Below, in pieces: positions 1 to 64,000 of a stretch of 64,000 nt of DNA. The DNA is from Craspedostauros australis (lineage: Eukaryota; Bacillariophyta; Bacillariophyceae; Mastogloiales; Achnanthaceae), in NCBI GenBank assembly GCA_026770025.1, contig JAMXDE010000006.1, forward strand, positions 2,734,001-2,798,000, given 5' to 3'. The notes beneath the pieces were generated by a model. It was not told the DNA's origin, made no database searches, and saw nothing but the letters and a program-made list of their open reading frames with translations. The position numbers and the translations under genes are program-made. Within the stretch, counting starts at the first letter, position 1; each line of letters starts with the position of its first letter.

Positions 1-97
1 GTGCTTGTGCCATACTCGCACGGTACGTTCTATTTGCGACAATACTTCCAACACGCGATGGTGACCGTGCTGGCAAAACACGACACAACGCAACACG

Positions 98-3000
98 ATG
101 ACTGCTCGGCTTCTCTCAGATTTCCCCGTTGTGATGAACGAAGAGGGATTCTACGTCTATGCGGATGTGCACGAAGGTGGAGTGGTGGATCCAACAGCAT
201 TCAAAGTCAGCCCGGGGGTGAATCCAGCAGACGCTGGGCTTCATCAAGTGTACAATATCACAAAATCGGAGGTCGACTGCACGGGCATGATATGCGACAT
301 CACCGACGGACAAAGGTGGAGCACGCAGCAACTGAGAAGCGATTCCAGCGTTGGTTTGCCCATTCCATTGGAGCCGGCGGACGATGTCGCAGTCGATGGC
401 GGTGGCTTTGATATAGCATCCCAGAACGAAGTATCTCCTGAACATGTCCCTAACGTGGCTAGTTTGTCGAGCGGACACACGGTTCTGAAAAATCTGGTGG
501 TACTGGTGAGATGGAACGACCACCAACGGAGGAAGTTACCTTCAAGGAAAGATATCAGCACGCTGATGAATAAGGAGGGAGGAGATCGGATCATCTGCCC
601 GACAGGAAGCGTCAGAGATGTGTTCCTTCAAAACTCGTATGGGCAGATGAAGATCGAATCGACTGTGCTTGATTGGATCACCCTCAGTAAAACCGAGAAG
701 CACTACGCTCGCGGAGAATCAGGGTAAGCCATGGCTACGTGGATGCAGTTGAAACACGCAGTTCGAAGCACAGCGTCGACGCAAGCAGTCGGGAACTATC
801 AGCCAGCTTCAACAATATGACCCCTCAACTCACACTTGCAATACTCCACCATACTCGCATGGTCCTTCATTCCGAACTTCTGCACTCAAAGGCTTTCATA
901 CAAGTTTCACGAGGCCATCCACGAGGCACTCGCAATCGTTGACAACTTCGTCGACTTCCGCCAGTACGATGTGGACGGAGATGGGATGATCGATTCCATC
1001 ACCTTCATTCACTCCGGATACGCGGCGGAGTTCGGAGGCACTGACGCGTTCGGCGCAAGAAAGGATGACAGGATTTGGTCTCACAAGTGGGCCATCTGGT
1101 CAGATGGCAAGTACTACACGAGGCAGGGATGGAAGAGCAGGGAAGGTGTTTCGGTGTACAATTACAACATCAACTCGGCTCTGTGGCACCGGACAGGAAC
1201 AAACATCGCAAGGATCGGGGTGATCGCACACGAATTGGGTCACTTCTTGGGTACGTGTGAATATCAGGGCTTGCCACACAGAACGCTTGCACACATCAGG
1301 TGGCAGTGGATACTCCGGGTAGTGCGATACGCCGCGAGCGTCACGAAATCAATGTATTTGGACTCCGGCATATCTGTTTCTACGATCTGATGCTTGCGTG
1401 CATGTGAGTACTCGCAGAACACCTCGCTGACACACCATTCGTTGCTCCATCCTCTCAACATTTTCACACTGTTTCAATTATTCAATCGCGCAATCCGCAG
1501 GCGTGACCGATCTGTACGATGGAAGTGGTGGAAGAGGTATCGGGCGGTACGGTTTGATGGCAAGTGGATCATGGGGCTTCGATCGCTCGCAGCTCAACCC
1601 GTTGCATGCATCCGCGTGGTCCAAGTTGAAATGGGGCTGGCTTTCTGAGGTCACACCACGGACGAGCGGTTTGAACTACATCTCCGCAACCGAAGATCAG
1701 AACCCGCGGCATCCGCAGGTGTACAAGATAGGCGACGGTCGCCATGGCTTCCCACGCGGTGAATACCTTCTGATCGAAAACCGCCAGAAACGGGGGCTTG
1801 ACGTCACGCTGCCGCAAGGCGGTTTGGTCATATGGAAGATCGATGACAGTCTTGGGGATGACTACGACACCGAGGGATTTCCCGGCCAACCCGGATGGCC
1901 CCGTAACGGCAAGCATTATCGCATCGCGATGCTCCAGGCTGATGGTGCGTACGACCTCGAGCGAGGCAACAACAGGGGTGATGTCGGCGACGTATTCCAC
2001 GCACGAGGCGTGTCGCGGATAGCACCGTCCTCGAACTTCGAAAGAGGCCCGTTTCCAAATACGGACAGCTATCAGAACGGGAACATGAAAAGGACGAACA
2101 ATTACATCTTCGACATCAGCGGATCTGCCGACGTCATGTCCTTTCGATGGTGCATCGGAGTCAATTGCGATGTCACGAAGGCGCCAACCTCGAATCCAAC
2201 CTCGATGCCAACCTCCAATCCAACATTGAGACCGACTTCGAATCCAACATCGATACCGACTTCAAATCCAACACGGAGACCAACGTCAGATCCCACGTCC
2301 CAGCCGACCGTTCTGCCAACCTCAAACCCGACATCGTTGCCAACGTCAAGGGAAACACAGCCGCCGACACCTCGGCCGACGTCCAATCCCACTACCTCTC
2401 CAACGAAGTACATCTTCCCTTCTTCAGAACCTACCTTCGAACCAACCGAGTTCGTGTGCCGCGATGTGGGGAGCCCGTGCTCGTCGCGCGCCGACTGCTG
2501 CAGCGGATTCTGTCGCATCTTCGTCATTAAGGGGAGATTGCCCAGCGTTTGCATTCCACCGCCGACGAGGCCACCCACCCCACTGCCATCCAGCGAACCG
2601 TCACCATCCCCGTCATCGTCGCCAAGCCAACTGCCTACCGCGATGCCGTCCGCAGATCCCACCTCGGCCCCGACATCTCGCCCAACGTCGTCACCGACAT
2701 CCAGTCCAACATCGCAGCCGACATCCAGTCCGACATCCAACCCGACGAGTATGCCGACCGATGACCCCACAGCCACCCCGACATTCAGCCCGACGGAACT
2801 ACCAACAGGAACAACGCCTGCTCCCAGCGTGATCCCCTCGTTCATGCCAAGCTTCGACCCGAGCTCCGTTCCGTCCACGATGCCATCGTCATATCCATCA
2901 TTCCTGCCAACGCAAGAGCCGGGAACCGACGACTCCGAAATCATCAAGGATGTTTGTCTGCAAGAGGACCAGCCATGCGTCGACAACACGGACTGCTGTT

Positions 3001-3200
3001 CGGGCCATTGCCGCCGCTTCGTCGTCAAGTCGAACCATCCCAACGTCTGCAAGCCAAAGGTGGAGGATCAGTTCGGCGACGAGACATGCGGCCGGGTCCG
3101 GTCGCGATGCACGACCGACAAGGATTGCTGCGGTCGGCTGGCATGCTGGCAGCCGCGTTTCCGCAAACGAGCGGCGCGGTGCTTCGATGCATCCCTGTAG
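98..3200 (+). CDS. M6-type secreted metallopeptidase with PT-repeat stalk and Cys-rich modules (3 exons, 5' end uncertain)
   Basis: This is likely a secreted zinc endopeptidase of the immune-inhibitor-A (M6) family. Exons are read as about 98(or 120)-723, 892-1250 and 1501-3200. The introns 724-891 (gtaag...aag) and 1251-1500 (gtacg...cag) keep the frame. The second intron splits the active site: exon 2 ends in HELGHFLG and exon 3 opens with VTDLYDG, which rebuilds HExxHxxGxxD, the M6 zinc site with its third ligand Asp. Upstream lie DVDGDGMID (calcium-like loop) and FIHSGYAAEFGG, both typical of M6. After the catalytic part come two Pro-Thr-Ser repeat tracts, each followed by a Cys-rich module, and a third module ends the protein. 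No signal peptide follows the ATG at 98. A strong acceptor (ttctctcag at 111-119) suggests the exon begins at 120 and the first exon lies outside the window. The family call is firm; the start and the substrate are not known. Confidence 0.85.
2170..2415 (+). repeat. Pro-Thr-Ser coding repeat, tract 1
   Basis: Degenerate 12-bp units (ccaacctcgaat type) encode PTSNPTSxPTSNPT repeats in the metallopeptidase. Such tracts are common in diatom cell-surface and secreted proteins and are probably glycosylated, extended linkers. The complementary strand gives a long open VGxDVG frame that is only a shadow. Confidence 0.8.
2560..2925 (+). repeat. Pro-Thr-Ser coding repeat, tract 2
   Basis: This is a second low-complexity PTSxPTSSPT tract in the same reading frame. 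It separates the first Cys-rich module (about 2455-2550) from the second (about 2950-3050). Confidence 0.8.
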
Positions 3201-5778
3201 AGTGGACCGATGTGCCTCCTCATAGATAAATAGAGACCCGAATCATCAACACATGGTCATATTACGTCGCATCATAGTCTGATATTACACATTCCAGCTT
3301 TCATTCCGCTCTGAATGTGTGAGTCCACTGTATCTCAACAACTTAGAGTGGTGTCTCGTCGCTGTTGTTGTCGCCATTGTCAATCGTGACTTCTGCTCTT
3401 GGGTATTGTTTTCCACGGTGTGATCGTTCTTTTCTCTCCAAAGATACTTTTTGGCGCGAAGATCTGTGAATGAAGAAGACTGACTCGATCGACTCTGATG
3501 ATAACCTCCCCACTCTTCGCATGGTTCTGGGAGTAGATCATAGACAGAGAGACAGAATCTGAGTAAAACGAGGTACGAACAGCTTGTGCTTGAACATACA
3601 TCACGGTACTCTCCACACGTCTGAGGCATTGCTGTCGCCACACGGTCAATGCTTGTTGGTGATGACTGCCATACTGGCCGATGGTAACCATTTGGATGAG
3701 ACACAGTTGGGGAATGGCGGCCAGTGGCAATCACACAGAGATGGACAAATGCCGACCGTTTTTGTTTTCTTTTTCTTCTTTGCACCTTTCTTTGGTGTTG
3801 CTGTCACCCTCGGCTCGAGACACGGACCACCTAGATTTTCGACGACGCAACTTTGCAAACTTCCGCCATTCTTCATGGGAAGATCACACCAGAATCGATA
3901 CCGACACCAATACCAACATCGACATCGATATCGACATCAATATTACCGGCGATGACAACACCAGCAGCGACACCACAAGAATGCAGTAGTCACAATGGTG
4001 CTTTTGTTGATGGTCTGATGTGGATGGATGGGCGACGGGGTGCGATTGCACCAGTCATCACATGTTGACACATCATCTACGACCACCACGAAGTTACGCA
4101 ACAGGGCCAAGGCCAACAAAACAGGCGTACTCTGCTCCTCTGGTTGTCATTCGCAACAACCTCCTGGATGTCAGGGTTACCACCGTCAAACATGCTTCCC
4201 ACTACTCGGAGGTGAGCGTCCAAGATTGCCAAGTAAATTGACTGGCAACTGGCAGGCGGCAGATGACCATACTCGATAAGATGCCGAAGAGTAGTGGCGA
4301 ATTGAGGTCAGGTTGGAGCATCATCGAGTATTCACACGTCATCATCATCAAGACTACATATGACTTTGTCTGAAGGCAATAGATTCGAAGAAGACGGGAG
4401 AGGAAATCACCGTACTCGCAGTATCGCTGAGCCGCAGTATCGGCTGCATGATAATTGGAATCAAAGATACGCGGTGTGTCAAGACTACGATGCTGCTTCG
4501 AGCTGAACGGCGGCAAGAAACCACGAGTGACCAATCGATGGTTGGCTCCAACGACAGTACCGAAACAAGAGCACTGACTAGTGGTCATCATGCCAGCAGT
4601 GTGCGTTCTGTTGCAATACAGACCGCAAGCTGACCTGGACAGGTGCACTGCGCCAGTCAGTGCTGACCAAGTGTGTGTGGCACATCAAGTCAGATGCTCC
4701 ACCGTTTCACTATTCTGCACGGCGCATCCGTGGTATCAGCGGAAGTTGGAAGGAATCGAGAGTGAACCAGCGCAACTCGTCTATCCACTGAACTAACTGC
4801 AAGTCGTCTCTGACCTCTATTTGCTGACCTGCCGTCCAGATCGAGGTGTGATTCTCATCATGGGCGATGGAGACGTATGCACTTGGTGCGTATGCCGGTT
4901 GTTCACGAAGGCTCAATGGGCGTTGAAAAGAACGACACTGCGCAGCAATGGGCACTCGTGTCAACGAAAGGCAAATCCTTCAGCAAAAGATACGGCATGG
5001 TGTACAGGTCGTGTTCCACTTTCAATGAATCTTCCTTGCTTCGACATGCGAGTGAACACAATGAGTACACAGCACGCTGTGTGCACGGTAGACGTCTGCT
5101 TCAAACAAACAACCAATGTCTGCATTCCACTCAGACTCAACGAATACCCATCACACCTTTCTGGACTAATGTAGCCACCTTTCACCATTCATCTTTCGCT
5201 ATTCACTGATCGTGCTTTGTGCCTTCTCCATTCATTTCCCGTTCTCGTCCCTGATCCAAACAGAAATGAGACAACGCTTCCCACAGAAAAAAATCACGAA
5301 TTTGTCTGTGCTGACCAGTGGCGCGATCTGGTGCGGTTGAATGAATGACTGGATGGGAGATTGATCCAACGAATGAGGAGATCGTCCTCCGCCGCGCTCT
5401 CTGCACGAAAGCGGCGAGTGTCTTCTGTTCGCGGCACTTTGCTCGCTCTCTTTGTGCGGGTACGGGTACTGGTGTGAGTACGTGTGCGCGTGGAGCACCG
5501 TACTCGGTTGCCAGCAATGACACCCAAACGCACACGCACACGAATCGTACTGGTCAGCATGGTGATTTGCACTGGTTTGATGAGACAGACATATTTGTTT
5601 CTTTTGTTCCGGTCTGAGCTTTGCGCATCGACCAACAGATCCATCCCCACAGGTCATAACATGCTCTTCCTTCAACCACAACATTGCTCACATTCCGGTT
5701 CACGCGAGTTGCTTTTGCAGCGCAGACAAAAGGCCTCTGTCGGCAACAGCGCGACAGTGCAGCAAGACAGTAAACACA
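3201..5778. other. Intergenic stretch, no gene supported
   Basis: Several open frames of 60-170 codons exist on both strands, but none shows a recognisable domain or consistent splice structure. A short cgacatcaatac-type low-complexity run lies at about 3895-3950. I see nothing else that can be named. Confidence 0.5.
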
Positions 5779-5826
5779 TTGCAACAACAGCAGCAGCAAC
5801 AACTACAGCAGCAACAACTACAACAA
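5779..5826 (+). repeat. CAA/CAG trinucleotide run
   Basis: This imperfect (CAA/CAG)n tract lies directly before the first ATG of the DUF6824 gene, in the same frame (poly-Gln if translated). It may be 5' leader, or coding if an upstream exon exists. Confidence 0.6.
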
Positions 5827-7119
5827 ATGAACTTCGAATCACCTTCGTCGACGAATGTGCCGCCCAACTCACCGCATGCAAAACGAAGGAAGCAGAGCCA
5901 CCGCCATGATGAGGAGAACAGTTCTGGAACGGCATCACATGCACCGGAAGAATTGGATGGAGAGGAAGCGACAACGGGGTTACTGTCGCCATCCTCACTG
6001 CCACTACCCCTGCCACTTCCGTCTCTGCCATCGCCACCCTCTTCATCACCTCAGTCAACTGCGTCCACCTCATCGGCTCCGCCAACGACGTCCACGGGAT
6101 CATCGTTACGACGCTCTACGCGCAAGAGACCCGCGAAGTCAACACATCCACCGATGGATGAGAACACGTCTGCATCGCAGAAGTCAAGCCAACGCCTCCG
6201 TCGAAATCAATCGAGTGACGAAACAAGTGGATCATCGACAAAATGGCCGACGCCACCACAGTCTCTTCGGACGCGATCGATGACAGCCATACAGGGGATG
6301 CGTATTGTGCGAGCGTCGATACCACGAGCCTCATTCCCAGCGACATCGCTGACAATACCAGCATTGCCGAAGAAAAAGTCCTCAAATTCGGCATCGTTGT
6401 CATCTCCAAAACCATCGTCATCCTCAAAATCGTCAACACAAGCTGGAGCAAAGGCATCATCGTCAGCACCTGCATCACCACCCTTGGCATCAATCCCATC
6501 GACGGCGTCAGATGAGTTATCATCCTTGACGAATCTGAAGCAAATGAAAGAGCTCGACGAGAATTTCCAGCCCGGAGCCGGCGATGTCATCTGTGGTCGA
6601 GGCAAGATCATCCGTCAGCACATTGGCAACCAAAAATTCCGTACCATCATCCATGAGATTGCATCGTCACGATATAGCAGTACCATCGGCAGATCGGAAA
6701 AGAGCACTCTCATCTCGCAGATCGTGCAGTCCGTTCGCGAAGCAAGTCCCAACGGTGGCTTCGTCAAGTGCATCGACCACCGTTGGTACGAAGTGGGGGA
6801 TTATTTGGCTCGCGAAAAGGTCGGCCAGTGCTTGCGAGATCTGTTGCATCGTCAGTACCGCTCGTCGACGAAATCCAAGAGGAAGAAACGCCTCAAGTCC
6901 ACATCCGATTTTCTTGACGAATTTGAAGCCTTGGTGTTGAAGAATGGATACATCAAGCAGCGGCTGGATGAGTTATCGCAGTTCGCCTTGACGCGTGGGA
7001 AGGAGATGGAGCCTGAAGATCTGCTGCAGCACATGACATTGGCGAATGGAGATGTGTTGTGTGCCATCAAGAAAGACGAGGAGCTGAGCAAGTTGGCGAT
7101 CGAAATGACTGAGTCATGA
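5827..7119 (+). CDS. DUF6824-domain protein (diatom-expanded family), copy 1
   Basis: The protein is about 430 aa from the first in-frame ATG (5827). The open frame continues upstream through a Gln run without an ATG. Residues 1-235 are low complexity, rich in Ser, Pro and Lys, with basic clusters (AKRRK, RKRPAK). Residues about 252-345 carry the conserved domain: DVICGRGK, HIGNQKFR, then RSEKSTLI, NGGFVKC, RWYEVGD, AREKVGQCLRD and a basic tail YRSSTKSKRKKR. DUF6824 proteins are numerous in diatoms. Their role is unproven, and a nuclear, DNA-linked role is only a guess from the basic composition. A homologue lies at 11.8-12.5 kb on the other strand. The domain call is strong; the start is uncertain. 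Confidence 0.85.
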   Translation: MNFESPSSTNVPPNSPHAKRRKQSHRHDEENSSGTASHAPEELDGEEATTGLLSPSSLPLPLPLPSLPSPPSSSPQSTASTSSAPPTTSTGSSLRRSTRKRPAKSTHPPMDENTSASQKSSQRLRRNQSSDETSGSSTKWPTPPQSLRTRSMTAIQGMRIVRASIPRASFPATSLTIPALPKKKSSNSASLSSPKPSSSSKSSTQAGAKASSSAPASPPLASIPSTASDELSSLTNLKQMKELDENFQPGAGDVICGRGKIIRQHIGNQKFRTIIHEIASSRYSSTIGRSEKSTLISQIVQSVREASPNGGFVKCIDHRWYEVGDYLAREKVGQCLRDLLHRQYRSSTKSKRKKRLKSTSDFLDEFEALVLKNGYIKQRLDELSQFALTRGKEMEPEDLLQHMTLANGDVLCAIKKDEELSKLAIEMTES

Positions 7120-8530
7120 TCGGCTGATGTTCGGTCTCATCAAATGATGAGAACCATAGTGTGGATCTTCGGCGGCAAGCAACTGCCGATTGATGATTGA
7201 GAATCGACAATGAGCACAAGAAACCGGCCGGTGAATTGTTGTTAATTCGAGACACACATACGTACTGGTCAGTGGAAAGAATGATGTCGTGAAATGGTGA
7301 AATTGATTGCAGATTACTGTTTGGTACCAGGCCAGGCATCGGTGATGGCTGTATTGCTAATGGATCAGTATGCCATAGCTCGTACTTTGCTTCTTTTTAA
7401 ATCCACCGCAGCACGAGTATCTTCTGTTCCACCTCGAAGGCGAACCAACGACATTGACACGAGAAATGCGCCGACGCATGCGATTTTGAACCATGGCAGC
7501 AATCGTGGCAACTATGCGAATGCTGAAGCAACAATCAGAGCTTTTCTAGCACCGGGTTCACTTGTTCGTCTCCCCAAATCGGGAAGGTATTTGGCGCAGC
7601 ACCTACGACCTCGCTTGGTCACCACACATCTGTCAGAACAGACGGCAAGTGAGAGGCATAGATCCTCCTTTTCCAACTCGGTACTTGCCATGCGAGGGAC
7701 TCGGATGACGAAGGTGTTTGGTTCCCACTGTCAGCCAAAGGGCGCTTCTTCATTCCCCGAACACCAAAGGAGAGAATTTTGATCATCAGCGCCGCCACGA
7801 GGGCTTCAACCAAGGCGAACATGGACATGGCTGGCGTGATGTGGCAATCTCCCGCATCAGCGAGTTCACGCATTCTACTTGACTCTACTCTGAAGGTGGG
7901 AGTAGAGTAGTGCTGTCTCTTCGTGGGACCATGTGCGTACGTGTGCTCAACATCCAACTCATGCAAGATCCGTGGAATGTAATCGCTGACTAATGATCTA
8001 GACTCATAGAATGTAGCTTGCTCCAAGTCTCCAGAGGTGTGCTTTCGACGGACCAAGGAGATGCGATCTGGCCGTCCAATATTCTATTGGCAGATATTCG
8101 GACGTTGACAACATAAGGATAGCACCGTTATGTCCAAATAGGCTGAAGGGGGTGCAGGCACGGAAACTTGTACGGTTGGTTGCTTTCGTCGTCGCTTCAA
8201 CAACGCGCCTGTCTGCACATCCATCCCAACAGTCCTGTAGCTTCTATTACACCAGAGGGTGCGGTTGTTCTGGTTCTCCACATTGACTTGCATTATCATA
8301 CCATACCACACCATGCTGTGCAATACCGTCCCGTATTGCAATGGATTGAGCGCCACTCCACGATTCAACTGCTATTGGCTGGGCCTGGCCTGGCTTGACT
8401 CCATTGAGTCTTTATGGCGCCACAAGGCTTTCGAGGCTGCGTCCGCCACGCGGTTCGGGCAGTCAGGCACCGTGGTGCAACCACATGATTTCCATCGTGC
8501 AGTATCCATACAACAACATGAAATCCGTGT
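7120..8530. other. Intergenic stretch, no gene supported
   Basis: Open frames here lack recognisable domains. A minus-strand frame near 7.62-8.05 kb contains one hydrophobic stretch (MFALVEALVAALMIKIL), but I cannot support it as a gene. Confidence 0.4.
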
Positions 8531-11202
8531 TCGGCAGCTCATGCCTCGGCATCCTTGGCAGCTGGTATCCAACGGCAGAATGGTGTCGGCGCATTCCCAT
8601 CACTGTCAACCTTCCAGCCTTGCCGCGGGATCTTCGAATCCACAGGCGCGTGGCTGACAGCGTATTGGCACGAGTAGAGGCTGATCAAGGATTCTTCGGA
8701 GAAGTAAAGGCTCTCCTCCGACTCGCTCAAGTCGCTGGGCGGATCTTGCGACAGGCTCTGCTGCAGCTGGAGCTGTGCACCGATGTGCGATTCCACCGAT
8801 GTCTCTGTGATGACCGGTGAGTCCGTGCCATCCGCGTGCTCGGACCCATGCATGGCGGGATGATCATCGTCGTAGTAATCGATGGGATGGCCGAACTGGT
8901 GCCCCGGATCCTGGCTGACGAGCGATACTTTGTGGATTCGGATCGCCACCTTGCCCTGCAGGATGTACTTTTCGTATGACAGCAGCTTGATGAGACTGTT
9001 GAGACCGATGTCGCTGGATCTGTTGCTGTTCCTCAGCTTCGGCGCCATGGTCGCCGTGATGAAGTGTTCGCCGTCGGAAACCAACAGGATCTGTGTATTT
9101 GTTGACGTTTTGGTAATCGGAGTGTGTGAGAATGAGAGTTGGAGTCCATCATGTATCATGTATCATGCATTGGGTGTTGTATGGAGTGGAGTGCCCGCAG
9201 GTAGAGTGCAACTCAAAGCAATCACGACGGCGGCAGTAGTAGCAGCAGCAGCAGCAACAACAACGACGATGACACAATCCACGCATGCAACAGCGACATG
9301 AGCAGCAACGCCGACTCACTTGCAGCTTCCTCTTCTTGCGACGCTCCAGCGATGCTGATGGACCCGTGGACATGTAGGTTGGCGTGGCGTCCGTGATGAC
9401 CGTCTCGCAACGGATGACCTGCAGCAGCGGACGGAAGGGGTACTGCCGGGGGTTCTCATCGTCTTCATCATCTAGGTCCATGATCTTCCTCACACCGTCT
9501 TGGGTCAGGAGCTTGCTGGAGAAGATTCGGCATTCCACCTTCTTGCGATTGAGCTGCTTGCAACTGAGCGTGTAGACGAATTGCTGACCGCAGGCGACCT
9601 CTCGTTTGGAGTACAGCTGCCCGTTCGCCAGCCCGGGTATTCTGTAGTAGATGCCGTTGGCATTGGCATGTCCCGCCCCTTCCACGAGGATGCGTTCCAC
9701 GGTCGGTCCTCGACATGAAAGCGTCCAGACCCTGTCTTGCGACGCCTTGAGCGCCTGCTGGGTGATGGCGGCCGTGATGAGGTCGGGAGCGATCCATTGG
9801 CTCTTGAGGACCGCACCCAGCAGGTCCTGCGGTTCGATCCATTCCAGAGTGATCTCAGCAGCACAGGCCCTCGCGACCTCGACGACATCCTCATGCGATG
9901 GGTCGGGCTGTGCCTCGACCCACTGCTGCAGCATCTGGAACAGGAACCACTCGCCAGCCTGGACGTGCTTCGAGGAGAAGAGGCCGTGGAGACGTTCGGC
10001 CGACAGCTGCGCAACACCTCCATCCGTCTCCCCGCACGGTGGCAGCGCGGCGTAGGGACGGCAGTACAACAGGAGCATCGCCTCTTGTCCGACGGCCGAG
10101 TGATCCACATCCTCCACTTGATCGTACACGACGCAGGCCAACGGCGGGTACCTCGATGCGAGGTCATGCGTCAGCCGCGTCACCAGCCGAGCGAGCTCTG
10201 TCAATTCCAAGAAGTCCGCCGCCTGCACCAGCTGCACAAGACGTCTGGCCGAAGCGGCGTTGCGTCCCAAGCCCACTCGGAAGGTGGAGATCTCGTGCGA
10301 GCCGCACCATTCCACGACGGCCTCCAGCACTGCGTGCTCGTACGGCAAGGAGATGATGGTTTGCTTCGATTCCTGGAAGGATCCGTAGAGCATTCGCTTG
10401 AACACCGGCGACCGTGCTCCCAGCAGGAATCGGTTGGCCAGGACCAAGGAATCGTCGGATCCTTGCAGGGTGAGGTCGGTGAGCTCATCATCCTGCAGCG
10501 CCCGGATGAGGTCCTGGAGCACTCTGTGATGGTACTGGTTGTCCAGAGATCCGCCTGAGGGAGTAATGCCGACCATGGTGCCCACTATTGGATGAATGGT
10601 GTGGCTGTTGTTGGTGGTGGTGTCTGTTTGCGTCTACTCGTGCGTGTGCGCTCTGGTTTCCAGCACCAAAGTCAACCCCAACCCTCTGTCCTCTGTCCTC
10701 TGTCCTCTGCCTGCGACCAACTCTCTGCACCACCTCAAGTCAGCAAGGGCATTCTGGTCACTGGCATTCCGATCAATGAAGAGGGGAAGCGCTTGCACTT
10801 GTGCACGTGTCGAATGCTTGCCTCAAGACTATACTTTGGGTATCGCGATGCTGATGTTACTGTTGTTGCTCTTGTTGTGTCGTTGTTATTGATCCTTCGC
10901 CTACCGTTGCGAAAGTTCCTGATGGTTGTGGATGGTGCACAGAAAACTTCATTGTGGGTGCATCCCACAATGACAGGCGATGGCTGCCGTGTGTGTTTTG
11001 GTTCGGAACTTGATTTCTCCACTTTTGATCCGATTGCTTTTGTGATTCGTTTGTGTGTGTGTCAGTGAGTCGTTTGTGTTTCGTTTGTGTGTGTGTTCTT
11101 CACATTGCCTCTCTTCTGTTTGCGCGTGGGGGACCAATGGCACGGGTTGTTCCCATCCATTTCTCCGATGGAGTGTCGCAAGACTCGTGCCGATAACGTC
11201 TA
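8531..11202. repeat. 2,672-bp duplicated block, copy 1 (direct repeat of 34440-37111)
   Basis: From 8531 to 11202 the sequence matches 34440-37111 in the same orientation with a constant offset of 25,909. I found no mismatch in the stretches compared, and conceptual translations in several frames on both strands are identical. The match stops abruptly at both ends. One border is 8 bp past the BTB gene's stop codon; the other is about 620 bp upstream of its ATG. The block thus carries one whole gene with intron and probable promoter. No target-site duplication or terminal repeat is visible at the borders. Confidence 0.95.
8539..10576 (-). CDS. BTB/POZ-BACK protein fused to an RPA1N-like OB fold, copy 1 (2 exons)
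   Basis: Exon 1 is 10576-9320 and exon 2 is 9090-8539. The 229-bp intron has donor CAA|gtgagt and acceptor acacag|ATC, both phase 0, giving 602 aa. Residues about 27-125 form a BTB fold (LTDLTLQG, LLGARSPVFKRML, ISLPYEHAVLEAVVEWC). About 190-275 are BACK-like, helical. About 283-345 carry a VEGAG...NGIYYR module seen in diatom BTB proteins. The intron lies inside the next domain: exon 1 ends FRPLLQVIRCETV...KRKLQ and exon 2 continues ILLVSDGEHFITATMAPKL, then VAIRIHKVSLV and GHPID. This order matches the N-terminal domain of replication protein A 70 (LQV-I, LLxSDG, MLAxxLN, IGNP). BTB-BACK proteins often act as CUL3 adaptors. A substrate-recruiting role through an RPA1N-like fold is inference. 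The rest is an acidic Ser-rich tail. Confidence 0.8.
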
Positions 11203-11778
11203 ACTATACCCAAACGGCAATCACCTTCCATCAATCGGCATGGCCGTGTCGTATGTCATAAGCAATCGGAACGAAGAAATGCCAACGAACCATCGGAATC
11301 CAACAGTGTTCCTTCGTTGTGTTCTTCGTGAGCCTGCTTCTACACTTGTGATCGTGGTCTGGAGAATCAGATGTTCGGCCTTTGCGTCGACCATGTCTTG
11401 TTTCGCTCGATCCAAATTCATCTGTGGTCTTCGATGTTCTTCCGGCTAGTTCCCAATTGCAATACCTGTTCGTGCCCTCCATTCCGTGCTGGTGTCATTT
11501 GCTGGGACTGGTATATGATACTGGTTCGCACCAATCTGGAGCTCGGCCTCCACGCAAGCACGAGTATGACAACCAGCATCGATGATCTCAGCATCACCGT
11601 GGACAGTAACATCAACATTGCCATCAGGATCAATGCAAACACCAATCGCACGGCGCTCACCTGTCCACGTACATCTACATTGGTAATTTCTTCACTACTG
11701 TAGCATTCATTAACTCATCAGTTCATGTCATTCGCCCATACAACTATCTTCAAGTATATTGGTTGAGACTATATCCAG
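11203..11778. other. Intergenic stretch, no gene supported
   Basis: This is non-duplicated sequence between the BTB block and the 3' end of the second DUF6824 gene. No domain, RNA or repeat was recognised. Confidence 0.5.
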
Positions 11779-12537
11779 TTACAGCCCAGCCTTTTTGATG
11801 ACATCGTGACCTTCCGATTGGAGGGGCTCATCCTTCTTGATGGCTTCTAAGATCTTGGTGTTCGAATTTGTGAAGTCTTTCTCAGAGCCAGTCTTGGCCT
11901 TGCTGCTCAGATCCTCCATGCTTTCCTTGATGTCATGATTGCGGGACAGTATCTCCACGAGATTCTCTTCCATCTTCCCGAGAGACTCCAATCGTTTCTG
12001 TCGCTTGGATTTCGATGACGATCGGTATCGATTGCTCAACGAATCGCGGAGATACTGACCGACCTTCTCACGGGCGATCGAATCACCGACCTCGTGCCAT
12101 CTACCACCCTGATGTTTGATGAAACCACCGAATGGACTGCCCTTGCGAATCTCGTTCACGATGGCCATGACAATCTTGCTCTTGTGGGATCGATTGGTGG
12201 CATTGGAGTAGTCCTCGACGGATTTCTTAATCCGTTTGCGGAAGTTCAGGTTGCCGATATGGTTCCTAGCTTCCTTCCCGATCCCGCAAATCACGTCGAA
12301 CGGGCCCGGCGTGAAGCTCGTTGCTAGAGGTTTCATCCGCTCCATCAGTCTTGGTGCAGTGTTCCCCAATGTCTTCATCGAAGCAACATCGACTCCCTGC
12401 TTTCCCGCCTGCCTAAGCGGCGATGCCGATGAAGGGGATGTCTGACTTACTGTGTGTGTAGTGGCTTGCGGCGTTTGATTATCGGTGGCTTCTCCCTTCT
12501 CGCATGTGGAGGAAGCTTTGGGTGATGCATCGCTCAT
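11779..12537 (-). CDS. DUF6824-domain protein, copy 2
   Basis: The protein is about 252 aa from the ATG at 12537 (MSDASPKASS). The frame is open further upstream to about 13005, so a longer start cannot be excluded, but that extension looks like untranslated sequence. Residues about 80-175 form the DUF6824 domain: FDVICGIGKEARNHIGN, then RSHKSKIVMAIV, GGFIKHQGGRWHEVGD, AREKVGQYLRD and the basic tail YRSSSKSKRQKRL. The C-terminal part shares with copy 1 a short helical region and the signature ILEAIKKDE / VLCAIKKDE. The two genes, on opposite strands either side of the BTB gene, are diverged paralogues. Function unknown. Confidence 0.85.
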   Translation of the reverse strand: MSDASPKASSTCEKGEATDNQTPQATTHTVSQTSPSSASPLRQAGKQGVDVASMKTLGNTAPRLMERMKPLATSFTPGPFDVICGIGKEARNHIGNLNFRKRIKKSVEDYSNATNRSHKSKIVMAIVNEIRKGSPFGGFIKHQGGRWHEVGDSIAREKVGQYLRDSLSNRYRSSSKSKRQKRLESLGKMEENLVEILSRNHDIKESMEDLSSKAKTGSEKDFTNSNTKILEAIKKDEPLQSEGHDVIKKAGL

Positions 12538-14610
12538 GATGGTCAATGCTGGGATCTGTTGGACACAATGAAACGCAACAGCTGGAGACGGCTGATTTGG
12601 CTCAATCAGTGTAGCTGACTGCTGCATCGGATCTTCTGGATTGTTTGCTCTCTTGGTCTGGAAATCGGTCGGATGGAGACTTGCGATGCCGTGGCAACTG
12701 TTTCTGATTTGCGGCAGCCGTTGCGTTCCCACGAGGGTGGCCTTGAATGCTGATTGTATTCTGGCTTGTAGCTTTCTCTGGTTCACCGATACTGACAATC
12801 GTAGTGATTTACTGATCGTGCTCACAGAGATGTTACGGATGATGATGTTCGTGTTGTAGGTGTCGATGGTGTTGTCAATGTGAGCGTAATGGACGTGATG
12901 AGTGCAATGTGTGCTGGCGAATACTGTGAGCAGGTCAAGGCGCGACGGTTTGGATTTGGTTGCCACTGTGCTTGCTGTTTGAGCGCAAACGATTCCTCGC
13001 CCCACCTCGCTCTGTTGTCACCTTCACGCTGGCGCCAATGACTGAGTAAACGATGTGGGCTGAGGTTGCTGCGGCGTTCGCCGTCAACGGTGTCAACGAA
13101 GAGACCAATAAATAGCGCAACGTAGGTATGGATACGAATACGAATACAATTACGAGTAGAGTTGAGTAGAGTAGAGTAGAGCAGAGTTGAGTATAGTGTG
13201 GCATTTACTCTACTCTATTGTTCTTTGGCTGACTTTTGTTGCTGGTGCATTTGACCCGTCGTCACAGCTGTCGTCGATGGGTGATCCACGACTCTTTGTG
13301 TTCTACTGGTCCAGGTCACTGCTTTTGCCTCCTTGTGGGAGAAGCAGTCGCGACGCGCTCGGCAATTATGTCTGGCGCTGGAAATACTGGCGACATCGCT
13401 GTCAACGTCGTGGTACGGTCATTGTGAACAAATTCGAATAAGCTGGTCCCAACGAAGCACCAACAAGCGGCAACACAATGGTGTCATCGCACAATCCAAG
13501 CGCCTGAATGGTCGTCTCGGACCGAGTCTATTGACTTTAGAATGGCATGGCTATGCGAATCACTCCAGGGTTGTCCGCAGACCAATCGCGTCTCAATTGC
13601 ACAACAGCGCAATCTGCTCTTTGTACCCACGATGGGACTCTACGAACAACGAGGTACGAGCTATCCTACGAAGCCACTGATTGTGCAATGCAGTCTCGCG
13701 CTGTCGCGAGGTGGATAGGGGGAGAGAAGCACGTCGCAATCACGAGGAACTACTCTGCGCGAGTTGTTGGGACACTGGCATATCTCGTATTCTATTAATT
13801 TTGCGATCAAGTAAACTACTCTCCTCCACTTTACTCTTTGCTTCAAAATCGCAGTGTGCTTCCTGTGACACTCCTTGTCTGTCGTGAGTGTTCACGATAG
13901 AGTAACCGTTTTGGGGCTCTGATCATGACAGTCATACGGACACATGTAGAGTCCAACAGCATCCGGAGGGGGTTCTTCTTCGTTCCCAGTTCGGTCGCAG
14001 TTGGGTCGCAGTTCGGTCGCAGTTGACATCCTGGTCCGTCTCAACTTCACTGGTGCAAGGTTTGAGGGCTTCACCCTGGTATGAATAGCTCGTACTTGCC
14101 CATCACGAGTAGAGCGGAGCAGAGTGTTCGGTGGTTATTTCATTGTTGTTCGAAGATTAGATGCTTTTGTCGGTCCGTCGCTTGGTCGAAATCACTTGAG
14201 ATGCACAATGGTTGATTCATTCGACACCCTTGATTACACACAAAACGAATCTTCGTGGCAAGGCGTCGAAATGTGAAGCCGATCGAGCACCAAAAAGATA
14301 CCAGCAACGTGGGCATCAGTCACAATCGCGAAGAAATACACTTGCGCAACCGCAGAAGCTACTTGTTGCTTCGTCAACACAAGATCCAAGTGTCGCAGAG
14401 GGAGGGTGCGCGACAAAGATGCCACCGCAACCCACATCCGAAGCAGAATGAATCCTGTTCCATCTAAATGACCGGCTGCTGGCATTGCTTCAATGGCAAG
14501 GCGATGAGCTGCTGGCGCCAGCAAAGACCAGCTGAGAGCTCGACAATCCTCGCGCCGTGGATGCAACAGAAACAGTCGTGACACTCTTGCCACCACTCAC
14601 TCAGTCTGCA
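12538..14610. other. Intergenic / 5' region, no gene firmly supported
   Basis: It contains the upstream region of the second DUF6824 gene. A gagta-rich microsatellite lies at about 13147-13195, next to a complementary tactctactcta at about 13206, so a hairpin is possible. No coding region with a recognisable domain was seen. Confidence 0.4.
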
Positions 14611-14636
14611 GCAGCGGCAGCGGCAGCGCCAACTCC

Positions 14637-16395
14637 ATGGTCTCCGCGTTGTCCTCTCGAGCTGTCCCTTCCAAAGAATGGATGCCAGAGTTCGCGCAGC
14701 AGGCCGACGCCAACTTGGCAAATAGAATCCTGCTGAGGAACCTCCCGCGAAGCAAACAGACAAAGCCATGGCTGGTCACCACAGTACCGAACATAGACTT
14801 GCCAGGAGTGTCAGCCTCAGCAAGAGCAGAAGGAACGAAGCTGCTTTCGGATGCACAAGTACGTACCAAACTTCCGCCGCCGAAGGAACGCACCGATATT
14901 GTTCAGCAGTTTCCTTCACCACCCTCCTCTCACGACAGCAACATTCTGCCCACTTGAAGCACCAATCAAGTGCATCGCACGACACGACTCTGGTCGAAGT
15001 AGCAGCCAGCTGAGACAGCAAGCGCGCCAAAACTACCGAGGTGGTGCGCCCACGAACATCGCATCGTCTCACATCGCCAACGGCGACGGCTCGGGCGCGC
15101 ATGCTGCCGATCAGACCGTCACGCCCACTATTCTCACGGTAGATGATCCACTATTTAGCGGGGTGGCTGCGGGCCACTTTACCCTCCAACGAACCCGTAG
15201 TCCACAGCGACGCTGTTGTTGCTGATCGGTCTTCACCTCTCCCCCCGTTCCTCGACGTCTCGATATGATCCAAGGCGAACTCCACATTTGTTATCACCGC
15301 CGCCGCCACCTCTGCCCAATAATACGAGCCGGCGGCTCCTCCTGCTGTGCGGTTCACTTCCTCACAAAAAGTTGGCGCCAAGCAACCAGCGATCCAGGCA
15401 AGCGTGGCTGCCGCAATTCACGGAATCGCACTTGTTTCGATTCCTCCGCTTGAAGCCCACCGTCGCTATTCGTCCATGCCCCCAACGAAACGTTCCATCT
15501 CTCATCTGCAAAGGGATACGTCTCCAGGACATAGCACAGGGGGCCATGTCGGTCGTATCGCCTTAGCAAGCTACATCCGAAGTCAGGGTGCCTTCAATAC
15601 ATTCACCGCCACCTCTCGAAGTCGCACAGCGCGGAAGCGGAAGAGGTCGCCATGGGCAGACTGTTTGCAGCTCTTGCGTTCTTGGTTGAGACGTTGCTGA
15701 GCAAGAACGATACGTACGCTGGCCAATATCTCTCCACGGTGATCGTGCAAGGCGGCAGCCTCAACACCCGTCGTCGCATGAGGCCTTCCGAATCAGGTAA
15801 CGCAGGCAAGACCGATTTCGAGACGCCGGTCTCGAAATTGTTCATATTGACGAGTATAGCGTGTGCATTCGGAAATGATTCGGCTTGCGATCAGAGCGGC
15901 GATCAGAGCGTCCAGCAATCCCCAACTTCCCATCCACCATTGCCGACGCACTGCCGAAGTATGGATCTTCTGAAATGCCAACCTCCACCAACGTTGAAAG
16001 ACGCGCGCAAGATGAGGTCTATCACACGCGTTACAGGACTCAAACAGTCGCGTCGGACATGCGATGCTGCGGGCCGTCTCATTCCGGGGCAGTGCGCGAC
16101 ATCTACGAGTACGTCGCTCCCCATTTCGACAATGGATTGCTGGATGGATTGCTGGATGGATGGGACGTCAGTACCGCTGCACCGTCACGCCGATTGCGAC
16201 CATCGTCGCAGATTCAAGATGCCTCGACGGCAAGCGATGGGCCTGACTTGGTGTCGAACGCCCAACCCGCAACATCGAGCTGATAACGTCGACCGAAAGA
16301 ATAACGCTGTTCAGGATGGGAAGTTACAACACTCCAATAGCTCCCACATACAAGAGCGGTTGATACTCGAATTGCATCGGCTTCCGCGTGAATGA
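14637..16395 (+). other. Possible unidentified multi-exon gene (strand uncertain)
   Basis: This stretch has several overlapping open frames of 70-250 codons with protein-like composition. On + these include 14637-14957 (WMPEFAQQADANLANRIL, SKQTKPWLVTTVPNIDLPG), a 14.97-15.15 kb frame and 15652-16395 (starts MGRLFAALAFLVETLL, signal-like). Splice-like sites such as gatgcacaa|gtacgt and tcag|gtaacg fit a multi-exon + gene. On -, 15354-15569 (YVLETYPFADERWNVSLGAW) and 15151-15381 also look plausible, so the strand cannot be settled. No domain was recognised and no function is proposed. Confidence 0.25.
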
Positions 16396-16672
16396 TCGTG
16401 CTGCGCGAATCCAAGCGAGCAAACGAAAGACAACATCAGCTATTTGTGGGGTATGTCTGGCAATTCTTTTGTTTTTAGATGTTTTAGAATAGTTGAAGTT
16501 CATCTGAAGAACAGACTACTTTCCACTTAGTGTCTCCAATGTCGCACTATGACATTGTTTTTGGCGCGCCAATTATGGAGCGAAACTCTACGCCTACAAA
16601 TACGGAAAGTACATATTTTACCTCCTTCTCCCACGCTCATTCATGAATCATTACCGACTCAAAACCCACTTG

Positions 16673-16691
16673 ATTCACTGAACTCAATGTA
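16673..16691. repeat. Target-site duplication of the non-LTR element, left copy
   Basis: The 19-bp sequence attcactgaactcaatgta is repeated exactly at 25671-25689. The two copies bracket the retrotransposon and abut its 3' tail (here) and 5' end (there). Confidence 0.9.
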
Positions 16692-17026
16692 ATAATAATA
16701 ATAATAACTCACTGAATATCCCCTGCGCACAGGGTTGCCTCGAAGGCTTTAGAGTCGACCGCATACAACGAGCCAAAGGCCGATTGCGCTGGAACGACTG
16801 CACTGGGTCTCTCACTACCTAGTCTACCATGGTTTGCCAGCTCCATGGGCCATCTAACATACCGCACTGGGCATCCGGCTTGCGCCCGCCATGCTCTTCA
16901 CTTGCCTCATATACCGATCCGTCCTCCACGTCGTCGCTTTCTTGCCCTTCCGTCACCTGAAGCCGCAGCAAACCGTCGCTTGCTCCTGCTCCGCCCTCGT
17001 CGTTGCCGTCTCGCGTCGTTCGCAAG

Positions 17027-20000
17027 TCATTGGCTCTCTCCGCGTGCCTCGCTTTCCACTACGCTCCTCCGCTCGCTGGCTGCTCTGGCCGCGCTCCGCG
17101 CTGCCTGCACATGCCTCACCCATCGGCGCTGGTCGTCCACGGGCCACCTTGCGAGTTCGTTCCGTGTAACATTCGCTAGCAGCCCACGATCCGCCGCCAT
17201 AATGTCTGCATCCCTCATCTCCCACTGCTGATTCACCATCCTGCACACTGCTACCGTCTCAGCTGCTTCGCGCTTGCGCCCTTCCCGGTCATGTAGCACC
17301 CTGTTTCGCGCCTCCCAGGCTTTCCATCGCACGTCCCACAGTCCTGCGACTGCCGCTCCCATCCAGTTTGCCGGTTTCATGGGCCTTGCCTCGATCTCCA
17401 TTCGAGCTGACTGAACCTGTCGCCACCTCTTGGACCACCTCCCTCTCGTCATCATCCCCCACCCGATCGCCTGCTGATCGTTAACGGCCTCTTGGACCAC
17501 TCGCTGTGCTCTTGGCTCCGGCTCCTCCTTATTGCACCAGCTCCTGATTTGGCGCACCATTTCACTCACCATGCCCACATCTCCTCCGGACTGCAGCATG
17601 TTGTCCTTCCATTCGGAAAGCGCAGCTTCCCTCACTGCCATTGCTGCGGGGTGCCGGCACTGCAATATATGCTCTATCGTCTCTTCTTCGTCGCGACAAA
17701 TCGGGCACTCGCTGCTCGCCCAGAACCCCCACTTCGCCATATTACGCCCCACTGGCCCGAACCCTGCGGCATGCTTCACCACCCATCGTTTTCGCGCACT
17801 GCCTATGCGCCCCATAGCTGCCTGAACCGACTCCACGTCGATGCGCTCGATCACCTCCGCCGACATCTTCTTGGTTTTGCGCTGCCACGCCCACGTCTTC
17901 GCACTCTGGACATGGCGCCGAAGTTCAGTCTTCACACCTCGACACACTTTACATGACCGAAGCCACACCGACCACTCATCATCTCTCCACTCGCCGTCTG
18001 TGCTGCTCTTGTGGCTTTTCTGCTCCATTCCAGCCAGGCGATCAACGTCGTCATTCCAGTAGGCAAACTCGTCTCTCGCGACGCCACGATCGCGCTCCAG
18101 CTGGTGACCATACACATGTCGATACTCGAGTTTTGCTGGTATCGTCCTTGTCACCTGTCGTATCGCCCTCAAGAGGTCGAAGTGCTGGACTCCTATGTGT
18201 ACATCGCGATCGTATTCCACGGCATGGATGCCGGCCATGCGGTTGTCGCAGGCGACCACAACTGTCGCCGCAGAAGCACCACACTCTGTGCCGGATTCCC
18301 GAAGCATTCTGTCAGCCACCACCAGGGCTTGGTATATGCCACCTAGCTCTGCTCGGTACGCGCTTTGTATTGCTTGTCTTCCTTGCACCGGCCCCGCCAT
18401 CTGTAAACATCCATCACGTTGCCCTCGCACGTTCAACGAGAAAGCCGCCGTGCTCCTGCCGTCCTTAAACGACCCATCGGTGCTGATAACAGCTCTACCT
18501 TCTCGTGCTGCCTGGACCCACTTCTCTGCGGCTTCCCCGAACTCCGACCTCACGGCCCCGCTCGGTTGTCTCCACCATCTGCCCACTCCCACCACGTATA
18601 CCTGTTCATCCCGTTGTCGGAGCCATACTTGGCGTCCCTGCGTTGCTGCCAGTTCTGTGGGTTGCCCTTGGCGCCAGAATCCCTGTAATCCTGGGTCGTC
18701 GCCAGCTCGTGCCGCCCACTTCTGCCAACGACCCCCGCTCTCCCTGGTCCACACTGCGCTTGTGCGCACCTCCCATAGAGCTTCCGGTGGCGCCACCATT
18801 CGGCCGTCTGTCGAGAGCTGTCTTCGAACTCTGCGTATCGCTCGCCCCCACAACCTCCAGTCTTGGTCCGGTATTGGTCCTTGCCGCGGCCAAGCTATGC
18901 TAGCTCGTCCTCGCCATCGGCCGCGTGCCGTCTCTGGAGGGAGCTCTACTTCCGCGCACGCCACGTCCCCAGTCGTCATCACCTGCATTTTTACCCTGCA
19001 TCGATTCAGACGCTCCAGTTGCGCTCTTGTGTACCCTGCTCCGCGCAGCGCCGGCATCAGCCATTCCTCCTTCTCCCACGCTCGAATGGTAGTTGGCGTC
19101 CTCTCCCGCAAGTCGATGCCGTACTCTTGGACCTCTCTCCACACTGTTTTGATCCAACATTCCGTCGCCAGAAACGACCATGCCTTGTAGCTCGTATTGA
19201 AGAGAGAATCGCCGATGCCGATCTCCGTTTTCATCGCTTCGATCGTCCCTCGAATGAGTTTGCCTGTAACCGTGCTCCTTTCGCCATGCTCCAGCACCAT
19301 GCATACATGCTCCACGACCTGCGTCGTGTGTAACTCATGCACATCGGCCCCGAGCAACGCACTTGGCGCGTGGATCATAGCCCTCGGGAAGCCTTTGTTG
19401 TAGCCGAGCTTGGACATCGTCGCCGCCCACACAGGCTTCATTGTCTGCCTCGCTTCAGCTTCGCTAAGTTGCGCCACCGGCAGAACGTACTCCAGCTTCT
19501 TCAGCAGTATGCTCCGAATCGCCGCGTCTGCGTCCTGCTTCCTTACTCGCTTCGTTCTGACCTTCTCTGCCCAATTCTTGGCTTTGTCTTGTATAGCTTC
19601 GACAATAGCTGCGCCATTTCCATCTGGTGCCAGTCGCACTCCAAGAGTCTCGAATGCTTGGTGTCGAGCACTTTTCGGCATCTTCTGTCGGTGTCTATTG
19701 CTGCCTGCCATCCAGATCTCGTACGGCGTCTCCTCCTCACTCGCGTACCGCCACGTGCCATCCTCTCGCCACTTGAAGTCGATCGGCCACCACATGCTCT
19801 TCTCTACCACCAATGCTCCTCCCGTCGCTCTCACTAGCGCTTCCCACATATCCACGCTACTCTGCATTCTCTTTACGGCTTCTTTGATACCCTCGGTCCT
19901 CCTCGCGTTCACCACTAGGTCCGTATCGTCGACGAACGCATAGCCCACCATCTTCACTGGTTCCCCGCTGATCGCCGTCCTGAACTCTGCTGTGTGGTTC

Positions 20001-22744
20001 TCCTCCTTCATCACTTCGAGCATTGGTGACGATATCACCGCCCAGATCACCGGCCCTGCCCCATTGCCTTGGTAAATCCCTTGCATTGGCGCTATGCCCG
20101 GCTGATTCCGCAGTGTGTCCCTTGAGTCTCCATACGTCGTTCGTATGTGGTGTTCCAAGCTCTGTAGTGTTCGGAACATGCTCACCACCTCCGTGACTGC
20201 TACTCCTTGTCGCTGCAGACATATTGATGCTATCGAATGCACAATCCTGTCATAACAACTCTTCAAGTCGTTGGAGCAAAGGACCCCTGGTACTCGAGTC
20301 TGTCGAAGCCAATCAAATGTCAATTGCTTGTTAAGCGCATGGTCGATGGCACGGTGTCCTTTGCGGCTCCCGTACTGTTCTTCCGCGAATCCTTCTTGCG
20401 CTTCCGCTTGTTGTGCCGCCTTCCTGCCCACCGCTTTATTCGCAAAATTGAAATCTGCTTCGAACAGGACGATCGTGCGGAGTTTATCGACGCGGTAGCT
20501 GTTTGCTTTCTTCATCAACTCCACGTCGACGCCGTACTTCCACCGTTCATACGAATATCCCGACTTCATAGCTACCGACGTCATGCTCGCTTCGAACTCT
20601 GAATTCGCTCGGTGCATCGCTGTTGCTTTGAAGTGGCCGAAGTGGAGCCCGGATGGACCGGCCGAGGTATCTTCCTTGCATTTCCGCCACCCCGATTGGT
20701 ACTCATCGGTTGTCATTCCTGCCTGTATCGTTTTACGGCTCTTCGACTTCAGCCCTCCGATGAGCCTCCGAGCACCTTCCTCGATCCATGCCGGCACGTG
20801 ATATCTGCCTTGTAGCGTTTGTTTGGCAGCCTCTGACACTCCCAGGTACCCATATTCCTGTGCTAGAAACCCCTGCATGAACGGTGTCCGCTCTGTCTGT
20901 CGGAATCTTCTTCGGTTCTCTTCCATGCAGCCTCTCTCAATGTCTTCTCTTCTTGTGCACTCCTTCCATTCCCCGTTACGATCTGGCGCTATCACCATCG
21001 ATATACCTCCCGCTCCGTTGGCCCCTGTTGTTCTTCGTATCCTCGCATACATCTGCTTGACTTGTTCCCTTCGTCGCATCTGTAAGAGCTGACTCGACAT
21101 CCTCTTCCCCATCCCTGTCTGTCTTCGTTGTCTTCGCCCTGGCTTACCGTTCCCTTGCTGCTTGTTTTCCGCTTCGGCTTTGGCGGCTTCTTCTCTTGCT
21201 CTTGCTGCTGCCACCCTTTCTATCCAGTTCGCTCTCGCGTCCGTTGCTTTGCGTCGAAACCTTTTCAACGCTTGGAATGCCTCCTCCTGTTCTTTGGCTA
21301 CCTCTTTGTGCCTCATCCGGCTAATCTCTGATACCTTCCTTGCTTCGCCTGCTCTTTTTGCTAGCCGTTGTACGAGCCTTGATGACACTTTCCTCCCAGC
21401 TGCCCGCCTCGCCACATTGTTCCAGAGCCCTATCCGTGCTTCGATGGCTTTGTACTCCCTTGAATACGGGATACCTCCCATGCGCAGCTTCCGGCATTGC
21501 TTGTCCGCCTTCCATATGCCTTCCACTCGTATTGCGTCCAACCTTTCGGCCTCTCGCTCCATCTGAGCATTCCACTCGCTTTCTGCCTTCCGTTCCAACC
21601 GTATCGCTCGATTCCTTGCATTGTGTTGTCGTAGGTGCTGCTCGTAGCTATCGTTGAATTTTTTCACGATTCGAGGGTCTTCAGTTTTCACTCTTCTTGC
21701 GACTGATCGGCGCAGAGGTGGCATACGCTGGCCCAGGACCTCTTGCATGTTGACTTCGAGCCATATGCATCTGTGATCCGCACTGCGCTCCTGTATCCCT
21801 TCATCCCATCTTGTCATCCCGGCCCTTGCCACTGTGATTGATTCGGTTGTAAATATGGCGTCGATTGGCGTCTTTCCCCATCGTTGTGTGGCGGTTCGTG
21901 CCGCGGCGCTGTTTCTCGTCCTCATTGCGTTCACCAACCCTGCTTCGCTTGCGAATGCTTGCATTGCTCTTGTGCCTGTGTCTTCGTTGCAATCCATCAT
22001 AAGTATCACATGCTCGCCTTCTCTTTTCCAGCTCGCTACTGCTTTGCCTAGGTCAGCCAGCATTCGCGCTCTTGGTTCTACGTCCTCACACTTTTCGTTG
22101 TAATACCGACGGTGCTGTGCGTACGTATTGAGTACTCCGCGCGTGCGAGGTCGACACGGTCGATAGGCTGTCACAACCCGCAATCTTTGGTGATTGGCCC
22201 CGCGATAGAGCTGCCATGCCCACCTCCCGAGTTTGGTTGGGTCTACTCCATCTTTTACCATCCTCACTGCTGCTTGGTGCCTGCTAATCATTGCAGTGCC
22301 TCCCCATTGCTTCCTGTTGTTTATGTCTTCGTTGCTGTTGTTGCTCGTCGTTGTTTGCGTGGTACCCGTCGGCCACCACTCTTTCACTCTATTTTTGAGT
22401 GTTGCTTCCTCCTCTACTCCTCTCCAATCGACGTTGACTTCTGTTATTCCGAACACGTCGAATTCTCCCTCGTTCATCCATTGTTTGAGGCTCTCATCCA
22501 CATTTCCTGGATGCCTCTTCAGTCCTCCGAAATTCTGCATTCCAATCCTCATTCGTCCCTCCTGTTTCCGTAGCAATACGTCGCCTACGTTTGCTTCTCG
22601 TCCTCCTCTTCCGTCTTCTGCCTGGTGCGGTAAACCTGGTGTGAAGGCGGGCGCATTCGGGCTCAGGCCTGTTGGTCGTGCTGCTTCCGACTCCTGGCCC
22701 TGCCCTTCCCCTTTAACCGTCTCCGGATGCCGCCGTAGCGCCAT
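17027..22744 (-). CDS. Non-LTR retrotransposon polyprotein: APE endonuclease, reverse transcriptase, RNase H, zinc finger
   Basis: This ORF has 1905 aa. An APE-type endonuclease spans residues about 65-330: QNFGGL (Asn), GITEVNV (Glu), LMMDCNED (Asp) and SADHR (Asp-His). A long basic, coiled region follows (350-600). The RT core has motif A SNDLKSCYD at about 824-832, motif B YQGNGAGP at about 891-898 and motif C AFVDDTD at about 936-942. RNase H (about 1418-1570) shows STDGSF, YRAELGG, VVACDN and a C-terminal WNDDVD. A CPIC...EHILQC zinc finger (about 1680-1696) follows. The enzyme would nick target DNA and copy the element RNA by target-primed reverse transcription. Its ATG overlaps the preceding ORF by 32 nt in another frame. 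All catalytic motifs are intact. Confidence 0.95.
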   Translation of the reverse strand: MALRRHPETVKGEGQGQESEAARPTGLSPNAPAFTPGLPHQAEDGRGGREANVGDVLLRKQEGRMRIGMQNFGGLKRHPGNVDESLKQWMNEGEFDVFGITEVNVDWRGVEEEATLKNRVKEWWPTGTTQTTTSNNSNEDINNRKQWGGTAMISRHQAAVRMVKDGVDPTKLGRWAWQLYRGANHQRLRVVTAYRPCRPRTRGVLNTYAQHRRYYNEKCEDVEPRARMLADLGKAVASWKREGEHVILMMDCNEDTGTRAMQAFASEAGLVNAMRTRNSAAARTATQRWGKTPIDAIFTTESITVARAGMTRWDEGIQERSADHRCIWLEVNMQEVLGQRMPPLRRSVARRVKTEDPRIVKKFNDSYEQHLRQHNARNRAIRLERKAESEWNAQMEREAERLDAIRVEGIWKADKQCRKLRMGGIPYSREYKAIEARIGLWNNVARRAAGRKVSSRLVQRLAKRAGEARKVSEISRMRHKEVAKEQEEAFQALKRFRRKATDARANWIERVAAARAREEAAKAEAENKQQGNGKPGRRQRRQTGMGKRMSSQLLQMRRREQVKQMYARIRRTTGANGAGGISMVIAPDRNGEWKECTRREDIERGCMEENRRRFRQTERTPFMQGFLAQEYGYLGVSEAAKQTLQGRYHVPAWIEEGARRLIGGLKSKSRKTIQAGMTTDEYQSGWRKCKEDTSAGPSGLHFGHFKATAMHRANSEFEASMTSVAMKSGYSYERWKYGVDVELMKKANSYRVDKLRTIVLFEADFNFANKAVGRKAAQQAEAQEGFAEEQYGSRKGHRAIDHALNKQLTFDWLRQTRVPGVLCSNDLKSCYDRIVHSIASICLQRQGVAVTEVVSMFRTLQSLEHHIRTTYGDSRDTLRNQPGIAPMQGIYQGNGAGPVIWAVISSPMLEVMKEENHTAEFRTAISGEPVKMVGYAFVDDTDLVVNARRTEGIKEAVKRMQSSVDMWEALVRATGGALVVEKSMWWPIDFKWREDGTWRYASEEETPYEIWMAGSNRHRQKMPKSARHQAFETLGVRLAPDGNGAAIVEAIQDKAKNWAEKVRTKRVRKQDADAAIRSILLKKLEYVLPVAQLSEAEARQTMKPVWAATMSKLGYNKGFPRAMIHAPSALLGADVHELHTTQVVEHVCMVLEHGERSTVTGKLIRGTIEAMKTEIGIGDSLFNTSYKAWSFLATECWIKTVWREVQEYGIDLRERTPTTIRAWEKEEWLMPALRGAGYTRAQLERLNRCRVKMQVMTTGDVACAEVELPPETARGRWRGRASIAWPRQGPIPDQDWRLWGRAIRRVRRQLSTDGRMVAPPEALWEVRTSAVWTRESGGRWQKWAARAGDDPGLQGFWRQGQPTELAATQGRQVWLRQRDEQVYVVGVGRWWRQPSGAVRSEFGEAAEKWVQAAREGRAVISTDGSFKDGRSTAAFSLNVRGQRDGCLQMAGPVQGRQAIQSAYRAELGGIYQALVVADRMLRESGTECGASAATVVVACDNRMAGIHAVEYDRDVHIGVQHFDLLRAIRQVTRTIPAKLEYRHVYGHQLERDRGVARDEFAYWNDDVDRLAGMEQKSHKSSTDGEWRDDEWSVWLRSCKVCRGVKTELRRHVQSAKTWAWQRKTKKMSAEVIERIDVESVQAAMGRIGSARKRWVVKHAAGFGPVGRNMAKWGFWASSECPICRDEEETIEHILQCRHPAAMAVREAALSEWKDNMLQSGGDVGMVSEMVRQIRSWCNKEEPEPRAQRVVQEAVNDQQAIGWGMMTRGRWSKRWRQVQSARMEIEARPMKPANWMGAAVAGLWDVRWKAWEARNRVLHDREGRKREAAETVAVCRMVNQQWEMRDADIMAADRGLLANVTRNELARWPVDDQRRWVRHVQAARSAARAASERRSVVESEARGESQ

Positions 22745-24185
22745 CCGTTACATTTGGTGTGCGACCTGGAAGTGGGCTGTCAACCTTTCCTTCGCTGGTT
22801 CTCTCGCGCTGGGCGTCCTTTGGCGTTATGCCTCGCCCTTCCGTGCTCTCCCCCTCTTTTTCTTTGAGCTTCCGATTTTCCTCTGCCGTTGCCTCCAACC
22901 GTGCTTGCATTGCTTCCATCTGTGCTTTCATCTCTACTACTAGTGCTCTCGTCGTCCCTGATGTCTTCTTTGTGCTTCCCGATAGCGTTGACATAGTTGA
23001 TTTCTGTGTTCTGTTCTCCATCAACTCCGCCAGTTGTTCCTCCAAGTGTGCGATCTTCTGTCTCTGCGTGCCTGTTGTCCGTTTGCTATTGTTTGTGAGT
23101 GTGGATGTGGTGGATCCTTCGCCTTGAAGTTCTTTGTCTCTTGCTGCCTGCCTGTTGGCTTCGCCTCTCGCACTGATGGTTTTCCATGCTTGGTGGTTTC
23201 GCAGCGACGGGATGGTGTCGTTATCCCCGTAGTCCTTTTCTGGTCTCGCGTCGCAGTCTCTGCTTTCTTGTGCTACTCCCTCCTCCATGTCGATCTCCAC
23301 CTTTCGTGCGAAGTGCATGTCTTCGTCGGCAGCCATCACGGCTTCCACTGCTTCATCTCGTTCTGAAATCACCCGCTTGGTTGCTTCGTCCCACTTCATC
23401 GTCTTTGCTTCGCCTCGCGCAAGTGTTGTGAACAGTGACCTCACTGTCTCGCCGTATTTCGCCTCTAGTGTCACCAACAGCCCTTTCACCGTCATGCGTG
23501 CTTCCATCTCTTTGTGTGGATGAAATTGAAACACATACCCTGCCCCTCTCCACTGCTTGCTCACTGATGCGAACAGTGGGGTATTCACGTTCCCCGTGGT
23601 GGATTTGAGCTTCATGATCATCTGGCGCAGTGTGTTGCCTGTTCCGTCTGGCACCGTGTCCAGGGTCTCTTGGATGATGTCGTGTGATGTGATCGATTTT
23701 GCCTCTTCGCACCAGCCGGCGTGGCGCTCTCTTAGCGCAAACCACCCTTGCCGCATGTCTGTGTTCACAATGCCTGAGAGTGGTGTTACCAACCTCATCC
23801 TGATTCCCAGTGGAAATTTCGTCGATTTCGCACCATAGTACGTCTCCATCACTTTCATCACCACTTCCTTGTCGGCTGTAGCGGTCTCAATGTGTAGTGC
23901 CCTCGGGTCTCTCTCCATTTTCCGGTTGGGGTCGTACTTTGCCCCGTCAGAGATGCGTTTCCAGTTCGCTGCCACCTGTCGTTGTGTTAGTCGAGTGAGC
24001 TCCGCCTCCAGCTCGTCTTCGCTGAGCTGTCTGGTTGAGTACATCATCCATCCGATGGTGGTGGTTGATGCGGCTTGAATCTTTGCCACAGTGAACCTTC
24101 CGCTGTCTCTTGAGAAGAAGTCTCTTAGCTCCTCTGTGATCCTTGTGATTGGGTTCTCGCATTCGATCCTCACCTTCAGGAACAT
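22713..24185 (-). CDS. Non-LTR element middle ORF (gag-like / ORF1-type protein)
   Basis: This ORF has 490 aa. The N-terminal part contains FPLGIRMRLVTPLSGIVNTD and further conserved-looking blocks, as in accessory ORFs of stramenopile non-LTR elements. The C-terminal third is a coiled coil (QKIAHLEEQLAELMEN; VVEMKAQMEAMQARLEATAEENRKL), suggesting self-association as in other ORF1 nucleic-acid chaperones. Its ATG overlaps the stop of the preceding ORF by 10 nt (ATGTTCCTGA). Its own end overlaps the polyprotein start by 32 nt. The role as RNA-binding particle protein is inferred from position and the coiled coil. Confidence 0.75.
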   Translation of the reverse strand: MFLKVRIECENPITRITEELRDFFSRDSGRFTVAKIQAASTTTIGWMMYSTRQLSEDELEAELTRLTQRQVAANWKRISDGAKYDPNRKMERDPRALHIETATADKEVVMKVMETYYGAKSTKFPLGIRMRLVTPLSGIVNTDMRQGWFALRERHAGWCEEAKSITSHDIIQETLDTVPDGTGNTLRQMIMKLKSTTGNVNTPLFASVSKQWRGAGYVFQFHPHKEMEARMTVKGLLVTLEAKYGETVRSLFTTLARGEAKTMKWDEATKRVISERDEAVEAVMAADEDMHFARKVEIDMEEGVAQESRDCDARPEKDYGDNDTIPSLRNHQAWKTISARGEANRQAARDKELQGEGSTTSTLTNNSKRTTGTQRQKIAHLEEQLAELMENRTQKSTMSTLSGSTKKTSGTTRALVVEMKAQMEAMQARLEATAEENRKLKEKEGESTEGRGITPKDAQRERTSEGKVDSPLPGRTPNVTDGATAASGDG

Positions 24186-25531
24186 CTTCTCTCGCTCTTT
24201 CCGTAGATGGCTCTCACCCCTTTGAAATATTCTTTCAGAGTGGTCAGGTCCTTAGGAAAATCGTCGAGTGAGTGGACGTTGGTTTGGGACACTGCTAGGT
24301 TCCATGGTTTCAATCTTGCTGTTGCGTCCACGTGCTGGATGTTAACAAGGAAATCTCTGCATGACCCGATGGCCGCGTCGATGGCGACTTTGGCGTCCTT
24401 CGCGTCACCTCCTCCGTTCACCATGATGTGCACGTCGCAGTATTTGATGTCATTGGTCTTGGTAGCCGTTTGTTGTTGGTTGGCGTTTCTGTTCCTGTTA
24501 ACCTCGTTCCATTCGTTGGTGAAAGTGTTACTTCCTGCCTGCGTTTGTTCATCTGCGTTGATGGACATATGATCCTGGTCGCTATAGATGAACTCGTTGT
24601 TCACACTTGGTGTTTCTGTTGGCGGCTGTGCTGTTGCTGTTGCCTCTGTGTTTGCTTGCGCTTGCTCCTTGTCCGTGTCTGCTGCTGCATTGGCTCTTTT
24701 GAGCGGTTGTATGAGATTGTCGCCTTTTGTTGGGCTCACTTCTCCTCGTTTCTTGTTGGCTGTTGTTCTGGCTGTTGTTCCTTCATCTTGTACCACTATT
24801 TCTTTTGGCACTGGCATCCTCTGGTCCGTTTCCGCCTCCTTGGTTTCTTTCCCATCTTCTACACTTCGCTCTTCATTACTGCTCTCTTCACTGCTGCTCT
24901 CTTCCTCGCTGCTTTCATCCTCGTCGTCCTGCGAGTCCGATTCCTTCGCTTTGCTAGCTAGTACTTCTGTGTCCTCCTCCTCTTCATCTACCATCATCTG
25001 CTCTCCTCCTTGCACATCTTCCTCCGTCTTCTTGGCCTCTTCCGCTGCAATTCTTGCCTTGCTTGCTGCCCCCATCTTCTCCCACTTCGTGTTGAGAATT
25101 CTCTCCATCCCGGCCTGGGCTGCTACCAAGTAGGCTTTCGCCTTGTATGGTCGCGTCACCCTGAGACTTCTGTTTTTGATGCACTGGTGGCACACTCTCT
25201 CGAAACCTCGTTGGACTGGTGGGTTCCTTGTTGGCGCAATCAGTACACTGCACTCGTCATGGATCGGCTCGCCACATGCCGCGCATCTTGACTCAGCCGT
25301 TGCCTTCCCTTCTCCCCTGCACATCCTTCCTGCTCCGCACCGGTCTTTTTCCTCCTTCTCCTGTCCTCCTGCTTCCCTTGCATCGTTCTTCCCCATTTCG
25401 CCTCCGTTGCTCTTCCTGTTTCCTCCCCCTTTATCCTCCTTCGTTCCTTGTCCTCCTTCCTTGCTTCTTCCTGTCTTCTCTATCCTCTTCACATACGCAC
25501 CAATAGGCATCTGAACTGGTTTCGTCGCCAT
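24176..25531 (-). CDS. Non-LTR element first ORF, PHD/RING-like zinc finger and acidic region
   Basis: This ORF has 451 aa and starts at the first ATG after the element's 5' end. Residues about 66-120 hold a Cys/His cluster (CGAGRMC, RCAACGEPIHDEC, RVCHQC) resembling a PHD- or RING-type zinc finger. A strongly acidic Glu/Ser tract follows, then a Gln/Asn/Thr-rich part. The C-terminal block (YCDVHIMVNGGGDAKDAKVAIDAAI) looks like the start of the domain that continues in the next ORF, which is read in the -1 frame after a 10-nt overlap. PHD-type fingers in other retroelements may bind chromatin; that role here is inference. Confidence 0.75.
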   Translation of the reverse strand: MATKPVQMPIGAYVKRIEKTGRSKEGGQGTKEDKGGGNRKSNGGEMGKNDAREAGGQEKEEKDRCGAGRMCRGEGKATAESRCAACGEPIHDECSVLIAPTRNPPVQRGFERVCHQCIKNRSLRVTRPYKAKAYLVAAQAGMERILNTKWEKMGAASKARIAAEEAKKTEEDVQGGEQMMVDEEEEDTEVLASKAKESDSQDDEDESSEEESSSEESSNEERSVEDGKETKEAETDQRMPVPKEIVVQDEGTTARTTANKKRGEVSPTKGDNLIQPLKRANAAADTDKEQAQANTEATATAQPPTETPSVNNEFIYSDQDHMSINADEQTQAGSNTFTNEWNEVNRNRNANQQQTATKTNDIKYCDVHIMVNGGGDAKDAKVAIDAAIGSCRDFLVNIQHVDATARLKPWNLAVSQTNVHSLDDFPKDLTTLKEYFKGVRAIYGKSERRCS

Positions 25532-25670
25532 CTTGCTGCTGCTTCCTCTTCTCTTTTCGTCGTGTTGTTGTTGGTTGTTTTCTTGCTGTCTTTTTGCTGT
25601 CTTTTTATTTTAGTTGGTTGTTTTGCTGCGACAATTTTTTCGGGACTGTTTCGGTCTTTTCCAAAATTGT

Positions 25671-25689
25671 ATTCACTGAACTCAATGTA
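25671..25689. repeat. Target-site duplication of the non-LTR element, right copy
   Basis: This is an exact copy of the 19 bp at 16673-16691. It abuts the 5' end of the minus-strand retrotransposon. Confidence 0.9.
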
Positions 25690-26310
25690 CTCCAGGAACT
25701 ATGCTCCTCTGAATCCTTGTGTTACAGCTAATCTCGATTCCATTGTCGGCCATGCCAGCTAACAACTACACATGGCAACAACAATGTTATATCGATATTG
25801 TACACAGCGAAATCACACGAGTCCTTCAAGAGGGATCAAGTCTTTCAGGATGATGGTGATGAGCTAGTGTAGTGAAGACACTGTTTGGGTTGAGTGACTT
25901 CTGGTTCTATGTTATCTTCTTTGAGTTGTATCTCATGTTGCTGTCTTCAAGGACAGCTCTCGGTCATTGCACCTCTGCAATCTTGTTCTGATGTGGAGAT
26001 GACCCATGATGTGGCGATGATGTCTCCTGTGTCGACATCACTCATCACCATTCCATGGCTCTGTCGATTCCACATTCCATTGATGATGCTTGAGGGCGTC
26101 GAGGGTGGTGTCACTTCAGGTTTAGTTGGGAAGTATATCAGGTCGAATTGGACATCACATGTTCGCCGGGTGGTGGCCAGACCGAATCTCTGATGTTCTC
26201 TCTAGTGTGTCCCTTATGCCGGAATTCATGTGTCTGAAGAAAGCATCGTTTCAGCACATACCAGGACAGACTAATCAGAAAACGAATCAGGTGAATAAAG
26301 CATTGTGCTA
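25690..26310 (-). mobile_element. Decayed copia-type LTR fragment
   Basis: The reverse complement of about 25945-26145 aligns with the old copia LTR at about 43345-43545. Shared blocks include tacttcccaactaaacct, atcaatggaatgtggaatc, gatgtcgacac and tctccacatcaga. Similarity fades on both sides, so the borders are unknown. No coding part remains. The 6-kb DNA transposon is inserted just to the right. Confidence 0.6.
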
Positions 26311-26314
26311 ATAA

Positions 26315-26470
26315 GACCCCCTCGAGTGAGTCGACCTGCAGTCCGTAATCAGGCATGTCAACTTTTTCTGGACACATGGATAACCACCCACAAATTAAGA
26401 ATACTGACCATCACAGCATGACGAAAAAATAAAGTCCATATTGCTATAGTTTATATTCTAAGTTTTATGG
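26315..26470 (+). repeat. Left terminal inverted repeat of the 6-kb transposon
   Basis: Pairs with 32159-32314 in inverted orientation. The few differences are mostly C/T or A/G transitions. Confidence 0.9.
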
Positions 26471-26987
26471 ATCATTCATGTTTTTGTGGTCCCATGAGTG
26501 GAAGTCAACGATACGTCGCCTTTGATTTTGGAATGCTCTATGATGTTCTGTGCAAAATACAAAAGGTATCTATTCACGCTGGTGTTTCGGCTGCTTCCTC
26601 CTAACTCGATCGTTTGAAACGCGTTAATCCCACGTTAGCACTGGTAACAACAATCGGCGTTTTGAGCCTCCACAAACTGAACACATCACAAAGATGACAA
26701 CACATCACACACCATCATCATCTATCCACAAAATTCATCGTCGCATTTTGGCGCCGTTTCAGTGTTTTCTCGGCTCATGTTATGTATAGTCGTGGTATCG
26801 TTCCACACGCACGGTCGTTGCACAAATAGCATGAGTAGCATTACTGGTTCCGACTACGGAAGTCGTCGTTGTTGTTACTCCATTGTCTACCTATCACTGC
26901 GTGATCTTGTATGGTCACTTTTCCTCAGACTCGTGCAAGCCATCCACCCCACCACACCAACTCCTCTACTCCACTATCATCGCCATC

Positions 26988-29900
26988 ATGCTCCCCTCCT
27001 CCGCCCCAAAAGCTCTTCCCAAGGATGGCAACCCCTCGCCAAGGAAGAAACCTCGTTCCGCTCAACTTGCGTCTGCTCCTCCCTTCGACTCCAAGGGGAA
27101 TCTGCTTCTTGCCACGGAGCAGTTGTTGCTTGACAAGCCGTCTGCTGTGTTGCGCAAGCCGATCACCATCAAGCAAGTTGTTGGTGTGAAGCCCATGCAG
27201 GCAGTAGACAGCAGCCTTGTCCCAAACGATGTGGATGCACATGCTCATGAGCTCCACGTCTACGTACACATCGTAGACGATAAGGGAGGCATCATCGAAG
27301 ACTCAAACGTTATTGTGCATTCGGAGGGACGAGGTGTCAGTGATGCGACATTGGTTAACGTTGCCGTGAACGTACCGCCTCCTGCTGTGCCTCTCTCCAA
27401 CCCACCCAGCCCTGTTAGGGTTGTCCGGCACCCTCGCCCAGTTGCATTGGAGGCAGATTGCAACGATGGCAGTGACGAAGACTACATGGACGGGCGCAAT
27501 CGCAGGAAGAAGCAACCAAGCAGGAAGTGCAAAGACGGTCGCTCGACGTCAGGCAAAAAAGATGCAGAGAAGTGGTGCCGCAATGCAGTAGTTGCTGCCA
27601 TGGATGCACTTAAATCTGACATTGATCCTTCCGTTTTGAGGCTGATGCCGAAGAGGGGCTTCGTGCTCGGGAGTCCATACGACAGGCAAACATGGAACAA
27701 AACCAAGAAGGTGTGGGTTGTGGTTGCCTGTGCACTTTGGGATGTCCTCCTCCCTGGAGAGGAGGCGCCCGCTCGCCAGATGGAGCAGGTGGTGCCATTC
27801 GTTCGCGCTGGAGTGGACCTGACGCCGCTAACACTTGGACCTAACTTCTACAACATATGCCTTCGTGGCGAAAAGGCGCTGGCCATCGCTGCAAGAGCCA
27901 TTCTCGCGGCGTCTGCGTCGCCAACATACTGCTCCGCTGTCCTTTCAAAGCACTTGGAGGGATTGTCGGAGGAGCAGCGGGGTCGTGTGGAACCAAAACG
28001 AGAATTTGTTACACGCAGCCAACTCACTACATTGCGCCGCTACTATGGCATGCTGTCCGAAGGGGAGGTGTTGCCACCCAGAGTTCTTCAGTATCGAGTG
28101 AGCGCATGCGCTCTTTCCGGCGTGGTCTCATTTCTCATCACCACGACAACATACAAAGCTGGCTTGTGCCACACAGTACAGTGGGATGGTGTGGAGTTCG
28201 AGAATGTGCCGGTGTTCGATCGTGGTGGTACTACGATCAAAGAATTGTTCGATATGTATTCGGCCGCGACCAACAACCCGGTTGGAATGCCCGCATTCAC
28301 TGACATCACAAAGCTACTCACACGCAAGAGCAAGATCAAGACAGGGTTATCTTCTTTCGACAGTCATTTTTGGATGGCGATGGAGACACTGAACCGCGCA
28401 GTCTCCCGCATCGCCGTCCTTTTGAAGACTAAGTATCCTGCATCAAACACTGACAAGGAACCTGACGACGTCATCTCGCAGCATGTGCGCACAGCCGATT
28501 CCCTCTTGCATGCGCTCGAGCTGCTTGTCATCTTCGTGAAATGGGAATCCCCTGCATCACATGTGCAGCGCGATTGCGATGACCCGATGCATTCGGCCGC
28601 GTTCGCGCTCACCACCGCAAAGGAAAAGCAGGCCACAACCACATCAACCAACCAACGCAAACCATGCACTAACAAACACAAACGCAAGAAGAAGACCACC
28701 GCCACAAAGGATACTCCCAATTCCTTGGACAACGCTCCATCTATCACAAATGACAATTCTGCGACCACCACAAATGACCAACCCTGTAAAGTATGCAACC
28801 GTTGTGGAGCAGCAATGCGATTTGTGGATGATCGTTTTGTCCCTTTCGTCACAATGCTTAAGGACAACGAACTCGTGGAACACAAAGACGAGTTGCAGTC
28901 AATGATTGAGGCCGCACCAGGGTTTGCCAACGAAATTGTTAAGTACATGGCTCACAAAGTGCGTGCCAAAGTTCAATTCCAAAAAATTGACTTCTATCAA
29001 CACAATATCAATGACAATGAAAAACAAGCTTATGTGGCACTTGACCATAAGCAAAAAATTCTACTGACAGGCCAAGGCGAAGCCCAACAAGAATATTGGG
29101 GGAAAAAGGGAATGTCACTGCTTGGGGCGATGGTCATCACATGTCGCAATGACATTTTTACTTATCGGTTCATCGACATTGTGGTCGATGGAAGACCGAC
29201 ACAAGACACTCTTCAAGTTGGTGGACTGCTGGAGATCGTGCAAAAAAAGGTCAAAGACATTTACCCATCCGTGACTGAAATCATCCTACAGAGCGATAAC
29301 GCGTGTTGTTTCGCCAGTCACGAGCACATCGCGCTCATCACGTCCAAACTGAACAAGAACCTCAGGCGACGAAACGCGGCCAAAATCATCGCATGGATCT
29401 ACACAGAGGCCCAAACTGGTAAGAGCATGCTGGACACCCACTTCGCGTACATCACCCGTGTACTGCGAAAATACGTGCAAAGTGGACACGACATCAAGAC
29501 CCCGTTCCAAGTCTTCGAGGCACTGCAAGCCGGTGACATCGCAGCTACAACAACAGTACTTGCTGACGCGTCGCTCCTCCAAGGCAACATCACGACGTTT
29601 CCAGGTGCACCGAAAAGACGATTCCGCGCAAGTGGACAACAGGTACGTCAGACTCACGAGGTGAAGTATGATGATGACCAGGCACGACTGGTGGCCGCGT
29701 CTGGCATCACGGAAGACGTTGTGGTGAAAAGCGCTGAATGGGAAGGGTGGACCATCAACGAGCTGGGCGTCACCGAGAAAGAATCGTACACGTCCGAGAA
29801 GCTGCCGATCACGTCCGAATCATCCAGGAAGACGGACAAGACGCGAAAATTCGGTCGCACAGCGGCGGAGAGCAAGGCGCTGGCGTTCGGCAAAGCCATC

Positions 29901-30467
29901 GCAGACGGACAACGACACCTGCCATTCGATCACACCACAGCGCTACAAGACCAGACCGCGGAAACAGAACACCCACCACTCGCAGCACAAGGCTGGGCAA
30001 GCAAAACAACGCGCAAACCAGCGAAACTACCAGACTACATCGCGGACAAATTGAAGGACATCTGTGAAGCGTCCGCGAAGGATCCAAAAAACAGACCATC
30101 CGAACACGAAGCACACGAGAAACTGATGAGCGACGAAAAAACAAAAACTGACTGGTACGTACAACTGCACGCAAATCCCATGCGCGTCAAAGCGTCGCTG
30201 TTCACAGCGTACAACGCCAAACAACGCAAAGAAAAGAAGGAGGCCGCTCTCATCAAGGCGGAAGCCAACACAACAAGCAAAGCAACAGCAACATCCACAA
30301 TCGTGGTGACCAACAATGAATCAGCTGGAACAGAGAAGGAACGAATCGAAGAGGAGTTGCAGAGAGAGGAAGAGGAATGGGAGAATCAGAGGTGGTGTGA
30401 TGCTCACACAGTGAAGGTGAATGCAGAAAGTGAGGCTGTGTTGGACGACAAGACGAAAAATTTGTGA
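26988..30467 (+). CDS. Large DDE/D-type transposase of unassigned family
   Basis: The protein is 1159 aa from the first in-frame ATG (26988). The frame is open about 35 codons upstream without an ATG. The N-terminal half contains a basic segment (RNRRKKQPSRKCKDGR) and a long conserved-looking region. A small CKVCNRCG cluster (C-x2-C-x2-C) lies midway. The C-terminal half has a probable RNase H-fold catalytic core: Asp of VALDHKQKI (about 686), Asp of ILQSDNACCF (about 770), and Glu of TEAQTGKSMLDTHFAY (about 807) with a nearby Asp. The tail is charged and coiled. It would cut and rejoin the long-TIR ends. SDNA plus EAQxGKxxxDxHFA motifs also occur in animal transposon proteins, but I cannot place the family. 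The Sola-like label rests on the 4-bp target duplication and is tentative. Confidence 0.75.
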   Translation: MLPSSAPKALPKDGNPSPRKKPRSAQLASAPPFDSKGNLLLATEQLLLDKPSAVLRKPITIKQVVGVKPMQAVDSSLVPNDVDAHAHELHVYVHIVDDKGGIIEDSNVIVHSEGRGVSDATLVNVAVNVPPPAVPLSNPPSPVRVVRHPRPVALEADCNDGSDEDYMDGRNRRKKQPSRKCKDGRSTSGKKDAEKWCRNAVVAAMDALKSDIDPSVLRLMPKRGFVLGSPYDRQTWNKTKKVWVVVACALWDVLLPGEEAPARQMEQVVPFVRAGVDLTPLTLGPNFYNICLRGEKALAIAARAILAASASPTYCSAVLSKHLEGLSEEQRGRVEPKREFVTRSQLTTLRRYYGMLSEGEVLPPRVLQYRVSACALSGVVSFLITTTTYKAGLCHTVQWDGVEFENVPVFDRGGTTIKELFDMYSAATNNPVGMPAFTDITKLLTRKSKIKTGLSSFDSHFWMAMETLNRAVSRIAVLLKTKYPASNTDKEPDDVISQHVRTADSLLHALELLVIFVKWESPASHVQRDCDDPMHSAAFALTTAKEKQATTTSTNQRKPCTNKHKRKKKTTATKDTPNSLDNAPSITNDNSATTTNDQPCKVCNRCGAAMRFVDDRFVPFVTMLKDNELVEHKDELQSMIEAAPGFANEIVKYMAHKVRAKVQFQKIDFYQHNINDNEKQAYVALDHKQKILLTGQGEAQQEYWGKKGMSLLGAMVITCRNDIFTYRFIDIVVDGRPTQDTLQVGGLLEIVQKKVKDIYPSVTEIILQSDNACCFASHEHIALITSKLNKNLRRRNAAKIIAWIYTEAQTGKSMLDTHFAYITRVLRKYVQSGHDIKTPFQVFEALQAGDIAATTTVLADASLLQGNITTFPGAPKRRFRASGQQVRQTHEVKYDDDQARLVAASGITEDVVVKSAEWEGWTINELGVTEKESYTSEKLPITSESSRKTDKTRKFGRTAAESKALAFGKAIADGQRHLPFDHTTALQDQTAETEHPPLAAQGWASKTTRKPAKLPDYIADKLKDICEASAKDPKNRPSEHEAHEKLMSDEKTKTDWYVQLHANPMRVKASLFTAYNAKQRKEKKEAALIKAEANTTSKATATSTIVVTNNESAGTEKERIEEELQREEEEWENQRWCDAHTVKVNAESEAVLDDKTKNL

Positions 30468-30477
30468 TGGAGGTGCT

Positions 30478-31998
30478 TCGCCGCGATAACACGAGTTGTG
30501 GAGTTTTGTGGGTGATGGGTCGTGATACGTAGGCTAAGCTAGAGAACATCCAAAAAACACATCCAACATTTGCTTATCATGCTATATCTCAACAACACAT
30601 CGCTTACAGTTATATCTAAAAATTGCATTCAAACACCTGACTATCATTGAATCAGAATATCGAAGTTAAATTGAAATAGAAGTTATTTTTTGTCATGTTG
30701 GCCACCACACAGTTGTGCGGTGGAATCGACAAATTCTGGATGGCAACATGCTGCTCTCGCATCAGCCCCCATGATCATCATCCTCATCCTGATATTTCAG
30801 TAAATTGCGCACCACAATGACTCGGTATACCCCCCATCTATCCAATCCATGAAGCTTGGCCACAGATACCCACATCAAATGGGCCAAAGTGTCCACACAC
30901 TGAAAAAGAGCAATTTCGAAAAGCCGTTTTCAATGCGGACGCGGTACGGATATGGATCCATGCCTCATCCATATGACCCTTTCAGCCCCTCCACATGACC
31001 CTCGTGCATTTCCACACTCTCTGACGACACGCTGATGCATTCAGAATGGTTTGGGCATGGATGGTATCGATGGTACACCTCCATTTGGCAATGCCAATTG
31101 TTTTTTTTGCGGCCCCACCAAGAGCGACAATTCCTTGGATAATCTTGGCCGCAGCCTCTCCCAGACAATATCCACGGCGCATACTTCGTGACGAGCATCT
31201 TGAGCCGATGTCGTACGTATTCTCAATGGGTGGCTTGGCGATTGGACGACCTGTTGATAGCGCCGATCACAGCCAAATGCACGCGATGGGCGCGCCGCCA
31301 CCCCCCAAAAACCTTCTGCTCTCCACCTTTTCGTCCGCGTGGACACCTTCGCGGGAGTCTCCGAGCCTCAAACTTCACGGGAACCTTGTACATTCCCTCC
31401 TGTGTGTGTCTTGTGAATCCACAGGCGCTGGTGTGGCTTGTGTATTGCATACACAGGTCTCATCCAATGAGCCGATCTGCCACCAAAATGTGTCCTTCGT
31501 TCGAGAGGCTGCCGCCGCCCCAAATCAGCCTCTATCGCAGCCCCCTCTCGCCCACCCACCAAGGGTTTCATCGCGGTGACGGCGATGTGCGTGGATGTTG
31601 CATTGGACGGCTGGTTGGTGCGGCGCTGCGGATGCCGTTGGGCGGCCATTGTGACGTTTTTTTTTTGTGTTCCACCATTGTCATCTTGTTGTGTCGAGTT
31701 TGGCGCTCTCAGCCAGTCGGGCATCCTGGGGGCTGAGGTAAATGTCAAACATTGCAACAAACGTACGAAAAATGCATGACACAAAACACTTCGAGAGCAC
31801 CAACGCAACTCGAGCGCTCTGTCAGGACGAAACGCAGCTGATGATGATTCACATCGTCCTGTGATTGGTGTTTCATGACGTAGTGTCAAGTGTTGTGACG
31901 TCGAAAACAGATTAGACAAACATTGGGTAGAATGAATGTAAACGCGCTATGGCCGCTTCTCCCAAAACTCTACAACTAGTGCTATCGTGGGCGGGTGT
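30478..31998. mobile_element. Non-autonomous mariner-like element nested in the 6-kb transposon
   Basis: The ends carry the inverted motif cgataacacgagttgtggag (left) / cgatagcactagttgtagag (right, reverse-complemented). These match the internal part of the terminal repeats at 37436 and 42701. The left ~1.3 kb aligns with 37455-38760 and the right ~200 bp with 42480-42680, at moderate identity. The transposase-coding part is absent. It begins about 10 bp after the stop codon of the large transposase. Confidence 0.65.
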
Positions 31999-32158
31999 TG
32001 GATGGTCTGATCGGAACACCTCAAAAAGAGACTAATCAATTCAAAATGGGAACAACCTCGCTGAAACAAAGAACAGCGAAGGGTTACATTGGATCGATCT
32101 AGTCAATTATCTATGGCTGAAACGTAGAAGAGGTCAAAAAAAGACCACGTTGATGGGT

Positions 32159-32314
32159 CCATAAAACTTAAAATATAAACTATAGCAACATGGACTTTAT
32201 TTTTTCATCATACTGTGATGGCTAGTATTCTTAATTTGTGGGTGGTTATCCATATATCCAGAAAAAGTTGACATGCCTGATTACGGACTGCAGGTCGACT
32301 CACTCGAGGGGGTC
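32159..32314 (-). repeat. Right terminal inverted repeat of the 6-kb transposon
   Basis: Inverted partner of 26315-26470, followed by the ATAA target duplication. Confidence 0.9.
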
Positions 32315-32318
32315 ATAA

Positions 32319-32820
32319 ACAAGGAGATCTTCCCTGCTTCAACACAAGCAGGGAATCCAACTACAATTCCCATCGCTTGACAACCTGTGTTCTCAACTAC
32401 AACCTCAATCAAGATGTCAAGACTTTGTACTCCAACATAGAACAACTACGACAGATAGTGGAAAAAGAGAGAAAGAGAGGGCTTGTCCATTCTCAGCACT
32501 GAACCTCTGATGGTCAGTGCAGAGCTGCACTATCCAACTGAACATTGTTTCTTCATCCTACATCTTAAACTGATCAACTCACCATGCAGACTATTCAAAA
32601 TAGCAAAAATCACAACTCAAGATCAGCACAACTATACCAATCTACTCATTGTCACTCATCACTATCACCCATACGGTTTAACCTCACTAACTGCATCATC
32701 AGATTCACCAAGTCTGACAGTTAGCAAGGCCTTCCCTTCCGGATCGTGTCCCACCAGCACACGAAAATCCAACTAGAATCAATCATTCGTGGTGTCCTTC
32801 ACAAGTGAGATTGATTGTTC
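32319..32820. other. Intergenic stretch, nothing recognised
   Basis: A/T-richer sequence with no long open frame and no repeat I could match elsewhere in the window. Confidence 0.4.
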
Positions 32821-32822
32821 TA

Positions 32823-33769
32823 GTGCCTCGAAGAGCCGGCTGTAACCAATTTTTTGGTTACAGTTGGTTACAAGAAAAATGTCGTGTAGATCGTGGTACG
32901 ATTTCTACGTAAGTCCCGAACAAAAACAGGCCAAAGACAGCATCAACCAAAGTTAAACTCTCCGGACTTAGCTCATGTGAGTGTTCCTGTACTCTTCTTG
33001 CTATTGTAGCATCATATAGCGTTTATATATACAATCCTGAAGTTTAGTGTATGTTGCTCTCTTTCTCGGTGAGCACTGATGTGATCCGTCAAGCACCCCC
33101 ATCATTCACGGACGTTTTTGGCTTCTGGTTGGCATGATTTCTTGTTCTGATTGGTCCAAACAAGTGTTTCAACCAACGATGACGTCACGGTGACGCAAGC
33201 ATTGCACCCAGAAATCTCAAAACTTGCTGCCGAAATTGAGGATCCGAGTGGTCAAATATCACTCCGACCTCCATGGGAGCACTAAACGCAAGCATACCTC
33301 CATACCATCGCACTCAAACAACATATAGACCATATGGTCGTGACCAACTCAGAGAGAGAATTCTGAAATGATATCTATTGTACAGATTGAGCCAAAGACC
33401 GCTAAGTCCGGAGACTTCAAAGATGGAGAGTCGAATTTCTCGAAGAAAAAAGGCAAGGTCCTACCGGACTCCTGTAGAATTCAACGTGTAACCAACTGTA
33501 ACCAATGAGATCCAAAAATTCCTGGTCTGTCCGTCGTCCGAAGGAAAAACCACACCAAGGGGGTCAATAAACACATCAAGATCGACAAGATAGTAGTAAC
33601 AACAAGATAAGGTTATTACTTACCTGGATAGCCCTGGCTCTTAAGTTTACGTAGATGCAAAGAGATATTCGATTGAGTGTCTACAGATTCAAGTCTGAGA
33701 TCGGGAAAAATGGATCCAAAATCTGTAACCAATTGTAACCAATTTTTGGGGTCCGGCTCTTTGAGGCAC
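32823..33769. mobile_element. MITE-like element with TA target duplication
   Basis: This is a non-coding ~947-bp element. The ends are inverted copies of gtgcctcRaagagccgg, each followed inward by paired ggttaca motifs (aattggttacaNttggttaca). A TA dinucleotide flanks each end (32821-32822 and 33770-33771). An internal inverted pair tctccggacttagc lies at 32959-32972 and 33401-33414. Another gtaaccaactgtaacc pair is at about 33488. No open frame of note. The ends differ from those of the mariner-like element. Confidence 0.7.
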
Positions 33770-33771
33770 TA

Positions 33772-34439
33772 GTTGGGACAGACTTTACCCAGGACTGTTA
33801 CAGGACTCAATTGTCCATGTCACATGCATGGTACCCGGCATCCCAACCCAGTACTGTGACGAAAGGCTACAGCGTGCATAGTGTGTAGTTGAACCTACAA
33901 TCCACACTCGGCTCACCCTCCAGCTCATGCACTCCTGCCACCTGCCCAACCCACCATTTTTCAGAGCCTGTGCTTGTCTCGTAGCATATCCATGTCATGG
34001 ATCAAATGCTGCTCTGCAGGTGGCATCCAAGGATGACTGTGTGTGCATACCACCACGACATGTTGCTGCTCAACAAGAATGGCTGAAGCACGACAGCATG
34101 ACCCCCTACCTTTTTACTCGATCGTCCTATCAATAGCAAGCTTAACACATGAAACAAGCAATCAGAAACATCTTCAGCTGTGCTCTTCCATTCTGCTACA
34201 GTTACATCATCTGCGATTAGCTTTGTCCTCGACATCAAACGGCGCCAAAACCGGTTGAAGGACAGACCATCTTCCTGACAACGTGCAAAAGACACGGAAT
34301 ACCAACTGACATGACTGAAATCGATTGTTCCGGAACTAGCGTGGCCTACTTGTGTGTCGGTTTGAAATCAGTCTTTGAGCAGGTTTTCAGTTGGCGCGGC
34401 ACGCCTGGCTTTCGAGATTATCTCTGCTGCAACCCATAC
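33772..34439. other. Intergenic stretch, nothing recognised
   Basis: Unique sequence between the MITE and the second copy of the duplicated block. No gene or repeat is supported. Confidence 0.4.
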
Positions 34440-37111
34440 TCGGCAGCTCATGCCTCGGCATCCTTGGCAGCTGGTATCCAACGGCAGAATGGTGTCGGCG
34501 CATTCCCATCACTGTCAACCTTCCAGCCTTGCCGCGGGATCTTCGAATCCACAGGCGCGTGGCTGACAGCGTATTGGCACGAGTAGAGGCTGATCAAGGA
34601 TTCTTCGGAGAAGTAAAGGCTCTCCTCCGACTCGCTCAAGTCGCTGGGCGGATCTTGCGACAGGCTCTGCTGCAGCTGGAGCTGTGCACCGATGTGCGAT
34701 TCCACCGATGTCTCTGTGATGACCGGTGAGTCCGTGCCATCCGCGTGCTCGGACCCATGCATGGCGGGATGATCATCGTCGTAGTAATCGATGGGATGGC
34801 CGAACTGGTGCCCCGGATCCTGGCTGACGAGCGATACTTTGTGGATTCGGATCGCCACCTTGCCCTGCAGGATGTACTTTTCGTATGACAGCAGCTTGAT
34901 GAGACTGTTGAGACCGATGTCGCTGGATCTGTTGCTGTTCCTCAGCTTCGGCGCCATGGTCGCCGTGATGAAGTGTTCGCCGTCGGAAACCAACAGGATC
35001 TGTGTATTTGTTGACGTTTTGGTAATCGGAGTGTGTGAGAATGAGAGTTGGAGTCCATCATGTATCATGTATCATGCATTGGGTGTTGTATGGAGTGGAG
35101 TGCCCGCAGGTAGAGTGCAACTCAAAGCAATCACGACGGCGGCAGTAGTAGCAGCAGCAGCAGCAACAACAACGACGATGACACAATCCACGCATGCAAC
35201 AGCGACATGAGCAGCAACGCCGACTCACTTGCAGCTTCCTCTTCTTGCGACGCTCCAGCGATGCTGATGGACCCGTGGACATGTAGGTTGGCGTGGCGTC
35301 CGTGATGACCGTCTCGCAACGGATGACCTGCAGCAGCGGACGGAAGGGGTACTGCCGGGGGTTCTCATCGTCTTCATCATCTAGGTCCATGATCTTCCTC
35401 ACACCGTCTTGGGTCAGGAGCTTGCTGGAGAAGATTCGGCATTCCACCTTCTTGCGATTGAGCTGCTTGCAACTGAGCGTGTAGACGAATTGCTGACCGC
35501 AGGCGACCTCTCGTTTGGAGTACAGCTGCCCGTTCGCCAGCCCGGGTATTCTGTAGTAGATGCCGTTGGCATTGGCATGTCCCGCCCCTTCCACGAGGAT
35601 GCGTTCCACGGTCGGTCCTCGACATGAAAGCGTCCAGACCCTGTCTTGCGACGCCTTGAGCGCCTGCTGGGTGATGGCGGCCGTGATGAGGTCGGGAGCG
35701 ATCCATTGGCTCTTGAGGACCGCACCCAGCAGGTCCTGCGGTTCGATCCATTCCAGAGTGATCTCAGCAGCACAGGCCCTCGCGACCTCGACGACATCCT
35801 CATGCGATGGGTCGGGCTGTGCCTCGACCCACTGCTGCAGCATCTGGAACAGGAACCACTCGCCAGCCTGGACGTGCTTCGAGGAGAAGAGGCCGTGGAG
35901 ACGTTCGGCCGACAGCTGCGCAACACCTCCATCCGTCTCCCCGCACGGTGGCAGCGCGGCGTAGGGACGGCAGTACAACAGGAGCATCGCCTCTTGTCCG
36001 ACGGCCGAGTGATCCACATCCTCCACTTGATCGTACACGACGCAGGCCAACGGCGGGTACCTCGATGCGAGGTCATGCGTCAGCCGCGTCACCAGCCGAG
36101 CGAGCTCTGTCAATTCCAAGAAGTCCGCCGCCTGCACCAGCTGCACAAGACGTCTGGCCGAAGCGGCGTTGCGTCCCAAGCCCACTCGGAAGGTGGAGAT
36201 CTCGTGCGAGCCGCACCATTCCACGACGGCCTCCAGCACTGCGTGCTCGTACGGCAAGGAGATGATGGTTTGCTTCGATTCCTGGAAGGATCCGTAGAGC
36301 ATTCGCTTGAACACCGGCGACCGTGCTCCCAGCAGGAATCGGTTGGCCAGGACCAAGGAATCGTCGGATCCTTGCAGGGTGAGGTCGGTGAGCTCATCAT
36401 CCTGCAGCGCCCGGATGAGGTCCTGGAGCACTCTGTGATGGTACTGGTTGTCCAGAGATCCGCCTGAGGGAGTAATGCCGACCATGGTGCCCACTATTGG
36501 ATGAATGGTGTGGCTGTTGTTGGTGGTGGTGTCTGTTTGCGTCTACTCGTGCGTGTGCGCTCTGGTTTCCAGCACCAAAGTCAACCCCAACCCTCTGTCC
36601 TCTGTCCTCTGTCCTCTGCCTGCGACCAACTCTCTGCACCACCTCAAGTCAGCAAGGGCATTCTGGTCACTGGCATTCCGATCAATGAAGAGGGGAAGCG
36701 CTTGCACTTGTGCACGTGTCGAATGCTTGCCTCAAGACTATACTTTGGGTATCGCGATGCTGATGTTACTGTTGTTGCTCTTGTTGTGTCGTTGTTATTG
36801 ATCCTTCGCCTACCGTTGCGAAAGTTCCTGATGGTTGTGGATGGTGCACAGAAAACTTCATTGTGGGTGCATCCCACAATGACAGGCGATGGCTGCCGTG
36901 TGTGTTTTGGTTCGGAACTTGATTTCTCCACTTTTGATCCGATTGCTTTTGTGATTCGTTTGTGTGTGTGTCAGTGAGTCGTTTGTGTTTCGTTTGTGTG
37001 TGTGTTCTTCACATTGCCTCTCTTCTGTTTGCGCGTGGGGGACCAATGGCACGGGTTGTTCCCATCCATTTCTCCGATGGAGTGTCGCAAGACTCGTGCC
37101 GATAACGTCTA
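34440..37111. repeat. 2,672-bp duplicated block, copy 2
   Basis: Direct repeat of 8531-11202 with no difference found. Flanking sequences differ completely from those of copy 1. The mariner-like element begins about 320 bp to the right. Confidence 0.95.
34448..36485 (-). CDS. BTB/POZ-BACK protein fused to an RPA1N-like OB fold, copy 2 (2 exons)
   Basis: Exons are 36485-35229 and 34999-34448, with the 229-bp intron 35228-35000. The predicted 602-aa protein is identical to that of copy 1, as are the intron and about 620 bp upstream, so both copies may be expressed. Domains: BTB about 27-125, BACK-like about 190-275, NGIYYR module about 283-345, RPA1N-like fold about 381-489 (interrupted by the intron), acidic Ser-rich tail to 602. 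The 3' border of the duplicated block lies only 8 bp after the stop, so the 3' UTR and polyadenylation context differ between the copies. This copy sits among transposons, whereas copy 1 lies between DUF6824 genes, so copy 1 is the more likely parent (inference). Confidence 0.8.
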
Positions 37112-37428
37112 CTACTCCGCTCGGACGAGTGTGCTGTGGGACATGAGTTGGGACTGTCATTAACGGTAAAGGGTTAAGTTGGAAGCTGCGGTAAACCCTG
37201 TTCCTGTTGTTCCCAAAACTCCCTTCCCGAGTGCTGCACGCTCGCAACCACGTCATCAACAGACTCTTTTTTCTCTCCGCGGGTGTGTCGCAACACCACA
37301 TCAACATGTGACGTCATTTCTCTGAGTTGCTCAATGAGATACCTCCATCCCAGTATCAGGTATTCGTTCATTTTGTCTCCTTTCTGTTCGCGGCGATCAT
37401 GTGGGCAAATACGAGCTTCGTGCGCATA
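37112..37428. other. Spacer between the duplicated block and the mariner-like element
   Basis: Short unique sequence with no gene or repeat recognised. Confidence 0.4.
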
Positions 37429-37435
37429 CTACGAC

Positions 37436-37484
37436 CTGCAGAGAATGTAAAATGGGTCACGATAGCACTAGTTGTGGAGTTTTA
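37436..37484 (+). repeat. Left terminal inverted repeat, mariner-like element
   Basis: Inverted match to about 42654-42701. Confidence 0.85.
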
Positions 37485-39639
37485 CTCGTGATGAGTCGTG
37501 ATAAAGTAGACTAAAATAGAGCACACCCAAAACCATCCAAACAACTGCTTATGATGTTATATCTCAACAACGCACCATTTAAAATTAAAACTAGACAGTG
37601 CATTCGGACGCTTGGCTATCGCTTATTCTGAATATCGAAGTTAAATTTGTATGGACTTTATTTTTAATGTCCTTTTGGCTTGCTGTCAGTCAGGTTGTGG
37701 GTGGGAAAAATTCTCGATGGCACCATGCTGCCCTACCTTCACCACCCATGATCATCATTATCATCCCTGGCATTTTCACAATCTGCGCAACACATTGGCT
37801 CCGGATACCCCCCATCTGTCCACTCCATGAAGGACAGAAAAATCTGGGCGCATTGGATATCCCAAAGGCTCCCTGCACTGAAACGCAGAATTTTCGAACA
37901 CCCGATTCCGACACGGATGCCGTTCGTATTTGGATCCGTATCTCGTCGATACAATCCTTGCAGCTCCTCCACATGCTCCCCATGCGTTCCAACATTCTCT
38001 GGCGACACACTGATGTGTTCAGAATGGGTTGGGCGCTCATACCTCCAAAGGTACACCTCCATGTGCTGATGCCACCATGGAGTTTTTGCGACACCCCAAA
38101 AACACCATTTTGTGTGCATCCCAGGCTGCAGCCTCTTCCAGACCTTTGTTTTTTCCGGCGCTTCATGAACCGATCCCTGAGTTGATTTTGAACACATCTT
38201 GAGTGGGTGGCTTGGCGATCTGGGTGACTTGTCAATGACACCCATCACCAGCGAAGTCACGTGATGTGTCCGCCGCCACCCACCAAAAAACTCTTGCCCT
38301 CAACTTGTTTCTTGCGGAGGGCGCCTTCCAGGCCACCCCCGACCCTCAAACTTCGTGGGAGCCTTCATACCATCCTCCTGGATGCGTCTTGCCCATCAAT
38401 AGTCGTTGGAATGGCCTGTGCATTCCGGGCAGAGACCGTATCCAACAAGCGGATTTTCCTCCGAATCGTGTCATGTGCGCGTGGGCCTGCCACGGCCCCA
38501 AATAAGCCAAGATGACATCCCGCTCTCGCTCGTCCACCAAGCTTTCCATGGCGGTTCCGCCTATGTGCTCAGATCTTGCACTGGACCGCTGGTTGTGACA
38601 GTGCCGTCGATGCCGTTTGATGGCGTTTGTGGAGTTTTGTTGTGTTTCTCCATTGTCGTGTTGTTGTGTTGTGTTTGGTGTTCTCAACCAGTTTTTGCTG
38701 TTGGGGGCCATGGAGATCAACCACAATTCTACCGAATGCGCCCATCAATGAGAACACTTTGCGAGTCCCGAATTGCGAATCCATTCCACAACGACACAGC
38801 GGAGGCACAAAATCCTCCTCACAAAGTCGACAGAGGAAACACAGCGCATCTCAAACGAGTTCCTCCTGTTTCTCTGCTGCTTGTAGTCATAGCTTACACA
38901 GAATGTAGAATGACTGTGACCTTCCCACAAAGGAAAGAGTGGATGGTACAAAGCACCTTGTGACCATCCTCCTGTGTTGTCCATGCCGTTCTGTGGTGCG
39001 CTGCGCCGTGCTGCGCGTCGATGACTGGTGATGCGCTGTGCTGTGCTGTGCTGTTCTCCTTGTGTGCCTGGTGTGCGTCATGACCAGCCAATCTTGTACA
39101 ATCAGCTTGCAACCTCTATTGGCACACAGCTAGTATTCACCATGAGTTCCCTTGTTGTTAGACCATGTGTGCTGAATCAATCCAATCGTTGTTCGAGTTT
39201 TGAGTCCTTTGTGTCAATCACACTTCGATTCGAAAGATCCAAGAAAACCACTCGAAAGAATTCGGAAAATGTGATGCGGGTTTCAGACCCAAGACAAGAT
39301 TAGGAAGATGATCCAAGAGGATCAAAGAGACTCTATTCGACCTCCAAACATGTGTCATAGCACATGTTTGGACACAGATACACTAATTAGCAGGAGTAAC
39401 CAGCAGTTTGGCATGGTTACAACACGATGGACAATGCTGAATAGCACCATTAGTGGAGCCAAGAAGTAGAAAACAGGAAGATGATGAGCTCTTATTGATG
39501 AGCTCATAATCTCAACAAACTTAACTTTGTAAACCATCACTTCAAACAAGCACACACAATAACACAGTTCTATCAACCTTCACCCACATTGGACGTAGTT
39601 GTATCATCCTGCAATCACTGTACTTTTCACCTTGCAAAC

Positions 39640-42195
39640 ATGCTGCGCGCTGGTGATTGTGTGAAGGTGGCACCTCACACGGACTCGAATGACAAGATCC
39701 GTGACCTGGGCGTATGTCATGTTGAGTTTGCAATGAAGCAGACCACGGATGGCGCTACAATCAAGCGTGATGGGCCTCTTGCACCAGGAGAAGTGGCAAT
39801 GGTCATGGTGACCCAAGTGATGGGGCAGAGCCGAATGTACGTTGTTCGTGAGGATCTGTGCGCGCCACACAGCCTCGCTACCTTCGCACGGACTCCAAAC
39901 GCTGGTGGCCTTGCTAAGCCTTCCCTCCTTTCTCCTCAGCATCGCTCTGTCGCTGTTGCGCGTATCAACAACAAGGCTGAGCCCCCAACACCATCCCCCA
40001 CTACCACAGAATCGCAAGAAGCCAAAATCGCAGCTTTTCTCGAGGTCTCGCGGCAGCAGAAGGCAACAGCAATCGCCCGTCTCAACAAGCAGATGAAGAG
40101 AGGCGCGAAAACAAAAGGATGGTTGCGAAAGGATGGAGGGTGTACCAACACTAAGCCCACCAATACAAAGAAACAACTTCGCAGAGATGAACATCAAAAC
40201 TACATCGTTCTCTATTTCGATTTGGGTGGGATCCCAGCCAACATGAAATTGATCGCCCACGCATGGGATATTGGCACTAGCACTGTCGATCGCAACATCA
40301 AGAAATTCCAACAGTACAACCTGGAACGGAAGAAGCGCAGCGATGCGGGCAGCACCATCTTCACCTGCTCCAAGAAGCAACAGCAATACTTCACGCCACG
40401 TGCCATCTTCGCAAAGCAACTGCGGTTTAAGCATCCAAGACAACAGTTGACGACTGAGGACATCTCTTATGCCTTTGACCATGCTTCGCCTGAAGAGCTG
40501 GCATCCGCAAAATCCCTATCTGATTCGTGGTTGGAGCATGGTCCCTTCCTGCAAGTTGAGCTCCAGGATGTGTTGCGACGATGCAATGGCGCAATCTCGT
40601 GGGACGATGTTGCACGCGAACTAGCAGGAAACGGCAACGTCCAATGCGCCTGCAAAGACACCATCCGAACATACGTGATGGGATTGGAGGGCAGCGAATA
40701 CCGTTCCACAACAATACTCCCCAAGATCAAGGGCGACACGAAGGCAAAGCGCGAGATCTGGGCCAAGGACTTCTGTGTGTTCTGGGAAGCAGCTGAGCAG
40801 TTCGAGAATACACAAGTTGTTGTTGTCCACATGGATGAGAAGTGGTTCTACTCTATTGTCGCTCGGCGCAACCTCAAACATGTGCCCCAAATGGGGGTTA
40901 AGCCTGTGAAGCATCCTGTGCACCACAAGTGCCACATCGAAAAGACCATGGCAATTGCATCAACAGCGTTCGCTCCAACAGACAACCGCTTTGATCGAGG
41001 AGGAAAGGCGTATAAGGTCAGCTTCGAACGTGTTGGGCGCATGGTTCGAGCGCAAAAGACTACATACAAGCGAACCTGGGTCTCGCCAACCAAGTACAAG
41101 CACCTCCCTGATAAGAACAAAATCTCTCGCAAGAAGGGTGAACTGTACTTTCAACCACTGGAAATCACGGGCAGCAAGGAAACAGATGGCCATCGTGATA
41201 AGCCCAAGCCGAAATACAGCCTCAAGAAATTCTTCCGCGAAAAAGAAATCCCTGCACTGGATTCGCTCGCCAGCAAAATCAAGGCCGAAACGGGGAAAAA
41301 CGTGGTGATTCGGTACCAGATGGATGGCACAGGGCCACACAGAGACACGGAACTGCTCAGGTTCATCAACGAGGAGTTCGACAGTCGCGGGTGGCACCTC
41401 CGATTTCAACCATCGAATTCTCCCATCACGGACGTGAAAGACGATACGATATTCCCAGCGATGTCGAAACATGTGTCAGCGCATCAAGGTAAGCACCACG
41501 GGAGTCGCATGTTCACCACTGATGCGTTGTGGGGTGCTTGCAAAACCTGTTGGGAGCAATTTGGGCTGGACAAGGTAGCTCGCGCGTATGTTCGCCACCA
41601 TCAGATCGCCTACGCAATTTGTGCTGCAAAAGGAGGTGACAAATTTGTGACGGAGCGCAAGGGACTGAGCATGAACGTGCGGAAGCAAACGTTCACCGAA
41701 ACTGACGAGGACAGCAATGAGATCGGTGTGACTGTGTCTCACACAGACTTCACGTTGGAGGAGGATGAGGAGGATGATGAGGCAACCAACAATGCTTCCA
41801 AGAAACCAACTGCAACAGGCAAGAAAGACGAATCAGCTGGCTTCAAATACGCCAAGCCCGACATCAAAGGTATGTACGATGATGCGCTCAAGGTGATGGC
41901 TGTCAGTGGTCTGCAATGCCTTAAAACGAACCTGCGAACAACCAGCAGCCTCATTCCGTTGCTGGAGAAGCAAATCGTCGCGACCAACAGAGCCAACGAG
42001 GAGGCTGAGCAACAGAAGAAAGGCCAGAAGAAGAAGACGCCCAGCAAGAGCAAAGCCGAGATCATTGAGCCTCACAACAACAAGAGCAAGACCGAAGCAG
42101 CACCCACCATGAACACATTCGAAGTGGCCATGTTCGTTGGCAAGACCGAGCATCACAGCAAAGCAGAGCAGGATGCCAACACAGCAGAGGTGTAG
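39640..42195 (+). CDS. Tc1/mariner-type DDD transposase
   Basis: The protein is 851 aa from the first in-frame ATG (39640). The N-terminal half holds a basic, probable DNA-binding region: KTKGWLRKDGG, and GGIPANMKLIAHAWDIGTSTVDRNIKKF, which reads like a helix-turn-helix. The catalytic triad is Asp of VVHMDEKWFY (about 399), Asp of YQMDGTGPH (about 562) and Asp of NSPITDVKDD (about 601), a mariner-like DD~38D arrangement with the usual NSP block. The residues between the first two Asp form an unusually long insert (TYKRTWVSP, SLKKFF). The C-terminal tail is acidic, then Lys/Glu-rich. At 851 aa it is far longer than the ~340-aa animal mariner enzyme, as in stramenopile relatives. No break is seen, so it may be functional. 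Confidence 0.8.
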   Translation: MLRAGDCVKVAPHTDSNDKIRDLGVCHVEFAMKQTTDGATIKRDGPLAPGEVAMVMVTQVMGQSRMYVVREDLCAPHSLATFARTPNAGGLAKPSLLSPQHRSVAVARINNKAEPPTPSPTTTESQEAKIAAFLEVSRQQKATAIARLNKQMKRGAKTKGWLRKDGGCTNTKPTNTKKQLRRDEHQNYIVLYFDLGGIPANMKLIAHAWDIGTSTVDRNIKKFQQYNLERKKRSDAGSTIFTCSKKQQQYFTPRAIFAKQLRFKHPRQQLTTEDISYAFDHASPEELASAKSLSDSWLEHGPFLQVELQDVLRRCNGAISWDDVARELAGNGNVQCACKDTIRTYVMGLEGSEYRSTTILPKIKGDTKAKREIWAKDFCVFWEAAEQFENTQVVVVHMDEKWFYSIVARRNLKHVPQMGVKPVKHPVHHKCHIEKTMAIASTAFAPTDNRFDRGGKAYKVSFERVGRMVRAQKTTYKRTWVSPTKYKHLPDKNKISRKKGELYFQPLEITGSKETDGHRDKPKPKYSLKKFFREKEIPALDSLASKIKAETGKNVVIRYQMDGTGPHRDTELLRFINEEFDSRGWHLRFQPSNSPITDVKDDTIFPAMSKHVSAHQGKHHGSRMFTTDALWGACKTCWEQFGLDKVARAYVRHHQIAYAICAAKGGDKFVTERKGLSMNVRKQTFTETDEDSNEIGVTVSHTDFTLEEDEEDDEATNNASKKPTATGKKDESAGFKYAKPDIKGMYDDALKVMAVSGLQCLKTNLRTTSSLIPLLEKQIVATNRANEEAEQQKKGQKKKTPSKSKAEIIEPHNNKSKTEAAPTMNTFEVAMFVGKTEHHSKAEQDANTAEV

Positions 42196-42340
42196 CTGCA
42201 AATCGTAGTAGTAGTAGTATTATATGTGTGAGGTACACCTGTGGTTCGAATGGTGGTGTGCGCATCGTTTGCTTGATGGCATGGAGGATTGTGATGTGAT
42301 GTGTTGTGTTTGGTTTTTTTGTGACGGGGACCGTAATTTT

Positions 42341-42468
42341 TGTGTTGTGGCACGGTCCGCGTGTGTTGCGGCGCGATTGGTGTGTGATGCGCAGCCATCA
42401 CGTTGTGTTGTGGCACGATCCGCGTGTGTTGCGGCGCGATTGGTGTGTGCTGCGCAGCCATCACGTTG
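42341..42468. repeat. Two tandem 63-bp units in the mariner-like element
   Basis: The unit gtgttgtggcacg...cagccatcac begins at 42341 and again at 42404 with only a couple of differences. It lies in the 3' non-coding part of the element. Confidence 0.8.
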
Positions 42469-42653
42469 TGTCGCGAAGCAAGGGCCACGTGCTGCGAGAC
42501 GCACTCACATCTTGTGTTGTGAGTGGTTTCGCATGACGTCGAATCCGTCCTGTGACGTAGAAGACGGATTAGGGAGGAACAACACGAAATAGCTCTAAAT
42601 GTACAATCGCCGTTGCTCCCAAAAGCAAGCAAACCAGTGGCAACAAGGGGCCA

Positions 42654-42701
42654 AAACTCTACAACTAGTGCTATCGTGACCCCATTTTACATTCTCTGCA
42701 G
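42654..42701 (-). repeat. Right terminal inverted repeat, mariner-like element
   Basis: Inverted partner of 37436-37484. Confidence 0.85.
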
Positions 42702-42707
42702 CTAGTA

Positions 42708-43113
42708 CAGGCTGGCTCGTCGCGTGCACGAGTCATCTTTTTTGGGAGTACCCTGCTGCGCATCATGATCGCCAACACAGCATTATTATCTGCACTGCAA
42801 TAGAATACACGACTGCCTACCGCCACTATCAAGGTGCTCGATCTTACAGGGTTCGCCACATTCTAGTTGCGTTCACCCAACGCTCTTGTATGCATCAAAG
42901 TTGTGTATGCTGTGTGTTGCACACTGGAACTTGCTCGTTTCGTTTTGACTTGTTGTTGTCAACGTCTCTGTGATGCACCTTACCAATTCCTCAGTGTGTA
43001 GCTTTGAATGAGAGCCTTCCATGTACTTGTTTGTTGAGGTTTTGTGTACATGTTTGTATGCATCACTCACTCTCAGTGCAATGGCGCAAACAAGTGGAAA
43101 AATCATCCACGAC
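42708..43113. other. Stretch between the mariner-like element and the old copia LTR
   Basis: No gene is firmly supported. If the copia element split the ankyrin-like gene, its 3' remainder would lie here on the minus strand. Directly abutting the LTR, a minus-strand frame reads VVDDFSTCLRHCTESE before a stop, in frame with the ankyrin part at 49319. This join is only a possibility. Confidence 0.3.
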
Positions 43114-43875
43114 TGTAGGAATGTGCAAATGTGTATGTACATCACTCACCCATTGTTCTCTTATACTCATCTATGGATGGTACAACTACATTCGTGTCGT
43201 GAGTGAACTGTGATTGAACGAAATCACATCACCAAATCGAACACATGAAAACGAGCAGAATTTCTGGAGGAAATTTGCAATCAACGATTTCTGAGAGTAT
43301 CAGGAACATCGTCCGTCCATCCATCAAAGGAAATGCATGGCATCAAGTGAAGCTCAATGTATTTCCCAACTAAACCTCAAATGACAATATCCTCACCAGA
43401 CCATCGCATCATTGATGGAACATGGAATCAGAAGGACTGTGGAAGGTGACAGCTGACGTTGACAAGATGTCATCATGTCACCATGTCGACATCTGTCTCC
43501 ACATCAGATCGAGAAGGCGAAGATTTGATGACCAAGGGACATTGAGATCGTGGATATGCAAGGAGGAGTTCGGATGAGATGTTGGAAACTGCACACAAAG
43601 TAGTAGGCCAGTAGAGGATGAGACAACTGAATACGTATCAAATACGGAGCACGTATCGAGTACGGAATATTGTGTAGAACCAACACGCAAGAAAGAGAGA
43701 GAGAGAAAACGAGCAATTGTGAAAGATCACCTTGCATGCTGACTCATAGTCAGGAGACTCCAAGACAGAATTGGAATAGCAACGTAATGAACCAGCAAAC
43801 AGAATCGCAACCACCACCACCAACAACACTGTCATTCACAGTTGCAAGAGTATCCATGAGCGGAACTTGCCAACA
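43114..43875 (+). repeat. Left LTR of the old copia element
   Basis: Direct-repeat partner of 48523-49318. Shared blocks include gagcagaatttctggagga, atttctgaga, ttcccaact and gagcggaacttgccaaca. Contains a GA microsatellite near 43690. Confidence 0.8.
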
Positions 43876-43887
43876 CGTTTATAAACG
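43876..43887 (+). promoter_or_regulatory. Putative primer-binding region (cgtttataaacg)
   Basis: This palindromic 12-mer follows the left LTR directly, where a tRNA primer-binding site is expected. The younger copia copies have cgtttcgaaacg at the same place. I could not match it to a tRNA 3' end from memory. Confidence 0.4.
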
Positions 43888-43895
43888 ATAGATCA

Positions 43896-46800
43896 GTGCG
43901 AGCCCGCGGCTCAGATTGTGAAGTACATGACAACAAGGCCGTACCAGCGTGGCTCAGCGATGAGCCAATCATCCACGAAGTCAATCCACATTGTGAAGTC
44001 AGCTATGAGTACTGCTTCAACGAGAATGACATCATCAATCCATCCGGCGACGCAGCTGAAATGGGAACCGAGGCCATCGATATCAAGATAGAAGCTGCCA
44101 AGAATGCAAACGACGCAGACCCCAACAAGAACGAAGACGTCTCCGACGACGAGATGAACAGCAGCGAGGAACAACAGAACGGGCATCTTCGATGAAGATA
44201 GCAGCGATGAATCAGAAAATGGATTCAACCCCGACGAGCGAGTCGCCTACCCAGCCGACGCCGCATTCGCACCGACTGCAGAGTTCAGAGGAACAAGAGT
44301 GATATACAGACTTGACATAACACCACGGGCCCCAGCAACAGCAGAGATCATGCAATGGCAGCTCATCCACGACGCTGTGATGACAGCAGGCATGCATCTG
44401 TACCCAGACGATGCCAATGCGGGAGAGCGACACCCATGGGTGTGCGCGACAGCTACGATACTGTCCAAGAGCTTCCAATCAATCGAAGAGATTCTCGCCA
44501 ACAGATCGGTCATCAACCGATTGTTGGGGGAATACAACAACGATTCAATTCCTGACATGGCCATGCACTACATCCTTGGAGGATGTATGCAGGTACTCCT
44601 GCGCGAGCGACCACGAGTCACGTCATACGATCCGGTGACAGGAACGCATCAAGAAGACATGACCCCATCAGCGGTCAGAGAACCATTATTCGACCGCGTG
44701 AACCACGGCATGGACGACGGGAACGAGGATGCCAACGATGAAGACTACAATGATGACATAGCAGCGGCTGCCATGGAGCAGCTCCACGAGCTGAGCACCA
44801 AGCACAAAGACAAGGTCAACAAGGACACCTGGCTTGCTGACAGCGGAGCCTCGTGTCACATCGTGAACCCCGACGCCGTCTTCAACGTGCAGCACATCAA
44901 GTCCTTCATACAAGTGGGAGACAGCACAAAACTGGACTCTCCCACGATGGGATCCATTCGCTTGAAGGTCAAGCAACTAGACAACACAAGTCACATCATC
45001 CGACTTGACCATGTGAAGTACACGCCCAAGATATCAGTGAGCCTATTCTCAACAACAAGGCACTGTACAATGGCTACCAGATTGGGAACGACGACATTCT
45101 GATGGACATCATCAACAGATCCGGAAAGAAGATCATCTTCGACCGCGTCTTCCCCACATCCAACGGATTCATCACGGGAGTGCAGATGCATCCCATCATG
45201 CCAACAGAGGATGACAAGGCTTCCACAGCCATCGTCAAGAGCCCATCCAAGGAGGTGAGCACAGCAAGCTTGCATCGAATGCTTGGTCACACGCCACTCG
45301 AGACCATGAAGCCGACAGCTGCTCAATACGGATGGAAAATCATTGGCGAGATGCTGGTGTGTCGCGACTGCGTGATCGCAAATGCGAGAGTGGAAAACAT
45401 CCCAAAGGCCAGAATCCCACGAGCGTCCCGCCGCGGCGAATTCTTCTTCATTGGCATCAGTTACACTAAACATATAAGCTTTGGTGACAAACGTTATCTG
45501 ACTCTGATCATGGACAGCTGCAGTGACTACTGCTGGAGCTTCTTCTTGAAGAACAAGAGTGACCAGCCCGGATACATCAAGCGATTCGTCCAGACAATCA
45601 AATCACACACAGGTGATCAACAAATCATCTTCCGAGGAGACAACAGCGGAGAGAACAAGGCCACACAAGATACTCTCATCGAGGCTGGACTGAATGCGAA
45701 ATTCGAGCTCACGGCGTCCAACACGCCACAACAGAACGGTAGAGTCGAGCGCAAGTTCGCATATCTCTACACCAAAACCCGCTCCATGCTCAACGGAGCA
45801 CAACTCGACAAAGAGTATAGGCATAGCCTGTGGGCAGCAGCTGCGAGCACTGCCACCGCCATCACCAACATCACCGTAGCGAAGAATCAGAAAGAGTCAC
45901 CACATTGACGATTCTTTGGCAGCGATCTACCATATGCGGATGCACTCCGCACATTCGGAGAGGTGGGTGTTGTGAAGACTACCTACGGTGGGATCACCGC
46001 CAAGCTCAAGAATAGAGGAGAGGAGATGGTGTTCATTGGATATGCACACCAACACACATCAGGAGTCTACAACATGTACAGACCATCAACCAAATCGTTG
46101 GTCTGTTCTCGCGACATCAAGTGGCTCAACCAATCATACGGACAGTTCCGTGGCTGGGCACCAGCACCGAACATATCCAGCAAAGCAGGAACAACGGACG
46201 CAGACGGCTTCACAACCATCGGACGGAAGGGAGCAATGCCAAGAACGGCAATGCGTCGAACATCAGAAGCGAAGAGAGTATCTTTCGCTGACACCAACAG
46301 ATACCACATCCTATCAGACAGTGATGACGAGGATGATGAGGACAATGGAGCAGTAACTCAACTAGTCCATAACGACGAGGAAGATCGGAGCGAATCCAAT
46401 CATGAGGATGACGAGACCGCACTATCCGGCAACGAAGCCGACGATGACACAGGCGTCACTCCTCCAAACACACCAGCGAGATCTACACATGACACACCAT
46501 TGAGATCTCCACCAAGCAAACCAAGCAAGCATGACATAGCTAGAAAGGAGAGAATCCGACGTCATGAAGCACGAGGCAGGAAGGGAGAAGCTAACCTCAA
46601 GCCAACTACAGGGAAGAGCATTCCCAGAGCTCTGCGTGAGCTCGCAGACTTCAACGAACGAGGTCGAAAGGAGGAAGGTTATGAGAGCGAGTCATCATCC
46701 AACCAAAATAGTGACGACCTGAGCGATGAGATAACCGACGAATCCAACAACGAAACTACAGATGACGAAGAAATCGTAGACGAAGAAGAAGAGATCGAGA

Positions 46801-48502
46801 TCACTCACCATAGCACAACAGGACTATACGGGATGAACGCAATCATCACCCAAGCACCAGCGATCGACATCGGACTGTCGATGCAGGACGAGAACAAGGA
46901 ACCAGAAAAGCACATCGAACCAACGACATTCGATGGAGCCTTCAATCACCCAGATCCCATCCATCAAAAGGGATATCGAGCAGCCATCAAGAAGGAGTTC
47001 GACTCCATGGATACACGAAAGGTGTACAGCAAGATCAAACGAGACGCCATCCCACGCGGCCGCAGATGCTGCAAGTGCAAATGGGTCTTCAAGCTGAAGC
47101 GTGACGGCACACATCGAGCACGACTCGTTGCATGTGGCTATTCACAAATCGCAGGAGTGGACTTCCAAGAGCATTATTCACCCGTCATCCATGACGTGAC
47201 CTATCGGGTCATGATGGTGATCATGCTGATCAAGAAGATGGACTGCGCACTCGTCAATGTCGTAATGGCATTCCTACATGGTGACCTCGACAAGGAGATC
47301 TACATGAACTGTCCAATGGGATGGATCATCAACCAGACGAAGCCCTGACCCTACACAAGCCAATCTACGGACTTGTGCAGAGTGCCAGGCAATGGTTCAA
47401 GATGTTGGTGTCGACCCTCAAGAATATCAACTTCAAACAGAGCGCAGCAGACCCGTGCCTGTTCTACAGGAAGACGAACGAAGGAAGCATGATCGTGGCC
47501 ATCTACGTGGACGATTGCTTCTGTTGCGGAGACTCCAAGGCATTGGAGACATTCCTGAAGGACATCCAAGGCAGCAAGTTCAAGGTGACAATCGAGCGCG
47601 GACTCGGAGACTACCTCAGCTGCAACATCGAACTGAACCATGACAAGACCAGAGCGACATTGCGTCAACCACATCTCATCCGACACCTCATCGAAGAATT
47701 CGGAACCAAGGTTGAGAAGATGCAACGCTATGGGACACCGGGAACCCCGGGTCAAATCATCGTACGACCATCTGAAGACAACGGACTACAGAAGGTCGGA
47801 CCGGAAGAACATGCCGAATACCGCCGAGGCGTTGGTATGCTACTCTTCCTCATCAAGCACTCGCGACCAGATATCGCGAACCCTGTGAGGGAACTATCCA
47901 AGGTATTGATCGGGCCCACCAAGGCCGCAATGAAGGAGATGTATCGGATCATCAAGTATGTGATCGATACGAAGGAGTATGGATTGAAGATCCATCCAGT
48001 ACGTCCAGACGACGACGGCTGGGACATGGAGCTCTTCTGCGATAGTGAATACGCAGGAGACAAGAACACGAGAATCAGCGTAGGAGGGTTCATCCTATAC
48101 CTGTGCAAGGTACCAATCCTTTGGCGATCCAAGGCACAGAAGGCTGTCACACTCAGCTCATCCGAAGCAGAATACGTTGCCCTTTCCGAAGCGGCAAAGG
48201 AAATCTTCTTCGTCATGCAGCTACTCGAAAGTGTGGGCGTCCCAGTGAAGACACCGATCAAAGTCTGCGTGGACAACATCGGAGCGATCTTCATCGCCAA
48301 GAACCCATCAACATCCCAACGATCGCGGCACATCGACGTGCGCCATCACTACGTGAGGAACATGGTAATCAACAAAACCATCGAAATCATTTTCGTCAAA
48401 TCCGAGCAGAACACAAGCGACGGATTCACCAAGAACATCAAGGCCGACTTACAACGCGAACACGAGAAGTCGTACCTTGACACATCGAGAACATTCGAAT
48501 GA
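43896..48502 (+). pseudogene. Degenerate copia gag-pol
   Basis: Protease (WLADSGASCHIV, about 44.83 kb), integrase (GEMLVCRDC zinc region, IMDSCSDYCW, FRGDNSGEN, TPQQNGRVERK), reverse transcriptase (ARLVACGYSQIAGVDF, IYVDDCF) and RNase H (LFCDSEYAGDK, LSSSEAEYVALSE, CVDNIGAI) follow in copia order. The copy is broken: frame changes near 44.19, 45.08 and 47.34 kb, an in-frame TGA at 45906-45908, and RT motif A with Asn in place of the catalytic Asp (47256-47258). The zinc-knuckle gag part is missing, since only about 0.95 kb separates the LTR from the protease. It cannot encode a working polyprotein. Confidence 0.9.
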
Positions 48503-48522
48503 CCGAATGCACACAGGAAGGG

Positions 48523-49318
48523 TGTCGAGATGTACATGTGAGTATATGTCGAGATGTACGAGTATATGTGCATCGTTCACCTGTTGTTCTCTCATACGTA
48601 CTTGTACGGTACAACTACACGTGTGTCGATAGTATACTGTGAATTGCCAAAATCACATCGCGAATTCGGACACACGAAAATGAGCAGAATTTCTGGAGGA
48701 GATTTGCAATCAGTGATTTCTGAGAGAATTAGAATATCGTCTGTCCATCCATCAATGGTACCAAGAGAATCTCGAGGTACTTCCCAACTCAACCTCAGAT
48801 GACGATATCATCTGACAGACTCCTGCATCACCAATGGAACGTGACATCTGGAGAGCAGAAGGACACCTACTGACGTCGACAGGATGTCATCGTGTCACCA
48901 CGTCAACATCTGTCTCCAGGTCAGAGCAGGAGGCAAAGATCCAATGACCGAAGGGCATCAAGATCATGGACACTGAAGATGAACTTCAAATGGCGAGTAC
49001 TCATGGAGTAGGAGCCAGTATTGAATGAACGGAGTGTCGAATGCGGAGTACGCATCGAACACGGAGTATCGTGTAGCGCAAGTACACGATGATGAGAGAG
49101 AGAGAGTAAAGAGAGAAGAGCGAGAGAGCATCTCGCATACCAACTCATAGTCAGAGACAGAATCTACAAAACAGATTGAAGTGCCAAGAGCATCGGGCAA
49201 GAGAACGAACGGACACCCAGAGGATCGGAGTGCCAACGTAATGAAACAACAAACGAACGACTATCAACCAACACCATCTTCCACGATCGTAGGTTACCGT
49301 GAGCGGAACTTGCCAACA
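48523..49318 (+). repeat. Right LTR of the old copia element
   Basis: Partner of 43114-43875. Begins TGTCGAGATG after a polypurine tract and ends CCAACA at 49318. The first ~13 bases recur about 25 bp further on. Confidence 0.8.
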
Positions 49319-49819
49319 GGCTTGCAGTAGTCCTTTGACTAGAGCTGTGCTAATCAACTTGCATACATGGATGAACACAGTCATACCATTTTCATCTGGA
49401 ACGTTCCCTCTGCAGTTGTGGTTCTTGGCAAGGTACAAGGCAACCTTGATCGAGTTGCGCATGCATGCGCCATGGATGGGCAAACAGTCACCACGAGAGG
49501 GCAGGAGTAGGCTAGTGCCAGCAAGGCACAGTGAGTATCGAGCGATGTCAAGGTGATCGAAGCAGCAAGCAGCGTATAGCGCGCCATACCCAGCTTCGCC
49601 CAGCACATCCACATTGGCACCACACTGCTCCACCACGAATCGCACGATGTCATGCGAGTTCGCACAGCATGCGTGGAACAACTACGACCGTCCCTTGTGG
49701 TCAGGGAGTTCGTTGACATCAGGATGTCGAGCATCCATAAGATGCTCCTGGAAGACCAGGACATTTCCAGCAAAAACATCGCAGAAGAGTTGGTCCGTAA
49801 TCGAAGAGGGAAGAGACAT
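49319..49819 (-). pseudogene. Ankyrin-repeat gene fragment, disrupted
   Basis: From an ATG at 49819 the minus strand reads MSLPSSITDQLFCDVFAGNV, then an ankyrin array: HKGRS-stop-LFHACCANSHDIVRFVVEQC, YGALYAACCFDHLDIARY, LPIHGACMRNSIKVALYL, MTVFIHVCKLISTALVKGL. An in-frame TAG (49682-49684) breaks the first repeat. The old copia LTR replaces everything after codon GCC at 49319. The intact gene would encode a diatom-type ankyrin protein with a short N-terminal lead. Both the stop and the insertion make it a likely pseudogene, unless the TAG region is an unrecognised intron. Confidence 0.7.
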
Positions 49820-50011
49820 CGCTGTGCGGTATTGTTGATGGGGATACGAATTGGGAGAACAAAGAAGACTCAATTAGAATGCAATCAACACAGGTGCCTG
49901 TCGCAAATACAACGACGTCAGAGACGTGACAAGAACAGGAGAGTAGAAGCAAAACACAAGGGATCAATCAGTGCGAACAGAACAGTGATCCAGAGATGGC
50001 GAGTAATCGAT

Positions 50012-50840
50012 TGTTGGAAATCCAGGGTGGTGTGATAGTAGAAAGCTAATCGTTTGTTAGAATCTACTTCTCTGAACTGTGAGCTCTTCATGGCTCTCGA
50101 TTGCAAAGTCCAATCTCCTCCTGAGATTGCCGTGGGTCCCTCTGTTGGTCTAGCAGGCATCCATCTTGCATTCATCGCAAATTCACCATGGACATGCATG
50201 CACCACCGAGCACCCCATGTTCGTGCACATTAGCACGTTGTCCTCCGCTGATAGTTTCGATGCCGTAGACATCAACGAGTCGTAGGCATGACACAGATCG
50301 GCTCATTCGATCAGATCACGATATCTCATGCGTTGCGGGAACGCCTTGGTTGGGAGCTCGTTCAGCTCCTTGATCATCAAACATCTCCGATCATCTCCGA
50401 TCTACTCCGGTCGACTCCGATCGTTTCTCTTTGTTTCTTCGCCGATCACTTCACCGGCTTCCTGGAGGTTCCTCATACCAGGTTCGTTCACAAGCCATCT
50501 CACACTTCGTGATGTTTGCGTTCTCCCAGTACTCTTTTCTTATTGGTTGCGACATGGGGGCCGTAGTCGCTCGTATCGTGATGTTGGTCACGATTCCAAC
50601 ATCCCTGCCCCCTGCGACATACACGTGTGATTGGCGTTCCTGCATTGGAGTCATGAACGCCAAAGTACGGTTCGCATTCGGCACGTGTCGTTCTCCACCG
50701 CATGAAACGTGCAGCTCACATTTTTCTGTGTCACAACGATCAAACGTGGGAGTTGCGGTAATGTAGAATATCCCGACGCTCGGTTCCTTACTCTTGGGAG
50801 GTGCGGCAATATGGTGTTTCAGAACACCCGATTCCTGACA
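50012..50840 (-). repeat. LTR 1 of the copia array (3' LTR of copy B)
   Basis: 829 bp. In element sense TGTCAGGAATCG...GGATTTCCAACA. Preceded in sense by the purine tract aatggaaggg. Contains two related motifs, gggagttgcggtaatgt (50748-50764) and gggaggtgcggcaatat (50796-50812), also represented in the solo LTR at 54.4 kb. Confidence 0.92.
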
Positions 50841-50850
50841 CCCTTCCATT
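50841..50850 (-). promoter_or_regulatory. Polypurine tract of copy B
   Basis: aatggaaggg in element sense, abutting the 3' LTR. This is the expected plus-strand DNA primer site. The same tract precedes the LTR of copy C at 58215-58224. Confidence 0.7.
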
Positions 50851-53800
50851 GCCGCTCCGACCATATCATCCACCATGTTCAGTCCAATGCTGACCTGGGC
50901 TGAATGATGCTCCCCTTGTGCCGATCGTAGATCTCCTTCTTAGTGTTCTTCGTGAATCCGTCGGAGATGTTATCTTCCGACTTCACGAATCGAGCTCTCG
51001 CCTCCTTGTTAGCAATCAGCTCTCTGATGAAGTGGTTACGTATATCGATGTGTCTCGTTCTTGCTGATGTCGATGGATTGGTGGCGATGAAGATCGCCCC
51101 CACGTTGTCGACCATCACAGCCGCAGGTTTCTCCATCTTCAACCCGATGTCCTCCATCAGTTGAGTAAAAAAGCGGATCTCCTTTCCAGCTTCTGACAGT
51201 GCAACGTACTCGGCCTCGGTCGAACTCAATGTCACGCTGCGTTGCGCCTTCGATCTCCAGATGATAGGCACTCCTTGCAGTAGGACCAGATGTCCTCCAA
51301 CGCTGATGCGGTTGTCCTTGTCTCCAGCGAACTCGCTGTCGGTGTACACCACGATCCTCCATGCGTTGTTGCTCAACGGCTTGGGCCCCATCCTCAATCC
51401 GTATTCTCTCGTGTCCGACACGAACTTCATCACTCTTAGCATCTCCTTGTATGCTGTGGTCGTTGGTCCATCCAACACCTTCGTAAGCTCTCGGACTGCG
51501 TTCGCGATGTCTGGTCTCGAATGCTTCACCAGGTATAGCAGCATGCCCACACCACTGCGGTATCTGCTGTGTCGATCCTTGTCGACCTTGGGTGCTTCGC
51601 TGTTCCTCTGGATCCCTTGGCCTGGTGTGCCTGGGGTTCCGTATCGTTGAAGCTTCGTCACGTCGCTCTTGAACGTGTCCGTGATGTTCTTGATGATGTG
51701 TGGCTGGTTCACCCAGCAATTGGTTTCGCTCTTGTTGAATTCGATCCGGCAACTCAAGTAGTCTTCGAGTCCATCCTCGATCTTGATTCCGAATCGTTCG
51801 CGCTTGATGTCCTTCACCAGTCGCTTCAGTTCGAGGGTGCTTCCGATGCACAGGCAATCATCGACGTACGTCCCGATGAGGACGAGGTTCCCTTCCCGAT
51901 TCCGAATTAGCAGGCATGGGTCTACCTTGCTCTGCCGGAAGCCAAGCTTGATCAGGATGTCCACAAGCTTCTTGTTCCACTGCCTTGCGCTCTGAACCAA
52001 CCCGTAGATGGTCTTCTTCAGTAACAGGCATTCGTCCGGCTCATGCTCCATTCCCTTGGGGCATTGCATATAGATCTCTTCCTCGAGGTCTCCGTGCAGG
52101 AAGGCGGTTTCGAAGTCGATGATGATGCTGTCTGTCTTCAGCAGCATCTTCATGGTCAGCATCACTCGGTATGTTGCATCGTGGATCACTGGCGCGTGAT
52201 GAGCGGAAAAGTCCACTCCAGCAATTTGCGAGTATCCACAAGCAACCAACCTGGCGCGAAAGACTCCATTCCTCTTCTCCTTGAAGACCCATTTCGTCTT
52301 CACACATCGCCGATCCCTCGGCATCTTGTTCTTCTTGATCTTCTGCCAGACTCCTCGTCTCGTCATATCGTAGAACTCCTTATTGATGGCCTCCCGCCAT
52401 TTCTTTCGCTTCGCTGGATCTGCATGATCCCAGCATTCCTCGAAGGTGGTTGGGTCCAGCATCATAGCCGTGTACGCATGCTCGGACGTCTTGTTCCAAT
52501 CCCCTCTCTCGACTCGTTGGCTCGCTGCGATGAATTCATCCAGCCTCATTCTCCCTTCTGTGGTGTCGATCATTAGACTCGCCACATCTCGATTGAACAT
52601 GGATATGTTCGAATGGAAGTCTCGTTCGCCCGTAGTTGCAAGGATCGTCTCAGCTGCCTCAGTTGGTTCATCGTCTCCACTGCTTGATTCTGAGTCGGAT
52701 TCATATCCTGGCGGATGGTTGTACGGGACCAAACCCCGTAGCATCCTTGGCATCTTTGCCACAGGTCTCGCTGGGGGTTGCTCGATCTCTCTGCCTTCGG
52801 CGGCTTGTCTTCGAGTCACTCGTGTGTCGTCCCTTCCGAATTCATCATCGTCTTCATCGTTCGATGGTTCGTCCTCTTGGGTAGGTAGCAGTTCATCTTG
52901 TTTCGATGCATAGCCTGTAGTATCTTCGTAGTCTGTTCCGGGCTCTCTGCTTCGATTAGCTAATACGGCCTTCGCTTCTCCTGCGATACTCGTATCACGC
53001 TCCCAAGTAATCTTCGTATTGCGGAGTGCTGCTCCGGCATCGAAGTCGTCGTCTTCCAGATCCACCCATTGCGTTCTGTTGGCATTCTCAACACCCTTGA
53101 ATTGCCCATACGACTGGTTCATCCATGTCACGTCTCTGGTGATTAGGATTCTCGTGGTTGCCAGATTCATCATGCGGTATACACCATTCGCATGAGACTG
53201 TCCGTACCCGACGAACATGGCTGGCTTGGATCTATCATCCAGTTTCGCTTTGATAGCGCGACTGCCGATGTAGACCATTCCGATCTCCCCAAAGATACGC
53301 AATCCCTTTGCGTAGGTTGGGGTCTGTCCATTGAGTAGCAGGCATGCGGGCTCTCTTGACTTAGTCTCGATGATGTTCTCGATCTGGGTTGCGTTCCTTG
53401 CTGCCTCCGCCCATAGTTTGCCGCGCAGCTGTCTCGGCAGGTGCGCCTGGTTCAGCATTGATCTGACCTTTCCGTATAGAACCGCGAATTTCCGTTCTAC
53501 TCTTCCGTTCTGTTGAGGAGTTGATGCAGCGGTGTATTCGAAGGTTGGGGCGAAGCCTGCTCGTAGTAGTAGTGCCTCTGCGCTGTAATTTTCTCCGGCG
53601 TTGTCACATCTGACATTCTTCACTGTCACTTGTTGATTGCCTGATAGCCATTTCAACAATGATAGCAGTCTGGGACCGACCTCGCTCTTTTCTTTAACGA
53701 AGTAGCTCCAGCAGTAGTCGCTGTAGTCGTCGATGACCAGCAACCAGTACTTTCCATGTCCGAAGCTCGTAGCTTGGACACTTGAAGTATCCATGAAGAG

Positions 53801-54361
53801 TCGTTCTCCGACCTTCTTCGCTCGTAGTTGGAGAGTTTTGGTCAGGCGTTTTTGCTTCGCCTTTCCGATCGCGCAATCCTCGCATGGATTGAGAGTCCCA
53901 GTGATATTCCATCCATATTGTCTCGCCGTCCCGGAGATCGTGTAAGAGTCAACGTGGCCTAGCATTTTATGGAGCTTATTCACATCCATGGGCTTCTTTG
54001 TATCAAACCCGACATTCGCCATTTCTTCACTCTTGGGGGCAGGTACCATGTTCACACCGAGCACGAATCCGCTGTGAGTTGCCATGATCCGATCGAATCG
54101 GATGCGCTGTCCATTCTTATCTAGCGCGATGATCACTCCCTCGTTACTGATGTTGAATCCATTATGGAGCGCCTTGCCGATGCTCAATAGGTTGACCCAA
54201 AGCTTAGGCACGTAACACACTCCCTTCAGGATGATGATGGCGCTCTTGCCATCCTTCTGCACCACTCGCATTCGTAGGTCACCGACTTTGGTGGCACGGA
54301 GGAATTTTCCGCTTCCCACCTTCACAGAGAAATTAGAGAGGCGCACATTTGTCATGCCCTC

Positions 54362-54367
54362 ATCATT
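54362..54367. repeat. Target-site duplication of the solo LTR, left
   Basis: atcatt, repeated at 55160-55165. It occurs once at the matching place in copy C. The duplication may be 5 bp (tcatt) if the LTR ends caacaa. Confidence 0.8.
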
Positions 54368-55159
54368 TGTCAGGAATCGAGGGTGCGACTATGTCGTATT
54401 ATCCTAGATTGCCGCACCTCCCATAATACCAAAATTAGACTCACCGATCTATCAAAGTCGGACACGCTCCCAAGTCTATTGTGGACCTCCTCCTCTGTGT
54501 GTCAAGAGTATGACGGACAACGGACAGACTAATCGTGAGACATGGTTTGAGTGGAATGACAAACTGGTATGGCGAACGATGGATGTGAAAGGGAGACTGG
54601 AACACCGAAGTGTTCCAAGCATGAGGGTTGACCGGTTAACCTGAAACATCTATGCGAATGCGCTAACACAGTTGAGTCGCTCGGAACCCAGAACATGATT
54701 ACGTGACTGACAGAGAACCAGCGAAGGAGAACAAAGCGCGGACTGGAACAGCATCGAAGGACTGGACTGATCGTGCTAGAACTCCATGTTCTGAGCAAGT
54801 GTGATTGTTGGTGAGCATGTGAGAGGAGTGAGTGAACAACACGGAAGAGTGTACTGAATGAGTGATGGATGCCTGATGAGAAGAGAGTGAATCAAGCATC
54901 AGCATGCATGCACCTCAGGAGTGTAGACCGATATCTCAGCAGACGAGCATGGTGAAATGCACTTGTCATGAGCTATGAAATGGGCATGACAGAGAGAGAG
55001 ATTGTAATGATGATTATGAGGGGCAACTACAGGAGGCCACCAGCATCATCATGGGCAAACGAGTCGACGATTTGAGAAATGAGTGTGTTGTTCCCACAGT
55101 TCTAAAACGGTACAGTTTAATAAGCATTAGACTATATCTATAACTCCGGATTTCCAACA
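54368..55159 (+). mobile_element. Solo LTR inserted in copia copy B
   Basis: 792 bp, TGTCAGGAATCGAGG...TTTCCAACA, in the opposite orientation to the host element. Its ends and the attgccgcacctccc motif match the array LTR, but the interior is largely different, so it belongs to a related family. Copy C lacks it. The length difference between copies (798 bp) equals LTR plus a 6-bp duplication. No internal retroelement sequence remains, which points to LTR-LTR recombination. Confidence 0.88.
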
Positions 55160-57373
55160 ATCATTATTAGTCAAGTGGCAGGATGCGCCGGTATCTCCCA
55201 ACCATGTGTTTGCTTCATGTTGGTCTGGTGCAACCAACTCGCCGTTGCTCTCATTCGACTCGTGATCCTCGATCACCATGGCCATCTCGTGACCGAATCT
55301 TGCTGTATTGAAATGCTCCATCATCTCGACTTGGTGTTGAGGACTTCCCACAAGTGGTCTGGTCTTGGGGAGTTCTGGACATTCCAGCCCGTCGCGTACT
55401 TCGGTGTCCTCCCAATTGTGCATCCACATGAGCCTTGATGCGGCCATCTTGCTCATCCTCATGATTAGGTGTTTGGGTAGCAGTGGCAACTGTCTTTCCT
55501 CGAGCAATTCGTTGATCACCACAATCTTGCATGACACGTCGAATACTCCGTTGAAGCCGATTTGAGTCAGCATATAGTAGAGCTCCCGAGCTCCCATGCA
55601 GTTAGCTCCGTCTTCGATGGACTTCTTCCTCACATCGAAACAGAGGAGCGCATCGTTGATACGCACGTCGTTGGCTGCCAACACGTTGGATAGAGAGACT
55701 CTGATTGCGTCTTCCAAACAGTTGAACCTGCTCAGGATTGCTCGACGGCGGATCCTTTCAGGTTCCGTGGTTGTTGGGATGTCTCTGAACGCCCAACGTG
55801 CTCGAATCTTGAACACGTCGAATTCGGTGCATCCAGTGCACCATGAATACATCGCTCCACGCGCGAGGCAGATTGGACACCATGCATCCGTCCTGCTGCG
55901 TTCGCACACGCGGTCGATTTCATCGCGCAGGAAGTAGTCGATGGCGTTACTCATCCGAGTGCCCGCTGCTTCCTCATCTTGCGCAGGTGGCGCATTGTTG
56001 ATATCGACGCCTGGCATCGCGATTTCGGTGTCCCCAATGCTCTCGTCTGATTCGAGCAAGTCTCCGTTCATGAGGTCGCGGATGCCTTCGTTGGTTGGTG
56101 ATTCGACTGCTTCAGTCGAAGGGAACGTCTCCATGATTTCAAAGAGATCCTCTTCGAGTGCGCTTTCGAGTTCGATCTCGTCGAGATCATCAATCTCAAC
56201 GAAATTACCGTCTGCAATGACGAGTGCCATATCGTCCATCGCGTCGTCGCCGTCCATCGCCATGTTGGCGCTCTCAGCTTCCTTCATTGCTGCCTTCAGC
56301 TTGAAGCATTGGACGATCTTGTGCCCTGCTTTTCCGCAGTAGTTGCATTTGCCGTCAAATCCCCCTTTCTTGGATCCGCCCTTGGCGTCGGCGTGGTTGC
56401 CCTTCTTCTTGGACCCACCGCCTCTCTTGTTGTTGCCTCCCTTGGCTGGCGCACGACAGTCCGCCTTCTTGTGCCCGTAGGCACCGCAGTTGCGACAGTT
56501 TCCCTTGAACTGTCCAGCTCCGAACAGAGCGAGCTCCTCGTTGCTGCTGTTGCCTGCGCGCTTATAACCATGTTTGAGATGGTGGCGGTCGTAGGTTAGG
56601 CTCACAGCTTCGCGGATGTCGCCCACAGTCATCTCTCGTTCCTTTCCGTGGAACTTGAGTTCGAGCAGCTTCACATCCATCTCGTATTCGCGGCAGAGCG
56701 CGTTGAGCACGAGCATGTTGAACTGCTCCGTATCGATGATCACCTCCTGGTCGATCAATCGGTTGCGAAGGACCTCCATGTCCGTCAAGAAGAGATCCGG
56801 ATTCTCTCCCTTCTTCAATCGCATCGCATTGAGCTCCGCCAGCAACTTTGCCTTCATAGGCGCAGTGCGCTGCTCGTAGACGCGTCCGAGGGCCACCCAA
56901 GCTGCATGAGGATCTCCGCCTCCATTCAGCATGCCCTCGCATCCCCACACCGCCTCGAAGGCGATCTTGCCTTCCTTCGAATCATGGTTAATTGCCATGG
57001 TCAGTTCCTCGAAGGCGAACTTTGCCATTGCTGCCTTGTACTCCGCTAGATCCGCAGCGCTTGGTTTGGTACCAGACTTGGTACTCGCCTTGAGTTTGGT
57101 GCCTGGTTCAGACTTGATGGTTGCGACCAGGGACTCGGCTGCGGCGGAGGGAGCAGTCACCTTCACATCGGAGTAGGGCTTCAAGAGCATGTTGCGGTAA
57201 CCACGACGGTCAGCGCGACAGAGGAACTTGGCGTGCCAGAACTTCCAGTTCTCCTTTTTACCGTCGAAGTAGACGATACGGTCGGACTTGGTCTCGTAGG
57301 TACTCATGATGATGATGATGAAGGTGGATGATGGCTTGTTGGTGCGGGGTGAAACGTAGGATTTCAATCGTAA

Positions 57374-57385
57374 CGTTTCGAAACG
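57374..57385 (-). promoter_or_regulatory. Putative primer-binding region of copy B (cgtttcgaaacg)
   Basis: This palindromic 12-mer comes directly after the 5' LTR in element sense. Copy C has the same at 63950-63961 and the old copia has cgtttataaacg. Conservation across families suggests function in priming, but the primer is unknown. Confidence 0.45.
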
Positions 57386-58214
57386 TGTTGGAAATCCGGG
57401 GTGGTGTGATAGTAGAAAGCTAATCGTTTGTTAGAATCTACTTCTCTGAACTGTGAGCTCTTCATGGCTCTCGATTGCAAAGTCCAATCTCCTCTTGAGA
57501 TTGCCGTGGGTCCCTCTGTTGGTCTAGCAGGCATCCATCTTGCATTCATCGCAAATTCACCATGGACATGCATGCACCACCGAGCACCCCATGTTCGTGC
57601 ACATTAGCACGTTGTCCTCCGCTGATAGTCTCGATGCCGTAGACATCAACGAGTCGTAGGCATGACACAGATCGGCTCATTCGATCAGATCACGATATCT
57701 CATGCGTTGCGGGAACGCCTTGGTTGGGAGCTCGTTCAGCTCCTTGATCATCAAACATCTCCGATCATCTCCGATCTACTCCGGTCGACTCCGATCGTTT
57801 CTCTTTGTTTCTTCGCCGATCACTTCACCGGCTTCCTGGAGGTTCCTCATACCAGGTTCGTTCACAAGCCATCTCACACTTCGTGATGTTTGCGTTCTCC
57901 CAGTACTCTTTTCTTATTGGTTGCGACATGGGGGCCGTAGTCGCTCGTATCGTGATGTTGGTCACGATTCCAACATCCCTGCCCCCTGCGACATACACGT
58001 GTGATTGGCGTTCCTGCATTGGAGTCATGAACGCCAAAGTACGGTTCGCATTCGGCACGTGTCGTTCTCCACCGCATGAAACGTGCAGCTCACATTTTTC
58101 TGTGTCACAACGATCAAACGTGGGAGTTGCGGTAATGTAGAATATCCCGACGCTCGGTTCCTTACTCTTGGGAGGTGCGGCAATATGGTGTTTCAGAACA
58201 CCCGATTCCTGACA
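57386..58214 (-). repeat. LTR 2 of the copia array (shared by copies B and C)
   Basis: 829 bp, nearly identical to 50012-50840. It serves as 5' LTR of copy B and 3' LTR of copy C. Confidence 0.92.
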
Positions 58215-58252
58215 CCCTTCCATTGCCGCTCCGACCATATCATCCACCATGT

Positions 58253-61200
58253 TCAGTCCAATGCTGACCTGGGCTGAATGATGCTCCCCTTGTGCCGATC
58301 GTAGATCTCCTTCTTAGTGTTCTTCGTGAATCCGTCGGAGATGTTATCTTCCGACTTCACGAATCGAGCTCTCGCCTCCTTGTTAGCAATCAGCTCTCTG
58401 ATGAAGTGGTTACGTATATCGATGTGTCTCGTTCTTGCTGATGTCGATGGATTGGTGGCGATGAAGATCGCCCCCACGTTGTCGACCATCACAGCCGCAG
58501 GTTTCTCCATCTTCAACCCGATGTCCTCCATCAGTTGAGTAAAAAAGCGGATCTCCTTTCCAGCTTCTGACAGTGCAACGTACTCGGCCTCGGTCGAACT
58601 CAATGTCACGCTGCGTTGCGCCTTCGATCTCCAGATGATAGGCACTCCTTGCAGTAGGACCAGATGTCCTCCAACGCTGATGCGGTTGTCCTTGTCTCCA
58701 GCGAACTCGCTGTCGGTGTACACCACGATCCTCCATGCGTTGTTGCTCAACGGCTTGGGCCCCATCCTCAATCCGTATTCTCTCGTGTCCGACACGAACT
58801 TCATCACTCTTAGCATCTCCTTGTATGCTGTGGTCGTTGGTCCATCCAACACCTTTGTAAGCTCTCGGACTGCGTTCGCGATGTCTGGTCTCGAATGCTT
58901 CACCAGGTATAGCAGCATGCCCACACCACTGCGGTATCTGCTGTGTCGATCCTTGTCGACCTTGGGTGCTTCGCTGTTCCTCTGGATCCCTTGGCCTGGT
59001 GTGCCTGGGGTTCCGTATCGTTGAAGCTTCGTCACGTCGCTCTTGAACGTGTCCGTGATGTTCTTGATGATGTGTGGCTGGTTCACCCAGCAATTGGTTT
59101 CGCTCTTGTTGAATTCGATCCGGCAACTCAAGTAGTCTTCGAGTCCATCCTCGATCTTGATTCCGAATCGTTCGCGCTTGATGTCCTTCACCAGTCGCTT
59201 CAGTTCGAGGGTGCTTCCGATGCACAGGCAATCATCGACGTACGTCCCGATGAGGACGAGGTTCCCTTCCCGATTCCGAATTAGCAGGCATGGGTCTACC
59301 TTGCTCTGCCGGAAGCCAAGCTTGATCAGGATGTCCACAAGCTTCTTGTTCCACTGCCTTGCGCTCTGAACCAACCCGTAGATGGTCTTCTTCAGTAACA
59401 GGCATTCGTCCGGCTCATGCTCCATTCCCTTGGGGCATTGCATATAGATCTCTTCCTCGAGGTCTCCGTGCAGGAAGGCGGTTTCGAAGTCGATGATGAT
59501 GCTGTCTGTCTTCAGCAGCATCTTCATGGTCAGCATCACTCGGTATGTTGCATCGTGGATCACTGGCGCGTGATGAGCGGAAAAGTCCACTCCAGCAATT
59601 TGCGAGTATCCACAAGCAACCAACCTGGCGCGAAAGACTCCATTCCTCTTCTCCTTGAAGACCCATTTCGTCTTCACACATCGCCGATCCCTCGGCATCT
59701 TGTTCTTCTTGATCTTCTGCCAGACTCCTCGTCTCGTCATATCGTAGAACTCCTTATTGATGGCCTCCCGCCATTTCTTTCGCTTCGCTGGATCTGCATG
59801 ATCCCAGCATTCCTCGAAGGTGGTTGGGTCCAGCATCATAGCCGTGTACGCATGCTCGGACGTCTTGTTCCAATCCCCTCTCTCGACTCGTTGGCTCGCT
59901 GCGATGAATTCATCCAGCCTCATTCTCCCTTCTGTGGTGTCGATCATTAGACTCGCCACATCTCGATTGAACATGGATATGTTCGAATGGAAGTCTCGTT
60001 CGCCCGTAGTTGCAAGGATCGTCTCAGCTGCCTCAGTTGGTTCATCGTCTCCACTGCTTGATTCTGAGTCGGATTCATATCCTGGCGGATGGTTGTACGG
60101 GACCAAACCCCGTAGCATCCTTGGCATCTTTGCCACAGGTCTCGCTGGGGGTTGCTCGATCTCTCTGCCTTCGGCGGCTTGTCTTCGAGTCACTCGTGTG
60201 TCGTCCCTTCCGAATTCATCATCGTCTTCATCGTTCGATGGTTCGTCCTCTTGGGTAGGTAGCAGTTCATCTTGTTTCGATGCATAGCCTGTAGTATCTT
60301 CGTAGTCTGTTCCGGGCTCTCTGCTTCGATTAGCTAATACGGCCTTCGCTTCTCCTGCGATACTCGTATCACGCTCCCAAGTAATCTTCGTATTGCGGAG
60401 TGCTGCTCCGGCATCGAAGTCGTCGTCTTCCAGATCCACCCATTGCGTTCTGTTGGCATTCTCAACACCCTTGAATTGCCCATACGACTGGTTCATCCAT
60501 GTCACGTCTCTGGTGATTAGGATTCTCGTGGTTGCCAGATTCATCATGCGGTATACACCATTCGCATGAGACTGTCCGTACCCGACGAACATGGCTGGCT
60601 TGGATCTATCATCCAGTTTCGCTTTGATAGCGCGACTGCCGATGTAGACCATTCCGATCTCCCCAAAGATACGCAATCCCTTTGCGTAGGTTGGGGTCTG
60701 TCCATTGAGTAGCAGGCATGCGGGCTCTCTTGACTTAGTCTCGATGATGTTCTCGATCTGGGTTGCGTTCCTTGCTGCCTCCGCCCATAGTTTGCCGCGC
60801 AGCTGTCTCGGCAGGTGCGCCTGGTTCAGCATTGATCTGACCTTTCCGTATAGAACCGCGAATTTCCGTTCTACTCTTCCGTTCTGTTGAGGAGTTGATG
60901 CAGCGGTGTATTCGAAGGTTGGGGCGAAGCCTGCTCGTAGTAGTAGTGCCTCTGCGCTGTAATTTTCTCCGGCGTTGTCACATCTGACATTCTTCACTGT
61001 CACTTGTTGATTGCCTGATAGCCATTTCAACAATGATAGCAGTCTGGGACCGACCTCGCTCTTTTCTTTAACGAAGTAGCTCCAGCAGTAGTCGCTGTAG
61101 TCGTCGATGACCAGCAACCAGTACTTTCCATGTCCGAAGCTCGTAGCTTGGACACTTGAAGTATCCATGAAGAGTCGTTCTCCGACCTTCTTCGCTCGTA

Positions 61201-63883
61201 GTTGGAGAGTTTTGGTCAGGCGTTTTTGCTTCGCCTTTCCGATCGCGCAATCCTCGCATGGATTGAGAGTCCCAGTGATATTCCATCCATATTGTCTCGC
61301 CGTCCCGGAGATCGTGTAAGAGTCAACGTGGCCTAGCATTTTATGGAGCTTATTCACATCCATGGGCTTCTTTGTATCAAACCCGACATTCGCCATTTCT
61401 TCACTCTTGGGGGCAGGTACCATGTTCACACCGAGCACGAATCCGCTGTGAGTTGCCATGATCCGATCGAATCGGATGCGCTGCCCATTCTTATCTAGCG
61501 CGATGATCACGCCCTTGTTACTGATGTTGAATCCATTGTGGAGCGCCTTGCCGATGCTCAACAGGTTGACCCAGAGCTTAGGCACGTAACTCACTCCCTT
61601 CAGGATGATGATGGCGCTCTTGCCATCCTTCTGCACCACTCGCATTCGTAGGTCACCGACTTTGGTGGCACGGAGGAATTTTCCGCTTCCCACCTTCACA
61701 GAGAAGTTTGAGAGGCGCACATTGGTCATGCCCTCATCATTATTAGTCAAGTGGCAGGATGCGCCGGTATCTCCCAACCATGTGTTTGCTTCATGTTGGT
61801 CTGGTGCAATCAGCTCGCGGTTGCTCTCATTTGACTCGTGATCCTCGATTACCATGGCCATCTCGTGACCGAATCTTGCTGTATTGAAATGCTCCATCAT
61901 CTCGACTTGGTGTTGAGGACTTCCCACAAGTGGTCTGGTCTTGGGGAGTTCTGGACATTCCAGCCCGTCGCGTACTTCGGTGTCCTCCCAATTGTGCATC
62001 CACATGAGCCTTGATGCGGCCATCTTGCTCATCCTCATGATCAGGTGTTTGGGAAGTAGTGGTAGCCCTTTCTCTTCGAGCAGTTCGTTGATGACCACAA
62101 TCTTGCATGACACATCGAATGCTCCGTTGAAGCCGATTTGAGTCAGCATATAGTAGAGCTCTCGAGCTCCCATGCAGTTAGCTCCGTCTTCGATGGACTT
62201 CTTCCTCACATCGAAACAGAGGAGCGCGTCGTTGATACACACGTCGTTGGCTGCCAACACGTTGGATAGAGAGACTCTGATTGCGTCTTCCAAACAGTTG
62301 AACCTGCTCAGGATTGCTCGACGGCGGATCCTTTCAGGTTCCGTGGTTGTTGGGATGTCTCTGAACGCCCAACGTGCTCGAATCTTGAGCACGTCGAATT
62401 CGGTGCATCCTGTGCACCACGAATACATCGCTCCACGCGCGAGGCAGATTGGACACCATGCATCCGTCCTGCTGCGTTCACACACGCGGTCGATTTCGTC
62501 GCGCAGGAAGTAGTCGATGGCGTTACTCATCCGAGTGCCCGCTGCTTCCTCATCTTGCGCAGGTGGCGCATTGTTGATATCGACGCCTGGCATCGCGATT
62601 TCGGTGTCCCCAATGCTCTCGTCTGATTCGAGCAAGTCACCGTTCATGAGGTCGCGGATGCCTTCGTTGGTTGGTGATTCGACTGCTTCAGTCGAAGGGA
62701 ACGTCTCCATGATTTCAAAGAGATCCTCTTCGAGTGCGCTTTCGAGTTCGATCTCGTCGAGATCGTCAATCTCAACGAAATTACCGTCTGCGATGACGAG
62801 TGCCATATCGTCCATCGCTTCGTCGCCGTCCATCGCCATGTTAGCGCTCTCAGCTTCCTTCATTGCTGCCTTCAGCTTGAAGCATTGGATGATCTTGTGC
62901 CCTACCTTTCCGCAGTAGTTGCACTTGCCGTCGAATCCCCCTTTCTTGGATCCGCCCTTGGCGTCGGCGTGGTTGCCCTTCTTCTTGGACCCACCGCCTC
63001 TCTTGTTGTTGCCTCCCTTGGCTGGCGCACGACAGTCCGCCTTCTTGTGCCCGTAGGCACCGCAGTTGCGACAGTTTCCCTTGAACTGTCCAGCTCCGAA
63101 CAGAGCGAGCTCCTCGTTGCTGCTGTTGCCTGCGCGCTTATAACCATGTTTGAGATGGTGGCGGTCGTAGGTTAGGCTCACAGCTTCACGGATGTCGCCC
63201 ACGGTCATCTCTCGTTCCTTTCCGTGGAACTTGAGTTCGAGCAGCTTCACGTCCATCTCGTACTCGCGGCAGAGCGCGTTGAGCACGAGCATGTTGAACT
63301 GCTCCGCATCGATGATCACCTCCTGGTCGATCAATCGGTTGCGAAGGACCTCCATGTCCGTCAAGAAGAGATCCGGATTCTCTCCCTTCTTCAATCGCAT
63401 CGCATTGAGCTCCGCCAGCAACTTTGCCTTCATAGGCGCAGTGCGCTGCTCGTAGACGCGTCCGAGGGCCACCCAAGCTGCGTGAGGATCTCCTCCTCCA
63501 TTCAGCATGCCCTCGCATCCCCACACCGCCTCGAAGGCGATCTTGCCTTCCTTCGAATCATGGTTGATCGCCATGGTCAGTTCCTCGAAGGCGAACTTTG
63601 CCATTGCTGCCTTGTACTCCGCTAGATCCGCAGCGCTTGGTTTGGTACCAGACTTGGTACTCGACTTGAGTTTGGCGCCTGGATCAGGCTTGATGGTTGC
63701 GACCAGGGACTCGGCTGCGGCGGAGGGAGCAGTCACCTTCACATCGGAGTAGGGCTTCAAGAGCATGTTGCGGTAACCACGACGGTCAGCGCGACAGAGG
63801 AACTTGGCGTGCCAGAACTTCCAGTTCTCCTTTTTACCGTCGAAGTAGACGATACGGTCGGACTTGGTCTCGTAGGTACTCAT
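58253..63883 (-). CDS. Intact copia Gag-Pol polyprotein, copy C
   Basis: A single frame of about 1876 aa from the first ATG (63883, MSTYETKSDR). The frame is open 20 codons upstream without an ATG. Gag-like N-terminus (WKFWHAKFLC; LLAELNAMRLKKGEN), two CCHC knuckles (about 271-284 and 321-334), a C4 cluster CPIC...CTGC (about 477-493) in a ~370-aa extension, and protease Asp in WLGDTGASC (about 705). Integrase has HKMLGH...CEDC plus Asp (MDTSS, about 907), Asp (RCDNAGEN, about 969) and Glu (NGRVERK, about 1005). Reverse transcriptase shows IIIDFETAFLHGDL (about 1465) and YVDD (about 1548), then RNase H (YTDSEFAGDK, STEAEYVALSE, MVDNVGAI). It would make the particle, process it, copy RNA to DNA and integrate it. 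All catalytic residues are present. The element resembles diatom CoDi types. Confidence 0.95.
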   Translation of the reverse strand: MSTYETKSDRIVYFDGKKENWKFWHAKFLCRADRRGYRNMLLKPYSDVKVTAPSAAAESLVATIKPDPGAKLKSSTKSGTKPSAADLAEYKAAMAKFAFEELTMAINHDSKEGKIAFEAVWGCEGMLNGGGDPHAAWVALGRVYEQRTAPMKAKLLAELNAMRLKKGENPDLFLTDMEVLRNRLIDQEVIIDAEQFNMLVLNALCREYEMDVKLLELKFHGKEREMTVGDIREAVSLTYDRHHLKHGYKRAGNSSNEELALFGAGQFKGNCRNCGAYGHKKADCRAPAKGGNNKRGGGSKKKGNHADAKGGSKKGGFDGKCNYCGKVGHKIIQCFKLKAAMKEAESANMAMDGDEAMDDMALVIADGNFVEIDDLDEIELESALEEDLFEIMETFPSTEAVESPTNEGIRDLMNGDLLESDESIGDTEIAMPGVDINNAPPAQDEEAAGTRMSNAIDYFLRDEIDRVCERSRTDAWCPICLARGAMYSWCTGCTEFDVLKIRARWAFRDIPTTTEPERIRRRAILSRFNCLEDAIRVSLSNVLAANDVCINDALLCFDVRKKSIEDGANCMGARELYYMLTQIGFNGAFDVSCKIVVINELLEEKGLPLLPKHLIMRMSKMAASRLMWMHNWEDTEVRDGLECPELPKTRPLVGSPQHQVEMMEHFNTARFGHEMAMVIEDHESNESNRELIAPDQHEANTWLGDTGASCHLTNNDEGMTNVRLSNFSVKVGSGKFLRATKVGDLRMRVVQKDGKSAIIILKGVSYVPKLWVNLLSIGKALHNGFNISNKGVIIALDKNGQRIRFDRIMATHSGFVLGVNMVPAPKSEEMANVGFDTKKPMDVNKLHKMLGHVDSYTISGTARQYGWNITGTLNPCEDCAIGKAKQKRLTKTLQLRAKKVGERLFMDTSSVQATSFGHGKYWLLVIDDYSDYCWSYFVKEKSEVGPRLLSLLKWLSGNQQVTVKNVRCDNAGENYSAEALLLRAGFAPTFEYTAASTPQQNGRVERKFAVLYGKVRSMLNQAHLPRQLRGKLWAEAARNATQIENIIETKSREPACLLLNGQTPTYAKGLRIFGEIGMVYIGSRAIKAKLDDRSKPAMFVGYGQSHANGVYRMMNLATTRILITRDVTWMNQSYGQFKGVENANRTQWVDLEDDDFDAGAALRNTKITWERDTSIAGEAKAVLANRSREPGTDYEDTTGYASKQDELLPTQEDEPSNDEDDDEFGRDDTRVTRRQAAEGREIEQPPARPVAKMPRMLRGLVPYNHPPGYESDSESSSGDDEPTEAAETILATTGERDFHSNISMFNRDVASLMIDTTEGRMRLDEFIAASQRVERGDWNKTSEHAYTAMMLDPTTFEECWDHADPAKRKKWREAINKEFYDMTRRGVWQKIKKNKMPRDRRCVKTKWVFKEKRNGVFRARLVACGYSQIAGVDFSAHHAPVIHDATYRVMLTMKMLLKTDSIIIDFETAFLHGDLEEEIYMQCPKGMEHEPDECLLLKKTIYGLVQSARQWNKKLVDILIKLGFRQSKVDPCLLIRNREGNLVLIGTYVDDCLCIGSTLELKRLVKDIKRERFGIKIEDGLEDYLSCRIEFNKSETNCWVNQPHIIKNITDTFKSDVTKLQRYGTPGTPGQGIQRNSEAPKVDKDRHSRYRSGVGMLLYLVKHSRPDIANAVRELTKVLDGPTTTAYKEMLRVMKFVSDTREYGLRMGPKPLSNNAWRIVVYTDSEFAGDKDNRISVGGHLVLLQGVPIIWRSKAQRSVTLSSTEAEYVALSEAGKEIRFFTQLMEDIGLKMEKPAAVMVDNVGAIFIATNPSTSARTRHIDIRNHFIRELIANKEARARFVKSEDNISDGFTKNTKKEIYDRHKGSIIQPRSALD

Positions 63884-63961
63884 GATGATGATGATGAAGG
63901 TGGATGATGGCTTGTTGGTGCGGGGTGAAACGTAGGATTTCAATCGTAACGTTTCGAAACG

Positions 63962-64000
63962 TGTTGGAAATCCGGGGTGGTGTGATAGTAGAAAGCTAAT
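63962..64000 (-). repeat. LTR 3 of the copia array, truncated by window end
   Basis: The first 39 bp match the starts of LTRs 1 and 2 (tgttggaaatccggggtggt as in LTR 2). It is the 5' LTR of copy C. Confidence 0.9.

What the first reader, a model, noticed from the sequence alone, without database searches (positions are those of the whole stretch)
8539..10576. BTB-BACK protein fused to an RPA1N-like OB fold
Splicing exon 1 (ends KRKLQ) to exon 2 (starts ILLVSDGEHF) in phase 0 rebuilds the order LQVI...LLVSDG...MAPKL...GHPID. That is the pattern of the protein-interaction domain at the N terminus of replication protein A 70. BTB-BACK proteins usually carry Kelch or MATH substrate domains; I know of no BTB-RPA1N architecture. 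It could tie CUL3-type ubiquitin ligation to DNA replication or repair factors. The intron cuts through the OB fold, so automatic gene models may miss it.
Basis: partly seen in the sequence, partly recalled or inferred. Interest (0 to 1): 0.72.

Follow-up and report, generated by a model that had tools for sequence, protein, structure and literature searches.

The report
BTB protein carrying RPA1-like N-terminal domain
A gene in a eukaryotic genome appears to join a ubiquitin-ligase adaptor domain to a relative of the protein-docking domain of the DNA-repair protein RPA; the usual docking groove looks changed, so its target is unknown.

Summary
Joining 10576-9320 to 9090-8539 (minus strand) gives a 602-residue protein. 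This junction scores best of 737 GT-AG introns against an RPA1N profile; codon signal is present in both exons and negative in the intron's forward frames. The protein has BTB above Pfam's cut-off, BACK below it, an unassigned segment, then an RPA1N-like domain (about 357-490) matching the N domain of the same genome's RPA1 end to end (blastp E 3e-11; Pfam Rep-A_N 25.2 bits, cut-off 26.7). A CUL3-type cullin is present, so a CUL3-adaptor role is plausible; binding is not shown. Against a simple RPA mimic: 2 of 6 basic and 2 of 7 hydrophobic cleft positions keep their type, versus 4 of 6 and 7 of 7 in own RPA1; small numbers. Seven literature searches showed no BTB-RPA1N protein in their listings. 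Other protist genomes could not be searched. Verdict: real, unusual domain combination; mechanism open.

The parts
9320..10576 (-). exon 1 (coding part), residues 1-419
   Evidence: translation; coding signal +0.338 bits/codon; ATG at 10576 is the first in-frame ATG of the open frame
10175..10495 (-). BTB/POZ domain, residues 28-134
   Evidence: Pfam BTB 1.4e-8, 35.3 bits vs cut-off 20.5; same stretch 38.9 bits in the genome-wide BTB search
10370..10378 (-). FQE, residues 67-69, candidate CUL3-contact motif (hydrophobic-x-E)
   Evidence: position; aligned opposite LRE of KEAP1 (E 0.019); that this is the contact motif is recalled; motif name and contact loop seen in passages of PMC3616122
9869..10009 (-). 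BACK-like stretch, residues 190-236
   Evidence: Pfam BACK 0.0096, 16.4 bits, below cut-off 20.9
9527..9706 (-). unassigned segment, residues about 291-350, with VEGAGHANANGIYYR; a similar stretch (DHDDANGYYIR) in the BTB paralog L007
   Evidence: alignment; no Pfam match; a fragment from here matches just the two copies in this genome
9320..9508 (-). RPA1N-like domain, first part (residues 357-419), ending in an inserted loop with ERRKKRK
   Evidence: Pfam Rep-A_N; blastp E 3e-11 to own RPA1
9091..9319 (-). intron, GTGAGT...ACACAG, phase 0, 229 nt
8539..9090 (-). exon 2 (coding part), residues 420-602 and stop
   Evidence: coding signal +0.324 bits/codon
8878..9090 (-). RPA1N-like domain, second part (residues 420-490)
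   Evidence: coding signal +0.44 bits/codon
8674..8733 (-). acidic and hydrophobic tail stretch, residues 539-558 (DLSESEESLYFSEESLISLY)
   Evidence: position; likeness to acidic-amphipathic RPA70N ligands is inference from PMC10479964 passages
34440..37110 (.). second copy of 8531-11201, identical over 2,671 bases, same orientation, intron kept; its gene on -: exon 1 35229-36485, intron 35000-35228, exon 2 34448-34999

Best explanation
This is a two-exon gene for a BTB-BACK-type adaptor whose C-terminal half holds a domain that shares ancestry with the N-terminal domain of RPA1 (RPA1N). Most likely the BTB domain self-associates and docks on the genome's CUL3-type cullin, and the RPA1N-derived OB domain serves as the substrate- or partner-binding module, in the place where kelch or MATH domains serve in other adaptors. 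The core signature is kept but the classical acidic-peptide cleft is changed, so the partner is probably not the standard set of RPA clients. Shown by sequence: gene structure, BTB homology, RPA1N homology, presence of a CUL3-type cullin. Inferred: the OB fold itself, dimerisation, CUL3 binding, and use of the OB domain as substrate receptor.
For: BTB above cut-off. The named splice ranks 1 of 737, with coding signal on both sides and none in the intron. The domain matches the same genome's RPA1 N domain with 32 of 134 identical, E 3e-11. Pfam Rep-A_N 1.7e-5 for the domain alone, the one family listed. Real domain 27.2 bits against a best of 7.8 in 5,000 shuffles (own + human profile), and 29.4 against 7.2 with own RPA1 alone. 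BLAST of the whole protein against the genome lists 7 matches: the two exons of both copies, two BTB paralogs, and RPA1 at query 350-504 (E 0.034). CUL3-type cullin L042: best solved match human Cullin-3, 474 bits, against 386 for the next class, Cullin-4B. FQE lies opposite LRE of KEAP1.
Against: No RNA, protein or binding data. BACK and Rep-A_N are below Pfam's curated cut-offs. Human RPA70N as sole query does not put the real domain among the three best of 5,001. A search of solved structures with a 113-residue domain fragment lists 3 weak hits up to E 10, none an RPA. The model of exon 1 alone is unusable (mean pLDDT 34.8), so no fold is shown. No relative outside this genome was found with exon 1, but those collections hold viral contigs and bacterial and archaeal genomes; exon 2 was not searched there.
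Confidence: 0.5

Rival explanations
1. The RPA1N-derived domain works as an RPA mimic: it binds the same acidic-amphipathic motifs of repair and checkpoint proteins as RPA1 and presents them to CUL3 for ubiquitination.
For: Full-length homology to RPA1N; two basic cleft positions remain lysine (R41 and R91 equivalents); a basic cluster ERRKKRK lies in the loop just before the exon junction.
Against: R31 to E, R43 to Q, R81 to S, K88 to Q; hydrophobic floor M57 to T, I83 to E, V93 to A, I95 to R, M97 to H. Mutation of R31, R41, R43 and R91 in human RPA70N reduced peptide binding (PMC10479964 passages). In this rival's favour: identity at cleft positions (2 of 15) is not significantly lower than elsewhere (22 of 80; Fisher p 0.34), similarity 8 of 15 against 48 of 80 (p 0.78), and the alignment near R41/R43 needs a one-residue gap.
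Confidence: 0.17
2. The protein targets RPA itself: the acidic tail (residues 539-558) docks on the basic cleft of the real RPA1 N domain, and the OB domain is a structural or regulatory part, perhaps closing on the tail in an off state.
For: The tail stretch is acidic and hydrophobic, like RPA70N ligands described in PMC10479964 (passages); own RPA1 keeps 4 of 6 basic and 7 of 7 hydrophobic cleft positions by type.
Against: Acidic disordered tails are common (recalled); this stretch was not tested against chance.
Confidence: 0.15
3. A BTB scaffold or transcription-type co-factor with no ubiquitin-ligase role; the OB domain is a protein-protein docking part only.
For: BACK is below the cut-off; many BTB proteins do not bind CUL3 (recalled).
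Against: Hydrophobic-x-E opposite that of KEAP1 and a CUL3-type cullin in the genome; both indirect.
Confidence: 0.13
4. Gene-model error: exon 2 belongs to another gene and the OB likeness is chance.
For: No RNA support available here; Rep-A_N is under the curated cut-off.
Against: The named junction is best of 737; exon 2 carries coding signal in the spliced frame; homology runs on both sides of the junction.
Confidence: 0.05

Closest known systems
BTB-BACK adaptors of CUL3 ligases (KLHL, KBTBD, SPOP-type)
   Same: N-terminal BTB (1.4e-8), BACK-like stretch after it (below cut-off), hydrophobic-x-E opposite that of KEAP1; CUL3-type cullin in the genome
   Different: No kelch, MATH or ankyrin family listed; the C-terminal module is RPA1N-like. 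Of 29 BTB open frames of this genome scanned, 12 match MATH, 3 ankyrin, 2 kelch, 1 RCC1
N-terminal OB domain of replication protein A 70 (RPA70N / Rep-A_N, PF04057)
   Same: End-to-end homology to the RPA1 N domain of the same genome, including the LTQDGVR start, LQ.I, SDG and final G.P
   Different: A 17-residue gap in the blastp alignment where the BTB protein has an extra loop, most cleft residues changed, sits at the C-terminal side of a BTB protein and not at the N terminus of RPA1
BTB paralog L007 of the same genome (C72:77718-78353)
   Same: 29% identical over query 20-225; a similar ...ANGYYIR... stretch further on
   Different: No Rep-A_N match up to E 1 in its 584-residue frame

Membership tests
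BTB/POZ proteins (PF00651) | BTB profile above the curated cut-off | tested here: met
   35.3 bits vs 20.5
BTB-BACK proteins | BACK profile above the curated cut-off | tested here: inconclusive
   16.4 bits vs 20.9, residues 190-236; an exon-by-exon BACK scan of the genome listed 1 place at E <= 0.001 of 100 candidates scored, while 12 of 29 BTB frames match BACK at E <= 0.01 when scanned as proteins
BTB-kelch or MATH-BTB adaptors | kelch or MATH substrate domain | tested here: not met
   not among the 4 families listed for the whole protein up to E 10 (HMMER's filters drop most matches above about 0.1)
CUL3-type ligase adaptors | binds CUL3 | not testable with these tools
   only indirect: FQE motif, CUL3-type cullin present
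RPA1N / Rep-A_N domain | homology over the whole domain to an RPA1 N domain | tested here: met
   blastp E 3e-11, residues 2-135 of 140 against 3-113 of 118
RPA1N / Rep-A_N domain | Pfam curated cut-off 26.7 bits | tested here: not met
   19.5 bits in the whole protein, 25.2 for the domain alone, 26.5 with the loop insertion left out as a diagnostic
RPA1N / Rep-A_N domain | basic, hydrophobic-floored ligand cleft | tested here: not met
   2 of 6 basic and 2 of 7 hydrophobic positions keep their type (3 of 7 if alanine counts); own RPA1 4 of 6 and 7 of 7
RPA1N / Rep-A_N domain | five-stranded OB fold | not tested
   spliced protein not sent to the fold tool because of its rule; exon 1 alone gave mean pLDDT 34.8
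Replication protein A large subunit (RPA1) | DNA-binding OB domains after the N domain | tested here: not met
   no further RPA family among the 4 listed for the 602-residue protein; the genome's RPA1 is at C28

The most novel reading that the evidence does not exclude
An RPA1 N domain was captured by a BTB adaptor and evolved a new ligand site, giving a CUL3 ligase that recognises replication or repair proteins through an RPA-derived receptor, possibly with the acidic tail linking it to RPA1 itself.
Probability: 0.25. Interest if true: 0.68.

Novelty: new variant of a known kind. Interest (0 to 1): 0.45.

Why it matters
The RPA1 N domain is a hub that binds more than 20 partner proteins (PMC10479964, start of abstract as shown in the listing). 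Finding it detached from RPA1 and placed in the substrate position of a ubiquitin-ligase adaptor would show that this docking domain can be reused, and would give a direct candidate for ubiquitin control of replication or repair. The intron that splits the domain may be why an exon-by-exon profile search of the genome did not list it; its sub-threshold score may be another reason.

Tried and rejected
Structure prediction of exon 1 alone: mean pLDDT 34.8, discarded. The spliced protein was not sent to the fold tool, because as I read its rule it admits only protein that the DNA gives letter for letter.

Relatives of exon 1 in viral contigs and in bacterial/archaeal genomes: none confirmed (0 of 6 and 0 of 22 pattern matches). 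Exon 2 was not searched there, and protist genomes are not held, so this says little.

Search of solved structures with the 113-residue domain fragment: 3 weak hits up to E 10, none an RPA. Human RPA70N alone does not find the domain above shuffles. The link rests on the same genome's RPA1 and on the Pfam profile.

A statistical contrast between cleft and other positions: not significant for identity (p 0.34) or similarity (p 0.78); loss of hydrophobic type against own RPA1, 2 of 7 versus 7 of 7, p 0.02, or 0.07 if alanine counts as kept (three comparisons plus a variant, no correction).

The idea that the second copy is a spliced retrocopy: rejected, because the intron is kept in both copies. 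The idea that the segment 291-350 is a known Pfam domain: no match listed.

Full report
What was checked. On the minus strand, 10576-9320 and 9090-8539 join in phase 0 across a 229-nt GTGAGT...ACACAG intron to a 602-residue protein; unspliced, the frame stops inside the intron. Two sequence tests support the splice. First, of 737 GT-AG introns enumerated in the region, the named one gives the best score to a profile made from the genome's own RPA1 N domain and a human stretch: 24.1 bits, next best 21.5, unspliced 16.3. Second, a codon model from 4,349 codons of six other open frames of the genome gives +0.338 bits per codon in exon 1 and +0.324 in exon 2 in the spliced frame, the best of six frames in each (best other frame +0.10 and +0.14), and negative values in all six frames of the intron. 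The training frames are stop-to-stop and may include non-coding ends. There is no RNA evidence.

Domains. Pfam lists four families for the whole protein up to E 10: BTB (35.3 bits, cut-off 20.5), Rep-A_N (19.5 vs 26.7), Skp1_POZ (16.7 vs 21.9, within the BTB stretch) and BACK (16.4 vs 20.9); kelch, MATH and ankyrin are not among them. Given the domain alone, Rep-A_N is the one family listed up to E 1, E 1.7e-5, 25.2 bits. Direct comparison with the N domain of the RPA1 gene of the same genome (C28; L008) aligns the whole domain from LTQDGVR to the final G-P, 32 of 134 identical, E 3e-11. The real domain scores 29.4 bits with own RPA1 as query against at most 7.2 in 5,000 shuffles, and 27.2 against 7.8 with the two-sequence profile; with human RPA70N alone it is not among the best three of 5,001. 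A search of solved structures with a 113-residue fragment listed no RPA. So the domain is homologous to RPA1N, recognisable here through the genome's own RPA1 and the Pfam profile, and diverged. That it came from the RPA1 of this lineage is inference.

Ligand site. PMC10479964 (12 of 32 passages shown) names residues by which human RPA70N holds its partners. In the alignment, counted, own RPA1 keeps 4 of 6 basic positions (R31 as K, R41, R43, R91) and 7 of 7 hydrophobic ones as hydrophobic. The BTB protein keeps 2 of 6 (R41 and R91 equivalents, as K) and 2 of 7 (V, L; 3 of 7 if alanine counts), with R31 to E, R43 to Q, I83 to E, I95 to R and M97 to H. The contrast in plain identity (2 of 15 cleft versus 22 of 80 other positions identical to own RPA1) is not significant (p 0.34), nor is similarity (8 of 15 versus 48 of 80, p 0.78). 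The loss of hydrophobic type against own RPA1 gives p 0.02, or 0.07 with alanine counted as kept, uncorrected. The alignment around R41/R43 depends on one gap. A basic loop ERRKKRK (411-417) is inserted just before the exon junction. That the named residues line a cleft in this protein presumes the OB fold, which was not modelled.

CUL3. The genome holds three large cullin open frames plus two partial matches, one of which (L046) adjoins L042 and is probably its first exon. L042 is closest to human Cullin-3 (474 bits, Cullin-4B 386); L043 scores best with Cullin-4A (367 bits, Cullin-3 352) and L044 with Cullin-4B (318). FQE (67-69) in the BTB domain lies opposite LRE of KEAP1 in the alignment; that this is the hydrophobic-x-E contact is recalled, and PMC3616122 passages place CUL3 contacts in the alpha3/beta4 loop among others and name the motif. 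Binding was not testable.

Genome context. The genome is of 74.8 Mb in 90 contigs and has introns and cullins, so it is a eukaryote. Two neighbours carry DUF6824, which I recall as common in diatoms; the species was not determined. A BTB profile search gave 146 matches at E <= 0.01 (150 of 172 candidates scored, a lower bound). Of 30 loci fetched, 29 were scanned at E <= 0.01 (L035, the identical copy, dropped): 12 match MATH, 12 BACK, 3 ankyrin, 2 kelch, 1 RCC1; 25 of 29 matched families were displayed. In that scan the present gene was represented by its unspliced first frame only, so the scan cannot say which other BTB genes carry a split RPA1N. The whole spliced protein finds in the genome itself (two copies, two exons each), two BTB paralogs and RPA1 (7 matches up to E 10). 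In the diatom Seminavis robusta, BTB/POZ families are among those that respond to sexual reproduction (PMC7335047 passages).

Duplication. The block 8531-11201 recurs at 34440-37110, same orientation, 2,671 bases without a difference; blastn's slightly longer match shows one gap near the end. It holds the whole coding region, the intron and 625 bases upstream, and ends 8 bases past the stop codon. It is a DNA-level copy, very recent or an assembly effect; both copies lie on the same contig. Being identical, it gives no evidence about selection.

Literature. Seven searches of the open full-text library showed no BTB-RPA1N protein in their listings. Terms were BTB with Rep-A_N (0 papers); with RPA70N (1 paper, whose 4 passages are all reference-list entries); with diatom and BACK domain (2 listed, not opened); with RPA1N and domain architecture; with replication protein A, fusion, N-terminal OB and domain; with CUL3, RPA70 and adaptor; and BTB-BACK with replication protein A. 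Two further searches on BTB served other points; their listings show none either, and of those papers I saw passages of PMC3616122 and PMC7335047 only. Subscription papers and domain-architecture databases were not searched, so the combination may be listed elsewhere.

Judgement. The feature is real as sequence and is an unusual domain combination. The mechanism (CUL3 adaptor with an RPA1N-derived receptor) is the most likely reading at about 0.5.

Noticed in passing
window 8531-11201 and 34440-37110: Exact 2,671-base duplication of the whole gene with its upstream region, 25.9 kb apart, same orientation; a protein search of the genome lists two copies.
   Followed up: partly
window 5584-7116 (+) and 11782-13017 (-): Two DUF6824 open frames (1.8e-20 and 1.5e-21) flank the first copy; domain of unknown function, recalled as common in diatoms.
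   Followed up: no
window 17030-25609 (-): Non-LTR-type retroelement: open frame of 1,906 codons with reverse transcriptase, endonuclease and zf-RVT matches, each somewhat below Pfam's cut-off, and two further open frames upstream without a Pfam match at E 0.001, lying between the two gene copies.
   Followed up: no
window 26312-32317: Inverted repeats of about 160 bases (94% alike) enclose about 6 kb with a 1,210-codon open frame whose best Pfam match is E 0.12; perhaps a DNA transposon.
   Followed up: no
window 47285-48499 and 50012-64000: Copia-type retrotransposon sequence (RVT_2 63 and 137 bits), the latter in near-identical direct repeats (50012-54367 with 57386-61741, 99.7%; 55160-57424 with 61736-64000, 97.8%).
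   Followed up: no
L041 (own genome C1:901566-901679): Weak Rep-A_N match (E 0.053, 19.4 bits, below cut-off, 38 positions) in a 3,108-codon open frame, a possible second RPA1N-like stretch outside RPA1.
   Followed up: no
L045 (own genome C9:403149-403742): Partial cullin match with one in-frame stop, perhaps a decayed or intron-split cullin.
   Followed up: no
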